NCBI GenBank assembly: GCA_963575745.1 | Contig: CAUYUJ010016710.1 | Coordinates: 1-64,000, forward strand | Source of the DNA: Prorocentrum cordatum | Taxonomy: Eukaryota; Sar; Dinophyceae; Prorocentrales; Prorocentraceae | DNA: 64,000 nt | Direction of reading: 5' to 3' | In this document: positions 1 through 64,000 of the stretch, one piece after another | How the letters are laid out: every line of letters starts with the position of its first letter | Numbering within the stretch: position 1 is the stretch's first letter | The notes under the pieces: generated by a model | What the model saw: only the letters and a program-made list of their open reading frames with translations | The model's database searches: none | Told to the model about the DNA's origin: nothing | Translations under genes and position numbers: made by a program

Positions 1-349
1 GGTGGGCTAGTTGGCCGACCCGGCCAGAACGGACAAAGTGGTAACTTTTGGGTGGTTTTGCCAATATTTGAAAGATATTTGACCATTTATTTTGAGAAAG
101 CAGATTTTTCGCACCTGTAGACGACTATGAGGGCCTCTGCGTCTTAATATGAGCTCTGTAGATGCGCTTTTACTATCAAAACACTTGGCGAAACCAACTT
201 CATGTCGACATGGAAAAAATCACGTTTTCTTATTTTCGAGAAATGCTTCCAGAAGCCCTCTCTTTTGATGCTGAGCACTCTCACGCGTGCCAGGAGCTCT
301 ACGAGGTTCCCGGCGGTGTCCAGGTTGACGGTTCACCGCCGGCGCCAGT
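1..349 (+). mobile_element. Family A element, left end outside the window
   Basis: This is the body and right end of an A element. It shows the inverted terminal motif GAGCTCTACGAGG at 294-306, then the terminal hairpin and CAGT ending at 349. The left 55 or so bases are missing because the window starts just before the internal TGGCC block. One stem base differs from the usual GGTGA (GGTGT here). The flanking sequence at 350 is B-left sequence, so this A sat inside a B. Confidence 0.8.
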
Positions 350-1043
350 TGGCAAGAAAAATCTCGACGGAACTTTTGGTGACTTTTGCTCGGTTGAAAA
401 TTTGGTTCTCGAAATTTGACCATTCGTTAGAGCTCTAGTAAGGGCTGATTGTCACAGACATCGATGGGGAATCACCAATGGCGTTCGTCTATTGAACCGA
501 GAGGTCTGAATTCGGCCTGCTGCCCGAGCTAGGTTCGCGAAACTGTTCGTATTGTCCGAATGATTTTGAGACATGCTCTCAATTTTCTGCACTGAACTCG
601 TGCTGTGGGAGGGCTACAGTGCTGCAGGTCACATATATCGATTTTCACACATCAGGCGCGTCTTTTGGTCGATTCCAGAGCTCGGAACTCGGTCTGCTGC
701 TCGAACTAGGTTCGCAACACTATTATATTATTCGAGTCGATAGTGTCGGTTTTCTGCATCAACTCGGGCTGTAGGTGGGCTTTAGGGCTGGGAATCGCAT
801 GAGTGGATTTGCAGACATCAGACGCGCCCGCCTGTCGCATTCAGAGGTCTGAACTCGGTTTGATACTCGAACTGGGTTGCGAAACTGTTTGTTTTTTGTT
901 AGCGTTATCTTGAGAGGTCTGAAATCGCTTGGGCTTAAAAAATAGTCGTTCTTTGGAGTTTTTTCCCACAGTATATATTGTCAGGAAGCTCTACGAGTCC
1001 CCCGGCGGTAAGAAAGGTTGACGGTTTACCGCCGGCGCCCAGT
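350..1043 (+). mobile_element. Family B element, right part, internally deleted
   Basis: B-left sequence starting TGGCAAGAAAAATC runs to about 436. It then jumps directly into satellite monomers, skipping the CGATCTTATTCCCGCTCG block seen in other B copies. The right terminus (GGAAGCTCTACGAGT plus hairpin) lies at 985-1043. The stem is GGTAA/TTACC, the B-type pairing. Confidence 0.75.
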
Positions 1044-2163
1044 TTGTTCTCGAAATTTGACCATTCGTTAGAGCTCTAGTATTTTTTCCCGTGATATTCG
1101 ATCTTATTCCCGCTCGCCATCTTGATCTCAGCTCGATCGGGTAACTTTGAAGGCCAAAAAGCACGGTGGCGGGATCGGCCGTTTCGAGTCATCTTGATAT
1201 GCGCTGTCGGTTTTTGAACATAACTCGAGCTCTAGGGCAGCTACAGAGCTGGTAAGCACAGCTAAGCATGCAGAATGATCAGGCGCGTTCGCCTGTTGAA
1301 TCCAGAGGTCTGAACTCGGTCTGCTAGCCGAGCTAGGTTCGCAAACCTATTTGTATTATTCGAGTCAACTTGATACACGTTGTCGGTATTTTCTACTTAA
1401 CTCGAGCTGTAGGGCAGCTACAGTGCTGGTAAGCACCCCTATCGCACTCAGAATGATCAGACGCGTTCGCCTGTTGAATCCATAGGTCTAACTCGGTCTG
1501 CTAGCCGAGCTAGGTCTGCTGCTACGATAGGTACGCAAACCTATTCGTATTATTCGAGTCAACTTGATACACGTTGTCGGTATTTTCCACTTAACTCGAG
1601 CTGTAGGGCAGCTACCGCGCTGGTAAGCACCCCTATCGCACTCAGAATGATCAGACGCGTTCGCCTGTTGAATCCATAGGTCTAAACTTGGTCTGCTAGC
1701 CGAGCTAGGTGCGCAAACCTATTCGTATTATTCGAGTGAACTTGCTACGCGTTGTCGGTATTTTCCACTTAACTCGAGCTGTAGGGCAGCTACCGTGCTG
1801 GTAAGCACACCTACCGCACTCAGAATCATCAGGCGCGTTCGCCTGTTGAATCCAGAGGTCTGAACTCGGTCTGCTAGCCGATCGAGAATCACGAAACTGT
1901 TCGTATTCTTCCAGTTAGCTGTCGGCGTTCTGCATTTAATTCGGGCTGTAGGGAGGCTGCAGGGCGGGTAATCACAGGAATCGATTCGGAGACATCAGAC
2001 GCGTCCGTCTGTCGCATTCAGAGGTCTGGACTCGGTCTGATACTCGAGTTGGGCGCAAAAACTATTCGTTCTTTGCAATTTTTTCCGACAGTATATGTTG
2101 TCAGGAAGCTCTACGAGTCCCCCGGCGGTAACAAAGGTTGACGGTTTACCGCCGGCGCCCAGT
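1044..2163 (+). mobile_element. Family B element, right part, with about five satellite monomers
   Basis: It begins in the middle of the B-left block and carries monomers with a period near 180 bp; the CTCGGTCTGCTAGCCGAG block recurs at about 1316, 1495, 1687 and 1865. The right terminus and hairpin lie at 2104-2163. Each monomer holds short hairpins: AGCTGTAGGGCAGCT, CAGGCGCGTTCGCCTG and CTCGG-loop-CCGAG. Confidence 0.75.
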
Positions 2164-2494
2164 TGGCCCACCCGGCCAGAAAGGACAAAGTGGTAACTTT
2201 TGGGTGGTTTTGCGATTTTTTGAAAGATATTTGACAATTCATTTTGAAAAAGCAGATTTTTACGCCGAGCATTGGCATATGAACTTCACTCTGACAGCAG
2301 CTCAGCTCTCTCGATGCATTTTTGCATGAGCTGACTTCCGGGAACTGAGCGAACATCAACATCGAAAAAATCGAATTTCAAGATTTTCGAAAAATCTTCA
2401 TTTTTTTGACTGTGTGTCGATTCTCTGCAATGTGAGAGGAGCTCTACGAGGTTCCCGGCGGTGACCAGGTTGACGGTTCACCGCCGGCGCCAGT
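2164..2494 (+). mobile_element. Family A element, left end displaced
   Basis: An A body begins at the internal TGGCCCACCCGG block directly after the CAGT of the preceding B. That is the pattern expected if a B had inserted at the AGT^TGG site of this A. Its right motif and hairpin end at 2494. Confidence 0.8.
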
Positions 2495-3754
2495 TATAGC
2501 TGGAAGCTAAGAGTAATTCCGGCGCGCTGGAGAGCTAGTTGGCAAGAAAAATCTCGACGGACCTTTTGCTGACTTTTGCTCGGTTGAAAATTTCGTTCTC
2601 GAAATTTGACCATTCGTTAGAGCTCTAGTATTTTTTCCGATGATATTCGATCTTATCCCCGCTCGCCATCTTGATCTCAGCTCGATCGGGTAACTTTGAA
2701 GGTCAAAAAGCGCACGGGCGGGAACGGCCGGTTCGAGTCATCTTGCTACGCGCTATCGGTATTTTGTACTTAACTCGAGCTGTAGGGCAGCTACAGAGCT
2801 GGTGAGCACAGCTATCGCACTCAGAATCATCAGACGCGTTCGCCTGTTGAATCCAGAGGTCTGAACTCGGTCTGCCAGCCGAGCTAGGTTCGCAAACCTA
2901 TTTGTATTATTCGAGTCATCTTGATAGACACTCTCGGTTTTCTGTACTTAACTCGAGCTTTGGGGCAGCTACAGTGCTTGTAAGCACAGCTATCGCACTC
3001 AGAATCATCACGCGCGTTCGTCTGTTGAATCCAGAGGTCTGAACTCGGCCTGCTAGCCGAGCTAGGTCCGCAAACCTATCAGTATTATTGGAGTGATCTT
3101 GATAGACGCTCTCGGTTTTCTGTACTTAACTCGAGCTGTAGGGCAGCTACAGGGCTCATTGTGACAGACATCGCTGGGGAATTATCAGTCGCGTTCGTCT
3201 ATCGTACCGAGAGCTCTGAACTCGGCCTGCTGCCCGAGCTAGGTTCGCGAAACTGTTCGTATTGTCCGAATGATCTTGTGACATGCTCTCAATTTTCTGC
3301 ACTCAACTCGTGCTGGGGAAGGGCTACAGTGCTGCAGGTCACATATATCGATTTGCACACATCAGGCGCGTCTTTCGGTCGATTCCAGAGCTCGGAACTC
3401 GGTCTGCTGCTCGAACTAGGTTCGCAAAACTATTATATTATTCGAATCGATACTGTCGGTTTTCTGCACTTAACTCAGGCTGTAGAGGGGCTTCAGTGCT
3501 GGGAATCACATGAGTGGATTCGCAGACATCAGACGCGCCCGCCTGTCGCATCCAGAGGTCTCAACTCGGTTTGATACTCGAACTGGGTTGCAAAACTGTT
3601 CGTTTTTTGTTAGCGTCATCTTGAGAGGTCTGAAATCGCTTGGGCTTAAAAAATAGTCGTTCTTTCGAGTTTTTTCCCACAGTATATATTGTCAGGAAGC
3701 TCTACGAGTCTCCCGGCGGTAAGAAAGGTTGACGGTTCACCGCCGGCGCCCAGT
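2495..3754 (+). mobile_element. Family B element, right part
   Basis: It restarts at TATAGCTGGAAGC of the B-left block, so the inserted A used the site GCTAGT^TATAGC. Satellite monomers fill 2735-3660. The terminal hairpin is mixed: GGTAA on the left arm but TTCACC on the right, leaving one unpaired stem position. Confidence 0.75.
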
Positions 3755-4091
3755 TGGTCGACCCGGCCAGAAAGGACAAAGTGTTAACTTTCGGTCGGTT
3801 TTGATTCTTTTTGAAAGATATTTGACCATTCATTTTGAGAAAGCAAATTTTTACTCCGAGCATTCACATATAAACTTTATTCTCTAAGAAGCTCAGCCCT
3901 GTAGAGCCATTTTCAGTACCAGTTCACTTGGAGCAACCGACTTCATGTTGACTCCAAAAAATCTCAACTTGAAGTTTTTGTTCAAAAGCTCCCAGAAGCT
4001 CTCCCTTCAATCCTGAGTTTTCTCACAGATACAAGGAGCTCTACGAGGTTCCCGGCGGTGACCAGGTTGACGGTTCACCGCCGGCGCCAGT
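3755..4091 (+). mobile_element. Family A element, left end displaced
   Basis: The A body starts at TGGTCGACCCGG and has a clean right motif and hairpin at 4036-4091. It is followed by AATTCC of a B-left block, so it sat at the AAGAGT^AATTCC site of a B. Confidence 0.8.
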
Positions 4092-5163
4092 AATTCCGGG
4101 GAGCTGGAGAGCTAGTTGGCAAGAAAAATCTCGACGGACCTTTTGCTGACTTTGGGTCGGTTGAAAATTTCGTTCTCGAAATTTGACCATTCGTTAGAGC
4201 TCTAGTATTTTTTCCCATGATATTCGATCTCATTACCGCTCGCCATCTTGATCTCAGCTCGATCGGGTAACTTTGAAGGCCAAAAAGCAGGGGGGCGGGA
4301 ACGGCCGTTTCGAGTCATCTTGATACGCGCTGTCGGTTTTCTCAAGATAACCCGAGCTTCAGGACAACTACAGAGCTGGTCAGCACAGCTAATGCATTCA
4401 GAATGATCAGGCGCGTTCGCCTGTTGAATCCAGAGGTCTGAACTCGGTCTGCTAGCCGAGCTAGGGTCGCAAACCTATTCGTATTATTTGAGTCATTGTA
4501 GCAGACGCTCTCGGTTTTTCGTACTTAACTCGATCTGTAGGGCAGCCACAGAGCTGATAATCACAGAAATCGATTGAGAATTATCAGGCGCGTTCGTCTG
4601 TTGAATCAAGAGCTCTGAACTCGGCCTGCTCCCCGAGCTAGGTTCGCGAACCTATTGGTATTGTTCGAGTCATCTTGAGAAGTGCTCTCGGTTTTCTGTA
4701 CTTGAATCGTTCTGGGGGAGGGCTACAGTGCTGCTGGTCACAGGAATCGATTTCGAGACACCAGGCGCGTCCGTTCGTCGAACCGAGAGCTCGGAACTCG
4801 GTCTGCTGCTCGAACGAGATCCGCGAAACTGTTGTATTATTCGAGTCATCCTAAAAGCTACTCTCGGTTTTCTGCACTTAACTCTGGCTGTATGGGGGGC
4901 TGCAGAGCTGGTAATCACAGGAATCGATCCGCAGACATCAGACGCGTCCGCCTGTCGCATTCAGAGGTCTGAACTCGGTTTCATACTCGAGCTCGATTGG
5001 AAAACTGTTCGTTTGTTTGTTAGAGTCATCTTGAGAGGTCTATAATCGCTTGGGCTGAAAAACTAGTCGTTCTCTGAAATTCTTTTCCACATTATATATT
5101 GTCAGGAGCTCTACGAGTCCCCCGGCGGTAAGAAAGGTTGACGGTTTACCGCCGGCGCCCAGT
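4092..5163 (+). mobile_element. Family B element, nearly identical to 7289-8362
   Basis: This copy matches 7289-8362 at a constant offset of 3197 bases with only scattered differences. The same open frames appear at both places as by-products of that identity. The matching segment begins and ends at element termini, as expected if a whole element was copied recently. The right hairpin lies at 5104-5163. Confidence 0.85.
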
Positions 5164-7288
5164 AATTCCGGCGCGCTGGAGAGCTAGTTGGCAAGAAAAA
5201 TCTCGACGGACCTTTTGCTGACTTTTGGTCGGTAACTCGTAGAGCTTCCCTTAGCTAGTTATAGCTGGAAGCTAAGAGTAATTCCGGCGCGCCCCACAGC
5301 TAGTTGGCTCGAAAAAAAAGAACTGAACTTTTCACAACTTTTGCTCGGTTGAAAATTATTTTCTCGAAATTTGACAATTCGTTAGAGCTCTAGTATTTTT
5401 TCCCGTGATATTCGATCTTATTCCCGCTCGCCATCTTGATCTCAGCTCGATCGGGTAACTTTGAAGGCCAAAAAGCACACTGGCGGGAACAGCCGTTTCG
5501 AGTCATCTTGATACGCGCTGTCGGTATTTTGTACTTAACTCGAGCTTGAGGACAGCTACAGAGCTGGTAAGCACAGCTATCGCACTCAGAATCATCAGGT
5601 GCGTTCGCCTGTTGAATTCAGAGGTCTGAACTCGATCTGCCAGCCGAGCTAGGCCCGCAAACCTATTCGTATTCTTTGAGTCAACTTGATACGCGTTGTC
5701 GGTATTTTCTACTGAACTCGGCTGTAGGGCAGCTACAGTGCTGGTAAGCACACGCTATCGCACTCAGAATTATCAGGCGCATTCGCCTGTCGACTCCATA
5801 GGTCTGAACTCGGTCTGCTAGTCGAGCTAGGTCCGCAAACCTATTCGTATTATTCGAGTCAACCTGATACGTGTTGTCGGTGTTTTCTGCTTAACTCGAG
5901 CTGTAGGGCAGCTACAGTGCTGGTTAGCACAGCTATCGCACTCAGAATCATCAGGCGTGTTCGCCTGACGAATACATAGGTTTGAACTCGGTCTGCTAGT
6001 CGAGCTACGTGCGCAAACCTATTCGTATTATCCGATTCAACTTGATACGCGTGGTGGGTATTTTGTACTTATTCCGAGCTGCAGGGCAGCTACAGTGCTG
6101 GTAAGCACGCCTATCGCACTCAGAATCATCAGGGGTGTTCGTCCGCCTGTTGGATCCAGAGCTCGGAACTCGGTCTGCTGTCCAAATTAGATCGGCACAA
6201 CTTCTATATTGTTCGAGTCATTCTCAAAAGTGCTGTCGGTTTTCTGCACCTAACTCGGGCCTGTAGGGGGGCGGCAGGGCTGGTGACAGAAGTCGATTCG
6301 AAGACATCAGACGCGTCCACCTGTCGCATTCAGAGGTCAACAAATATTTACTATAAGTCGGAATGTTGGATGCGCGGTTTTCTCAACTAACATCAAGGTA
6401 GGAAGCTCTACGAGTCCCCGGCGGTAACCAAGGTTGACGGTTTACCGCCGGCGCCCAGTTTCGTTCTCGAAATTTGACCATTCGTTAGAGCTCTAGTATT
6501 TTTTCCCATGATATTCGATCTTATTCCCGCTCGCCATCTTGATCTCAGCTCGATCGGGTAACTTTGAAGGCCAAAAAGCGCACGGCGGGAACGGCCGGTT
6601 CGAGTCATCTTGATACGCGCTATCGGTATTTTGTACTTAACTCGAGCTGTAGGGCAGCTACAGAGCTGGTGAGCACAGCTATCGCACTCAGAATTATCAC
6701 GCGCGTTCGCCTGTTGAAACCAGAGGTCTGAAATCGGTCTGCCAGCCGAGTTAGGTTCGCAAAGCTATTTGTATTATTCGAGTCATCTTGATAGACACTC
6801 TCGGTTTTCTGTACTTAACTCGAGCTTTAGGGCAGCTGCAGTGCTTGTAAGCACAGCTATCGCACTCAGAATTATCACGCGCGTTCGTCTGTTGAATCCA
6901 GAGGTCTGAACTCGGTCTGCTAGCCGAGCTAGGTCCGCAAACCTATCAGTATTACTGGAGTGATCTTGATAGACGCTCTCGGTTTTCTGTACTTAACTCG
7001 AGCTCTAGGGCAGCTACAGGGCTCATTGTGACAGACATCGCTGGGGAATTATCAGTCGCGTTCGTCTATCGTACCGAGAGCTCTAAACTCGGCCTGCTGC
7101 CCGAGCTAGGTTCGAACTGGGTTGCGAAACTGTTCGTTTTTTGTTAGCGCCATCTTGAGAGGTCTGAAATCGCTTGGGCTTAAAAAATAGTCGTTCTTTC
7201 GAGTTTTTCTCCACAGTATATATTGTCAGGAAGCTCTACGAGTCCCCCGGCGGTAAGAAAGGTTGACGGTTTACCGCCGGCGCCCAGT
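5164..7288 (+). mobile_element. Family B element interrupted by a complete B at 5234-6459
   Basis: The outer copy comprises 5164-5233 and 6460-7288, with its right hairpin at 7228-7288. The join is not perfect: about 7 bases (TGAAAAT in other copies) are missing between the halves. The insertion therefore came with a small deletion, or the halves are not from one copy. Confidence 0.65.
5234..6459 (+). mobile_element. Complete family B element (1226 bp)
   Basis: The left terminus AACTCGTAGAGCTTCCC is at 5234. The left block, about five satellite monomers, the right inverted motif GGAAGCTCTACGAGT at 6401-6415 and the hairpin ending CAGT at 6459 are all present. It shows the whole architecture in one uninterrupted piece. 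Confidence 0.85.
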
Positions 7289-8362
7289 AATTCCGGGGCG
7301 CTGGAGAGCTAGTTGGCAAGAAAAATCTCGACGGACCTTTTGGTGACTTTTGGTCGGTTGAAAATTTCGTTCTCAAAATTTGACCATTCGTTAGAGCTCT
7401 AGTATTTTTTCCCATGATATTCGATCTTATTCCCGCTCGCCATCTTGATCTCAGCTCGATCGGGTAACTTTGAAGGCCAAAAAGCAGGGGGGCGGGAACG
7501 GCCGTTTCGAGTCATCTTGATACGCGCTGTCGGTTTTCTCAAGATAACCCGAGCTTCAGGACAACTACAGAGCTGGTCAGCACAGCTAATGCATTCAGAA
7601 TGATCAGGCGCGTTCGCCTGTTGAATCCAGAGGTCTGAACTCGGTCTGCTAGCCGAGCTAGGGTCGCAAACCTATTCGTATTATTCGAGTCATTGTAGCA
7701 GACGCTCTCGGTTTTTCGTACTTAACTCGATCTGTAGGGCAGCCACAGAGCTGATAATCACAGAAATCGATTGAGAATTATCAGGCGCGTTCGTCTGTTG
7801 AATCAAGAGCTCTGAACTCGGCCTGCTCCCCGAGCTAGGTTCGCGAACCTATTGGTATTGTTCGAGTCATCTTGAGAAGTGCTCTCGGTTTTCTGTACTT
7901 GAATCGTTCTGGGGGAGGGCTACAGTGCTGCTGGTCACAGGAATCGATTTCGAGACACCAGGCGCGTCCGTTCGTCGAACCGAGAGCTCGGAACTCGGTC
8001 TGCTGCTCGAACGAGATCCGCGAAACTGTTGTATTATTCGAGTCATCCTAAAAGCTACTCTCGGTTTTCTGCACTTAACTCTGGCTGTATGGGGGGCTGC
8101 AGAGCTGGTAATCACAGGAATCGATCCGCAGACATCAGACGCGTCCGCCTGTCGCATTCAGAGGTCTGAACTCGGTTTCATACTCGAGCTCGATTGGAAA
8201 ACTGTTCGTTTGTTTTGTTAGAGTCATCTTGAGAGGTCTATAATCGCTTGGGCTGGAAAACTAGTCGTTCTCTGAAATTCTTTTCCACATTATATATTGT
8301 CAGGAAGCTCTACGAGTCCCCCGGCGGTAAGAAAGGTTGACGGTTTACCGCCGGCGCCCAGT
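7289..8362 (+). mobile_element. Family B element, sister copy of 4092-5163
   Basis: It starts at AATTCCGGGGCGCTGG and ends with a perfect B-type hairpin at 8302-8362. Differences from its sister include one extra T near 8215 and a handful of substitutions. Confidence 0.85.
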
Positions 8363-8699
8363 TGGCCCAGCCGGCCGAGGCGAACAATGTGGTAACTTTT
8401 GGGTGGTCTTGCGATTTTTTGAAAGATATTTGACCATTTATTTTGAGAAAGCAGATTTCTACGCCGAGCATTGGCGTATGAACTCCTCTCTGACAGCAGC
8501 TCAGCTCTCTCGATGCATTTTTGCATGCGCTGACTTCCGGGAACTGAGCGAATATGAACATCGAAAAAATCGAATTTCAAGATTTTCAGAAAAACTCTAT
8601 TTTTTTGATCATGTGTCGATTCTCTGCACTCTTAATTGTAAGAGAAGCTCTTCGAGGTTCCCGGCGATGACCAGGTTGACGGTTCACCGCCGGCGCCAT
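8363..8699 (+). mobile_element. Family A element, left end displaced
   Basis: The A body runs from TGGCCCAGCCGG to a right terminus with substitutions: the terminal motif reads GAAGCTCTTCGAGG and one stem base is changed (GCGATGA). The end reads GCCAT rather than GCCAGT. Confidence 0.75.
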
Positions 8700-10132
8700 G
8701 ACTCGTAGAGCTTCCCTCAGCAAGTTGTTGCTAGAAGCTTAAGAGTAATGCCTCGTAGAGCTCTTCGGCATCGATGAGCTAGAGGAATTCTGGCGCGGGG
8801 TGGAGCTAGTTGGCCCAACGGACCGAGGCGGACAATGTGGCAACTTTTGGGTGGTTTTGCAATTTTTGTTCAAAGATTTTTGCCAATTCATTTTGAGAAA
8901 GCAGATTTTTAATCCAGGCATTGACATATAAAATTTGTTCCCTGAGCAGCTCAGCGCTCTAGAGCCATTTTTAATACCAGTTCGCTTGGAGGAACCGACT
9001 TCATGTTGACTCCGAAAAAAATCAACTTGAAGTGTTTGTAGAACGCTCCCAAAAGCTCCCGCTTTGATTCTGAGCTTTCTCACGGATGCAAGGAGCTCTA
9101 CGAGGTTTCCGGCGGTGATCAGGTTGACGGTTCACCGCCGGCGCCAGTAATTCCGGCGCGGTGGAGAGCTAGTTGGCTCGAAAAAAAGAACTGACAACTT
9201 TTGGCCAGTTGAAAATTTTGGTTCTCGAAATTCAACAATTCGTTTGTGCTCTAGTATTCCTTATTCCAGCTCGCCATCTTGATCTCAGCTTGATTGGGTA
9301 CCTTTTACTGTCAAAAAACACACTGGCGGATCGGCCGTTTCGAGTCATCTTGATACGCGTTGTCGGTATTTTGTACTTAACTCGTGCTGTAGGACAGCTA
9401 CAGAGCTGATAAGCACAGCTAATCGATGTAGAATCACTAGGCGCGTTCGACTGTTGAACCGAGGGCTCTGAACTCGGTTTGTTAGCTAGGTTCGCAAATC
9501 TATTGGTATTATTCGAGTCATCTTGATTCGCACTGTCGGTATTCTGAACTTAATCCGAGATGTATGACAGCTACAGAGCTGGTAAGCACGCCTCATCGAC
9601 TCGGAATGATCAGGCGCGTTCGGCTGCTCGAACCAGAGGTCTGAACTCGGTCTGCTAGCCGAGCCAGGTCCGCAAACCTATTTGTATTATTCGAATCATC
9701 TTGATAGGCGCTCTCGGTTTCCTGTACTAAACTCGAGCTTTTGAACAGCTACAAGGCTGATGGTTGCAGAAACCGATTTAGAAACATCAGTCGCGTTTGT
9801 CTATCGAATCAATAGCTCTGAACTCGGTCTGCTGCCCGATTGAGAATCGCGAAACTGTTTGTATTCTTTCAGTCATCTTCAGAGCTGCTGTCGGCTTTCT
9901 GCACATAACTGGGGCTGTAGGGAGGCTGCAGGGCAGGTAATCACAGGAATCGATTCGGAGACATCAGACGCGTCCGCCTGTCGCATTCAGAGATCTGAAC
10001 TCGGTCTGATACTCGAGTTGGGCTGGAAAACTATTCGTTCTCTGCAATGTTTTTCGACATGAAATGTTGTCAGGAAGCTCTACGAGTCCCCCGGCGGTAA
10101 CAAAGGTTGACGGTTTACCGCCGGCGCCCAGT
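8700..10132 (+). mobile_element. Family B element hosting a complete A
   Basis: The B halves are 8700-8749 (left terminus GACTCGTAGAGCTTCCC) and 9149-10132 (satellite, then right hairpin at 10072-10132). Together they make about 1034 bp, a normal B length. The host sequence AAT is present on both sides of the inserted A, the one clear exception to the no-duplication pattern. Confidence 0.8.
8750..9148 (+). mobile_element. Complete family A element (399 bp)
   Basis: The left end GCCTCGTAGAGCTC is at 8750, the inverted copy GAGCTCTACGAGG at about 9094-9106 and the hairpin ends at 9148. The left subterminal block (CGATGAGCTAGAGG, then GGAGCTAGTTGGCC) is shared with all A copies and in part with B. 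Confidence 0.88.
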
Positions 10133-10174
10133 TGAACGCTGACAAGTATTAACTTTGGATCGAGTTTCTAATGT
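10133..10174. repeat. Short unassigned remnant
   Basis: These 42 bases lie between a B right end and the next A left end. They resemble a decayed A body (AACTTTGGATCGAGTTT) but are too short to assign firmly. Confidence 0.4.
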
Positions 10175-10957
10175 ACCTCGTAGAGCTCTTTGTCATACCT
10201 CGTAGAGCTCTTCGACATCGATGAGCTAAAGGAATTCGGGCGCGGGGTGCAGCTAGTTGGCCGATCCGACCCGGACGGACAATGTGGTAACCTGGGGTCG
10301 GTTTTGGGAAGATAACGAGAGATTTTGAAATTCGTTTCGCACATTCGAATTTTTATTCTATGCAGTGAATCATGGCGCTTCCGATGGTGCAATGCTTAGG
10401 GCTCTAGCTACATTATATCGATCAAAAGACTGCGGGGAACCAGTATTCTGTACGACGGAAAATAAGATGCCTCTATTTTTGAAAGCGTTTTTCTGCTGTT
10501 ATCTCGGATCTTACTTATCTATTCAGAGCTCTACGAGGGTCCCGGCGGTAACCTGGTTGACGGTTTACCGCCGGATCCCAGTCGATGAGCTAGAGGAATT
10601 CCGCGCGGGGTGGAGCTAGTTGGCCCACCCGGCTGAGGCGGACAATGTCACAACTTTTGGGTGGTTTTGCGATTTTTTGGAGAATATTTGACAATTTATT
10701 TTGAGAAAGCAGATTTTTACTCCGAGCATTGACATATGAATTTTGTTCCCTGAGCAGCTCAGCCTTGCAGAATCATTTTTAGTACCAGTTCACTTGGAGG
10801 AACCGACTTCATGTTAACCCCGAAACATTTCTACTTCAAGTTGTAGTAGAAAAGCTCCCAGAAGCTCTCGCTGTAATCCTGAGCTCTCTTACGGATGGAA
10901 GGAGCTCTACGAGGTTTCCGGCGGTGACCAGGTTGACGGTTCACCGCCGGCGCCAGT
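10175..10957 (+). mobile_element. Family A element split by another A
   Basis: The left fragment is 10175-10196 (ACCTCGTAGAGCTC then TTTGTCAT) and the remainder is 10583-10957, starting CGATGAGCTAGAGG. Removing the inner element rejoins the A-left block precisely at CAT^CGATG, giving 397 bp, the standard A length, with no duplicated bases. Confidence 0.88.
10197..10582 (+). mobile_element. Complete family A element, divergent body (386 bp)
   Basis: The left end ACCTCGTAGAGCTC is at 10197. The right hairpin is the CCTGG-loop variant with a GGATCCCAGT end. The body (10320-10520) shares little with the main A consensus beyond the ends, so it is a distinct subtype. Confidence 0.8.
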
Positions 10958-11270
10958 TTGTTCCCGGAGAGCTCGCTGAGAGCTAAAGGGTTTAAGATTA
11001 GAAGCCGGACGATGGTGGTGCCTGCCAGGAGCTCCTCGACGGCGGTCCACGTCCCTCGCAGCGCCTCCGGTGAACCGGAAACGTGTCCGGGAGAGCTTCC
11101 GGCAAGCTTTAACGCGTGCCTGCACACGTGCAGGCACGCATGGAAGCGTTTCTGCCAGCGCTTCGGCAGCGCAGCAGAGAGCTTCCCGGAGCTCTCCAGG
11201 AAAGATTTCCTGTACCCAATGACCAAAGACTCTCTTCGCTCTCCGGGTTTTGGACGCTACGAAGTGCAAT
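10958..11270 (+). mobile_element. Family C GC-rich repeat, copy 1
   Basis: The repeat starts near TTGTTCCCGGAGAGC and ends with GGGTTTTGGACGCTAC, then GAAGT. It contains a near-palindrome around 11110-11140 built from GCGTGCCTGCAC and its complement. Related copies lie at 20973 and 32181, with fragments at 16755, 22377 and 31206. Long open frames here are by-products of high GC. Confidence 0.75.
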
Positions 11271-12018
11271 GACTGCCAGTTAATTTTGAAGGTCTGTAGC
11301 TGTAATACTACTATCAAAACACTTGCTGGAACCGACGGCCGTTTCGAGTGATCTTGACGCGTATTAACGATTTCTGTACACATCTCGGCATATAGCACAG
11401 CTGCAGAGCTGATGCTTACAAATGGCCAGAGTTCGCGTTTTCGTTGGGCAATGCACAGTTACGTTTTGCAAATGATCCATATTTTTTTGTGGTGGTAGTA
11501 ATATATTGTTTCTAGAATTGTTATGTTTGTTGTTTTTTTGGTTCGTTCCCATGTTTTTGTAATTCCTCATTCTTCTTGATTCGAAACAATAGTAGAGATG
11601 ATTCATTGACAAAAAAATCAGACAACAGCCAATTAGAGCAGAAACGTCGCAGACTAGAGTTAAAACATTGGAGCAATCTTGAGGTCACAAACGCCGCATT
11701 CAAATACCGAAATATCTATATGGCAAATGTGAGACCGATTCAAGCAGTTGAACAAGAGACAGAAATAAGTACAATTGGGAATCATGAGGCGCGTTGATAT
11801 GTTCGATGTAGAGCTCTGAACTCGGTCTGCTGCTCGAGCTGGGTCCGCAAACTTATTTGTTTTCTTTGAGTCATTTTGCCGATTGTTGGCCGGTTTCTGT
11901 ACTGAACTCGCGATATCTTGAAAAAAAAATTACAATGTGTAGTGGGCAGCGCTCCGCAAGAAAGCTCTACGAGGCTCCCGGTGGTAACCTGGTTGACGGT
12001 TTACCGCCGGCTCCCAGT
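11271..12018 (+). mobile_element. Mosaic of A body, B satellite and an AT-rich insert, with a right terminus
   Basis: 11271-11330 resembles an A body (ACTATCAAAACACTTG). 11340-11420 and 11790-11940 resemble B monomers. The AT-rich block at 11430-11790 lies between them. The right motif and a CCTGG-loop hairpin end at 12018. Confidence 0.6.
11430..11790. other. AT-rich non-repeat island
   Basis: This block is visibly poorer in GC than its surroundings and shares no motif with A, B, C or the LINEs. It contains a 73-codon open frame at 11576-11797 on the plus strand, rich in Lys, Arg, Asn and Glu, that I do not recognise. It could be a captured host fragment or an unrelated insertion. Confidence 0.5.
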
Positions 12019-12083
12019 GACTCGTAGGGCTTCCCTAAGCTAGTTGCTTGAAAAGAGTGATTCCAGGGCGCTGGAGAGCTAGT

Positions 12084-13104
12084 CACTCGTAGAGCTTCTC
12101 TCAGAGCAGCGGCGATGCTTAAGAGTAATTCGAAAACGTTGGCAGGCCAGTTGGCTCGAAAAATCTCGACTGAACTTTTCACAACTTTGGCTCGGTTAAA
12201 CATTTTTTCTCGGAATCTGATCATTCGTTAGAGCTCTAGTTTTTTTCCCGTGATATTCGATCTCATTCCCGCTCGCCATCTCGATCTCAGCTCGATCGGG
12301 TGAACATTACTATGAAACAGCACTGTGGCGGGATCGGCCGTTTTGAGTCATCTTGATACGCGCTGACGGTTTTCTGAACATAACTCGAGCTTTAGGACAG
12401 CTAGAGATCTCGTAAGCACAGCTAATCGATGTAGAATAATTAGGCGCGTTCGTCTGTTGAATCGAGAGGTCTGAACTCGGTTTCTTAGCCGAGCTAGGTC
12501 CGCAAACCTATTCGTATTATTCGAGTCATCGTAGCAGACGCTCTCGGTTTTCTGTACTTGACGAGCTGTAGGACAGCTAGAGAGCTGAAACGTACAGAAA
12601 CCGATTCAGAATCATCAGTTGCGTTTGTCTGTCGAATCCATAGCTCTGAACTCGGTCTGCTGCCCGATCTAGAATCGCGAAACTGTTCGTATTGGTCGAG
12701 TCATCTTGAGAAGTGCTCTCGGTTTGCTTCACTCAAGTTGCGCTGAGGGGGGCTACAGTGCTGGTGGTCACAGGAATCGATTTGAAGACATCAGGCGCGT
12801 CTGCCTGTCGAATCCAGAGCTCGGCACTCGGTCTACTGCCCGAATTAGGTCTGCGAAACTACTGTTTTGTTGTCGGTTCTCTGCACTTAACTCGGGCTCT
12901 AGGGGGGCTGCAGGGCTGGTAATGACAGGAGTCGATTCGCAGACATCAGACGCGTCCGCCTGTCGCATTCAGAGGTCAAAAAATATTCACTATGAGTCGG
13001 AATGTTGCTAGGTGCTGTCGGTTTTCTCAACTTAAGTCGAGCTAGGAAGCTCTACGAGTCTCCCGGCGGTAACCAAGGTTGACGGTTTACTGCCGGCGCC
13101 CAGT
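12084..13104 (+). mobile_element. Complete family B element (about 1.02 kb) nested in a B
   Basis: The left end CACTCGTAGAGCTTC is at 12084 and the right hairpin ends CAGT at 13104. One stem base is mutated (TTACTGCC). The left block is slightly divergent (CAGAGCAGCGGCGATGC). Confidence 0.85.
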
Positions 13105-13492
13105 TGGCAAGAAAAATGTCGACGGAAGTTTTGCTGACTTTTGGTAGGTTGAAAATTTTGTTCTCAAAATTGGACAATTCGTTTCAGCTCTAGTTTTTTT
13201 TCCGTGATATTCGATCTTATTTCCGCTCGCCATTTTGATCTGAGCTCGATCGGGTGAATATGATTATCGAACAGCACTATGGCGGGATCCGCCGTTTCGG
13301 CCATCTTGATACGCGCTGACGGTTTTCTAAACCTTACTCGAGCTTTAGGACAGCTAAAGAGCTGGTGAGCACAGTTAATCGATGTAGAATGATTCGGCGC
13401 TTTCGCCGGCTGAATCCAGAGGTCTCAACTCGGTCTGTTAGCCGAGCTAGGTCCGTTAACCTATTCGTATTATTCGAGTCATCTTGACAGGA

Positions 13493-14714
13493 ACTGGGCG
13501 CTGGCGGTAAACCGTCAACCTTTGTTACCGCCGGGGGACTCGTAGAGCTTCCTGAGAACATATAATGTCGAAAAAAGTTCACAGAACAAATAGTTTGTTT
13601 GCCCAAGCAATTTCAGACCTCTCAGATGCAATAGTCTAACGCCCCCGATGCTTCTGGATTGTCTTCTGTACGAGCTCTGTAGCTCTCCTACAGCCCGAGT
13701 CACGCGCGTAAATCGTCAGCACCTCCCTCTTAAGATGACTCGAACAATAAGAATAGTTTGGCAAACCAAGCTCGAGTACCAGACCGAGTCCAGACCTCTG
13801 CATACGACAGGCAGACGCGTATGATGTCTCTGAATCGATTCCTGTTATTACCAGCCCTGCAGTCCTCCCCACAGCGCTCGAGTTAAGTGTAGGAAACCGA
13901 CAGCACCTCTCAGGATGACTCAAATCATACAAATAGTTTCGCGGACCTGGTTTGGACAGCAGACCGAGTTCCGAGCTCTGGAGTCGACAGGCGGACGCGC
14001 CTGATGTCTCTCAACCGATTGCTGTCATTACCAGCCCTGCAATCCCCTTACAGCCCGAGTTAAGTGCAGAGAACCGACAGCATCTCTCAAGATGACTCGA
14101 CCAATACGAATAGTTTCGCGATTCTAGATCGGACAGCAGGCCGAGTTCAGAGCTCTGGATTCAACAGAAAACGGCAACTGCTGATTCTGAATCAGATTCT
14201 GTACGTATCAGCTCTGTAGCTGTCATCTAGTTCGAGTTAAGTACAGAAAACCGAGATGTCTGTCAAGCACTCGAATAATACGAATAGGTTTGGAGACCCA
14301 GCTCGCCTAGCAGACCGAGTTCAGACCTCTGGGTTCAACAGCCGAACGCGCCTGATCATCCTGAATCGATTAGCTGTGCTTACCAGCTCTGTAGCTGTCC
14401 TAAAGCTCGAATTATGTTCAGAAAAGCGTCATTCCATGTCAAGATGACTCGAAACGGCCGATCCCGCCTGCCTGCTTTTTGGCAGTAAAAGGTACCTGAT
14501 CGAGCTGAGATCAAGATAGCGAACGGGAATGAGATCGAATATCATGGGAAAAAATAGAGGTCAAACGAATTGTTGAATTTCGAGAACAAAATTTTCAACC
14601 GAGCAAAAGTCACCAAAAGGTCCGTCGAGATTTTTCTTGCCAACTAGCTCTCCAGCGCCCCGGAATTACTCTTAAGCTTCCAGCAATAACTTGCTAAGGG
14701 AAGCTCTACGAGTT
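13493..14714 (-). mobile_element. Complete family B element on the minus strand (1222 bp)
   Basis: Read on the minus strand, it starts AACTCGTAGAGCTTCCC at 14714 and ends with the hairpin and CAGT at 13493. It is the only inverted element in the first 46 kb. Its insertion point lies in a satellite monomer, directly after AGAGT, with no duplicated bases. Confidence 0.88.
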
Positions 14715-15302
14715 ACTCTCGGTTTTCTGTACTTAACTCGAGCTGTAGAACAGCTGCAGAGCGCATATTTAGAGAAACCGATTCAGAATGATCAGTTGCG
14801 TTTGTCTGTCGAATCCAGAGCTCTGCACTCGGTCTGCTGCCCGATCTAGAATCGCGAAACTATTCGTATTGGTCGAGTCATCTTGAGAGGTGCTCTCGGT
14901 TTTCTTCACTCAACTCGCGCTGAGCGGGGCTACAGTGCTGGTGGTCACAGGAATCGATTTGAAGACATCAGGCGCGTCCGCCTGTCGACTCCAGATCTCG
15001 GAACTCGGTCTGCTGCCCGAATTAGGTCTGCGAAACTACTGTATTGTTCAAGTCATCCTGAGAGGTGCTGTCGGTTTTCTGCACTTAACTCGGGCTGTAG
15101 GGGGGCTGCAGGGCTGGTAATGACAGGAGACGATTCGCAGACATCAGACGCGTCCGCCTGTCGCATTCAGAGGTCAAAAAATATTCACTATGAGTCGGAA
15201 TGTTGGTAGGTGCTGTCGGTTTTCTTAACATAAGTCGAGCTAGGAAGCTCTGCGAGTCTCCCGGCGGTAACCAAGGTTGACGGTTTACCGCCGGCGCCCA
15301 GT

Positions 15303-15593
15303 TGGCGAAATGTCGAAAAGGGACGCGATCATACCTTCCGCGGCCTGGCTCAGCCGATTTTGCAGTTTTAAAAATTCGTTTGGGCTGCTATTTGCGCAGA
15401 GCGAAGCTTGGCATTACAGAAGTTACCTCACAAATTCTTAGTTCGTTCCGTCGAGAAATTCTCCCGAGCGAAGCCAGGGACCGACTTCACGTTGGCAGTC
15501 CAAAAATGCAATGTCCCAGTTTTGCAGAAAATGCCATCAGAAGCTATCTGCTTGCACTTCTAGTTCTCTCAGGCGTCTGCTTGCGCTTCTAGT
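15303..15593 (+). mobile_element. Family A subtype body, tandem copy 1
   Basis: The body starts TGGCGAAATGTCG and is unlike the main A body. It is repeated almost unchanged 351 bases further on. Its left end is displaced by the preceding B insertion. Confidence 0.65.
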
Positions 15594-15858
15594 GCCTCGT
15601 AGAGCTCTGATGGTAGAAGAGCTAGAGGAATTTGGCGACAGGGTGGAGCTAGTTGGCGAAATGTCGAAAAGGGACGCGATCATACCTTCCGCGGCCTGGC
15701 TCAGCCGATTTTGCAGTTCTAACAATTCGTTTGGGCTGCTATTTGCGCAGAGCGAAGCTTGGCATTACAGAAGTTACCTTACAAATTCTTAGTTCACTCC
15801 GTCGAACAATTCTCCCGAGCGAAGCCAGGGACCGACTTCACGTTGGCAGTCCAAAAAT
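15594..15858 (+). mobile_element. Family A subtype body, tandem copy 2, truncated
   Basis: The left end GCCTCGTAGAGCTC is at 15594, followed by an A-left block and the same body as 15303 on. It is cut at CCAAAAAT by the A element starting at 15859; copy 1 shows that the uninterrupted sequence continued GCAATG. Confidence 0.7.
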
Positions 15859-16754
15859 ACCTCGTAGAGCTCTTCGGCATACATGAGCTAGAGGAATTCC
15901 GGCGCGGGGTGGAGCTAGTTGGCCGACCCGACCAAAAGAGACAATGTGATAATTTTGGGTCGGTTTTGCTTTGATTTGAAAGATATTTGACTATTCATTT
16001 TGAGAGCCGGTATTTTTGTCACGTGTAGTGAGTTATGCCGCGTCTGCCAGTTAAATTCTCAGGTCCGTAGCTGCAATATTACTATCAAAAGATTTGCTGG
16101 AACCAACTGCGTTCCGAGTCACCTTGACACGCGTTCACGGTTTTCTGTACTTAACTCGAGATTTCGAGAGCTACAGAGCTGATACTTACAGAAACCGATT
16201 CAGAATGATCAGGCGCGTTCGCCTGTTGCATCCAGAGGCCTGAACTCGGTCTGCTACTCGAGCTAGGTCCGTAAAAGTCATCTTCACCAGTGATGCCGGT
16301 TTTCTGTACTCAACTCAAGATTCAGAGGAGCTACAGAGCTGGTGCGCACATAAACTGATTCAGTATCACCAGGCGCTTGCGTCTGTTGCATCGAGAGGCC
16401 TGAACTCGTTCTGCTAGTCGAGCTAGGTCCACAACGCTATTCGTACTTCTCAAGTTCTCCTTAGAGGCGCTGTCGGTATTCTGCACTTAACTCTAGCTGT
16501 AGCACAGCTACAGAGGTGGTGCGCACAGAAACCGATACAGAATCATCAAGGGCGTTTGGCTGAAGCATCTAGAGCTCTGGACAGAGTCTGCTTCTCGAGC
16601 TAAGTCCGCAAAACTATTTGTATGCGATCGATTTTTTTGAGTTTTTTGGCTCTCGCTTAAGCTTGCTTCACGTGTTTCGAGGAGCTGGGCAAGAAAAGAG
16701 CTCTACGAGGTCCCCGGCGGTAACCAGGTTGACGGCTTACCGCCGGCGCCCAGT
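15859..16754 (+). mobile_element. A/B hybrid element
   Basis: It has an A-type left end and body to about 16110, then satellite monomers typical of B (16120-16640), and a right motif GAGCTCTACGAGG with hairpin ending at 16754. The switch suggests recombination between families within the shared architecture. Confidence 0.65.
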
Positions 16755-16819
16755 TTCCAGGAAAGGTATTCCGTCCCGAAAGGGTCTCTTCGCTCTTCGG
16801 GTTTTGGACGCTACCAAGT
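16755..16819 (+). mobile_element. Family C right-end fragment
   Basis: It carries the C right end GGGTTTTGGACGCTACC, then AAGT. Only about 65 bases are present. Confidence 0.6.
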
Positions 16820-19017
16820 TCCGGCGCGCTGGAGAGCTAGTAACTCGTAGAGCTTCCCTGAGCAAGTTATTGCTGGAAGCTTAAGAGTAATTCCGGGGCG
16901 CTGGAGAGCTAGTTGGCAAGAAAAATCTCGACGGAACTTTTGGTGACTTTTGGTCGGTTGAAAATTTTGTTCTCGAAATTCAACCATTCGTTAGAGCTCT
17001 AATATTTTTTCTCGTGATATTCGATCTTATTCCCGCTCGCCGTCTTGATCTCAGCTCGATCGGGTATCTTTTACTGCCAAAAAGCACACGGGCGGGATCG
17101 GCTGTTTCGAGTCATCTTGATACGCGTTGACGGTTTTCTCAAGATAACTCGAGCTTCAGGACAGCTACAGAGCTGGTAAGCACAGCTAATCGATTCAGAA
17201 TGATCAGGCGCGTTCGCCTGTTCAATCCAGTGGTCTGAACTCGGTCTGCTAGCCGAGCTAGGTCCGCAAACCTATTCGTATTATTCGAGTCATCTTGACA
17301 GACGCTCTCGGTTTTCTGTACTTAACTCAAGCTACAGGACAGCTACTTAGCTGATACGTACAAAATCTGATTCAGAATCATCAGTGGCCGTTGTCTGTTG
17401 AGTCGAGAGCTCTGAACTCGGTCTGCTGCCCGATCTAGAATCGCGAAACTATTCGTATTGTTCGAGTCATCTTGAGAGATGCTGTCGGTTCTCTTCTGCA
17501 CTTAACTCGGGCTGTAGGGGGGCTGCATGGCTGGTAATCACTGGAATCGATTCGGAGACATCAGGCGCGTCCGCCTTTCGAATCCAGAGCTCCGAACTCT
17601 GTCTGCTGCCCGAACTAGGTCCGCGAAACTATTCGTATTGTTCGAGTCATCCTGAGAGGTGCTGTCGGTTTCCTGCACTTAACTCGGGCTATAAGGGCTG
17701 GGAATCACGGAATCGATTCGGAGACATCAGACGCGTCCGCCTGTCCCTTGCAGAGGTCTGAACTCGGTCTGATACGAGCTAGGTTTGCCAACTTTTCGTA
17801 CTTTTCGAGTCATCTTGAGAGGTGCTGTCGATTTACGCACGGAACTCGGGCTGTAGGAGAGCTACAGAGCCCGCGCAGAAGACAATCCAGAAGCATCGGG
17901 GGCGTTCGGCTGTTGCATCCGAGAGATCTGAAATTGCCTGGGCTGAAAACTGTTTTTCTGTGTAATTCTTTTCGACATTATATGTTGTCAGGAAGCTCTA
18001 CGAGTCCCCCGGCGGTAACAAAGGTTGACGGTTTACCGCCGGCGCCCAGTTCGTAAGAAAAATCTCGACGGAACTTTTGCTGACTTTTGGTCGGTTGAAC
18101 ATTTTTTCTCGAAATTCAACAATTCGTTTGAGCTCTAATATTTTTTTCCATGATATTCGATCTTATTCCCGCTCGCCATCTTGATCTCAGCTCGATCGGG
18201 TGAGTATTACTATCGAAAAGCACTGTAGCGGGACCGGCTGTTTCGAGTCATCTTGATTCGCGCTGTTGGTATACTGAACTTAACTCGAGAAAAAGGACAG
18301 CTAGAGAGCTGGTAAGCACACCTTATCGATTCAGAATGATCAGGCGCGTTCGGCTGTTTCAAGCAGAGGTCTGAACTCGGTCTGCTAGCCGAGCTAGATC
18401 CGCAAACCTATTCGTATTATTCGAGTCATCTTGACAGGCGCTCTCGGTTTTCTGTGCTTAACTCGAGCTGTAGGACAGCTACAGAGCTCATATTTACAGA
18501 AACCGATTCAGAATTATCAGTTGCGTTTGTCTGTCGAATCCAGAGCTCTGAACTCGGTCTGCTGCCCGATCTAGAATCGCAGAACTATTCGTATTGGTCG
18601 AGTTATCTTGAGAAGTGCTTTTGGTTTTCTTCACTCAACTCGCGCTGAGGGGGGCTACAGTGCTGGTGGTCACAGGAATCGATTTGACGACATCAGGCGC
18701 GCCCGCCTCTCGAATCCAGAGCTCAGAACTCGGTCTGCCCGAATTAGGTCTGCGAAACTACTGTATTGTTCGAGTCATCCTGAGAGGTGCTGTCGGTTTC
18801 CTGCACTCAACTCGGGCTGTATGCAGGGCTGGTAATGACAGGAGTCGATTCGCAGACATCAGACGCGCCTGCCTGTCGCATTCAGAGGTCAAAAAATATT
18901 TACTATGAGTCGGGATGTTTGTAGGTGCTGTCAGTTTCCTCAACTTAAGTCGAGCTAGGAAGCTCTACGAGTCTCCCGGCGGTAACCAAGGTTGACGGCT
19001 TACCGCCGGCGCCCAGT
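16820..19017 (+). mobile_element. Family B element split by a complete B
   Basis: The left remnant is 16820-16841 (ending GAGAGCTAGT). The rest is 18051-19017, starting TCGTAAGAAAAATC (TGGCAAG in other copies, two changes). The right hairpin ends at 19017. Confidence 0.75.
16842..18050 (+). mobile_element. Complete family B element (1209 bp)
   Basis: The left terminus AACTCGTAGAGCTTCCC is at 16842, followed by the left block with GGAAGCTTAAGAG, about five satellite monomers, and the right motif plus perfect B-type hairpin at 17990-18050. Confidence 0.87.
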
Positions 19018-19059
19018 TGGACGCTAGCAATGGTGACTTTTGGGTGGTTTTGCAATTTT
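19018..19059 (+). repeat. A body fragment
   Basis: It contains the A-body phrase ACTTTTGGGTGGTTTTGC and is cut off by the next A at a T-run. Confidence 0.5.
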
Positions 19060-19456
19060 ACCTCGTAGAGCTCCTCGTTATCGATGAGCTAGAAGAATTC
19101 CGGCGCGGGGTGGAGCTATTTGGTCGACCCGGCCAGAAAGGACAAAGTGATAACTTTTGGGTGGTTTTGCAATTTTTTGAAAGAGATTTGACAATTCATT
19201 TAGATAAAGCAGATTTTTCGCACCTAGAAACGATTATGAGGGCCTCTCTGTCTTGGTATGAGCTCTGTAGGCGCACTTTTACTATCAAAACACTTGGAGC
19301 AACCATCTTTATGTCGACATGGAAAAAATCAATTTTTCTCGTTTTCGAGATGCTTCCAGAAGCTCTCTCTTTCGACTCTGAGCACTCTTACGCGTGAAAG
19401 GAGCTCTACGAGGTTCCCGGCAGTGACCAGGTTGACGGTTCACCGCCGGCGCCAGT
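19060..19456 (+). mobile_element. Complete family A element (397 bp)
   Basis: The left end is ACCTCGTAGAGCTC and the right motif GAGCTCTACGAGG lies at about 19402. The hairpin has one stem change (GGCAGTGA). The sequence to its right is B-left (AATTCC), while to its left is A-body sequence, so the neighbours were rearranged after insertion. Confidence 0.85.
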
Positions 19457-20632
19457 AATTCCGGGGCGCTGGAGAGCTAGTTGGCAAGAACAATCTCGAC
19501 GGAACTTTTGCTGACTTTTGGTCGGTTGAAAATTTTGTTCTCGAAATTCAACCATTCTTTAGAGCTCTAGTAATTTTTCCCGTGATATTCGATCTTATTC
19601 CCGCTCGCCATCTTGATCTGAGCTCGATCGGGTACCTTTTACTGCCAAAAAGCACACGGGCGGGATCAGCCATTTCGAGTCATCTTGATACGCGGTGTCG
19701 GTTTTCTCAAGATAACTCGAGCTTTAGGACAGCTACAGAGCTGCTAAGCACAGCCAATCGATTCAGAATGATCAGGCGCGTTCGCCTGTTGAAACCAGAT
19801 GTCTGAACTCGGTCTGCTAGCCGAGCTAGGTGCGCAAACCTATTCGTATTATTCGAGTCATCTTGACAGACGCTCTCGGTTTTCTGTACTTATCTCGAGC
19901 TACAGGACAGCTACAGAGCTGATACGTACAGACCTTGATTCAGAATCATCATTGGCCGTTGTCTGTTGAATCCAGAGCTCTGAACTCGATCTGCTGCGCG
20001 ATCTAGAATCGCGAAACTGTTCGTTTTGTTCGAGTCATCTTGAGAGATGCTGTCGGTTCTCTGCACTTAACTCGGGCTGTAGGGGAACTGCAGGGCTGGT
20101 AACCACTCGAATCGATTCGGAGACATCAGGCGCGTCCGCCTTTCGAATCCAGAGCTCCGAACTCGGTCTGCTGCCCGAATTAGGTCTGCGAAACTATTCG
20201 TATTGTTCGAGTCATCCTGAGAGGTGCTGTCGGTTTCCTGCACTTAACTCGGGCTGTAGGGGGGCTGTTGGGCTGGTAATCACAGGAATCGATTCAGAGG
20301 CATCAGACGCGTTCGCCTGTCGCATGTAGAGGTCTGAACTCGGTCTGATACTCGAGCTATGTTTGCAAAAGTATTCGTATTGTTCGAGTCATCTTGAGAG
20401 GTGCTGTTGATTTACGCACGTAACTCGGGCTGTAGGAGAGCTACAGAGCTCGTACAGAAGACAATCCAGACGCATCGGGGGCGTTCGGCTGTTGCATCCG
20501 AGAGGTCTGAAATTGCTTGGGCTGAAAAATTGTTTTTTTCAGTGTAATTTTTTTCGACATTATATGTTATCAGGAAGCTCTACGAGTCCCCCGGCGGTAA
20601 CAAAGGTTGACGGTTTACCGCCGGCGCCCAGT
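19457..20632 (+). mobile_element. Family B element, left terminus missing
   Basis: The B-left block, about six satellite monomers and the right terminus with perfect B-type hairpin at 20572-20632 are present. Confidence 0.78.
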
Positions 20633-20972
20633 TGGCTCACCCGGCCGAGGCGGACAATGTGACAACTTTTGGGTGGTTTTGCGAATATTTGAAAGATATT
20701 TGACAATTCATTTTGAGAACGGAGATTTTTCGCACCTGTAGTGAGTTATGCCGCACACGCCAGTAAAATTTTCAGGTCCGTAGGTACAGTATTACTATCA
20801 AAACACTTGGGGAAACCAACGTTGGGTAAAAACAGAAAAACGTGATTTTTCGATTTTTTCGTTTCTCGCTCCAGAAGCTCTCTTGATGTGTTACGAGAAG
20901 CGCGGTGTGAGTAAAGAGCTCTACGAGGGTCCCGGCGGTAACCTGGTTGACGGTTTACCGCCGGTTCCCAGT
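20633..20972 (+). mobile_element. Family A subtype with CCTGG-loop hairpin
   Basis: The body starts TGGCTCACCCGG. The right end GAGCTCTACGAGG is followed by a hairpin whose loop reads CCTGG and which ends GGTTCCCAGT. This loop variant recurs at 10540, 11975, 41278 and 43270. Confidence 0.75.
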
Positions 20973-21257
20973 TAGAAGCCGGACGGTGGTGGTGCCCGCC
21001 AGCAGCCCACCTTCGCCGGTCGAGGATCCCCGCAGCGAGCTGTAAAACGTCGCAGCGGGTCCGGGAGCGCTTCAGGCACACGTCCACGCGTGCCTGCACG
21101 CGTGCAGGCACGCGTGGTAGCGTTCCTGGCAGCTCTTCAGAAGCGCTGCAGGGAGCCCCAGAGCCCGAGAAGAGATTCCCGAGAGCTTCTGTGGGCTTGC
21201 CAGAAGGCTTTCTGGTGTGTGCCCTCTTTGCTCTCCGGGTTTTGGGCGCTACCAAGT
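20973..21257 (+). mobile_element. Family C GC-rich repeat, copy 2, with a perfect 34-bp palindrome
   Basis: 21084-21117 is a perfect palindrome: CCACGCGTGCCTGCACG is followed directly by its own reverse complement, with no spacer. The remainder follows the C consensus and ends GGGTTTTGGGCGCTACC. Confidence 0.78.
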
Positions 21258-22376
21258 TCCGGGGCGCTGGAGAGCTAGTTGGCAAGAAAAATCTCGACGA
21301 GGAATTTTGGTCGGTTGAAAATTTTGTTCTCGACATTCAACAATTCGTTAGAGCTCTAGTATTTTTTCCCGTGATATTTCTTATTCCTGCTCGCCTTCTT
21401 GATCCCAGCTCGATTGGATACCTTTTACTGCCAGAAAGCACTGCGGCAGGATCGGCCGTTTCGAGTGATCTTGATTCGCGTTGTCGGTATTTTGTACGTA
21501 ACTCGAGCTGTAGGGCAGCTACAGAGCTGGTAAGCACAGCTAATCAATCCAGAATGATCAGGCGCGTTTGGCTGTTCCAAGCAGAGGTCTGAACTCGGTC
21601 TGGTAGCCGAGCTAGGTCCGCAAACCTATTCGTATTATTCGAGTCATCTTGACAGGCGCTCTCGGTTTTCTGTACTTAACTCGAGCTATAGGAAAGCTAC
21701 AGGGCTGATACTTACAGAACCCGACTCAGAATGATTAGTCGCGTTCGTCTGTTGAATCTAGAGCTCTGAACTCGGTCTGCTGCCCGATCCAGAATCCCGA
21801 AACTGTTCGTATTGTTCGAGTCATCTTGAGAGGTGCTGTCGGTTTTCTGCACTTAATTCGTGCTGTATGGCGGCTGCAGTGCTGGTGGTAACAGCAATCG
21901 ATTTGGAGACATCAGGCGCGTCCGCCTGTGGAATCCAGAGCTTGGAACTTGGTCTGCTGCCCGAACTCGGTCCGCGAAAGTATTCGTATTGTTCGAGTCA
22001 TCCTGAAAGATGCTGTCGGCTTTCTGCACTTAACTCGGGTGGTAGGGGGCTGCAGGGCGGGTAATCACAGGAATCGATTTGAAGACATCAGACGCGTTCA
22101 CCTGTCGCATTTCGAGGTCTTAACTCGGTCTGATACTCGAGCTAGGTTTGCCAAACTGTTCGTATTGTTTGAGTTATCCTGAGAGGTGCTGTAGGAGAGC
22201 TACAGAGCTCGTACAGAAGAGAATCCAGAAGCATCGGGGGCGTTCAGCTGTTGCATTGAGAGGTATGAAATCGCTCGGGCTGAAAAATTATTCGTTCTCT
22301 AACATTCTATGTTCTCAGGAAGCTCTACGAGTCCCCGGCAGTAACAAAGGTTGACGGTTTACCGCCGGCGCCCAGT
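21258..22376 (+). mobile_element. Family B element, left terminus missing
   Basis: The B-left block from TCCGGGGCGCTGG, satellite monomers, and a right terminus with one stem change (GGCAGTAA), ending at 22376. Confidence 0.75.
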
Positions 22377-22471
22377 GGAAGCTACCAATGCTCTCTGCTC
22401 TCTGGGTTTTGGACGCTACCAAGTGGACCGCCGCGGCTCCTGGTGGGCACAACCACCGTCCGGATTCTAGT
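22377..22471. mobile_element. Rearranged family C fragment
   Basis: The C right end (GGGTTTTGGACGCTACC) is followed by the reverse complement of the C left part (ACCACCGTCCGG). The two ends of C are thus joined in opposite orientation here. Confidence 0.6.
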
Positions 22472-22584
22472 AACTAGTAGAGCTTCCCTTACCAAGTTAT
22501 TGCTGGTGCTGGCGCTGGAGAGCTAGTACCTCGTAGAGCTCTTCGGTATCGATGAGCTAAAGGAATTCCGGCGCGGGGTGTAGT

Positions 22585-23628
22585 GACTCGTAGAGCTTCC
22601 CTTAGCAAGTTCTTGCTGGAAGCTTAAGAGTAATTCCGGCGCGCTGGAGAGCTAGTTGGCAAGAAAAATCTCGACGGAACTTTTGGTGACTTTTGGTCGG
22701 TTGAAAATTTTGTTCTCGAAATTCAACAATTTGTTTGAGCTCTAGTATTTTTGCCCGTGGTACTCGATTTTATTCCCGCTCGCCATCTTGATCTCAGCTC
22801 GATCGGGTGAATATTACTATCGAAAAGCACTGTGGCGGGATCGGCCGTTTTGAGTCATCTGAATACGCGCTGACGGTTTTCTGAACATAACTCGAGCTTT
22901 AGGACAGCTACAGAGCTGGTAAGCACAGCTAATCGATGTAGAATGATTAGGCAGCCTGTTGAATCCAGAGGTCTGAACTCGGTCTGTTAGCCGAGCTAGG
23001 TCCGCAAACCCATTCGTATTATTCGAGTCATCTTGACAGGAACTCTCGGTTTTCCGTACTTAACTCGAGCTGTAGGACAGCTACAGAGCTGATGTTTACA
23101 GAGACCGATTCAGAATCATCAGTTGCGTTTGTCTGTCGAATCCAGAGCTCTGAACTCGGTCTGCTGCCCGATCTAGAATCGCGAAACTATTCGTATTGGT
23201 CGAGTCATCTTGAGAAGTGCTCTCGGTTCTTATCACTCAACTCGCGCTGAGGGGGGCTACAGTACTGGTGGTCACAGGAATCGATTTGAAGACATCAGGC
23301 GCGTCCGCCTGTCGAATCCAGAGCTCGGAACTCGGTCTGCTGCCCGAATTAGGTCTGCGAAACTATTGTATTGTTCGAGTCATCCTGAGAGATGCTGTCG
23401 GTTTCTGCACTTGACTCGGGCTGTAGGGGGGCTGAAGGGCTGGTAATGACAGGAGTCGATTCGCAGACATCAGACGCGTCCGCCTGTCGCATTCAGAGGT
23501 CAAAAAATATTCACTATAAGTCGGAATGTTGGTAGGTGCTGTCGGTTTTCTCAACTTAAGTCGAGCTAGGAAGCTCTACGAGTCTCCCGGCGGTAACCAA
23601 GGTTGACGGTTTACCGCCGGCGCCCAGT
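22585..23628 (+). mobile_element. Complete family B element (1044 bp) nested in an A
   Basis: The left terminus GACTCGTAGAGCTTCCC is at 22585, with satellite monomers and the right motif plus hairpin ending 23628. Near 23037-23051 one monomer reads GACAGGAACTCTCGG, the uninterrupted version of the site hit by the minus-strand B at 13493-14714. Confidence 0.88.
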
Positions 23629-23656
23629 TGGTCGACCCGGCCTGAAAGGACAAAGT

Positions 23657-24054
23657 ATCTCGTAGAGCTTTTCGGCATCGATGAGCTAGAGGAATTCCGG
23701 CGCGGGATGAAGCTAGTTGGCCGACCCGACCAGAAAGGAGAATGTGACAACTTTTGGTCGGTTTTGCTCAGATTTGAGTAATATTTGACCATTTATTTTG
23801 AGAAAGCAGATTTTTCGCACCTGTAAACGACTATGAGGGTCTCTGCGTCTTGATATGATCTCTGTAGGGACACATTTACCATGAAAACACTTGGGGGAAC
23901 CAACTTCGTCTCGAGATGGAAAAGCTCAATATTCAATTTTTCCAGAAATGCCTCTAGAAGCTCTCTCTTTCGGCCCTGAGCACTCTTACGCGTGGAAGGA
24001 GCTCTAGGAGGATCCCGGCTTTGACCAGGTTGACGGTTCTCCGCCGGCGCCAGT
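23657..24054 (+). mobile_element. Complete family A element (398 bp) with a decayed hairpin
   Basis: The left end ATCTCGTAGAGCTT and right motif GAGCTCTAGGAGG are both mutated, and the hairpin arms (CCGGCTTTGA and TCTCCGCCGG) no longer pair fully. It is the oldest-looking A copy in the nest, although it sits at the innermost level. Confidence 0.8.
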
Positions 24055-25467
24055 GGTAACTTTTGGGAGGTTTTGCATTTATTTTTTTGAAAGATGTTTG
24101 ACAATTCATTTTGAGAAAGCAGGTTTTTACTTCGAGCATTGGTATCTCAACTTGATCCTGCGAGCAGCTCAGCTCTTCTGAGAGAGTTTTACTATCAAAA
24201 CACTTGGAGAAACCATCTTCATGTCGAGACGAAAAAAAAACATTTCTATCCTTTTTCAGAAATGCTTCCAGAACCTCTCTCTTTCGGCTCTGAGCAGTCT
24301 TACGCGGCTCTACGAGGTTCCTGGCGGTGACCAGGTTGACGGTTCACCGCCGGCGCCAGTTGGCAAGAAAAATCTCGACGGACCTTTTGGTGACTTTTGG
24401 TCGGTTGAAGATTGTGTTCTCGACATTTCAACATTCGTTTGAGCTCTAGTATCTTTTGCCGTGATATTCGATCTGATTCCCGCTCGCCATCTTGATCTCA
24501 GCTCGATCGGGTACCTCTTACTGCCAAAAAGCGTCCAGGCGGGATCGATCGTTTCGAGTCATCTTGATACGCGCTGTCGGTATATTGAACTTAACTCGAG
24601 ATATAGGACAGCTACAGAGCTGGTGAGCACACTTCATCGGTTCAGAATGGTCAGGCGCGTTCGGCTGTTGCAACCAGAGGTCTGAACTCGGTCTGCTAGC
24701 CGAGCTAGGTCCGCAAATCTATTCGTATTATTCGAGTCATCTTGACATGCGCTCTCGGTTTTCTGTACTTAACTCGAGCCATAGGACAGCTACAGAGCTG
24801 ATACTTACAGAAACCGATTTGGAATTTTCAGTCGCGTTCGTCTGTTGACTCCAGAGCTCTGAAGTCGGTCTGCTGCCCGATCCAGAATCGCGAAACTGTT
24901 TGTATTGTCATCTTGAGAGGTGCTGTCGGTTTTCTGCACTTAGCTCGGGCTATAGGGGAACTACAGGGCTGGTGATCACAGCAATCGATTGGGAGACATC
25001 AGGCGCGTCCGCCTGTGGAATGCAGAGCTCCGAACTCGGTCTGCTGCCCGAACTCGGTCCGCGAAATTGTTCGTATTGTTCGAGTCATCCTGAAAGATGC
25101 TGTCGCTTTTCTGTACTTAACTCGGGCTGTAGGGGGGGGGTGCAGGGCTGGCAATCGCAGGAATCGATTCGGAGACTTCAGACGCGTCCGCCTGTCGCAT
25201 TCAGAGGTCTGAACTCGGTCTGATACTCGAGCTTGGTTTGCTAAACTATTCGTTTTGTTCGAGTCATCTTGAGAGGTGCTGTCGATTGACGCGCGTAACT
25301 CGGGCTGTAGGAGAGCTATAGAGCTCGTACAGAAGACAATCCAGAAGCATCGGGGGGCGTTCGGCTGTTGCATCGAGAGGTCTGAAATCGCTTGGACTGA
25401 AAAACTATTCGTTCTCTGCAATTTTTGTCAACATTATGTATTGCCAGGAAGCTCTACGAGTCCCCCC

Positions 25468-25475
25468 GGCTCAAG
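25468..25475 (+). other. Relict dinoflagellate spliced leader at LINE1 5' end
   Basis: GGCTCAAG is the last 8 bases of the dinoflagellate spliced leader, whose known sequence ends TTTTGGCTCAAG. It stands exactly at the 5' junction of the retrotransposon, as expected if a trans-spliced transcript was reverse transcribed and lost the leader's first bases. LINE4 has the same relict. Eight bases alone would be weak; two copies at two 5' junctions make it convincing. Confidence 0.7.
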
Positions 25476-25949
25476 ACATCTCGGCTCCAGGGCTCCAGGA
25501 TCCCACTGGGGCTCAGGGGGTGTCGGCGTCGCGGGGAGACGGCGCGGCAGCCATCGCTGCCATCGACGGGTACGGCATCTTCGAGGTCAGCTAGGCTGCT
25601 TCCTTTGTTTGCTGCGCTTGTTATCTTTTGTTGTACGTGTGTGAAGACGGACGGATACGACTTTTCGGTTCTCGCGAGAAGGTTTCAGCTGGAGGATCTA
25701 TCACCGACAGTGCCATATTTGCAGTACTCACAGGATTACGGTCAGAAGCCAGATACTGCTGTCGAGAGAGCTTCTCGGAAAAGACAACTTCAGGATATTG
25801 AGAAGACCCCAGGTGACTACCCACTGGACGGAAGATCGAATACTGCCGACTCCACTCCAGATAGTGAATCTGTTGTACCTCTCTGTGAACGGACGGTGAC
25901 ACGACAGTGGTTGCACTCGTGGGGATACGGACCTCAGTGTATTGACACA

Positions 25950-27059
25950 ATGCCTGAGCATGCAGATAACATGACGGTGGATGGCGGAGCCCCCCCTGTG
26001 AAGCGTAATCGTGAGGAGGTTCTTGCTGAAAGGAAGGCCGCCTTGGAGGGGAAGGACGGTATGCAGAGTTTACTATTGCAGATGATGCACAAGATGGGTG
26101 ATAACACTGAAAGGATCCAAGATGCCATAGGAGTTCAGGGGACCAAAATCGACAACGTTCAGGCCCAGGTCCAGAAGCAGGGTGTTACGATTTCTAATCT
26201 GGAGACGAGCGTTCGGGGGCTTGAGACTAAACATAATCGACTCGAGACGATCGTCCAGGGACTCCAGGGACAGGTTCGTGCGGGTTCAGTTGCCAGTGGC
26301 GCTTCGACGAGGCCTGATAATACCAGGACGGGAAGATACCAGGCTCCTGGAACCACCTACTTCTCTCCAACGTATGTCGAACTCAAGGGATGGGTCACCA
26401 ACTGGAGTGACAGGGATAGGAGGTCTCAGGAGATGCTCATGTGGGAGGATGTGAAGGTGCTCATAGATAACATTACAAATCATTGTCTTTCGGAGGATGA
26501 TCGTGTGCACGTGTGTGTTGACGGTACTGAGCGCATTAACGCTGGCCGTTACATGTTCGGATCGGCCAAAATCAAATTCAAGCCAGGGACCGACAGGGAT
26601 ATTATTTGGAGGGTCAAACGGTGCATCGACCTTGTGACGGTACCCCCTGCTAAACGCCCCGCGCCTCCTCCAGGAATCCAGATCGCTGCACCACAGTGCC
26701 TCATTGAGAATATGAAGCAGGTTATCAACCCTGAGTCGATCAAAGTCAGTGTCGAGTGCCCAGAGTGGAAGAGGGACCACGTTAAGGCGGTGGGGAGATT
26801 CTGCGGCACTATTCGGAGCATGTGTACACAGATTGGTATCGAGGTTATTGCTGTGCGAGGGGAAATGGGACCGCCCAAATCGACTATATGGACAGTGCCC
26901 ACGACGGCCGCTCCGAGGCCAATGCTTCTGGCCGAGTTTACCACGACGCGGGCGACATGGGAGGTATCGAGTGAGACTGTCGACAGGTTGCATCAACTCA
27001 TACCTGCGTGTACTAAGACGAAGGCGGATATCGAGACGGAAGTCAACAGGAGGGTGTGA
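25950..27059 (+). CDS. LINE1 ORF1, coiled-coil nucleic-acid-binding-type protein
   Basis: This is the probable ORF1 protein of the LINE, expected to bind the element RNA in a ribonucleoprotein. From the chosen ATG it is 369 codons. Residues 1-30 hold a basic patch (VKRNREEVLAERK). Residues about 40-110 form heptad-rich sequence typical of a coiled coil (NVQAQVQKQGVTISNLETS, then LETKHNRLETIVQ). A globular C-terminal half follows, with a Pro-rich stretch (KRPAPPPG) near 230. I see no zinc knuckle. The frame is open upstream to 25425 without a better start inside the element, so translation could begin earlier. It ends in a TGA that is in frame with the endonuclease region directly downstream. 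The assignment rests on position and coiled coil, not on a recognised family signature. Confidence 0.65.
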   Translation: MPEHADNMTVDGGAPPVKRNREEVLAERKAALEGKDGMQSLLLQMMHKMGDNTERIQDAIGVQGTKIDNVQAQVQKQGVTISNLETSVRGLETKHNRLETIVQGLQGQVRAGSVASGASTRPDNTRTGRYQAPGTTYFSPTYVELKGWVTNWSDRDRRSQEMLMWEDVKVLIDNITNHCLSEDDRVHVCVDGTERINAGRYMFGSAKIKFKPGTDRDIIWRVKRCIDLVTVPPAKRPAPPPGIQIAAPQCLIENMKQVINPESIKVSVECPEWKRDHVKAVGRFCGTIRSMCTQIGIEVIAVRGEMGPPKSTIWTVPTTAAPRPMLLAEFTTTRATWEVSSETVDRLHQLIPACTKTKADIETEVNRRV

Positions 27060-30000
27060 CGACGACGACGCCGAACACCGTTCAAGGGGATCCGACTGGG
27101 TAGCTGGAACCTCAATCGGGCGGGGTCGGCCAAATTCAAGGGGAATGAGATTCTGAGGTGCCTTTCAATGCGAGATTGCATCTGTGGTGTTCAGGAATGC
27201 CAGAATCTTTTTGGAGGCAAATTCGATGCATATATCAGACGGTGTGGTCTTTCATATCGTGTGAGTTGTGACGGTAAGTGTGGGTTATTATTTAAGAAAG
27301 AGTGGAGTACGTGTGTGCGTGAATCAATATGTCAATATGAACGGTTCTGTGTGGTGGTCTTTAGTAGTGGAAGTGCCCCTGTGATAGTTGCCTCTGCGTA
27401 TCTTCCCGACCCCGGCGTCGAGAACGCCGTAGATGTGCAGTAGGTGGTGTTGGACGCACTCGAGTCAGTTATTGTCACTCTGCGCAGCCGCTGGAAGGGG
27501 GCGACTGTCTCTGTGCTGCTCGATGCCAACGTTGAGCTATCCCCATCAACTCAGCTGCAGTGCTCACGCACTGGGACTGTCTATGAGGCGGTGGGAAGTG
27601 CTACCAAGGAGGAGAGGAGGACTTGCGAGGAGGGAGGTGCACAGCGGGTGAGGAGGGACGTACGACAACAGTTGCGCGAGCGTGTTCTGTGCTTTCTAGG
27701 GCGCCTGGGGATGAAGGCTGCCAATTCGTTCTTGCCACGACGACTACACACATGGGAGAGCTACGGAGTATCTCGGTGGGGGACGTGTAAGAAGGTTCTT
27801 GATTACATTTTTGTTCCCAGGACGTGGGTGATCGATGAGATGACGGTCGAAACAATCATGAGTAATGGGGGGAAGACAAATCGTAGTCGTCTCAGCGACC
27901 ATGGCCTGCTTCAGGGGACTTTTAGTGACACAGGCGCTGAGCTGGTCAAACGTAGTATCCCGACGGCAGCTCGTGAAAAGAGTTTGGTGGGTTATAAGAC
28001 GGTGAATTGGGGGGGCCTCAATATGGCGCGAAAGGAAATCGATCGGGTCTTGGGAGATGCCAATACTACTTGTTCTCCAGGGGACCTTGTGTCGACCACT
28101 ATTCGGGCCTGTACTGAGCAGGAGGAAATCAAATTCACGACTGCCACCACGGGACGGGGACTACCGCCAATTAGGCCTGCAGGGCTCACGGCCTGCCAGG
28201 AGATTTTGCGACGGAAGCCTCTGCCAGCGTCAGTGGATGTGCCCAGCTTGCGCAGACGTGCCAACGGACTGCGGAGGGAGTATCGTGCGGCGTTGGCCGC
28301 GTGGACCTCTCCTGCCTCCAGGCGCAAAGAGCGTCATGGTATCAAGCACCTCATTGTGCAGGGACGGATATCTGAGGACAGGGAGGAGTGGGTGGAGGAG
28401 ATCAGAGCACATACCAGACAGAGGTATACTTCGGAGGAGGTCAGAGGACGGGATATGGCGATGTTGGAGGAGTTGAGGAGGGATGCACAACAGAACCTAT
28501 GTGACGGGTACTGCACTGAGGGACTGACAATGGCGGTGGTATGCCAGGTACGGTCACGTCTCAAGTCCAAGCGTGCCACTGGCCCCGACAGGCTGCCTTG
28601 TGAAATACTCAAGGCATTGCCGTGGGCGGCTTTGCGTGGCGTTGCTCGGATGTTTGATGAGATATTTCGCTTGGCACGGCAGTATCCGCAGGACTGGAGG
28701 CAAATTTTGATCGCCTTCATGCCCAAGCTGCCGAGCTTGACATCGCTGACAGATGCACGGTACCTCTGTCTGCAAAACAGTCTCAGCCGTTGGTATTCTG
28801 CTTGTGTGGTGATCTTGGTCGAACAATTTGTGTCTCGGGCTGGCCTCATGGGACCCCTGGGCATCTACGGCTTCCAGGAGGGACGAAAGACGGTGGAAAT
28901 TGTGGGGGCCCTCAAGGCTCTGGCTCAACATGGGGACATCTGGGGAAAGGATCAGACGGTCCATATCGCTAACGCCGATATCAAACAGGCGTTCGACCAC
29001 TGCAGCCTTCAAAAAAACGCCAAGCGAGCTATGTGCCATGCCAATATTCCTGCCTATCTCCAGTATGCTTTGCTATCACCGCTGGTTTGCACTACGGGGT
29101 CGTTAGTTGTCGAGGGTATGGCCATTCACGACATCAACTGGGACGTCTGCATACGGACGGGCGGCCCTGAGGGACCTCTTCTCTTTAATCTTATCATATG
29201 TGTCATGTGGGGACCTATATTTCGGGATTGGGACAGTAGAGGAGTGGGGTATGTGCTGGAGGGCGCCTGTGGTGAGTATGAGCGACGGACAATAGTGGTT
29301 GACTCAGATGATGCTCGATCTAACACTACCACTACATGACTGGGGGATGAGATGGAAGGATAGCAGCCTGTTGTACATGACATGTGGGGAAAATGCGAAA
29401 GTGGACGGTGACGGACATATACTTACCAGCGAGGATTTGTGTATACCTGCGTGCTCGAGATATCAGGGCTTTAGACTTCGACGTGTTTGCAGAATGAAAG
29501 TATTGGGTCATGAGATTTTCTCCACCTACTTAGTGCCCGCTCATCCTGATGTGGAATATCGCATCAAGGAGGCTCGTGCTTGTTTCATTGGACAGTCGAA
29601 TTTCTTTCGTAACAGAGCGGTAGCTGTTCGTGATAAGTTTTGTCGTTATAAAGACAAGGTGCAGAGTATGGCGTTGTATTGCCTAGAGACATGTACTGCT
29701 GATACTTCCTCGCTACACATGCTCAATGCCGTCGAGGGATGGTGTTTGTGCCGTATGTTTCGACGGCCGAGGAGAGATGAGGAGACTATGGCGGGCTGGA
29801 ACCGACGACGGTACCACGAGGCCAGAGAGCAATTTCGATCTTATGGATTTGCGAGTTTGGTGCAGCGATTTCTTCGTATGGTGTGGAACTCCGCTAAGGA
29901 TGCTGCTGATTTCATTTCTATGTTGTGTACTGCTTCTCATGAGGAAATATCTTCAACGCAACGTACGTGGAGAGATCACCACATGACTACGGTTGCGTAT

Positions 30001-30981
30001 GGCCCACTGTGGGACAGACTCAGGACGGATGCGTCTGAGTGCTTGCGGGGTATGTTTCACTTCCAAGAGGCTTCGCAGCTAAAAAGGAGACATGTTAGTT
30101 CAGGTCGAGCTGTCGGCCAGAGATGCTGGCTATTTTCTTTCTGCGAATTCTACGGACTCAAATGGTGGGAGTCCTTTGTGCCGACAGATGCTGCGTATGT
30201 TCAGTTCTGCGAACACATGTGTACACGGACGATGCTGAGTTATTTTCAGAAAAGAAAAGGGTACGGTACAACAGGTGGGGCCCCGCAGGAGGTACTTACC
30301 ATCACACAAAACGACCTACACACCTATGGGGCCCAAGAGGGCACTGCGGCGTTCAACGACAAACTGGCCAAACGTATTGCGTTACAAAATATGAAGGAGG
30401 TTGAGTACGACCTCGACTCATTTGGGATCCCTGTGTACATTTCTGGGGACAGTCTTCTGGTGGTGTCTTGGCTGCAGGGTGTCTGGAGGGTGCTTAATCG
30501 TACCTATCAGGATAGGATCAACAGAATGATTAACCAACTCGACAACATGTGTCAAAGGTATGGAATTAGGCCTGCCTGTCACGGGAGGGAAATTGTAGAC
30601 CACACATATAGGGAATGGAACACGCGTGCAGATGTACTCACTCATACGGCCCGTGTCGGGCCACCAGTGATTCGAGATACGATAGGGCTTCACGCCCCTC
30701 AGTTACAACAGGTGTTTCGCGTTTGTGCCATCAGAGCTGGATTCGATGGTGGTGTGTCTTGCGACGGCGTGGGAGTCGGGTGCTGGATAGATGTTGGACG
30801 GGTATCGAGGCTCTCAAGGCAGCCACTCAGCCATGAGATTATTTGGACGGAGGTGTACAGTGCGGCACTCTCGATTGATCCAACTTCAACAGTGACTGAT
30901 GCCGAGGTCTCGGCCGTTGAGCATACGATTATGATCTTGCCGCGGGTTGTACAAGCGTATTTCGGACAGGATATGATGTGA
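27060..30981 (+). pseudogene. LINE1 ORF2: endonuclease, reverse transcriptase, permuted RNase H-like region (broken)
   Basis: An APE-type endonuclease spans about 27090-27905: LGSWNLN at 27096, GVQE with the catalytic Glu, ASAYLPDPG, LLDANVE, DYIFVPR and LSDH at 27891. A helical linker follows, then reverse transcriptase: ATGPDRLP, motif A ANADIKQAFDH (Asp codon at 28977) and GGPEGPLLFN. A thumb-like region leads to a C-terminal RNase H-like region with GDS (Asp at 30448), RAD (30631), FDGG (30745) and TDAEVSAVE (30904). The order of these blocks is rotated relative to ordinary RNase H. Damage: an in-frame TAG at 27441-27443, and near 29300 a frameshift with loss of roughly 15 codons that should hold the YADD-type catalytic motif. 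No ATG lies between the ORF1 stop and the first endonuclease motif. Confidence 0.88.
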
Positions 30982-31205
30982 TTTTGATTGTGCTCACTCA
31001 CGCCATGCCTTTGTTTGTCGTGTGTGTGTGCTTGACCTCTCATCCTCCTAATAAGAGTTGGCTTTCGCCTCTGATCGTTTGGATCGGTGAGGCTTCCGCC
31101 TACTCCCGATGCGCCCGCTCCTTGCTTCCGACTAGGCTGGAAAGCCTGCACAGTCGACCGCAAAGTCCGCAAATAAAGGTTGACGGTTCACCGCCGGCGC
31201 CCAGT

Positions 31206-31245
31206 CTTAAACGCTCTAGCTCTCAGCGAGCTCTGCGGGAAATAC
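31206..31245 (-). mobile_element. Inverted family C left-end fragment
   Basis: About 35 bases (CTTAAACGCTCTAGC, then TCTCAGCGAGCTC) are the reverse complement of the C left end. The same end in direct orientation begins at 32181, so the LINE fragment between them is flanked by inverted C ends. Confidence 0.65.
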
Positions 31246-32180
31246 TCAGCGACGGCGCCCAGCCCTGTGCGGAGGTTGGAATACACAGAGGTTGGGGACA
31301 CACACCTCCGAGTGCATGCGCTATATTTTCTGATCGTGATCTCTCTATTGTTGCTCTTCGGGAATGCCAGCATTTGAATTATATTGAGGTTGAGGACGTG
31401 GGGTGGGGCTCTAGGTACGCGGAGTGCAGGCGGGCTGCAGTCTTGTACCGTGGTTCTTGGAAGCACCTCATCCTAGACAGCATCTCTGGTGATCGTTGGG
31501 TTGCAATTGTATTTCGTCATCTTATCTTCGTATTCGCTTACCTTTCGCATCGCGAGAGTGAGCTTGGTGATAATGGTGAGTGAGCCTCGGGGATCATCAG
31601 AAGGCCACTACGCTAGTTTCGCCAAGTACACCAGCGTGCTGTCAGTTCTGACATCCAAAGTTCTTGCTGCAAAAAAGGAGTATTTCATTCGTGATCTTGT
31701 GTTGCAGGTCGATGCTAACGTGGAAGTGTATCCCAATCAGTTTGTTGATAGGATACTCGTGACGGGGGAGGCGGTGGAGGGACCCAAGACCAAGTCTAGG
31801 AGGAAGGCCAAAGAGGGGGGTGCGGACATCATGCGTGACGAGATGCGTGAGATGTATTGTCAGGCCCTTTTGAAAACCATGGGTGCCCTGAAGCTCCGTC
31901 TTGCGAACACCTACGGCACGCGCGCGCCTACTTGGAAGCATTGCACACGTAAACATGAGCACGTATATGACTACTTCGCTATCCCGACGGATTCGCAGGT
32001 TCCAGAGGTATCCTGTTCATGGATCTTGCCATCTGATGTTGAGCATACACGTTCGCGTGAGATGACATTGGGTGACCATAAGTTGCTCCAGCTCCGACGT
32101 CCAGATCATCAGGCTAAATTGCGTCCTCGTACTCGTCCCTCACTTGCTCGGTGGAAGCTGCAGGCGGGCTGGGGGGTCCA
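31246..32180 (+). pseudogene. LINE5: endonuclease-domain fragment of a related LINE
   Basis: Two frames together cover an APE-type endonuclease homologous to that of LINE1. The first has ALRECQH, aligning with GVQECQN and its catalytic Glu. The second has QVDANVE, VYDYFAIP and LGDHKLL, aligning with LDANVE, LDYIFVP and LSDHGLL. The frames are shifted near 31560. The N-terminal strand with the WN motif, ORF1 and all reverse transcriptase are absent. It may be the 5' portion of LINE2, separated by later insertions, but a stretch of linker would still be missing. Confidence 0.75.
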
Positions 32181-32482
32181 CCAAATTCCCGGAAAGCTCG
32201 CTGAGAGCTAGAGGGTTTTAGATTAGAAGCCAGACGGTGGTGGTGCCCGCCAGCAGCCCATCTCCGCAGCTCCACGATCCCCGCAGCGCCTCGCCCGAGC
32301 CGGCAGCGTGTCCATGAGAGCTTCCGGCATGCGTCTACGCGGGCCTGCACGCGTGCAGGCACGCGTGGAAGCGTTCCTGGCAGCGCTTCAGAAGCGCCCA
32401 GGGGAGCCCCCCAGAGCCCCGGAAGCGCTTCACGAGAGCGCCAGGATCTTTCGGTCGTGTGTTCTCCTTGCTCTACGGGTTC
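32181..32482 (+). mobile_element. Family C GC-rich repeat, copy 3
   Basis: It follows copy 1 from TTCCCGGAAAGCTCGCTGAG. The central palindrome around 32336-32368 reads ACGCGGGCCTGCACGCG against its complement, with one mismatch relative to copy 2. Confidence 0.75.
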
Positions 32483-33057
32483 ACCTCGTAGAGCTCTTCA
32501 GCAAAGAGCTAAGAGGAATTCGGGCGCAGGGTGGAGCTAGTTGGCCAGCCCGACCAAAAGAGAGGATGTGGTAACCTTGGGTCGGTTTTTTTTTCACTGT
32601 ATGCAAAATTTTGGAATTCGTTCTGAGAACCGGTATTTTTCTCACGTGTAGTAGGTTATGCCGCGTCTGCCAGTTGAATTCCCAGGTCCGTAGCTGCAAT
32701 ATTACTATCAAAAGACTTGAGGGTACTGTCGGCGGGTTTCAGTCATCTCGACACGTGTTGACATTTTTATATCTCGTAGAGCTTTTCGTCATCGATGAGC
32801 TGAAGGAATTCCGGCGCAGTGGCATGTAAACTCCTCTCTGACCGCAGCTCAGCTCTTCCGATGTATTTTCTTGTGAGTTGCATTCCTGGAACTGAGCGAA
32901 TGTGAACATCGAAAAAAAACAAAAATAAACATTTCCGAAAAACCTTTTTTTTATATATATAAAAAATCTACTTCGATTCTCAGCACTCTTACCAGTGTGA
33001 GGAGCTCTACGAGGTTCCCGGTGGTGACTAGGTTGACGGTTCACCGCCGGCGCCAGT
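32483..33057 (+). mobile_element. Two overlapping family A elements, composite unit 1
   Basis: The outer A has left end ACCTCGTAGAGCTC at 32483 and runs to 32770. A second, shorter A starts at 32771 (ATCTCGTAGAGCTT) and ends with the hairpin at 33057. The same composite recurs at 33126-33718, so the pair was duplicated as a unit. Confidence 0.75.
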
Positions 33058-33125
33058 TGGACCCCGTAGAGCTCATTACTAAGGCCGTCTTTGAGGGCCA
33101 CGAGACCTCGGACTTTTCCCGAAAT
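33058..33125. repeat. 68-base remnant between the two composite A units
   Basis: It contains a decayed copy of the A left end (CCCCGTAGAGCTC). The rest is not recognised. Confidence 0.35.
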
Positions 33126-33230
33126 GCCTCGTAGAGCTCTTCAGCAAAGAGCCAAGAGGATTTCGGCCGCAGGGTGGAGCTAGTTGGCCGGCCCGAGCAA
33201 AAGAGAGGATGTGGTAACCTGGGGTCGTGT

Positions 33231-33269
<39 letters not shown>

Positions 33270-33718
33270 ATACAAAATTTTGGAATTCGTTCTGAGAGCC
33301 GGTATTTTTCTCACGTGCATTAGGTAATGCGGCGTCTGCCAGTCAAATTCTCAGGTCCGTAGCTGCAATATTACTATCAAAAGACTTGAGGGAACCGTCG
33401 GCGGGTTTCAGTCATCTCGACACGCGTTGACGGTTTTATACCTCGTAGAGCTCTTCGTCATCGATGAGCAAGAGGAATTCCGGCGCAGTGGCATGTAAAC
33501 TCCTCTCTGACAGCAGCTCAGCTCTTCCGATGTATTTTCTTATGAGTTCACTTCCGGGAACTGAGCGAATGTGAACATCGAAAAAAATGAAAAATAAAGA
33601 TTACCGAAAAATCTTTATTTTTTTAATTCTACTTCGATTCTCAGCACTCTTGCCAGTATGAGGAGCTCTACGAGGTTCCCGGCGGTGACTAGGTTGAGGG
33701 TTCACCGCCGGCGCCAGT
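33126..33718 (+). mobile_element. Two overlapping family A elements, composite unit 2
   Basis: The outer left end is at 33126 and the inner left end at 33440. The shared hairpin ends at 33718. A T-run of about 34 bases at 33231-33264 has expanded from the shorter T-run of unit 1. Confidence 0.75.
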
Positions 33719-33986
33719 ACCTCGTAGAGCTCTTCGGCATCGATGAGCTAGAGGAATTCCGGCGCGGGGTGGAGCTAGTTGGCCGACCCGGCGAGAAAGG
33801 ACAAAGTGTTAACTTTTGGTCGGTTTTGCTAATTTTTGAAAGATATTTGACAATTCATTTTGAGAAAGCAGATTTTTCGCACCTGTAAACGACTATGAGG
33901 GCCTCTGCGTCTTAATATGAGCTCTGTAGGCGCACATTTACTATCAAAAAACTTGGCGGAACCAACTCCATGTCGAGATTAAAAAA

Positions 33987-34020
<34 letters not shown>

Positions 34021-34131
34021 AGAAATGCCTCCAGAAGCTCTCACTTCCGACTCTGAGCTCTCTCACGCGTGAAGAGAGCTCTACGAGGTTCCCGGCGGTG
34101 ACCAGGTTGACGGTTCACCGCCGGCGCCAGT
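33719..34131 (+). mobile_element. Complete family A element (413 bp)
   Basis: The left end ACCTCGTAGAGCTC is at 33719 and the perfect A-type hairpin ends at 34131. It is slightly long because of a 30-base T-run near 33990-34019. Confidence 0.87.
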
Positions 34132-35516
34132 AACTCGTAGAGCTTCGCTTTGCAAGTTGCTGGAAGCTTAAGAATACCTCGTAGAGCTTCTTCGTCGTCG
34201 ATGAGCTAGAGGAATTCCGCCGCGGGGTGGAGCTAGTTGGTCGACCCGGCCAGAAAAGAAGATGTGGTGACTTTCGGTCGGTTTTGCTAAGATTTGAAAG
34301 ATATTTAACAATTCATTTTAAGAAATCAGATTTTTCGCACCTGTGAACGACTACGAGGGCTTCTGCGTCTTAATTTTAGCTCTCTAGACGGCCTGTTACT
34401 ATCGAGACACTCGGGGGAACCATTGTGTCGACATCAAAAAAATGAAGGTTCAATTTTTCGAGAAATGCAAGCTCTCGTTTTCGACTCTCAGCACTCTCAC
34501 GCGTGAAAGGAGCTCTACGAGGTTCCCGGCGGTCACCAGGTTGACGGTTCACCGCCGGCGGCAGTAATTCCGGCGCGCTCGAGAGCTAGTTGGCAAGAAA
34601 AATCTCGACGGAATTTTTGCTGATTTTTGATCGGTTGAAAATTTTGTTCTCGAAATTCAATCATTCGTTAGAGCTCTAGTATTTTTTCCTGTGATTTTCA
34701 ATCTTATCACCGCTCGCCATCCTAATCTGAGCTCGATCGGATACCTTTTACTGCGAAAAAGCACACGGGCGGGATCGGCTGTTTCGAGTCATCTTGATAC
34801 GCGTTGTTGGTATTTGGTGCTAAACTCGAGCTGTAGGGCAGCTACAGAGCTCATAGTCACAGGAATCTGAGAATCATCAGGCGCGTTCTTCTGAATCCAG
34901 AACTCTGAACTCGGTCTGCTGCCCGAGCTAGGGTCTCGAAACTATTTGTATTGTTCGAGTCATCTTGTAAAGTGCTGTCATCTGTGCGAAACTCAGGCTA
35001 TGGAGGGGCTACAGGGCTGGTAATCACACGAATCGATTCGGAGACCAGGCGCGTCCAGCTGTCGGAACTCGGTCTGCTGCCCGAGCTAGGTCCGCAAAAC
35101 TATTCGTATTGTTCGAGTCATCTTGAGAGGTGCTCTCGGTTTTCCGCACTGTAGGGTGGCTGCAGGGCTGGTAATCACAGGAATCGACTCGGAGACATCA
35201 GGCGCGTTCGCCTGTCGCAAGCAGAGGTCTCAACTCTGATACACGAGCTAGGTTCGCGAAACTATTCGTATTGTTCGAGTCATCTTGAGAGGTGCTGTCG
35301 ATTTTCGCACGTAGCTCGGGCTGTAGCAGAGCTTCAGAACTCGTACGCCCAGAAAACGACCCAGAAGCATCAGGGGCGTTCGGCTGTCCCATCGAGAGGT
35401 CTGAAATCGCTTGGCCTGAAACACTATTCGTTTTGACTTTTTGTCGACATTTTATATGGTCAGGAAGCTCTAGTCCCCGGCGGTAAGAAAGGTTGACGGT
35501 TTACCGCCCGCGCCCC
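34132..35516 (+). mobile_element. Family B element hosting a complete A
   Basis: The host pieces 34132-34175 and 34566-35516 total 995 bp. The left end is AACTCGTAGAGCTTC. The join is AAGAAT^AATTCC, where other B copies read AAGAGTAATTCC, so there is one substitution and no duplication. The right terminus is damaged (GCTCTAGT; ends CGCCCC rather than CCCAGT) where LINE2 begins. Confidence 0.8.
34176..34565 (+). mobile_element. Complete family A element (390 bp) nested in a B
   Basis: The left end ACCTCGTAGAGCTT is at 34176. The hairpin has one stem change (GGTCACC) and ends GGCGGCAGT at 34565. Confidence 0.85.
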
Positions 35517-38500
35517 TAGACAATCTTCTGGGTTCCCGAAGCTCTCAGAAGACCAGCTAAGGATTAAGGAGGAGCACTACAGGATTAGGCGGGAGTGCAA
35601 GAGGGAGGAGGTGGAGAAGGAGGTGCATAAAAACAGCCTGAAGCAGTGGAGGAGGGTTCGTCGAGATATCCAGCGTGCCCGGTTGTTATATCGACTATGG
35701 GAGGAGGTTCGACGTAAACCGAGAGCAACACAAATGATGATCCTGTATTGAGGAACTTCGTTATAAATGTGAAAGTATTGGGGTCTCTCGGAGTGCTGTT
35801 GGGCTTGTCCGATCGATATGGGTCTTCTTCTGCGCGCTCGTGCACGCTTGAGGGACGGAAAGGCCACAGGTTTGGATGGCATCTCAGCTTCTGTGCTCAA
35901 GACCTTACCGTGGGAAGCTCTTCGCCCCGTCCTTGTCTGCTTTCAGAAACTATATGAGAGGCAGATTGTTTCACCACATGCATGGAGGCGTATCCTTGTC
36001 AGTTTTAGGTTAAAAGGACCGAGAGCGCGTAGCTTCGACGAGACTCGTGCTCTCGCTATGCTGTCGGTATTCGGGAAATGGTTCAGTTCGTGTCTCACAA
36101 TTCTGCTTGCATCTCTCATCAAGACGGTTGCGCCGAGGGGTTGTCAACTGTATGGTTTTGTTGCGGGCCAAAAGTGTTATGAGGTTACCGCGCCTTCGAA
36201 GCGGCATGCACGGCATGCTGTTCTATGGAAGAAGGAGGACTGCCATATTGCCAATTGTGACATCAAGCAAGCATTTGATTATCTCACGGTACGGTCGGCT
36301 GTTGAGTCCCTGCTTGAATTGGAAGTGGATCCCTCTCTGGTATATGCTATCTTTGAGGGGTGCGCGCACAATGTTGCAGATCTCTCTTTGCAGCAGTGTA
36401 CCGTCGAGGGCATCAGTTGGGACACCTGTATTCGCACGGGCTCCATGGAGGCTCTTGCACTATGGTTGGCAAACTCATCGTGCATATTGGCGCCCATTGT
36501 TATACGGTGGCGTGATCGTGGCTATGGGGTGCAACTTTCTCCTGAGGCATCTGAGTTGCTGGTCATTCACTGGCTCTGGGCTGATAATGTTATCTTAGTT
36601 ACATCCCGTCGGTCAGATATGCTGGCCATGCTCACTGACCTGACCATGGCAATCCACCGACGCGGCTTTAGGTGGAAGGAGAGCTCCTTGGAATGCCTTG
36701 CTTGTGGTTGTGCTGGACCTCTCAGTGCACTTCAGATCTCTGTGTCTTTAGGCGATGATGGGAAGTCTTGCAATCCCATGGGTGAGGTCCTCAGGCCACA
36801 GGAACACACACACGCACACTTCTCTGAGCCTATTTCGTATACTATTCCGCAGGTTACCCAGACGATTTTTTGGGCACATTGTTGGATATTGACTTCTCAG
36901 ATCATGCCGATACACTTTGTCGACTGAAGAAAGCACGACAGCGTTTTTGGAATGATGCTGATTTCTCTACGAGCGCTGTCATCCCCATGGGCCGAAAGCT
37001 TGCACGGTACGACGCCCGAGTTCGCTCCTCCTTCTTCTACGGTATCGAGGGTACCACATGTGATGCGAACAGTCTGGCGGTGATTCACCAGCAGGAGGGG
37101 CAGTTTCTCTCTGCGATGTGTCGCCGACGTAAGAGGGTGAACGAGACGTGGGGTGATTATTGGAGTTCTCGGATCAGGCAAGCACGTATGTTGAGGCTCA
37201 ATTCTTCTCGTCCTTCACTTGTGCAGCTCACCTTGTATCGGCAGTGGTTGTTTGCGAAGCATGTGGTTTGCACGGCTTTCGGTAATCTTGTTCAGCCTGA
37301 TCGCGATGACCTCAGCCAAGGGATCTTATCTCGTGAACCTGAGTTGCCTCATGTACTGTGTGACTCGCCTGTCCCTCCTACCCCTGATCCTGGGCAAAAT
37401 CGTCGGAAGCTGATCTCAGATATGTCTCGTAACGTTCGCCAGCGTCGGGGGGATCTGTCCCAGACTTCGTCGCATCATGTCTCGGAGCCACCTCGTAAAC
37501 GAGCGCGCCAGAGTTTTACACATAAGTGGGCCACCCCATCCATGCAGAGCGCGCTGTGCATGTTGCATGCGTCTGGGGAGTACACCGCACATCGTGATGC
37601 CATGGTACGTGCTGCTGGTGTCGGCGGTCGTGCTCTTTCACGTCGGCGTCCGCATCGGGTTATGCAGAGTCTCCAGCCCTGGTTCACTGTGTTTGAGGTC
37701 TCTCAGGGGCCCCATTGGGATCAGAGCATGTGTTGGACGGAGTTAGGTTGGAAGACCTTCTTAGTGGACACGCTGCAGCAGCTGAATTCACGTAAGATAT
37801 TGGAATTCTGTTTGGTAAAAGATGCTATTTCAGGCACCCACTGGAAGGAGGAGGAGGAGAACAACACGGAGGCTCAACAACAACGTGAAAACGATCGTGT
37901 TGCCAAAAGGACTGCTGCTCTGTATCATGACGAGACTAACTGGAGGATCAACCCTGGATCGCTGGCCTTAGAAATGAGGGGGGATAGCCAGTGTGTAACA
38001 CGTTGGCTGACGGGAAGGAACAGATGCTTGAATGAAATGTACAGCCAAGCAATAGCTGCCATGCAAAATACTCTGTACTCCGTGTGTAAGCAGTTCCAGA
38101 TCTACAGTCCTGAGGCGGGCCGTGATACTTGGATATGGGTCTATCGGGAGGGGAACACAGAGGCGGACCACGAGACACACGTGGCCAGAGAAGGGCTGAC
38201 TACATCAGATGTGCGGTGGGATCTCGATACACTTTCTTTTATTCGTTCGGGTCAATATAGTGTACACGCGGTGAGAGGCTCTTTTGATGGTGGCAGATGT
38301 GAGTTAGGCACATCATGAGGTTGGGTGATTGACCTCTTTATCTCTGCTAATTTGCCTCCTGCTTCTCCCCCCCCTGGCCTTCCTCCCAAGCGTTGGCAGT
38401 TCGGAGTCGCCAAGCGTGCTTTTATGCTCCCCCCCCACTGTACTGTCACCCAGGCGGAGCTTGCTGCATCTGAGACTTTATTGTCGGGAGTTGTTGATTT

Positions 38501-38673
38501 GTGCACGCACATATGTAGATACCACACTTCTTTACAGCTTCGCTGCGTAATCCTGCCGCTTTGATCTTTCAGCTTCGCTGCCTCTGTACAGCTTCGCTTG
38601 TAGTATTCTCTGTGTCCTGGCCTGCTCTCAAGGGAGCTCGAATCGGCCAGCGCAGACATCGCAGACGTCGCAA
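35517..38673 (+). mobile_element. LINE2, 5'-truncated non-LTR retrotransposon
   Basis: The element starts in the linker between endonuclease and reverse transcriptase, runs through reverse transcriptase and RNase H-like regions, and ends with a 3' UTR. The 3' UTR holds two CAGCTTCGCTG hairpins plus a near copy, and a tail CGAATCGGCCAGCGCAGAC shared with LINE4. The 3' junction lies before ACCAGGTTGACGG of a host hairpin. Confidence 0.88.
35520..38564 (+). pseudogene. LINE2 ORF2 remnant: reverse transcriptase and permuted RNase H-like region
   Basis: A helical linker (35560-35745) is followed by reverse transcriptase in the frame open at 35818-36927: ATGLDGIS, motif A CDIKQAFDY, RTGSMEA where a PQG-type motif is expected, and the catalytic box LWADNVILV with WADN codons at 36577-36588. 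A frameshift near 36860 leads to the thumb region and C-terminus (36870-38318). The RNase H-like blocks are GDS (37983), EAD (38166) and FDGG (38286), then an in-frame TGA at 38316-38318, then TQAELAASE with its Glu at 38457. The second Asp of the canonical YADD is Asn here. Damage: the early stop, one frameshift, one TGA and no endonuclease. Confidence 0.87.
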
Positions 38674-38704
38674 ACCAGGTTGACGGCTTACTGCCGGCGC
38701 CAGT
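38674..38704 (+). repeat. Right half of a terminal hairpin interrupted by LINE2
   Basis: ACCAGGTTGACGG is followed by a right arm with two changes (CTTACTGCCGG) and GCGCCAGT. The left half is not adjacent, because LINE2 is 5'-truncated and joined to a different element. Confidence 0.7.
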
Positions 38705-39291
38705 CAATGAGCTAGAGGAATGTAGCGCCGGGTGGAGCTAGTACCTCGCACAGCTCTTCGGCAAGATGAGCTGAGAGGAATTCGGGCGCAGGGTGGAGCT
38801 AGTTGGCAGATTCGACCTAAAGAGACAATGTGAAGACTTGGGGTCGGTTTTTGTATCTTTGTGCAGATTTGAAAATTAATGTTCAGAAAACAGATTGTTC
38901 TCACACAGAGAAAGCTTTGGCGCATCTGCTGGTAGAATTATGAAAGTTCTAGAAGCAATATTACTATCAAGAGACTCACAGGAACCAAGCCCGTGTTTGG
39001 CACCAAGAATGCATTTTCCAGTTTTTTGTAAGATTTGATTGAAATTCGACTGGTATATCGCAAAAACAGATTTCCACTCTGCAGTAGTATATACGCTTAA
39101 TTCTGAGAGCAGCTCAGCTCTATAGTTTTTTTTTGTTCCCACAACTTGTTCACTTGGAGGAACCCACTTCCTGTTGACATGAAAAAAGTGACATTCAAGA
39201 TTTTAGGAACATTTTCTGCGAAGTTCTCTACTTCGATTCTGAGCACTCAAGGAGCTCTACGAGGTTCCCGTCGGTTCTCTACGAGGTTCCC

Positions 39292-39300
39292 TGGCTCAAG
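39292..39300 (+). other. Relict dinoflagellate spliced leader at LINE4 5' end
   Basis: TGGCTCAAG is the last 9 bases of the dinoflagellate spliced leader. It stands at the first base of LINE4, right after the host phrase GAGGTTCCC. The sequence after the leader differs from that in LINE1, so the shared octamer is not just shared 5' UTR. Confidence 0.7.
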
Positions 39301-39481
39301 CCGCATTGTGCGGACAGGTGTCTGTGTGCGCACACGTATCGCGCATTCACTGTACGCGGGCCGTCCCATATTTTCGTGTACTTCGTCGGCTGTGGCGACC
39401 TCCTCTCCGTGGGCCTACAGACGATCGGCGCCAGGTTCTCTGTTGTGTCAAGTGAGACAGCTCCCGTCGGAGCAGGTGCAT

Positions 39482-39620
39482 AGGCCGCTTGCTTTGTTTG
39501 TACTCGTTACTTTTGTTATGTTGTACTTTCAGGCCGCCTGCTTTGTACTGGTTGCATTTTCTGCTTGCACTTCCAGGCCGCTTGTGTTGTACTTGCTGCA
39601 TTTGTTACCTTGTACGAGTT
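39482..39620 (+). repeat. Three direct repeats in the LINE4 5' UTR
   Basis: AGGCCGC followed by a T/G-rich stretch starts at 39482, 39531 and 39575, a period of 44-49 bases. LINE1 has one counterpart at 25593 (AGGCTGCTTCCTTTG). This could be an internal promoter or enhancer repeat; the sequence alone does not show that. Confidence 0.6.
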
Positions 39621-39728
39621 GCTCTCAGCACGTATCCAATTTTGATTTGGTCGCAGTCGGAGTATTTTTTTTTCGCAGCGCAGTGGGAACCTTCGAGGGG
39701 TGGTTGGAATCGTTTCTTTCGAGAGCTT

Positions 39729-39801
39729 GAGGCTGACCTTTGCGACGAACGTGAGCGTACGAGTCTTATCTTACCGCGGGTTGTTACGGCATACTTCGGA
39801 C
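39729..39801 (+). pseudogene. Last codons of LINE ORF2 retained in LINE4
   Basis: LILPRVVTAYFG is encoded here, aligning with MILPRVVQAYFG at the C-terminus of LINE1 ORF2 and with DVLPQVVQNFF of LINE3. The catalytic blocks are absent. Confidence 0.65.
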
Positions 39802-39971
39802 TTTGTGTTTGCGTTGTCTCTTGCCATGCTGTGTGTGTGTCGGGCATGCGCGCATGTTGGTATAAGAGTTCCGCGTGTTCTTCACTTTGTTCGGAATAAG
39901 AGTTTTGAATTTGCCCACTCCCGCTCCAAGAGTGGTGGGTATCTTGCCTGACTCTGTATGCCGCCCGTTTT

Positions 39972-40275
39972 GTCTCAGTGGTGTTGAGACGGTAATCGCT
40001 GTATAAACCAGTGGTTACGTGCAAATTCGTTGCTGTGTTTCACGTGCATGGTCTTTCAGTGGTGCTGAGACGGTAATCGCTATATGTGGTTACTGCATGG
40101 TCTCGCATTGCTTCGAAGTGTACTCGTCATTATAGTTGTTAGTTTTATGTTTGTCTCAGTGGTATTGAGACGGTAATCACTGTATAAACCAGTGGTTACT
40201 GTATGGTCTCTCACTGCTTATATTTTCAGTGGTGCTGAGACGGTAATCGCTATATGTGGTTACTGCATGGTCTCG
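39972..40275 (+). repeat. Dimeric tandem repeat in the LINE4 3' UTR
   Basis: Four units containing TGAGACGGTAATC start near 39972, 40053, 40153 and 40224. Units 1 and 3 share GTCTCAGTGGT with a TGAGAC stem partner and AACCAGTGGTT. Units 2 and 4 share TATATGTGGTTACTGCATGG. The period of the pair is therefore about 170-180 bases. Each unit can form a small hairpin (GTCTCA/TGAGAC in units 1 and 3). Confidence 0.7.
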
Positions 40276-40569
40276 CGCTGCTTTGCTTCCCTCGTTCTAT
40301 TTTTATTTGTCTTCTCGTGTATTGGCAGTCTTGTGCATATCTGTACAGCTTCGCTGTTTTGTGCACCTCTGCTTCAATCTTCCAGCTTCGCTGCCTCTGT
40401 ACAGCTTCGCTGTTAGTATTCTCTGTGTCCTGGCCTGCTCCCTTGGGAGCTCGAATCGGCCAACGCAGACATCGCAGACCAGGTTGACGGTTCACCGCCG
40501 GCGCCAGTATCTCGTAGAGCTCTTCGGCATCGACGAGCTAGAGAAATTCCGGCGCAGGGTGCAGCTAGT

Positions 40570-40968
40570 ACCTCGTAGAGCTCTTCCTTATCGATGAGCT
40601 AGAGGAATTCCGGCGCGGGCTGGAGCTAGTTGCTCGATCCGACCAGAAAAGAAGATGTGACGACTTTGGGTTGGTTTTGCTAAGATTTGAAAAATATTTA
40701 ACAATTCATTTCGAGAAACCAGATTTGCACTCCCAGCGTTAGTGTTTGAATTTCATTCCCAGAGAGAATCAGCTCTCTAGAGAGAGTTTTACTTTCAAAA
40801 TATTTTCAGCAACCGACATCAGGTTGACACCGAAAAATGCAAAGTTGACGTTTTTCTAGTAATGCTCCGAGAAGCTCTCTGCTTCGGTTCTGAGCACTTT
40901 TACGCATGTAAAGAGCTCTACGAGGTTCCTGGCGGCGACCAGGTCGACGGTTAACCGCCGGCGCCAGT
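40570..40968 (+). mobile_element. Complete family A element (399 bp)
   Basis: The left end is ACCTCGTAGAGCTC and the right motif GAGCTCTACGAGG is at about 40914. The hairpin has a changed loop (GGTCGACGG) and ends at 40968. Confidence 0.87.
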
Positions 40969-41284
40969 TGGCCCACCCGGCCCGGACGGACAACGTGGGA
41001 ACTTTGGGTCGGTTGGGCGAAGATTTTGCGAGATTTGAATGAACATTCGTTTTGAGAACGTGATGTTTCGCACCTGTAGTTGATTATGCCGCGTCTGCCT
41101 GTGAAATTCTCAGGTCCGTAGCTGCAGTATTACTATCAAAACACTTGGGGGAGACGACTCTGCATAAAAACAACAAAACGTATTTTCAAGTTGGTCAGCT
41201 TACGCTTAAGAAAACTTCTCTCGTGTGTTCCGAGCAGCGCTGCGCGAGACAAAAGCTCTACGAGGCTCCCGGCGGTGACCTGGT

Positions 41285-42546
41285 TTCTTGGAAAGATTTT
41301 CGTTTCTCATGCTTGGCGTTTGGCCGGCTGTGGGATAGAACGAGAACAGATTCAAGCGAGGCTCTCAGATGTTGGGGGAAATGGAAGGAGGCCAGCTCAC
41401 TGAAACGACATTGTGGGGGACAGGAGAGTGTAGGACTTCGTTCATGGTGTTATTCTCTGGAATCGTTATATGGTTTATCCTGGTGGGAGTCCTTTGTGGG
41501 AAGTTTTGAACATTTCATGGATTTTGGTGCGCGTGTTTGTTCTATTTGTATGTTGAAGTATTTCCAGAAGAAATGCAAAGGCCTGGCGTCTTCGGGGGTG
41601 CCTGTGTTCTTGAATATGGATGAGGGCGGAGGGGTTCATATTGGTCAGGATCGGGAGGACACACCAGCATATAGGGAACGACTTAGCAAACGTATTGCGT
41701 TGCATAAAATGCGTTGTATACAATGGGACCTCGAAACGGGTGGGATACCATTGGACGTCCAGGGGGGCTCGCTGCTTGTGATCAACTGGCTCTGTGGGAA
41801 ATGGAAAGTATTAGCTCAGGTATCTCAGAGAAGGGTAGACCTCCTGATAAATAAGCTGGACGAGATGCAGGATATATACTCGGTGGGGCCTCCAGAGGCT
41901 GGCCGTGATTTTTTTTCTCATTCTGTCTTGGAATAGAACCAAAGGGCTGACTTGCTGACTCATCAGGCCCGCCAGGGCCATGTGTACGCCGATTTCTTTT
42001 ACCTCAGTGATTTCGAATCTCAGTGTTTTACTCCTTGCCTTATCAAAGCTGGCTTTGATGGGGGTGTATGCAGCCGCGGAAGCGCCTGTGGCGCGTGGAT
42101 GCAGATCGGTCTGCGTAACAAGTGCATCTTTTCGCGGACCGACATCACTTTCAAGGATGTATCTCGCAGCTTGGTGCTTACCACCAAGTGCCACGGTGAC
42201 AGATGCAGAGTTATCCGCGGCGGAGCGTATATGTGATGTGCTCCCACAGGTTGTGCAGAACTTCTTTGATCATTCGCAGTGATAAGTCGCACTTTGTTTC
42301 ATCTCACACAATTTCTTCTTGTATTTTCTTGCAGCTTCGCTGCGTTGTTTGATCTTTGTTTGTTATTCTGTTTGCTTTGCGATTGATTGTGTCATTGCAG
42401 GCTTTTGATTCTCTTTATTCCAACAGCTTCGCTGATGTGAAATATGAGCTGATTGCTTGCGTGACGAATAAGAGGCTCTGATTCGCCTGAGACTTCTTTG
42501 GACCTGGCCTCAGTGGCCAAGACGGTCCCAGCAAAGACGCACAAAA
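41285..42546 (+). mobile_element. LINE3, strongly 5'-truncated LINE
   Basis: It covers only the region after the reverse transcriptase fingers and palm, plus the 3' UTR. The flanking duplication ACCTGGT (41278-41284 and 42547-42553) marks target-primed insertion. The 3' UTR carries CAGCTTCGCTG at 42332 and 42424. Confidence 0.88.
41286..42282 (+). pseudogene. LINE3 ORF2 C-terminal remnant with permuted RNase H-like region
   Basis: It aligns with the last third of LINE1 ORF2: LWDRTRTDSSEAL, SWWESFVG, LKYFQKK and RIALHKM have counterparts there. The RNase H-like blocks are VQGGSLLVINWL (the catalytic Asp of GDS is Gly, codon 41766), RADLLTH, AGFDGGV and TVTDAELSAAE. Damage: TAG at 41934-41936 where LINE1 has Trp, and a frameshift before the last block. 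The order GGS-AD-FDGG-AE is the same rotated order as in LINE1 and LINE2. Confidence 0.85.
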
Positions 42547-42795
42547 ACCTGGTAGACGGTTTACCGCCGGCTCCCAGTGGACCAACCCGGCCCGGGCGGA
42601 CAATGTGGTGATTTTGGGTCGTTTTTGCTAGGATTTGAAAGATATTTGACAATTCATTTTGAGAAAGCAGATATTCCACTTGTAATGAATGGGTTATGCC
42701 GCGTCTGCCAGTGCAATTCTCAGGTCCGTAGCTTCAATATTATTATCAAAACACTTGGAGGAACCGACTTTGGGAAAACATTGAAAAATGTAATT

Positions 42796-43192
42796 ACCTC
42801 CTAGAGCTCTTTGTTATCAACGAGCTAGAGAAATTCCGGCGCGGGGTGCAGCTAGTTGGCCCACCTGGCCCGGGCGGACAATGTGACGACTTTTGGTCCG
42901 TTTTGCCAAGATTTGAAAGATATTTAACCATTCATTTTGAGAAAGCAGATTTTTACGCTGAGCACTTACATATAAGCTTTGTTCCCAGAGCAGCTCAGCT
43001 CTTCCGAGGGAGTTTACTATCGGTTCACTTCCGGGAATTGGCCTCATATTGAACCAGAGAATGCAATAATGAAGATTTTAAGAAAATTCTCTGCGAAGTT
43101 ATCGGCTTCGATTCTGAGCTCTCTTACACGTGCGAGGATCTCAACGAGGTCCCCGGCGGTGGCTAGGTTGACGGTTTGCCGCCGGCGCCAGT
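42796..43192 (+). mobile_element. Complete family A element (397 bp)
   Basis: The left end ACCTCCTAGAGCTC and right motif GATCTCAACGAGG are both mutated. The hairpin retains most pairing and ends at 43192. Confidence 0.8.
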
Positions 43193-43316
43193 TTTCGAGT
43201 TTCTCAGCTCATCCTTGAGAAAGCTTCTTCTATGTGTTCCGAGCAGCGTCGCCCGAGAAAAGAGCTACGAGGTTCCCGGCGGTCACCTGGTTGACGGTTT
43301 ACCGCCAGATCCATGT

Positions 43317-44638
43317 AATTCCAGGGCGCTCGAGAGCTAGTTGGCAAGGAGAATCTCGACGGACCTTTTTCGTGATTTCTGCTCGATTGAAAACTATGTT
43401 CTCGAAATTTTATTATTCGTTAGATCTAGTATTTTTTCCCGTGATATTCGATCTTAACCCCGCTCGTCGTCTCAATCTCAGCTCGATCGGGTACCCATTA
43501 CTGCCAAAAAGCATCCAGGCGGGATCGGCTGTTTCGAGTCATCTTGACAGGCGTTGTCGGTTTTCTGTATTTAGCTCGAGCTCTAGGAGATTTGCAGAGT
43601 TAGTACGCACACGTAATCGATGCAGAATAATCAGGCGCGTTCGTCTGAAGCATCTAGAGGTCTGAACTCGGTCTGCTACTCTGAGGTTCTGGACTTATTA
43701 ACTCGAGCCTCAGATGAGCTAAAGGCCTCTTCGGCACAGCAATTGGAAGACAATGATCAGGCGCGTTAGTCTAAAATATCTAGACGCCAGAAACCGGTCT
43801 GCTATCAGCATTGGAGCCGAACAACTATTCGTACTCTCCATTTTTTTGTGAGATCGTGATGGTTATCTTGACTTAACTCGAGCTGCAGGTGAGCTACAGA
43901 GCTCTTTGGCTCAGCAATCGGAAGGGAATCATCAGGCGCGATGGTTCTAAGTATCTAGACGCCTGAAGTCAGTTTGCTATCAGCGCTGGGACTGAAACAC
44001 TATCCGTATTCTGTTTTTTTCTCGATCTGGTGATGATTTTCTTGACTTAACTCGAGCTGCAGATGAGCTACAGAGCTTGTTCAGCAGAAGAACCAGAAGG
44101 CAATCATCAGTCGCGCTACTAGACACCTGGACTCGGTCTACTCTTAGCGCAGACGCCGAAACATTATTTATACGGTGCTATTTTTTGGAGATGGACTTCG
44201 TTTTCTCGACTTACCTCGAGCTGCAGATAAGCTTCAGAGAGATCTTCGGCACATCAATCGGAAGCATTACATCAGACGCGCTATTTTAAAGTAGCTAGAC
44301 GCCTGGAAGCATGCTATTAGCGCTCGGGCTGGAAAAACTATTTGTACTCTGCGAATTTCTTGGAGATGGTATTGGTTTTCTTCACTTTACTCGCGCTGAT
44401 GATGAGCTACAGAGCTCTTTAGCACAGCAATCGGAAGGGAAGCATCAGGGGCGCTAGGTAAAAGTATCTAGACGCCTGAAATCAGTCTGCTATCAGCGCT
44501 CGGGCTGAGAAACTATTCGTACTCTGCTAATTCTTTGGACACGGTTTTGAGTATTAAACTCGAGCCGCAGATGAGCGAGGAAGCTCTACGAGTCTCCCGG
44601 CGGTAACCAAGGTTGACGGTTTATCGCCGGCGCCCAGT
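43317..44638 (+). mobile_element. Family B element with divergent satellite (B')
   Basis: The B-left block from AATTCC is followed by one or two classic monomers. From about 43740 a second monomer type recurs, marked by CAGCAATCGGAAG and CTAGACGCCTGAA. The right hairpin (GGTAACC/TTATCGCC) ends at 44638. The class switch inside one element suggests monomers are replaced or expanded within elements. Confidence 0.75.
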
Positions 44639-46970
44639 TGCTGGATGCTTAAGAGTAGTTCCGGCGCGCTGGAGGGCTAGTTGGCAAGGAAAATCTCGAC
44701 GGACCTTTTGACTCGTAGAGCTTTTCTAAGAGCGTCAGCGGCGAAGCTAGAAGAGTCATTCTGGCGCGCTTCGGGGCTAGTTGGCAAACAAATCTCGACG
44801 GATGTTTTGGACATGTTTAAACAGAATTTAGAGCTCTAGTATTTCTTCCACCCATCTCCGATCCTTTTCCCGCTCGCCGTCTCAATCTCAGTTCGATCGG
44901 GTACGTATTACTGCCAACAAGCATGTGGGCGGGATCGGCTGTTCGGGTCATCCTGACAGGTGCTGTCGGTTTTCTTGAGTTAACTCGAGCTCTAGGACAA
45001 CTACACTGCTGGTAGGGACACGTAATCGATCTAGAATCGTCGGGCGCGTTCGACTGAAGGTTCTAGACGTCCTGAATCGGTCTGCTACTCGAGCTAGGTC
45101 CGCAAAACTATTCGCACTCTTACTATCTTTGTTGGAGATGATGATGAGGAGTTTCTTGACTTAACTCGAGCTGCAGCTGAGCTACAGAGCTCTTAAGCAC
45201 AGCAATCGGAAGGAACTTATCGCGCACGATAGTCTGAAGTATCTAGACGCCTGATCTCGGTCTGCTATCAGCGCAGGAACCGAAACACTATTCGTACTCT
45301 GCTTTTTTGTTGGAAATGGTGATGGTTTTCTTGACTTACCTCGAGCTGCAAATGAGCTACAGAGCTGTTAGGCACAGCGATCGGAAATCATCCGGCACGC
45401 TTGCTGATAGTGTCTAGATGCTTGACCTCGGTCTGCTATCATGACGGGGGCCGAACCACTATTTGTATTATGTTTTTTTTTTTTTTTTTTTTTGGATTTG
45501 GCGATGCTTTCCTTGACTGAACTCGAGCTGCAGATGAGCTACAGAGCTGTTAGGCAGAGCAATCATAAGGAAATCATCAGGCGCGCTAGAGTTCAACGTA
45601 TCGAGAAGCCTGAACTCGATCTGCTATCAACGCTAGAGCCGAAACGCTATTCGTATGCTGCTAATTCTTGAGAGATGGTATTGGTTTCTTTCTCTTAGCT
45701 CGAGCTGCGGATGAGCTAAGCTGTTCAACCTAGCGATTTGGGAGGAAATACTCAGGCGCGCTATTTTAAAGTATTCAGACGCCTGAACTCGGTCTGCTAT
45801 CGTCCCTGGGACCAACAAACTATTCATACTCTGCTAATCCTCTGGAGATGGTGATGGTTTTCTTCACGCTGTTCGGCGCAATCGGAAGGACATCAACAGG
45901 CGCGCCAGCTCAAAGTGTCCAAACGCCTCAACTGGGTTTGGTTTCTGTATATATATATATCTATATATAGTTTTTTTGTTCCAGAGATGCTTCTTTCTCA
46001 CTGCCTCTTCTCCTTCGCGTCCTCTTCCATGAGACCGCGCTCGCGCGCGCAATGCGAGATTGCCGCGCCCGCATTGCGTGAGGAAGCTCTACGAGTTCCC
46101 GGCGGTAATCAAGGTTGACGGTTCAGCTCCCAGTGCTGACTTTTGCTTGGTTGAAACTTCTGTTCTCGAACTTCAACCATTCGTCAGAGCTTTAGTATTT
46201 TTCTTGTAAGATTCGATATTATTCCCGCTCGTCGTCTTAAGATCAGCTCGATCGGGTACTTATTACTGCCAAAAAGCATCCGGGCGGGATCGGTTGTTTC
46301 GAGTCATCTTGACAGGTGCTGTCGGTTTTCTGCAGTTAACTCGAGCTGTAGGATGGCTACAGAGCTGGTGCGCACACATAATCGATGCATAATCATCAGA
46401 CGCGTTCGTCTGAAGCATCTAGAGGTCCGAGCTCGGTCTGCTACTCGAGCTGGGTCCGCGAAACTTTTCGTACTCTTCCTTTTTTTTTCGGGGTGATCAT
46501 AAGTTTCTTCTTACCTCGAGCTGCAGATGAGCTTGAGAGCTCTTTGGCACAGCAATCGGAAGGAAATCATCAGGTTCGCTAGTCCGAAGTATCTAGACGC
46601 TCGAACTCGGTTTGTTATCAGCGCAGAAGCCGAACAACTATTCATACTCTGCTATATTTCTGGTGATCGAATCGGTTTTATTGACTTAACTCGAGCTGCA
46701 GATGATTTCCAGAGCTCTTAGGCGCAGCAATCGGAAGAAAATCTCCAGGCGCGCTATTTCAAAGAGTCTAGACGCCTGAACTCAGTCTGCTATCAGCTCT
46801 CGGGCTGAACAACTATTCGTACTCTGCTAATTTCTTGGAGATGGTATTGGTTTCCTTGGTTTAACTCGCGCTGCAGATAAGCTACAGAGCTGCTCTGCAC
46901 AGCAGTCGGAAGGGAATCATCAGAGGCGCTAGTTGAATGTATCTAGACGCCTGAAATCAGTCTGCGACTT
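44639..46970 (+). mobile_element. B' element split by a complete B'
   Basis: The host pieces are 44639-44709 and 46135-46970. The join CCTTTT^GCTGAC restores the normal B-left sequence, and the base before the insertion is T with no AGT. This case shows that the terminal AGT belongs to the element rather than being a target duplication. The right end of the host is not seen. Confidence 0.78.
44710..46134 (+). mobile_element. Complete B' element (1425 bp)
   Basis: The left terminus GACTCGTAGAGCTTTTC is at 44710, with seven or so monomers. A GC-rich inverted repeat (CGCAATGCG ... CGCATTGCG) lies at about 46050-46078, beside the right motif. The hairpin is truncated and ends at 46134. Confidence 0.8.
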
Positions 46971-47238
46971 TTCAGGCGTCAAGATACTTTTTTTCAGGCG
47001 TCAAGATACTTTTTCAGGCGTCAAGATACTTTTTCAGGCGTCAAGAACTTTTAACCAGCATCAAGATAAAACCAATCCGATCTCGAAAAAAAAAGCAGAG
47101 TATGAATAGTTATTCGGCTTCTGCGCTGATGGCAGACCGAATTCAGGCGTTTAGATTCTTCAGACTAGCGCGCCTGATGATGTTCTTCCGATTGCTGTGT
47201 CGAAGAGCTCTGTAGCTCATCTGCAGCTCGAGTTAGGT
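46971..47238 (-). repeat. Inverted B' satellite with a short local tandem repeat
   Basis: The first 75 bases hold four units of about 22 bases (TTTCAGGCGTCAAGATAC). Then comes one monomer in reverse orientation (GCAGACCGAATTCAGGCG, then GCAGCTCGAGTTAGG). The element starting at 47239 was inserted in its end. Confidence 0.65.
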
Positions 47239-47942
47239 AACTCGTAGAGCTTCCCTGAGTTAGTTGCTGGAAGCGTAAGAGTAATTCTGGCGCGCTGGAG
47301 GGCTAGTTGGCAAGACAAATCTCGACGGACCTTTTGATGATTTTTGCCCGGTTGAAAATTATTCTCTCGAAATTCAACAATTCGTTAGAGCTCTAGTACT
47401 TTTCCCGTGATATTCGATCTTATTCCCGCTCGCCGTCTCAATCTCAACTCGATCGGGTACCTATTACTGCCAAAGAGCATCCAGGCGGGATCGGCTGTTT
47501 CGAGTCATCTTGAGAGATGCTGTCGGTTTTCTGTACTTAACTCGAGCTGTAGGATAGCTACAGAGTTGGTACGCACACGCAATCGATTCAGAATCATCAG
47601 GCGCGTTCGTCTGAAGCATCTAGATGTCTGAACTCGGTCTGCTACTCTAGCTAGGTCCGCAAATCTATTCGTACCCTATTAGTTCTGTGGGAGATGATGA
47701 TGAATTTCTTGACTTAACTCGAGCCTCAGATAAGCTACAGGGCTGTTCGGCGCAGCAATCGGAAGGGAATCATCAGAGGCGCTAGTTGAATGTATCTAGA
47801 CGCCTGAAATCCATCTGCTATCAGCGCTCGGGCTGACAAACTGTTCTTACTCTGCTAATTCTTAGGAGATGGTATATGGGAAGGGAGCTCTACGAGTCTC
47901 CCGGCGGTAATCAAGGTTGACGGTTTAGCGCCGGCGCCCAGT
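47239..47942 (+). mobile_element. Complete short B' element (704 bp)
   Basis: The left end AACTCGTAGAGCTTCCC is at 47239, followed by the left block, two classic monomers and one B' monomer. The right hairpin has one change (TTTAGCGCC). It is the shortest complete B in the window because it has fewest monomers. Confidence 0.8.
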
Positions 47943-48774
47943 AATTCCGGCGCGCTGGAGGGCTAGTTGGCAATAATCATTTCGACGGGCCTTTTGATGA
48001 CTTTTGCTCGGTTGAAAATTATGTTCTTGAAATTCAACCACTCGTTAGAGCTCTAGTATTTTTTCCAGTGATATTCGATCTAATTCCCGCTCGGCGTCTC
48101 AATTTCAGCTCGATCGGGTACCTATTACTGCCAAGAAGCATCCGGGCGGGATCGGCTGTTTCGAGTCATCTTGACAGGTGCTGTCGGTTTTCTGTACTCA
48201 ACTCGAGCTGTAGGAGAGCCACAGCTGGTACGCACACCTAATCGATTCAGAATGATCAGGCGCGTTCGTCTGAAACATCTAGAGGTCTGAACTCGGCCTG
48301 CTATTCGAGCGAGATTCGCAAAACTAGTCGTACTCTACTTATTTTTCCGAGATGATGATAAGTTTCTTTACTTAACTCGAGCTGCAGATGAGCTAGAGAG
48401 CTCTTTGGCACAGCAATCGGAAGAACATCATCAGGCGCGCTAGTCTGAAGAATCTAAACGCCTGAATTCGGTCTGCCATCAGCGCAGAAGCCGAATAACT
48501 ATTCATACTCTGTTTTTTTTTCGAGATCGGATTGGTTTTATTGACTTAACTTGAGTTGCAGATGGTCTTCAGAGCTCTTGGGCATCCCAATCGGAAGGAA
48601 GTCATCAGGCGCGCTATTTCAAAATATCTAGACGCCTGAAATCAGTCTGCTATCAGCGCGGGGACTGAAAAGCTATTCGTATTCTGCTAATTCTTTGGAT
48701 ATGGTATATGGCAAGGAAGCTCTACGAGTCTCCCGGCGGTAACCAAGGTTGACGGTTTACCGCCGGCGCCCAGT
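47943..48774 (+). mobile_element. B' element, left terminus missing
   Basis: The B-left block from AATTCC, four or so monomers, and a perfect B-type hairpin ending at 48774. Confidence 0.75.
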
Positions 48775-51513
48775 AGCAGACTACGAATAAATTTTCAGCC
48801 CGAGCGCTGATAGCAGACTGATTTCAGGCGTCTAGATACTTTACAAAACTAGCGAGCCTGGTGATGTCCTTCCGATCGCTGTGTCGAAGAGCTCTGTAGC
48901 TCATCTGCAGCTCGAGTTAAGTAACTCGTAGAGCCTCCCATGAGCTAGTTGCTGGAAGCGTAAGAGTAATTCTGGCGTGCTGGAGGGCTAGCTGGCAAGA
49001 AAAATCTCGACTGACCTTTCGATGATTTTTGCTCGGTTGAAAATTATTTTCTCGAAATTCAGAAACTCGTTAGAGCTCTAGTAATTTTTCCCGTGATATT
49101 CGATCTTATTCCCGCTCGCCGTCTCAATATCAGCTCGATCGGGTACCTATTACTGCCAAAGAGCATCCAGGCAGGATCGGCTGTTTCGAGTCCTCTTGAG
49201 AGATGCTGTCGGTTTTCTGTACTTAACTCGAGCTGTAGGATAGCTACAGAGCTGGTGCGCACACGCAATCGATTCAGAATGATCAGGCGCGTTCGTCTGA
49301 AGCATCTAGAGGTCTGAACTCGGTCTGCTACTCTAGCTAGGTCCGCGAATCTATTCGTACTCTATTATTTCTGTGGGAGATGATGATGAGTTTCTTGACT
49401 TACCTCGAGCCTCAGATAAGCTACAGGGCTCTTCGGCACAGCAATCGAAAGGACATGATCAGGCGCGCTAGTCTAAAGTATCTAGACGCCCGAACTCGGT
49501 CTGCTATCAGCACTGGAGCCGGACAAACTAGTTGTACTCTCCAAATTGTCTGGAGATGGTGATGGTTTTCTTGACTTAACTCGATGTGCAGATGAGCTGC
49601 AGAGCTGTTCGGGGTAGCAATCGGAAGGGAATCATCAGACGCGCTAGTGCAAAGTATGTTGATGCCTGAAATCAGTCTGCTATCAGCGCTGGGGCTGCAC
49701 AGCTATCCGTACTGTGCTATTTTCCTAGACATGGTGATGATTTCGTTGACTTAACTCGAGCTGCAGATGATGTGCAGAGCTGTTTGGCACAGCAATCGGA
49801 AGACAATCATCAGGCGCGCTACTAGACACCTGGACTCGGTCTGCTATCAGCGCAGAAGCCGAAACATTAGTCATACTCTGCTATTATTTTGGAGATGGAA
49901 TTGGTTTTCTTGACTTAAGTCGAGCTGCAGATGAGCTCCATAGCTCTTAGGCACAGCAATCGGAAGTAATGCATCGGGCGCGCTATTTCAAAGTATCTAA
50001 ACGCCTGAAATCAGTCTGCTATCAGCGCTCGGGCTGAACAACTACTTGTGCTCTTCTAATTTCTTGGAGATGGTTTTGGTTTTCTCGACTTAACTCGCGC
50101 TGCAGATTAGCTACAGAGCTGTTCAGCACAGCAATCGGAAGGGAATCATCAGGGGCTCTAGTTCAAAGTATTTTGATGCCTGAAATCAGTCTGCTATCAG
50201 CGCTGGGGCTGCACAGCTATCCGTAATGTGCGATTTTTCTAGACATGGTGATGATTTGCATGATTTAACTCGAGCTGCAGATGATGTGCAGAGCTGTTTG
50301 GCACGGCAATCGGAAGACAATCATCAGGCGCGCTACTAGACACCTGGACTCGGTCTGCTATCAGCGCAGAAGCCGAAACATTAGTCATACTCTGCTATTA
50401 TTTTGGAGATGGAATTGATTTTCTTGACTTAAGTCGAGCTGCAGATGAGCTCCATAGCTCTTAGGCACAGCAATCGGAAGTAATGCATCGGGCGCGCTAA
50501 TTCAAAGTATCTAAACGCCTGAAATCAGTCTGCTATCAGCGCTCGGGCTGAACAACTATTTGTACTCTTCTAATTTCTTGGAAATGGTTTTGGTTTTCTC
50601 GACTTAACTCGCGCTGCAGATTAGCTACAGAGCTGTTCAGCACAGCAATCGGAAGGGAATCATCAGGGGAGCTCGTAAACAAAAAAACTAGACGCCTGAA
50701 ATCAGTCTGCTATCAGCGCTCGGGCTGACAAGCTGTTCGTGCTCTGCTAATTCTTTGGCGATGGTGTTGGTTTCCATGATTTAACTCGAGCTGCAGATGA
50801 GCAAGGAAGCTCTACGAGTCTCCCGGCGGTAACCAAGGTCGACTGTTTACCGCTGGCGCCCAGTCAAGAAAACTAATTCCATATCGAAAAAATACCAGAG
50901 TACGAATAGTTGTCCGGCTTCTGCGCTGATAACAGACCGAATTCATGCGTCTAGATACTTCAGACTATCGCGCCTGATGATTTCCTCCCGATTGCTGTGC
51001 CGAAGAGCTGTCTAGCTCATCTGCAGCTCCAGTTAAGTGAAGAAACTCATCATCATCTCGAACGAATCGGTGGAGTACAAATAGTTGTGCGCACCTAGCT
51101 CTGATGGCAGACCGATTTGAGACCTCCAGATACTGGAGACGAACGCGCCTGATGATTCTGGATCGATTAGGTGTGCCTACCAGCTCTGTAGCGGGTCTAC
51201 AGCTCGAGTTCAGTTCAGAAAGCCGACAGCACTTGTCAAAATGACTCGAACAGCCGATCCCGCCTGAGTGCTTTTTGGCAGTGATAGGTACCCGATCGAG
51301 CTGATATTAAGATGGCGAGCGGGAATAAGATCGAATATGGGTGGAAAAAATACGAGTGCTCAGACGAACTGTTGAATTTCGAGAAATCAAATTTATACCG
51401 GGCAATAGTACCTCAAACTTCGTTCGAGATTTTTGCTGCCAACTCGCCCCCCAGCGCGCCGGAATTACTCTTCTAGCTTCGCCGCTAACGCTCTCAGGGA
51501 AGCTCTACGAGTC
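48775..51513 (-). mobile_element. Minus-strand B' element split by a plus-strand B'
   Basis: The host pieces are 48775-48922 and 50865-51513, with its left end (minus strand) at 51513. The join GAGTTAAGT^CAAGAAAAC restores the monomer sequence seen uninterrupted near 52840, without duplicated bases. The right terminus of the host is not seen. Confidence 0.75.
48923..50864 (+). mobile_element. Complete long B' element (1942 bp) with higher-order satellite repeat
   Basis: The left terminus AACTCGTAGAGCCTCCC is at 48923. About ten monomers follow, spaced about 165, 173, 176 and 165 bases in the part measured. Segment 49645-50145 repeats as 50159-50659, an offset of 514 bases or three monomers. 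The hairpin has three changes and ends at 50864. Confidence 0.82.
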
Positions 51514-51568
51514 ATTTTGCATTTTTCATTTCGACATGAAGGTGGTTCCTTAGATTTTCTTAATCTTT
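51514..51568 (-). mobile_element. Minus-strand family A body piece
   Basis: On the minus strand it reads GGAACCACCTTCATGTCG, a standard A-body phrase. It separates two minus-strand B' elements. Confidence 0.6.
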
Positions 51569-53486
51569 ACTGGGAGCCGGCCGTAAGCCGTCAACCTTGG
51601 TGACCGCCGAGAACTCGTAGAGCTTCCCCGTGCAATTCGGGCGCGGCAATCTCGCATTGCGCGCGCGAGGGCACGGTCTCATGAAGGAGGACGTGGAGAA
51701 GAAGAAGGAGAAAGGGAAAAACATCTCTGGACAAATCATCTACATACCAGACCTAGTTCAGGCGTCTGGACACTGTAAACTAGCGCGCCAGTTGATTTCC
51801 TTCCGATAGAGAAATCATCACCATCTCTGAAAAATAGCAGAGTACGAATAGTTTTTCGGTCCCAGTGCTGATAGCAGACCGAGTTCAGGCGTCTAGATAC
51901 TCTACACTAGCGCGCCTGATTGTTTTGATTCGATTGCTGTGCCGAAGAGCTCTGTAGCTCATTTGCAGCTCATGAAAACCAAAACCATCTCCAAAGAATT
52001 AGCAAAGTACGAGTAGTTTTTCGGCCCCAGTGCTGATAGCAGACCGAGATCAGGCGTCTATATACTTTGAACTAGCGCGTCTGCTGATTCCCTTCCGATT
52101 GCTGTGCTGAAGAGCTCTGTAGCTCATCTGCAGCGCGAGTTAAGTCAAGAGAGTCAGCACCATCTCCAAGAAATTAGCAGAGGACTGGAGAAGAAGAGGG
52201 AGTGAGGGAAAAGCATCTCTGGAACCAAACAATTGACATGACAGACCCAGTTCAGGCGTCTGGACATTGTAAACTAGCGCGCCAGTTGATTTCCTTTCGA
52301 TGGCTGCGCCGAAGAGCGTAAAGAAAACCATCACCATCTCTAAAACATTAGCAGAGTACGAATAGTTTTACGGTCCCAGCGCTGATAGCAGACCGAGTTC
52401 AGGCGTCTAGATACTTTACACTAGCGTGCCTGATTATTTCCGTTCGATTGTTGTGCCGAACAGCTCTGTAGCTCATTTGCAGCTCGAGTTAAATCATGCA
52501 AACCAATACCATCTCACAATAATTAGCAGAGTACGAATAGTTTTTCGGCCCCAGCGCCGATAGCAGACCGAGATCAGGCGTCTAGATACTTTCAACTAGG
52601 GCCCCTGATGATTCCCTTCCGATGGCTGTGCTGAACAGCTCTGTAGCTCACCTGCAGCGCGTGTTAAGTCAAGGAGATCAATACCATTTCCAAGAAATTA
52701 GCAGAGCACGAATAGTTTTTTCAGCCCGAGCGCTGAGAGCAGACTGATTTCAGGCGTATATATACTTTGAACTAGCGCGTCTGATGATTTTTCCGATTGC
52801 TGTGCCGAAGAGCTCTGTAGCTCATCTGCAGCTCGAGTTAAGTCAAGAAAACCAACTCCATCTCCAGAAAATCGCAGAGTACAACTAGTTTTTCGGCTTC
52901 TGCGCTGATAACAGACCGAGTTCAGGCGTCTAGATACTTTAGACTAGCGCGTCTGATGATTGTCTTGCGATTGATGTGCCAAAGAGCTCTCTAGCTCATC
53001 TGCAGCGCGAGTTAAGTCGAGAAGCCGATCATCTCAAAAAATGATGGAGTACAGATAACTGCTCGGACCTAGCTCTGGTAGCAGACCGAGTTCAGACCTC
53101 TAGATGCTAGAGACGAACGCGCCTGATGATCCTGGATCGATTAGGTGTGCCTACCAGCTCTGTAGCGCTCCTACAGCTCGAGTTAAGTACAGGAAACCGG
53201 CAGCATCTTTCAAGATGGCCCGAACAGCCGATCCCGCCTGGATGTTTTTTGGCAGTAATAGGTACCCGACCAGGCTGAGATTGAGATGGCGAGCGGGAAT
53301 AATATCGCAGATGGGTTGAACAATTTCTAGAGCTCTAAGGACCTGCTGACTTTCGAGAAATCGAATTTAAACCGAGCAACAGTACCCAACGCATCCGTCG
53401 ATATGTTTTTGCCAACTAGCCCCCCAGCGCGCCGGAATTACTCTTCTAGCTTCGCCGCTAACGCTCTTAGGGAAGCTCTACGAGTC
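51569..53486 (-). mobile_element. Minus-strand B' element (about 1.9 kb)
   Basis: The hairpin is at 51569-51625 and the left terminus (minus strand) at 53486. The GC-rich inverted repeat with CGCATTGCG and CGCGCGAGG lies beside the right end. Segment 52182-52707 is nearly identical to 53643-54168 of the next element. Confidence 0.8.
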
Positions 53487-53527
53487 ATTGTTGCATTTTT
53501 TGATGTTAATATGAGGTCGGTTCCCGG
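53487..53527 (-). mobile_element. Minus-strand family A piece between two B' elements
   Basis: On the minus strand it reads GGGAACCGACCTCATATTAA, an A-body phrase that continues from the piece at 54959. Confidence 0.65.
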
Positions 53528-54958
53528 ACTGGGAGCCGTCGGAAAACCGTCAACCTTGGTTGCCGCCGAGAACTCGTCGAGCTTCCTCGTGCAGTGCGGG
53601 CGCGGCAATCTCGCATTGCGCGCGCGAGGGCGCGGTCTCGGAGGACTGGAGAAGAAGAGGGAGTGAGGGAAAAGCATCTCTGGAACCAAACAAGTGACAT
53701 AACAGACCCAGTTCAGGCGTCTGGACATTGTAAACTAGCGCGCCAGTTGATTTCCTTTCGATGGCTGCGCCGAAGAGCGTAAAGAAAACCATCACCATCT
53801 CTAAAACATTAGCAGAGTACGAATAGTTTTACGGTCCCAGCGCTGATAGCAGACCGAGTTCAGGCGTCTAGATACTTTACACTAGCGTGCCTGATTATTT
53901 CCGTTCGATTGTTGTGCCGAACAGCTCTGTAGCTCATTTGCAGCTCGAGTTAAATCATGCAAACCAATACCATCTCACAATAATTAGCAGAGTACGAATA
54001 GTTTTTCGGCCCCAGCGCCGATAGCAGACCGAGATCAGGCGTCTAGATACTTTCAACTAGGGCCCCTGATGATTCCCTTCCGATGGCTGTGCTGAACAGC
54101 TCTGTAGCTCACCTGCAGCGCGTGTTAAGTCAAGAAGATCAATACCATTTCCAAGAAATTAGCAGAGTACGAGTAGTTGTTCAGCCCGAGCGCTGATAGC
54201 AGACTTATTCCAGGCGTCAGGATACTTTGAACTAGCGCGCCTGATGATTTCCTTCCGATTGCTGTGACGAAGAGCTCTGTAGCTCATCTGCAGCTCGAGT
54301 TAAGTCAAACAAAAACAATTCCATCTCCAAAAAAAGATGCAGAGTACGAATAGTTTTTCGGCTTCTGCGATGATAGCAGACCGGACCCAGGCGTCTAGAT
54401 ACTTGAGACTATCGCGCCTGACGGTTTCCTTCCGATTGTTGTGCCAAAGAGCTCTCAAGCTCATCTGCAGCGCGAGTTAAGTCGTGAAACTCATCATCAT
54501 CTCGAAACAAATCAGTAGAGTACACATAGTTGTGGGGACCTATTTCTGGTAGCCGACCGAGTTCAGACCTTTAGATGCTGGAGACGAACGCGCCTCATCA
54601 TTCTGGATGGATTAGGTGTGCATACCAGCTCTGCAGCGGTCCTACAGCTCGAGTGAAGTTCAGAAAACCGACAGCACTTGTCAAAATGACTCGAACAGCC
54701 GATCCCGCCTGAGTGCTTTTTGGCAGTAATAGGTGCCCGATCGAGCTGAGATTAAAGATGGCGAGCGGGAATCAGATTGAAGATGGGTGGAAGAAATACT
54801 AGAACTTTAACGTCCTGTTGAATTTCGAGAAATTGATTTTTAAACCGAGCAAAAGTACCCAAAACATCCGTCGATATTTTTTGTCAACTAGCCCCCCAGC
54901 GGGCCGGAATTGCTCTTCTAGCTTCGTTGCTAACGCTCTTAGGGAAGCTCTACGAGTC
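53528..54958 (-). mobile_element. Minus-strand B' element (1431 bp)
   Basis: The hairpin starts at 53528 and the left terminus is at 54958. The subterminal GC-rich inverted repeat lies at 53592-53640, followed by a purine-rich stretch GGAGGACTGGAGAAGAAG. Classic monomers give way to B' monomers within the element. Confidence 0.8.
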
Positions 54959-54976
54959 AAGTGCACCGATAGTAAA
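54959..54976 (-). mobile_element. 18-base minus-strand family A piece
   Basis: On the minus strand it reads TTTACTATCGGTGCACTT, the A-body phrase that precedes the piece at 53527. It is bounded on both sides by B' termini. Confidence 0.6.
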
Positions 54977-56286
54977 ACTGGGGGCCTGCGGTAAACCGTC
55001 AACCTTGGTTACCGCCGGGAACTCGTAGAGCTTCGTCGTGCAATGCGGGCGCGGCAATCTTGCATTGCGCGCGCGACGGTGCGGTCTCATGGAGGAGGAC
55101 GTGGAGGAGAAGGGCGTGAGGGGAAAGCATCTCTGGAAAAAATGATCGAGTACGAATAGTTTTCTGGTTCCAACTTTAAAAGCGTGACGAGTTCGGGCAT
55201 CTGGATACTTGAAAAAAGCGCGTCTGGTATATTCCTTCCGATTCTGTGCCAAGCAGCTCTGTAGCTCTTATGCAGCTCGAGTTGAAAGTTACCATCAGCT
55301 GTCTGAAACTTAGCCGGATACGAATAGGGTAGGAATAGTTTTTCGAACGCAGCTCTGATAGCAGACCGAGTTCAGGCGTCTAGATACTTAGACTAGCGCG
55401 TCTGATGATTTCCTTCTGATTGCTGTGCCGAACAATTCTCTAGGTCATCTGCAGCTCCATTTTAGTCAAGAAAACCATGACCATCTCTAAACCAATTGCA
55501 GAATACGAAAACTTTTTCGTACCGAGCTGTGATAGCAGACCGAGTTAAGATGTCCAGATACACTAAGCTAGCCCGCCTGATGATTTCCTTACGATTGCTG
55601 TGCTAAGCTGCTCGGTAGCTTATCTACATCTCGAGTTAAGCCAATAAAACCATCACGATCTCTAAACAATTAGCAGAGTACGATTCGTTTTGTGGACCCA
55701 ACTAAGGTAGCAGACCGAGTTCAGGCGTGTAGATGCTTTAAACTAGCGCAGCTGATGATTTCCTTCCGATTGCTGCGCCGAACAGCTCTGTAGCTCTCCT
55801 GAGCTCGAGTTAAGTCAAGAAGCTCATTGTAATCTCCAAAAACATAGAGTACAAATCGCTTTGCGGACCTAGCTCTAGTAGCACACCGAGTTCAGGCGTC
55901 TAGATGCTTTAGACGTACGTGCCTGAGGATTCTAGATCGATTAGGTGTGCATACCAGCTCTATAGCGCTCCTACAGCTCGAGTTAAGTGCAGCAAACCGA
56001 CAGCATCTCTCAATATGACCCGAACAGCCGATCCCGCCTACATGCTTCTTGGCAGTAACAGGTACCCGATCGAGCTGATATTATGATGGCGAGCGGGAAT
56101 AATATCTAAGATGACGGAAACAAAAATACTAGAGCTCTAACGAATGTTTAGATTTCGAGAAATCGAATTTAAACAGGTCGAAACAGACAAAACACCGTCG
56201 ATATTTTTTTGCCAACTAACCCCCCAGCGCGCTGGAATTACTTTTCTAGCTTCGCCGCTAACGCTCTTAGGGCAACTCTACGAGTC
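54977..56286 (-). mobile_element. Minus-strand B' element (1310 bp)
   Basis: The hairpin starts at 54977 with good B-type pairing and the left terminus is at 56286. A purine-rich run GGAGGACGTGGAGGAGAAGG follows the subterminal GC-rich repeat (55033-55085). Confidence 0.8.
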
Positions 56287-56443
56287 AACTTCCTCGGGAG
56301 AGCTGAGCTGCTCTCATAACAAAGTTTCGACACTAATGCTGGGAGTAAAAATCTGGTTTCTCACAATGAATGGCCAAATATCTTTCACATCTTAACAAAA
56401 CCGACCGAAAGTCACCACATTGTCCGCCCGGGCCGGGGGGCCA
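56287..56443 (-). mobile_element. Minus-strand family A body, host of the B' insertions
   Basis: On the minus strand it runs from TGGCCCCCCGGCCCGG through AATGTGGTGACTTTCGG to the AGCAGCTCAGC block, colinear with standard A. It continues into the 18-base piece at 54959 and the piece at 53487 once the B' elements are removed. Confidence 0.75.
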
Positions 56444-56561
56444 ACTGAGTATACCGGGCTTACCGCCGGGGGAAGGGAGAAAGGGTCGGTGCGGGGCGGG
56501 GAAATCTTGCGCGCGAGGGGCGCGGGGTGGACAGGAGGTACAGGAGAAGAGAAGGAGGGAG
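56444..56561 (-). mobile_element. Degenerate B' right terminus at the edge of the nest
   Basis: A decayed hairpin (ACTGAGTATACC, then GCTTACCGCCGGGGG) is followed by a GC-rich stretch resembling the subterminal repeat of the three preceding B' elements (TCTTGCGCGCGAGG) and by a purine-rich run. The classic AGCTCTACGAG motif is not visible. Beyond it no satellite appears. Confidence 0.5.
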
Positions 56562-56676
56562 GAGGAGGAGGGGAGGAGGAGAAGGAGGAGGAGGAGGAGG
56601 AGGAGGAGGAGGAGGAGGAGGAGGAGGAGGAGGAGGAGGAGGAGGAGGAGGAGGAGAGGAGGAGGAGGAGGAGGAT
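56562..56676 (+). repeat. (GGA)n microsatellite 1
   Basis: About 115 bases of nearly pure GGA repeats with a few interruptions. It grows out of the purine-rich stretch that follows the degenerate B' end. Open frames in all phases (poly-Glu, poly-Arg, poly-Gly) are by-products. Confidence 0.95.
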
Positions 56677-56775
56677 AGGGCACAAAAGGGTCAAGGAAGA
56701 GGAGGAAGGAAGATACTGAGATTGAAGAACAGGATGCGGGGGAGGACCGCAGGACGTCGAAAACGAAAACGGAAA
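56677..56775. other. Spacer between GGA arrays
   Basis: Purine-rich sequence without a recognised motif. Confidence 0.5.
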
Positions 56776-56801
56776 GGAGGAGGAGGAGGAGGAGGAGGAG
56801 A

Positions 56802-56832
<31 letters not shown>

Positions 56833-56882
56833 GGAGGAGGAGGAGGAGGAGGAGGAGGAGGAGGAGGTGTGTCAGGAGGATG
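56776..56882 (+). repeat. (GGA)n microsatellite 2
   Basis: About 105 bases of GGA repeats with AAG and AGG interruptions. Confidence 0.95.
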
Positions 56883-56959
56883 ACGAGGACGACGACGAGA
56901 CATTTGGGAATTCTGTTGGGTATGTTGTAGGGCTTCTTGGGGGATCTTTTAAAGGCCTC

Positions 56960-57370
56960 GATGTTTTTTTAGAGGGCCCGTCTTGAGCCTTTCTGAAGGC
57001 CCTCATGGGCAGTCTTGGGAATCTCTTGGGCCGTCTGGTCGCCCTCTTGGCCCGTCTTGGGCGACCGTTGGGAGCTTATTGAGCCGTCATGGGGCTGTCT
57101 TTGGGGTGTCTTGGACCGAAGTGACCGCGGTGAATGCCGAAAAGTCGTACACGCTGAAAATGTACGCTTTCGTATGGGAAATCCACGGATGTGGCATGTT
57201 GGGGCTTCTTGGGGGTGCTCTTGGAGGCTCCCTGGGACGTCTGGGAGGCTTCTTGGACCGTCTCGGGGCCATCTGTGGCGTACTGAGGCGATCTTGGAGC
57301 GAGTCGGGGCTGTCTTGGCCGTATTGTGCGCCGTATGTGGCATTCTGCGCTGATTCTGGGACTGTTGCCC
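56960..57370. repeat. Degenerate short tandem repeat with CTTGG core
   Basis: TCTTGG or TCTTGGG recurs every 15-40 bases over about 400 bases, in phrases such as CGTCTTGG and GGGGCTTCTTGGGGG. The minus strand has a 241-codon open frame (56969-57694) rich in Pro, Arg, Gln and Ala. It lacks a recognisable domain and probably reflects the repeat rather than a gene. A non-repetitive patch with ATGTACGCTTTCGTATGGG lies near 57160. Confidence 0.55.
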
Positions 57371-57960
57371 TGGCCGCCCGGGAGGAAAACGAATCTGGGT
57401 GGCGACCCCTCCCTGGACCTCCCCCCCTGCTCCCCCGGGCCCCCCCCCCCGCGCGGGGAAGGAATCAAAGGGAAGGGGGCTTCCCTTCGAGTTTACAACG
57501 GCGTTAGAGGAGGGCCCAGGAAAAGAGAGGAGGGACGGTGGAAACGGCGAGGAGACGACTGTGACGACGACGCAGACGACGAGGAGACGACGATGACGAC
57601 TCGAACGAGGGAGCCCCTCGCGCACGCCGACAGGGTGGGCGGATTCCTTTGATGCCCATTCCTGTTGAGCTCGTCTTATCGCCCTGTTGGACATAGTGCC
57701 CCGTGTCGGTTGAGCTTACCTCATGGTGCCAATGAGGAAGGAGGAAACAAAGGGAGAGAGGAAAGGTGGGGAGATAATGGTGGAGAGGGGAACGACGGGC
57801 GGGTGGAAGCCTGGAGCGCGCACAAACTGGCCCGAGGGATTCGGCGTCTCTCAGGATGCGTCCATGGGCTCCTCTTCCTCTGATGTGAAGGCGCGGCCAC
57901 GGCAACAGCGTCGCCTTAGTCACCCTGACCAGCTTCTTCGCGGAGATGATGGCTGGAGGC
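57371..57960. other. GC-rich stretch without recognised feature
   Basis: It contains C-runs (57421-57452), a GAC-rich stretch (57550-57600) and several overlapping open frames without domains. Nothing here supports a gene. Confidence 0.5.
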
Positions 57961-57978
57961 CCCCCCTCTCTTGGCCTC

Positions 57979-58460
57979 TTGTGTGTGTGTGTGTGTTTGT
58001 GCGTGCGTGCGTGCGTGCGTGCGTGTGTGTTTCTCCGCCATGTCGCTGCGCGCAGGGCCGCGACGCCAAAAAACGTGTGTGTGTATGTCCTTGGTCCCCC
58101 GCCGCGTGATCTGGCCCAGCCGCGCGCTTTCACCCTCTCGGCTGCCTATGCCGCGCCGCCGCGCATGTGGCCGCAACGCCAAACAGTGTGTGTGTGCGTG
58201 TGTGTGTGTGTGTGTGCGTTGCTTGACCGCGACAGGTCCGCTCCGAAGCTGCCGACTAAAGATGTGCACAAGAAATTGTGTGTGTGTGTGTAATTGTTTG
58301 TTTGTTTGTTTGTGTGTGTGTGTGTGTCGCTTAGTGCACCGTCGCGGGATCCAGAGTGATTCTGCCTGAGGGCCCAGCCGCGCGTCGCCCGCTACAGCAC
58401 CCTGACTTCATCGCGCCGCCGCGCGCGTGGCCGCCACGAAAGAGTGTGTGTGTGTGTGTT
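57979..58460 (+). repeat. Cluster of (GT)n arrays with a shared GC-rich upstream flank
   Basis: GT arrays lie at about 57979-58029, 58186-58217, 58277-58327 and 58443-58460. Several of them follow a phrase like GCCGCGCGCATGTGGCCGC and CGCCAAA. The phrase precedes further GT arrays at 58924, 59118 and 62204. Confidence 0.8.
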
Positions 58461-58500
58461 GTGTTCTGGATTTGCGCCACGTCCACGCAGAGATCGCCCT

Positions 58501-58672
58501 GCGTAGGGCTCAGGAGGAAAAGAAGCACACAGACACAAATGGTCGATTCCCCAGAAATTGTGGGAAAATATGGGCGTTGGGGGGGAAGACAGAAACCCAG
58601 AAAATATGGGAAACTAGGGGGATTATTTGATTTGCGTGTATTTATTTGTGTGTCCTTGGGCCCCTTCATGGG
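58501..58672 (+). repeat. Dispersed repeat D, copy 1 (about 170 bp)
   Basis: The repeat runs from CAGGAGGAAAAGAAGCACAC through CAGACACAA, CCAGAAA and AAATATGGG blocks to GGGCCCCTTCATGG. Copies 2 and 3 lie at 59425 and 61205. Confidence 0.75.
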
Positions 58673-58766
58673 CAGCGTTTCGCCTCTGCCATCCACGTCC
58701 AAGTGGTGATGTTCTTTATCTCCTGGCCTCGTGCCGCGTCCCCGCAGGGGAGGTGCTGCGTTGGGC

Positions 58767-58925
58767 GGCGCGTCACCTCCACGCCATCCACGCCCGGCGG
58801 CACGTTTGCCGCGGGCAGGCGCGGGATCCAAAATGATCTCGCCTGCAGGCCTGGACGTGCGTTCACTGGCTCTGCAACATTACTCCGCCTCGTCGTTGCG
58901 CGCGAGGCCGTGCTTGCCAAAAAGT
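58767..58925 (+). repeat. Composite repeat E, copy 1
   Basis: GCGCGTCACCTCC, GCCATCCACGCCC, GGATCCAAAATGAT, GCCTGCAGGCCTG and ACTCCGCCTCGTCG occur in order, ending in GCCAAAAAGTGTGTG and a GT array. The same order recurs at about 62060-62215. A partial copy (GGGATCCAGAGTGATTCTGC) is at 58347. Confidence 0.7.
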
Positions 58926-59046
58926 GTGTGTGTGTGTGTGTGTGTGTGTCTGTGTCTGTGTCTGTGTCTGTGTCTGTGTCTGTGTCTGTGTCTCTGTCTG
59001 TGTCTGTGTCTGTGTCTGTGTGTGTATATGTGTGTGTGTGTGTGTG
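58924..59046 (+). repeat. (GT)n with embedded (TGTGTC)n array
   Basis: A GT run passes into about ten copies of the hexamer TGTGTC and back to GT. Confidence 0.95.
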
Positions 59047-59114
59047 CCAGTCTGCGCGCTTCTCGCTTGGCATGCCATACGCCGCGCTGCCGCGAGAGTG
59101 GCCGCGACGCCAAG

Positions 59115-59117
<3 letters not shown>

Positions 59118-59159
<42 letters not shown>

Positions 59160-59190
59160 TGTGTGTCTGTGTGTGCTTGTGTGTGAGTAT
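59118..59190 (+). repeat. (GT)n microsatellite
   Basis: About 70 bases of GT repeat follow the phrase GTGGCCGCGACGCCAAGGC. Confidence 0.95.
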
Positions 59191-59228
59191 GTATCTCTGG
59201 ACGATCACGTGGCGCCGCCCTGCGTTGC

Positions 59229-59317
59229 CCCCCCCCCCCCCCCTCTCCTCCTCCTCCTCCTCCTCCTCCTCCTCCTCCTCCTCCTCCTCCTCCTCCTCCT
59301 CCTCCTCCTCCTCCTCT
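59229..59317 (+). repeat. Poly-C followed by (CTC)n
   Basis: A 14-base C-run leads into about 75 bases of CTC repeat, the opposite strand of the GGA arrays at 56.6 kb. Confidence 0.95.
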
Positions 59318-59424
59318 TCCATCCCTTTCTCCTCATGAGCAACACTTCCCTGTCACACCCCCAGACGTGTTGGTAGGGCGGGCTTGGCGTTTCGGCGGAG
59401 ACTTTCTCGCCGTTCCTGATCCTG

Positions 59425-59600
59425 AAATTTTCAGGAGGGGAAAAAACACAGAGACACAATTAGTCGGCGACTCCCAGGAAAATGTGGGAAACTATGGGAA
59501 GGGGGGGGGGAGGACCAAAAACCCAGAACATATGGGGGAAATATGGGAAATCCTGTTAGTTGTGTGTGTGTGTTTATTAGTGTGTCCCAGTGCCCCTTTA
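59425..59600 (+). repeat. Dispersed repeat D, copy 2
   Basis: It has the same block order as copy 1 (CAGGAGGGG, CAGAGACACAA, AAATATGGGAAA) and ends near TGTGTCCCAGTGCCCC. Confidence 0.75.
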
Positions 59601-59865
59601 AGTTTCAAGTTTGGAGCAGTTCAGGGACGGTGTGCGGCTACACTTTCAGATGTGGTCCTCGCTCCAATGCCGCGCACATGCGTCGTGATCGTATTCGACT
59701 GCCCGGGCGGTTGACGTGAGGCCCCTCCTTCTGCCTTCCCCCCCGTTAATCAAAGCTGTGCGCGGCCCGCTTAGCTTCGACCGGAAGAGGTGCTCTCTCG
59801 ACCCGCGGATCGAATAAAAATGTTTCCTGGGCGGAGTGCGGGCCGTGTTCGAGATGTTGCTCTCG
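59601..59865. other. No feature recognised
   Basis: Mixed GC-rich sequence. I see no repeat family or coding signal. Confidence 0.4.
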
Positions 59866-60055
59866 CGTTAGCGCCGCGCGCACTCGTGGTGCGAGCTCGC
59901 AGCCCGTTCGAAGATGGAAGGCGGGCCGTCTTCGAAACGTCGAGCTCGCTTTAGCGCCGCGCGCATTCGCCGACACATTTGCAGCAGTGTCATGGATGGA
60001 GGGCGGTTCCATTTCACATTGGCTCTCTTCCCTTAGCGCCGTGCGCATTCGTTGA
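59866..60055 (+). repeat. About 82-bp tandem repeat, three units
   Basis: TTAGCGCCGCGCGCA and close variants start at about 59868, 59951 and 60034, each preceded by a CTCTC or GCTCGC phrase and followed by CTCG or TTCG. Confidence 0.7.
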
Positions 60056-60089
60056 GCAAGCCTGCAACAGTTCCCAGGATTCGTATGGT

Positions 60090-60265
60090 TGAAGTCCCAG
60101 GAGCGGTGTTCTGGTACGATTTAGGATTGCCAGGTCGCAACAATTCAATTGAATTGCGATGCTGAATTCACTGGAATGGTGATCTGCCACGATGTGGAAA
60201 TGTCATAACGCAACAGTCACGTTGATTCCCGACGCTAAAGTCCCAGGAATGGTATTTCGGCATGG
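60090..60265 (+). repeat. About 73-bp tandem repeat, three units
   Basis: GTCCCAGGAGCGGTGTTCTG, TCACTGGAATGGTGATCTGC and GTCCCAGGAATGGTATTTCG start near 60093, 60167 and 60240 and share the pattern GGARYGGTRWTYYGSYAYG. A 161-codon open frame overlaps the last unit (60192-60677) but has no recognisable domain. Confidence 0.6.
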
Positions 60266-60870
60266 TCGAGGATTCTCAGACGGTTGTCTTCCAAGGGGGC
60301 ACTTCCGCAATGAACATGAATTCATGTACAGGTCTTTTGACGGAGGAAGGGTTTATTGCAACATCGTTGGTGCGTCTTGGGTTTACTTTGGTCATTGCGC
60401 TTCTGTTTCCTGCGCCTCCAGGCTTTCTGTTCTGGTGCAGACTACGTGTGGTACTCGGGTGTTTCGGATTGGCCGCGACGCTTTACAAGGAATCAAGTTC
60501 GCTTCGAGGGTTACGCCCACTGTGTTCCGCTCAGTGGCGCGTCAGAGGAACAATGTGTGGGAGTGTGTAAGTCGGGCCGGGCATTTGCTGCATGCAGCTG
60601 GTTTCGGCCTCATCGAGGGGCCCATTCCTCGATACATAGCCGCCTCCGGTGCCGGGAAAATCAGCTACGTGAGCTGATTCTCAAACCCCCTCTTTGCTAT
60701 CCCCCCCTTTCGCCCGACCCGAGTAAGGTTGCCGGCCCGCGCGCGTCGGCGGTCACTGTGGAACGACGTGGGGCTGAGCCTGGCCCCGCGACGTTCACAG
60801 TGTGCGTCGTGCGTGCTGCTTCGCGTGGGCCCGTGCCACTTTAAAACAGGGCCAGGATCGGGATGAATCG
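60266..60870. other. No feature recognised
   Basis: Non-repetitive sequence with several open frames below 165 codons and no domain I can name. A coding exon cannot be excluded but is not supported. Confidence 0.35.
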
Positions 60871-60919
60871 CTCCAGAGCCTTCCGGAGCGCTCTCAGAGC
60901 GCTCCGGAACGCTCTGGAG
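60871..60919. repeat. 49-bp near-perfect palindrome, copy 1
   Basis: Two 24-base arms (left arm starts CTCCAGAGCCTTCCGGAGCG) are separated by a single C, with one mismatch. Open frames through it read as Pro-Glu-Arg-Ser repeats, a by-product. Confidence 0.85.
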
Positions 60920-61204
60920 TGGCCGCGGCGCCCAACACATCCTCCAAGCCCGCCGATTCTCAGAGATCTCGAGTTGACCCGATCCGATTCTGTCCCGATC
61001 TTCGCGCCGTTTTGCACTTCGCTCTGCCGCCGAGCTTCCGGTTCTGCGCTACCCGTTGTCCTCGCCCGGCGTTCTTGGCGCTCCCCGTCCCCGGTCTCGG
61101 CTCGAGGCTGGCGGCCCCCCGGCTGCGGCCCGCTGTCCGACGCGTGAGGGCCCGGATGCTCCGCTCGCTGCGTGAGCGTGGGCGTGCAGCATAGCTGCGC
61201 ATGC
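60920..61204. other. GC-rich stretch without recognised feature
   Basis: It is rich in CGG and CCG. No repeat or gene could be assigned. Confidence 0.4.
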
Positions 61205-61384
61205 CCGCCTCGTCACTGTCTCAGGAGGGGAAAAAAACACACAGACACAATGAATCGTCGATCCCCCAGAAAGTATAGGGAAATATGGGAATTGGGCGGG
61301 AAGACAAACACCCAGAAAATACAGGAAAATACTGGGAATTATTTATTTGTGTGTATTCATTTGCGTGTCTCAGGGCCCCTTCAT
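61205..61384 (+). repeat. Dispersed repeat D, copy 3
   Basis: It contains CAGGAGGGGAAAAAAACAC, CAGACACAATGAATCG, a CCAGAAA block and AAATATGGG, and ends CAGGGCCCCTTCATAG. The flanking phrase GCGCATGCCCGCCTCGTCAC occurs on both sides (about 61196 and 61390), a possible target duplication. Confidence 0.75.
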
Positions 61385-61581
61385 AGCTGCGCATGCCCGC
61401 CTCGTCACTGTCACCTTCTCTGGCGCCCGCCGCCCCGCTGTCGTCGCCTGCTGCGTGAGGGGCCGTCCTGCCCCGGCTGTCTGCGCCCAGCGCAGGTGCA
61501 GTCGGCGGGCCTGCATTTGTCTTCCCGAAGTGATAGGGTCCCGCCCGCGCGGCTCTTCGCCTCGGCCGCGTGCGCTCGAAC

Positions 61582-61592
<11 letters not shown>

Positions 61593-61615
<23 letters not shown>

Positions 61616-61694
61616 TGTGTGCTCCCACATCGCCGGAGCAGTCCCTCTGCCCAGCCGTCGACGCAAAAAGCGTGTGTGCGCGCGTGTGTGCGCG

Positions 61695-61737
<43 letters not shown>

Positions 61738-61757
61738 GTGTGGGTGTGTGTGTGCGC

Positions 61758-61790
<33 letters not shown>
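61593..61790 (+). repeat. (GT)n and (CG)n alternating arrays
   Basis: GT runs are interspersed with GCGCGC runs at about 61582-61620, 61668-61760 and 61762-61790. Confidence 0.9.
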
Positions 61791-62059
61791 GCTTCATTGC
61801 GCCTCGCATGTCCGCATCGGGTACTTCACCTTCACCCTTCCTGGTCCACGCATGCCTCGCCCCGCATTTTGCACTGGGGCGGCGTGGCCCCTCTCTGCCA
61901 TCCTCGCCCGGATGTGCTGTTTAGGGCGCCTCGTTATTTTCATGCGGCCGCGTCGGGCAGGGCCCTCGGCTGGCGTGTCACCTCACTGCCATCCACGCCA
62001 GGGTGCGCTGTATGGTGCACCCCCTTCTCATGAAGCCGCGTCCCGCAGTGCCCTCGGCT
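61791..62059 (+). repeat. Local repeats of a GTCACCTC / GCCATCCACGCC phrase
   Basis: GGCGTGTCACCTCACTGCC, then ATCCACGCC, at about 61973 is repeated at 62053 and resembles the start of repeat E. No gene is recognised. Confidence 0.5.
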
Positions 62060-62215
62060 GGCGTGTCATCTCACCGCCATCCACGCCCCGATGTGTTGTA
62101 TGGCGGTAGGTGCTGTGAGATCCAAAACGATTCCTGAGGCCTGCGTGAGTACTTCTACTGACTCCGCCTCGTCGCCGCGCGCGAGGCCGCCTTCGCCAAA
62201 AAGTGTGTTTTGTGT
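62060..62215 (+). repeat. Composite repeat E, copy 2
   Basis: It has the same block order as 58767-58925: TCATCTCACCGCCATCCACG, GATCCAAAACGATTCCTGAG, ACTCCGCCTCGTCGCCGCGC and GCCAAAAAGTGTG. Confidence 0.7.
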
Positions 62216-62297
62216 GTGTGTGTGTTAATTTGTGTTTGTTTGTATGTGTGTGTATGTGTGTGTATGTGTGTATGTGTGTGTGTGTGTGCGTGTGTGT
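62204..62297 (+). repeat. (GT)n with TATG interruptions
   Basis: About 90 bases of GT repeat, interrupted by TTAATT, TTTG and TATG. Confidence 0.9.
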
Positions 62298-62560
62298 TAT
62301 GCCCGCTGCCCGCCGCTCCCCGCCCCCTGCAGGGGCTGGCGCGCCCCCCGTGCAGCTGCCGGCTTCTCCAGGGCCGACCTCTGGTAGCCTCATTCGGCCC
62401 GGCTCCGACTCCCCAGAGACCCTGGCGCTGCAATTTTTTTCGAGCCGTGCGTTTTCCCCTTGTTTTTTCGGGCCCGGGGGCCCTCGCAGATCGATCCGGC
62501 CCGAAAAATGACGCAGAAGGATGGGGTCCTCGGACGGGGCAAGGACGAGGATAAATCAGT

Positions 62561-62606
62561 TCCAGACCGTTCCGCAACGCTCTCAGAGCGTTCCGGATCG
62601 CTGGAG
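62561..62606. repeat. Palindrome related to 60871-60919, copy 2
   Basis: It has the same centre GCTCTCAGAGC and similar arms with more mismatches. The upstream flank (GCAAGGACGAGGATAAATC) also resembles copy 1 (GCCAGGATCGGGATGAATCG), so this is a dispersed repeat longer than the palindrome. Confidence 0.65.
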
Positions 62607-62646
62607 CGCTCGCGCGGCTTTCGCCTCGGCTGCGTGCGGCCGACAT

Positions 62647-62672
62647 TGTGTGTGTGTGTGTGTGTTCGTGTC
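62647..62672 (+). repeat. Short (GT)n array
   Basis: About 25 bases of GT after the phrase GCCGACATT. Confidence 0.85.
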
Positions 62673-63935
62673 TGATGGTTCGCCCTGCCGGCTCCACTGC
62701 CTGACTGTCTTGTGCCGTACCGATCACGAGCTGCCTCGCTCACTCCCCGTTGTCGTATGCCGTTGCGGCCGATTCCGCCGCGCTGCACTCTGGGCCTCGG
62801 CCAGTTGCTGCCCGCTCTGTTGTGCGTCCGCAGCACTGCCTTCCCCCTGACGGCTTCCCCCCTGTGGCCCCCTCCCGCATCCCCGTCGCGATTGCCCCAT
62901 TCTGAGCGTTGCCGTCCGATCACCTGTGGGTGCGTCCAGCACGTCCCCAGTGCGTGGCTTTTGCGACCTGCCCGCTGGGTGGTTCGGTCGTCTCTCTTTC
63001 ACCGTGCACGGCTGCAGTCCAGCATCTTCCATGTGCATGCCCGCGTCGGCGTTTTCCCCCGCAAGCGACTGCTACGTCCACCCCACCCACCTGATACGCC
63101 AGGTGAGGTTCGACAAAGCGCGTCCCAGCCTAATGCTCGCGGCGGCGCCGCCACCTCGTCGCTGGAGGAACAACTATCATTTGGCCTCGTCTTTATTTGC
63201 TCGATTTTCTGCGCTCCGTGTTCACTCGTGGGTTTATCCCGTCTCCCGCTTTTCTTTCCGTGCTGTGCAGTCGCCGTTGCTCCTGGTGCCGTTCCTGCAT
63301 CGCATCGGTTCGTGTTGGAAAGCTCATGGGTGTGCAGCGTACAAAGCCGCCTCAAACGGGACGACCGAAACAGGATGTTCGGAGGGCGTAGAAGAAACGA
63401 GAGGGACGAGAGGAGGGGGTCGTAGAAAGCAGCAGGATCGAGCAGCATCAATTTGCCTTTGACGAGGCCTCTCTTTGGCATGGCCGAACCAGCGCGGGTT
63501 CTGAACTAACGGGCCATCCGTTCAAGGTTCCCCCACCTGTTTGATGTACTTGGCGGAGACGCTACTGCCTGCTTTGCTGTCTGTCCCTGGGAGGGCGTCC
63601 CAAGGTACCCCAGGTCAGGCCGCCCGGGGCAGGGTCGGACTGGTATAGAGTGCCCGCGCGACAGAGTCACACCAGTCAGTGAAGACGCCTCCGGCGAGCC
63701 GCGAATGCCCCCCCTGCCTTTTCGTCGGCGTCCGTGCCGTGAATCATTTTGCAAACGTTTGGCCGAGCTGGTGGCACGTGTTCCCGGGTCCGTTGCGGAA
63801 CAGTTCGGATCTTCGTGGGGATTTTCAGGGCGTGATGGGGTAATCCATGCGGGAAAGCGGACGAGGTAATCCCTTCCGCCTCGCCCTTCTAGTCGTCCTC
63901 GTCATCCTCCGACCCTGTCTGCCTCCCCCCTCCCC
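62673..63935. other. No feature recognised
   Basis: Moderately GC-rich sequence with open frames up to 237 codons (62712-63425) whose translations are low-complexity and lack domains. I see no splice structure, RNA gene or repeat family. Confidence 0.35.
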
Positions 63936-63963
63936 CCTCCTCCTCCTCCTCCTCCTCCTCCTC
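63936..63963 (+). repeat. (CTC)n microsatellite
   Basis: About nine CTC units in a longer pyrimidine-rich stretch that continues to the window end. Confidence 0.9.
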
Positions 63964-64000
63964 TTCCTGCTCTTCCCTCCCTCCCTTCCCACCTCGGCCT

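Follow-up and report, generated by a model that had tools for sequence, protein, structure and literature searches.

RNase H is among the most widespread of protein folds, and the order of its chain is treated as a defining trait. In LINEs that bear an RNase H, the known role of the domain is removal of the RNA strand during target-primed reverse transcription. The closest known relative of the domain described here is archaeal-type RNase HI (Sulfolobus tokodaii, 2ehg/3aly; LC11, 3u3g/4h8k; Halobacterium, 4e19; Pfam RVT_3, PF13456).

The catalytic set of RNase H is D-E-D-R/H-D, in which the R/H residue differs between archaeal-type and fungal-metazoan enzymes, according to the consulted part of PMC5348765. 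The same part describes plant and oomycete aRNH retrotransposons (Ta11 L1, oomycete L1, Utopia, Tat, Archon, and Chronos), which, as here, join an archaeal-type RNase H to a retroelement polyprotein; their Repbase hits came from higher plants and oomycetes only, and the string “permut” does not occur in its text. Dinoflagellate LINEs with unusual domains are represented by SymbioLINE-Dnmt and other Symbiodinium retrotransposons (PMC5890265, consulted in part), but the domain of SymbioLINE-Dnmt is a methyltransferase, and the main text mentions “RNase H” a single time, in a general remark on domains acquired by retrotransposons. No word beginning with “permut” was found in the superfamily survey PMC3985635. 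Our search, which left most subscription papers outside its reach, gave no paper describing a circularly permuted RNase H in nature or a LINE that carries such a domain, and there was no such description in the consulted parts of PMC5408684, PMC5890265, PMC4686048, PMC8775202, PMC3985635, PMC3710099, PMC2628886, PMC7824862, PMC3150331, PMC5348765, and PMC3578095.

The domain analyzed here lies at the C terminus of LINE ORF2 in Prorocentrum cordatum. It has in common with archaeal-type RNase HI the GDS, RExNxxAD, and FDG motifs, an AE-type helix A, the D-E-D-R-D set, and the order of secondary-structure elements inside each half. It differs in that the halves are reversed, such that the LINE domain starts at β4 and ends at αA.

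Three LINE copies with RNase H-like halves in reversed order

The window, meaning the whole stretch of 64,000 nucleotides that was analyzed, contains three copies of the domain (LINE1, LINE2, and LINE3). The features referred to below are as follows.

25401 to 27059, + strand: open frame of 552 amino acids upstream of LINE1 ORF2, possible ORF1
27189 to 30951, + strand: LINE1 ORF2 with endonuclease-like part, reverse transcriptase (RT), linker, and RNase H-like domain; frameshift in the RT (tblastn with P0009)
30427 to 30450, + strand: LINE1 β4 with the catalytic Asp of GDS (Asp codon 30448 to 30450), first core strand of the permuted domain (translation, AlphaFold2)
30610 to 30657, + strand: LINE1 REWNTRAD, with Arg at 30610 to 30612, Asp at 30631 to 30633, and helix αE at 30622 to 30657 (translation, alignment, AlphaFold2)
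30658 to 30714, + strand: LINE1 linker from αE to β1, 19 codons, predicted to include one short strand and one short helix (AlphaFold2)
30715 to 30759, + strand: LINE1 β1 with FDGG (Asp codon 30745 to 30747) (translation, AlphaFold2)
30766 to 30876, + strand: LINE1 β2 (30766 to 30807) and β3 (30841 to 30876) (AlphaFold2)
30892 to 30981, + strand: LINE1 helix αA with TDAE (Glu codon 30904 to 30906) and the ORF2 stop codon (translation, AlphaFold2)
37980 to 38513, + strand: LINE2 permuted domain with one in-frame stop; P0005 is an uninterrupted relative (translation, tblastn)
41763 to 42258, + strand: LINE3 permuted domain, decayed, with GGS, an in-frame stop, and a frameshift (translation)

Translation with the standard code places GDS of LINE1 at 30445 (Asp codon 30448) and NTRAD at 30619 (Asp 30631), followed by FDGG from 30742 (Asp 30745) and TDAEVSAVE from 30895 (Glu 30904). 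LINE2 repeats this order with GDS at 37980 (Asp 37983), NTEAD at 38154 (Asp 38166), FDGG at 38283 (Asp 38286), and TQAELAASE at 38448 (Glu 38457), its in-frame stop lying 3' of FDGGRCELGTS. LINE3 has GGS instead of GDS at 41763, an in-frame stop immediately before NQRAD at 41937, FDGG at 42054, and TDAELSAAE at 42199 in a different frame. The original prediction had claimed a rotated order of catalytic blocks in all three copies; the positions it gave are precisely these acidic-residue codons in LINE1 and catalytic codons in LINE2, and those for LINE3 agree within about five bases.

All three copies are broken, LINE1 by the RT frameshift near 29,250 to 29,300. Residues 1 to 705 and 710 to 1280 of the homologue P0009 align with LINE1 ORF2 by tblastn, and the RT of LINE1 scores 20.9 bits with Pfam RVT_1, below the cut-off of 29.6. 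The open frame at 25401 to 27059 matched no Pfam family over cut-off. LINE3 is 83% identical to the homologue P0002 over 290 aligned residues that include the upstream linker.

The LINE-bearing stretch is flanked by tandem-repeat arrays with a period of about 160 to 180 bases (1528 to 25329 and 43698 to 55988), and the LINEs seem to lie between satellite blocks. Directly 3' of LINE1, an endonuclease-like fragment of another divergent LINE (31356 to 32163) is matched by P0009 residues 1 to 77 and 83 to 269 (tblastn). From 56001 to 64000, G+C rises from 0.48–0.53 to 0.58–0.61, with GAG, CTC, and GT simple repeats and long overlapping frames; a match to the CENP-B dimerization domain on the - strand of this region (58669 to 59352; 26.8 bits, cut-off 25.4) is perhaps due to an acidic run.

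Conservation of the order and of the catalytic residues

Protein searches yielded 12 homologous proteins, of which 9 hold the domain; the sequences of P0008, P0011, and P0012 end short of it. The order GDS (GYS in P0007), RExNxxAD, FDGG is found in all nine, and the αA motif follows FDGG in eight, being absent from P0004, where a frameshift after FDGG is apparent by eye. P0009 (1,286 amino acids) and P0010 (1,306 amino acids) are uninterrupted ORF2s that carry the domain at their extreme end with all catalytic residues kept. Both contain a LINE reverse transcriptase (RVT_1, 33.2 and 34.3 bits; cut-off, 29.6). In the endonuclease region of P0009, Pfam gave no matches at E values up to 5, and DANVEL, DYVMVP, and SRLADH-like motifs, which may be apurinic-type endonuclease motifs, are visible by eye. 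Uninterrupted ORF2s on other contigs share the rotated order, and decay or misassembly was rejected as its cause. The earlier view that a cloning or assembly artifact is unlikely is borne out by the agreement of all nine homologues.

P0002, P0003, and P0007 carry the source label of Prorocentrum cordatum, a dinoflagellate (Dinophyceae). P0008 and P0011 are RT and linker pieces labeled Pyramimonas sp. (EukProt) that are close to LINE1 27444 to 30100. Pyramimonas is a green alga, and the label may point to contamination or to a broader range of hosts for the element.

The catalytic set D-E-D-R/H-D is present as D103, R157, D164, D202, and E255 (numbering of translated 30142 to 30978). The R/H place is held by Arg in the fetched archaeal-type sequences (VPREINDRAD), as it is by R157 of REWNxRAD. 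Across nine aligned rows, R157, D164, D202, and E255 are invariant, and D103 is replaced by Tyr in P0007. The alignment has 25 invariant columns, catalytic residues among them, and its rows reach down to 27 to 34% identity with the window copy. Retention of the catalytic set at such divergence points to selection for activity.

Comparison of the two halves with RNase HI

An RNase HI profile was built from 22 of 23 fetched loci (L021 was omitted, its match length not being a multiple of three), most of them haloarchaeal; one comes from an actinobacterium and one from Synergistales. The GDS half aligned to this profile with an hhalign score of 50.4, while the best of 200 column shuffles scored 18.6 and none was as high. 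By sequence, the half from GDS to NxxAD is clearly archaeal-type RNase HI. The FDGG half scored 13.2, which was equalled or beaten by 18 of 200 shuffles and is not significant alone; its alignment sets TVTDAEVSAVE in register with the RNase H helix that carries the Glu. Searched alone, the FDGG half matched no Pfam family in any of seven members and found just a designed protein in the PDB (E = 1.8).

The RNase H N-terminal half was also compared with 82 overlapping windows across the 1,286-residue ORF2 profile. The three best, 1201 to 1286, 1186 to 1275, and 1216 to 1286 (14.2, 14.0, and 13.8), all lie beyond GDS at 1112. The windows ranked fourth and sixth (1171 to 1260 and 1156 to 1245) place the FDGG region on profile columns 2 to 21, which is strand β1. 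The fifth, 616 to 705, is the best upstream of GDS (12.5, 13 columns). A β1-to-αA block in normal order upstream of GDS, which the original prediction had named as evidence against permutation, was not found by these windows (12.5 at best, versus 14.2 after GDS). The scores are low and the margin small, so a very divergent block could escape. The N-half profile scores poorly even on its proposed matching stretch. An HMM of the N-terminal half gave at most 0.1 bits everywhere, the three domains of the window included, and therefore has no power to detect such a half downstream. A model of the RNase H C-terminal half, used to look for a second such half after the stops, scored at most 0.3 bits within about 900 bases 3' of each copy.

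A helix is predicted before GDS at 30346 to 30396 (model residues 69 to 85; NDKLAKRIA in LINE1). In the copies read by eye, an Asp or Glu stands two residues before the LAKR-like motif. This helix is possibly a relic of the first αA of a duplicated RNase H; the profile matches in the sliding windows stop short of it.

Rewriting the domain in native order

Six sequences (LINE1, P0001, P0002, P0005, P0009, and P0010) were taken from the 12 domain copies (9 homologues and 3 in the window) and searched with their halves swapped into native order and as they stand. P0003 and P0004 (near P0002), P0007 (near P0001), P0006 (95% identical to the window copy), and the broken LINE2 and LINE3 were omitted; one further alignment used 7 of the 12 copies. 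The six are related, so these tests are not independent.

Pfam RVT_3 was matched by five of the six sequences with halves swapped versus two unswapped, with best scores of 21.4 and 20.8 bits, both short of the curated cut-off of 21.6. NCBIfam RNaseHI_Thmprot matched all six rewritten sequences (best E = 9.9e−5) versus five unswapped (4.5e−4), and PRK07708 matched five (2e−7) versus four (1.4e−5). For LINE1, RNaseHI_Thmprot rose from 14.5 to 19.3 bits on rewriting, with the best stretch running from αA to αE (52 to 154 on 43 to 132 of 143); its NCBIfam scores are far below the curated cut-offs (24.5 of 175 and 19.3 of 140 bits). The gain on rewriting comes mostly from αA. Against the PDB, the best E value was 0.0028 rewritten versus 0.027 as it stands. 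Six sequences, RNase H or related to it, head the rewritten list, and the unswapped list has the same six with one integron-cassette row interposed. A longer native-order profile placed RNase HI third in the PDB (E = 0.25), with a galactosidase ahead of it (0.12). In PHROGs, phrog_531 (“Rnase H”) was matched by two of the six rewritten sequences (best E = 0.45), alongside other weak families.

When the FDGG half was shuffled 300 times, the rewritten score was reached by 9 shuffles for LINE1, 2 for P0001, 19 for P0002, 4 for P0005, 1 for P0009, and 81 for P0010, and the last count means that P0010 gains no support from this test. A scan of 32 rotations with hhalign showed that the full swap covers RNase H profile columns 1 to 125 (119 aligned), versus 57 to 125 for the unswapped order. 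The total score of the full swap (about 49) is below those of cuts just before or inside αA (53.5 and 53.7) and of a cut made after only six columns (51.6). The full swap is therefore singled out by coverage only and not by total score.

Predicted structure

One AlphaFold2 model was built from nine of the 12 domain copies (P0004, LINE2, and LINE3 were omitted). The elements follow one another as β4, helices, β5, αE, β1, β2, β3, and αA, with the catalytic residues on the expected elements. In ten-residue blocks from residue 91, pLDDT is 83 to 96 in 16 of 19 blocks and 77, 75, and 72 in the rest (pTM = 0.70); the predicted β5 is short (residues 152 to 154) and falls within the block at 77. Confidence is high over both halves with the elements in permuted order, in line with the earlier proposal of a rotated fold. 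The output gives this order, and we infer that the GDS and FDGG halves would pack together with their acidic residues converging.

Translation, homologues, and AlphaFold2 all give β4-β5-αE-β1-β2-β3-αA and not the canonical β1-β2-β3-αA-β4-β5-αE. The domain is therefore classed as a circularly permuted RNase H rather than as an ordinary RNase HI.

Fold searches bound to chain order gave other results. Foldseek against the PDB ranked PelC chains first (E = 4.8e−4, TM-scores of 0.2 to 0.3), and VIA-align placed CinA, not RNase H, first. In a library of viral structures the best match was a Pithovirus RNase H (E = 1.8e−3, probability 0.89, TM-scores of about 0.2), which is not decisive in an order-bound search. 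Viral contigs gave nine pattern matches to the domain, none of which was confirmed.

Interpretation

By far the best reading is that LINE ORF2 ends in a naturally occurring circular permutation of archaeal-type RNase HI, to which we assign a probability of roughly 0.8. The homology of the GDS half, the gains in native order, and the AlphaFold2 element order support a true permutation of the fold, as originally proposed. The chain would begin at β4 with the catalytic Asp of GDS and pass through the helices and β5 to αE, which would supply the Arg and Asp of REWNxRAD. From there, a linker of about 20 residues would lead to β1 (Asp of FDGG), β2, β3, and αA (Glu of TDAE), such that the former ends are joined and the new ends lie in the former αA-β4 loop. 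All five catalytic residues of the D-E-D-R-D set are kept, and RNase H activity is therefore most likely; judged by its residues, the permuted domain is probably active and works like RNase HI. It would strip the template RNA off the RNA/cDNA hybrid in target-primed reverse transcription. A naturally evolved and catalytically working permutation, with its ends in the old αA-β4 loop and fixed in a LINE clade with dinoflagellate relatives, is likely. Permutations usually arise by tandem duplication in which the outer halves are then lost, and the domain may have originated in this way from a duplicated RNase H; no intermediate was found.

The two halves could instead pair across two ORF2 molecules, in which case the enzyme would be an intertwined dimer and not a permuted monomer. 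A linker as short as about 20 residues fits such a swap, and a dimer would be invisible to one-chain prediction, but the prediction for a single chain has high confidence across the two halves, which argues indirectly for the monomer and leaves the dimer improbable. Duplication might also have left two truncated RNase H copies that no longer form one working domain. The FDGG half is hard to recognize alone and a catalytic residue has been lost in some copies (GYS in P0007, GGS in LINE3), which would fit remnants; set against this, the 25 columns that stay invariant at identities down to 27 to 34% include catalytic residues, and the uninterrupted ORF2s retain every one of them, making remnants quite unlikely. 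If the domain were of another α/β type, with a CinA-like or anticodon-binding-like fold, its RNase H likeness would be a convergence of short motifs. We regard such convergence as very unlikely.

The proposed permutation rearranges a very common fold with the active-site residues kept, and no earlier description of it was found in the literature searched. Order-bound searches miss the permuted domain or catch one half of it; a Pfam scan of four relatives as they stand gave weak RVT_3 matches in two, over the β4-αE half only. If the permuted circular order is that of a working enzyme, the RNase H fold tolerates new ends between αA and β4 in nature. By implication, further retroelements may contain RNase H domains that have so far gone unnoticed, and the LINEs described here would offer a natural series of divergent families in which to study how a permutation arises and persists.
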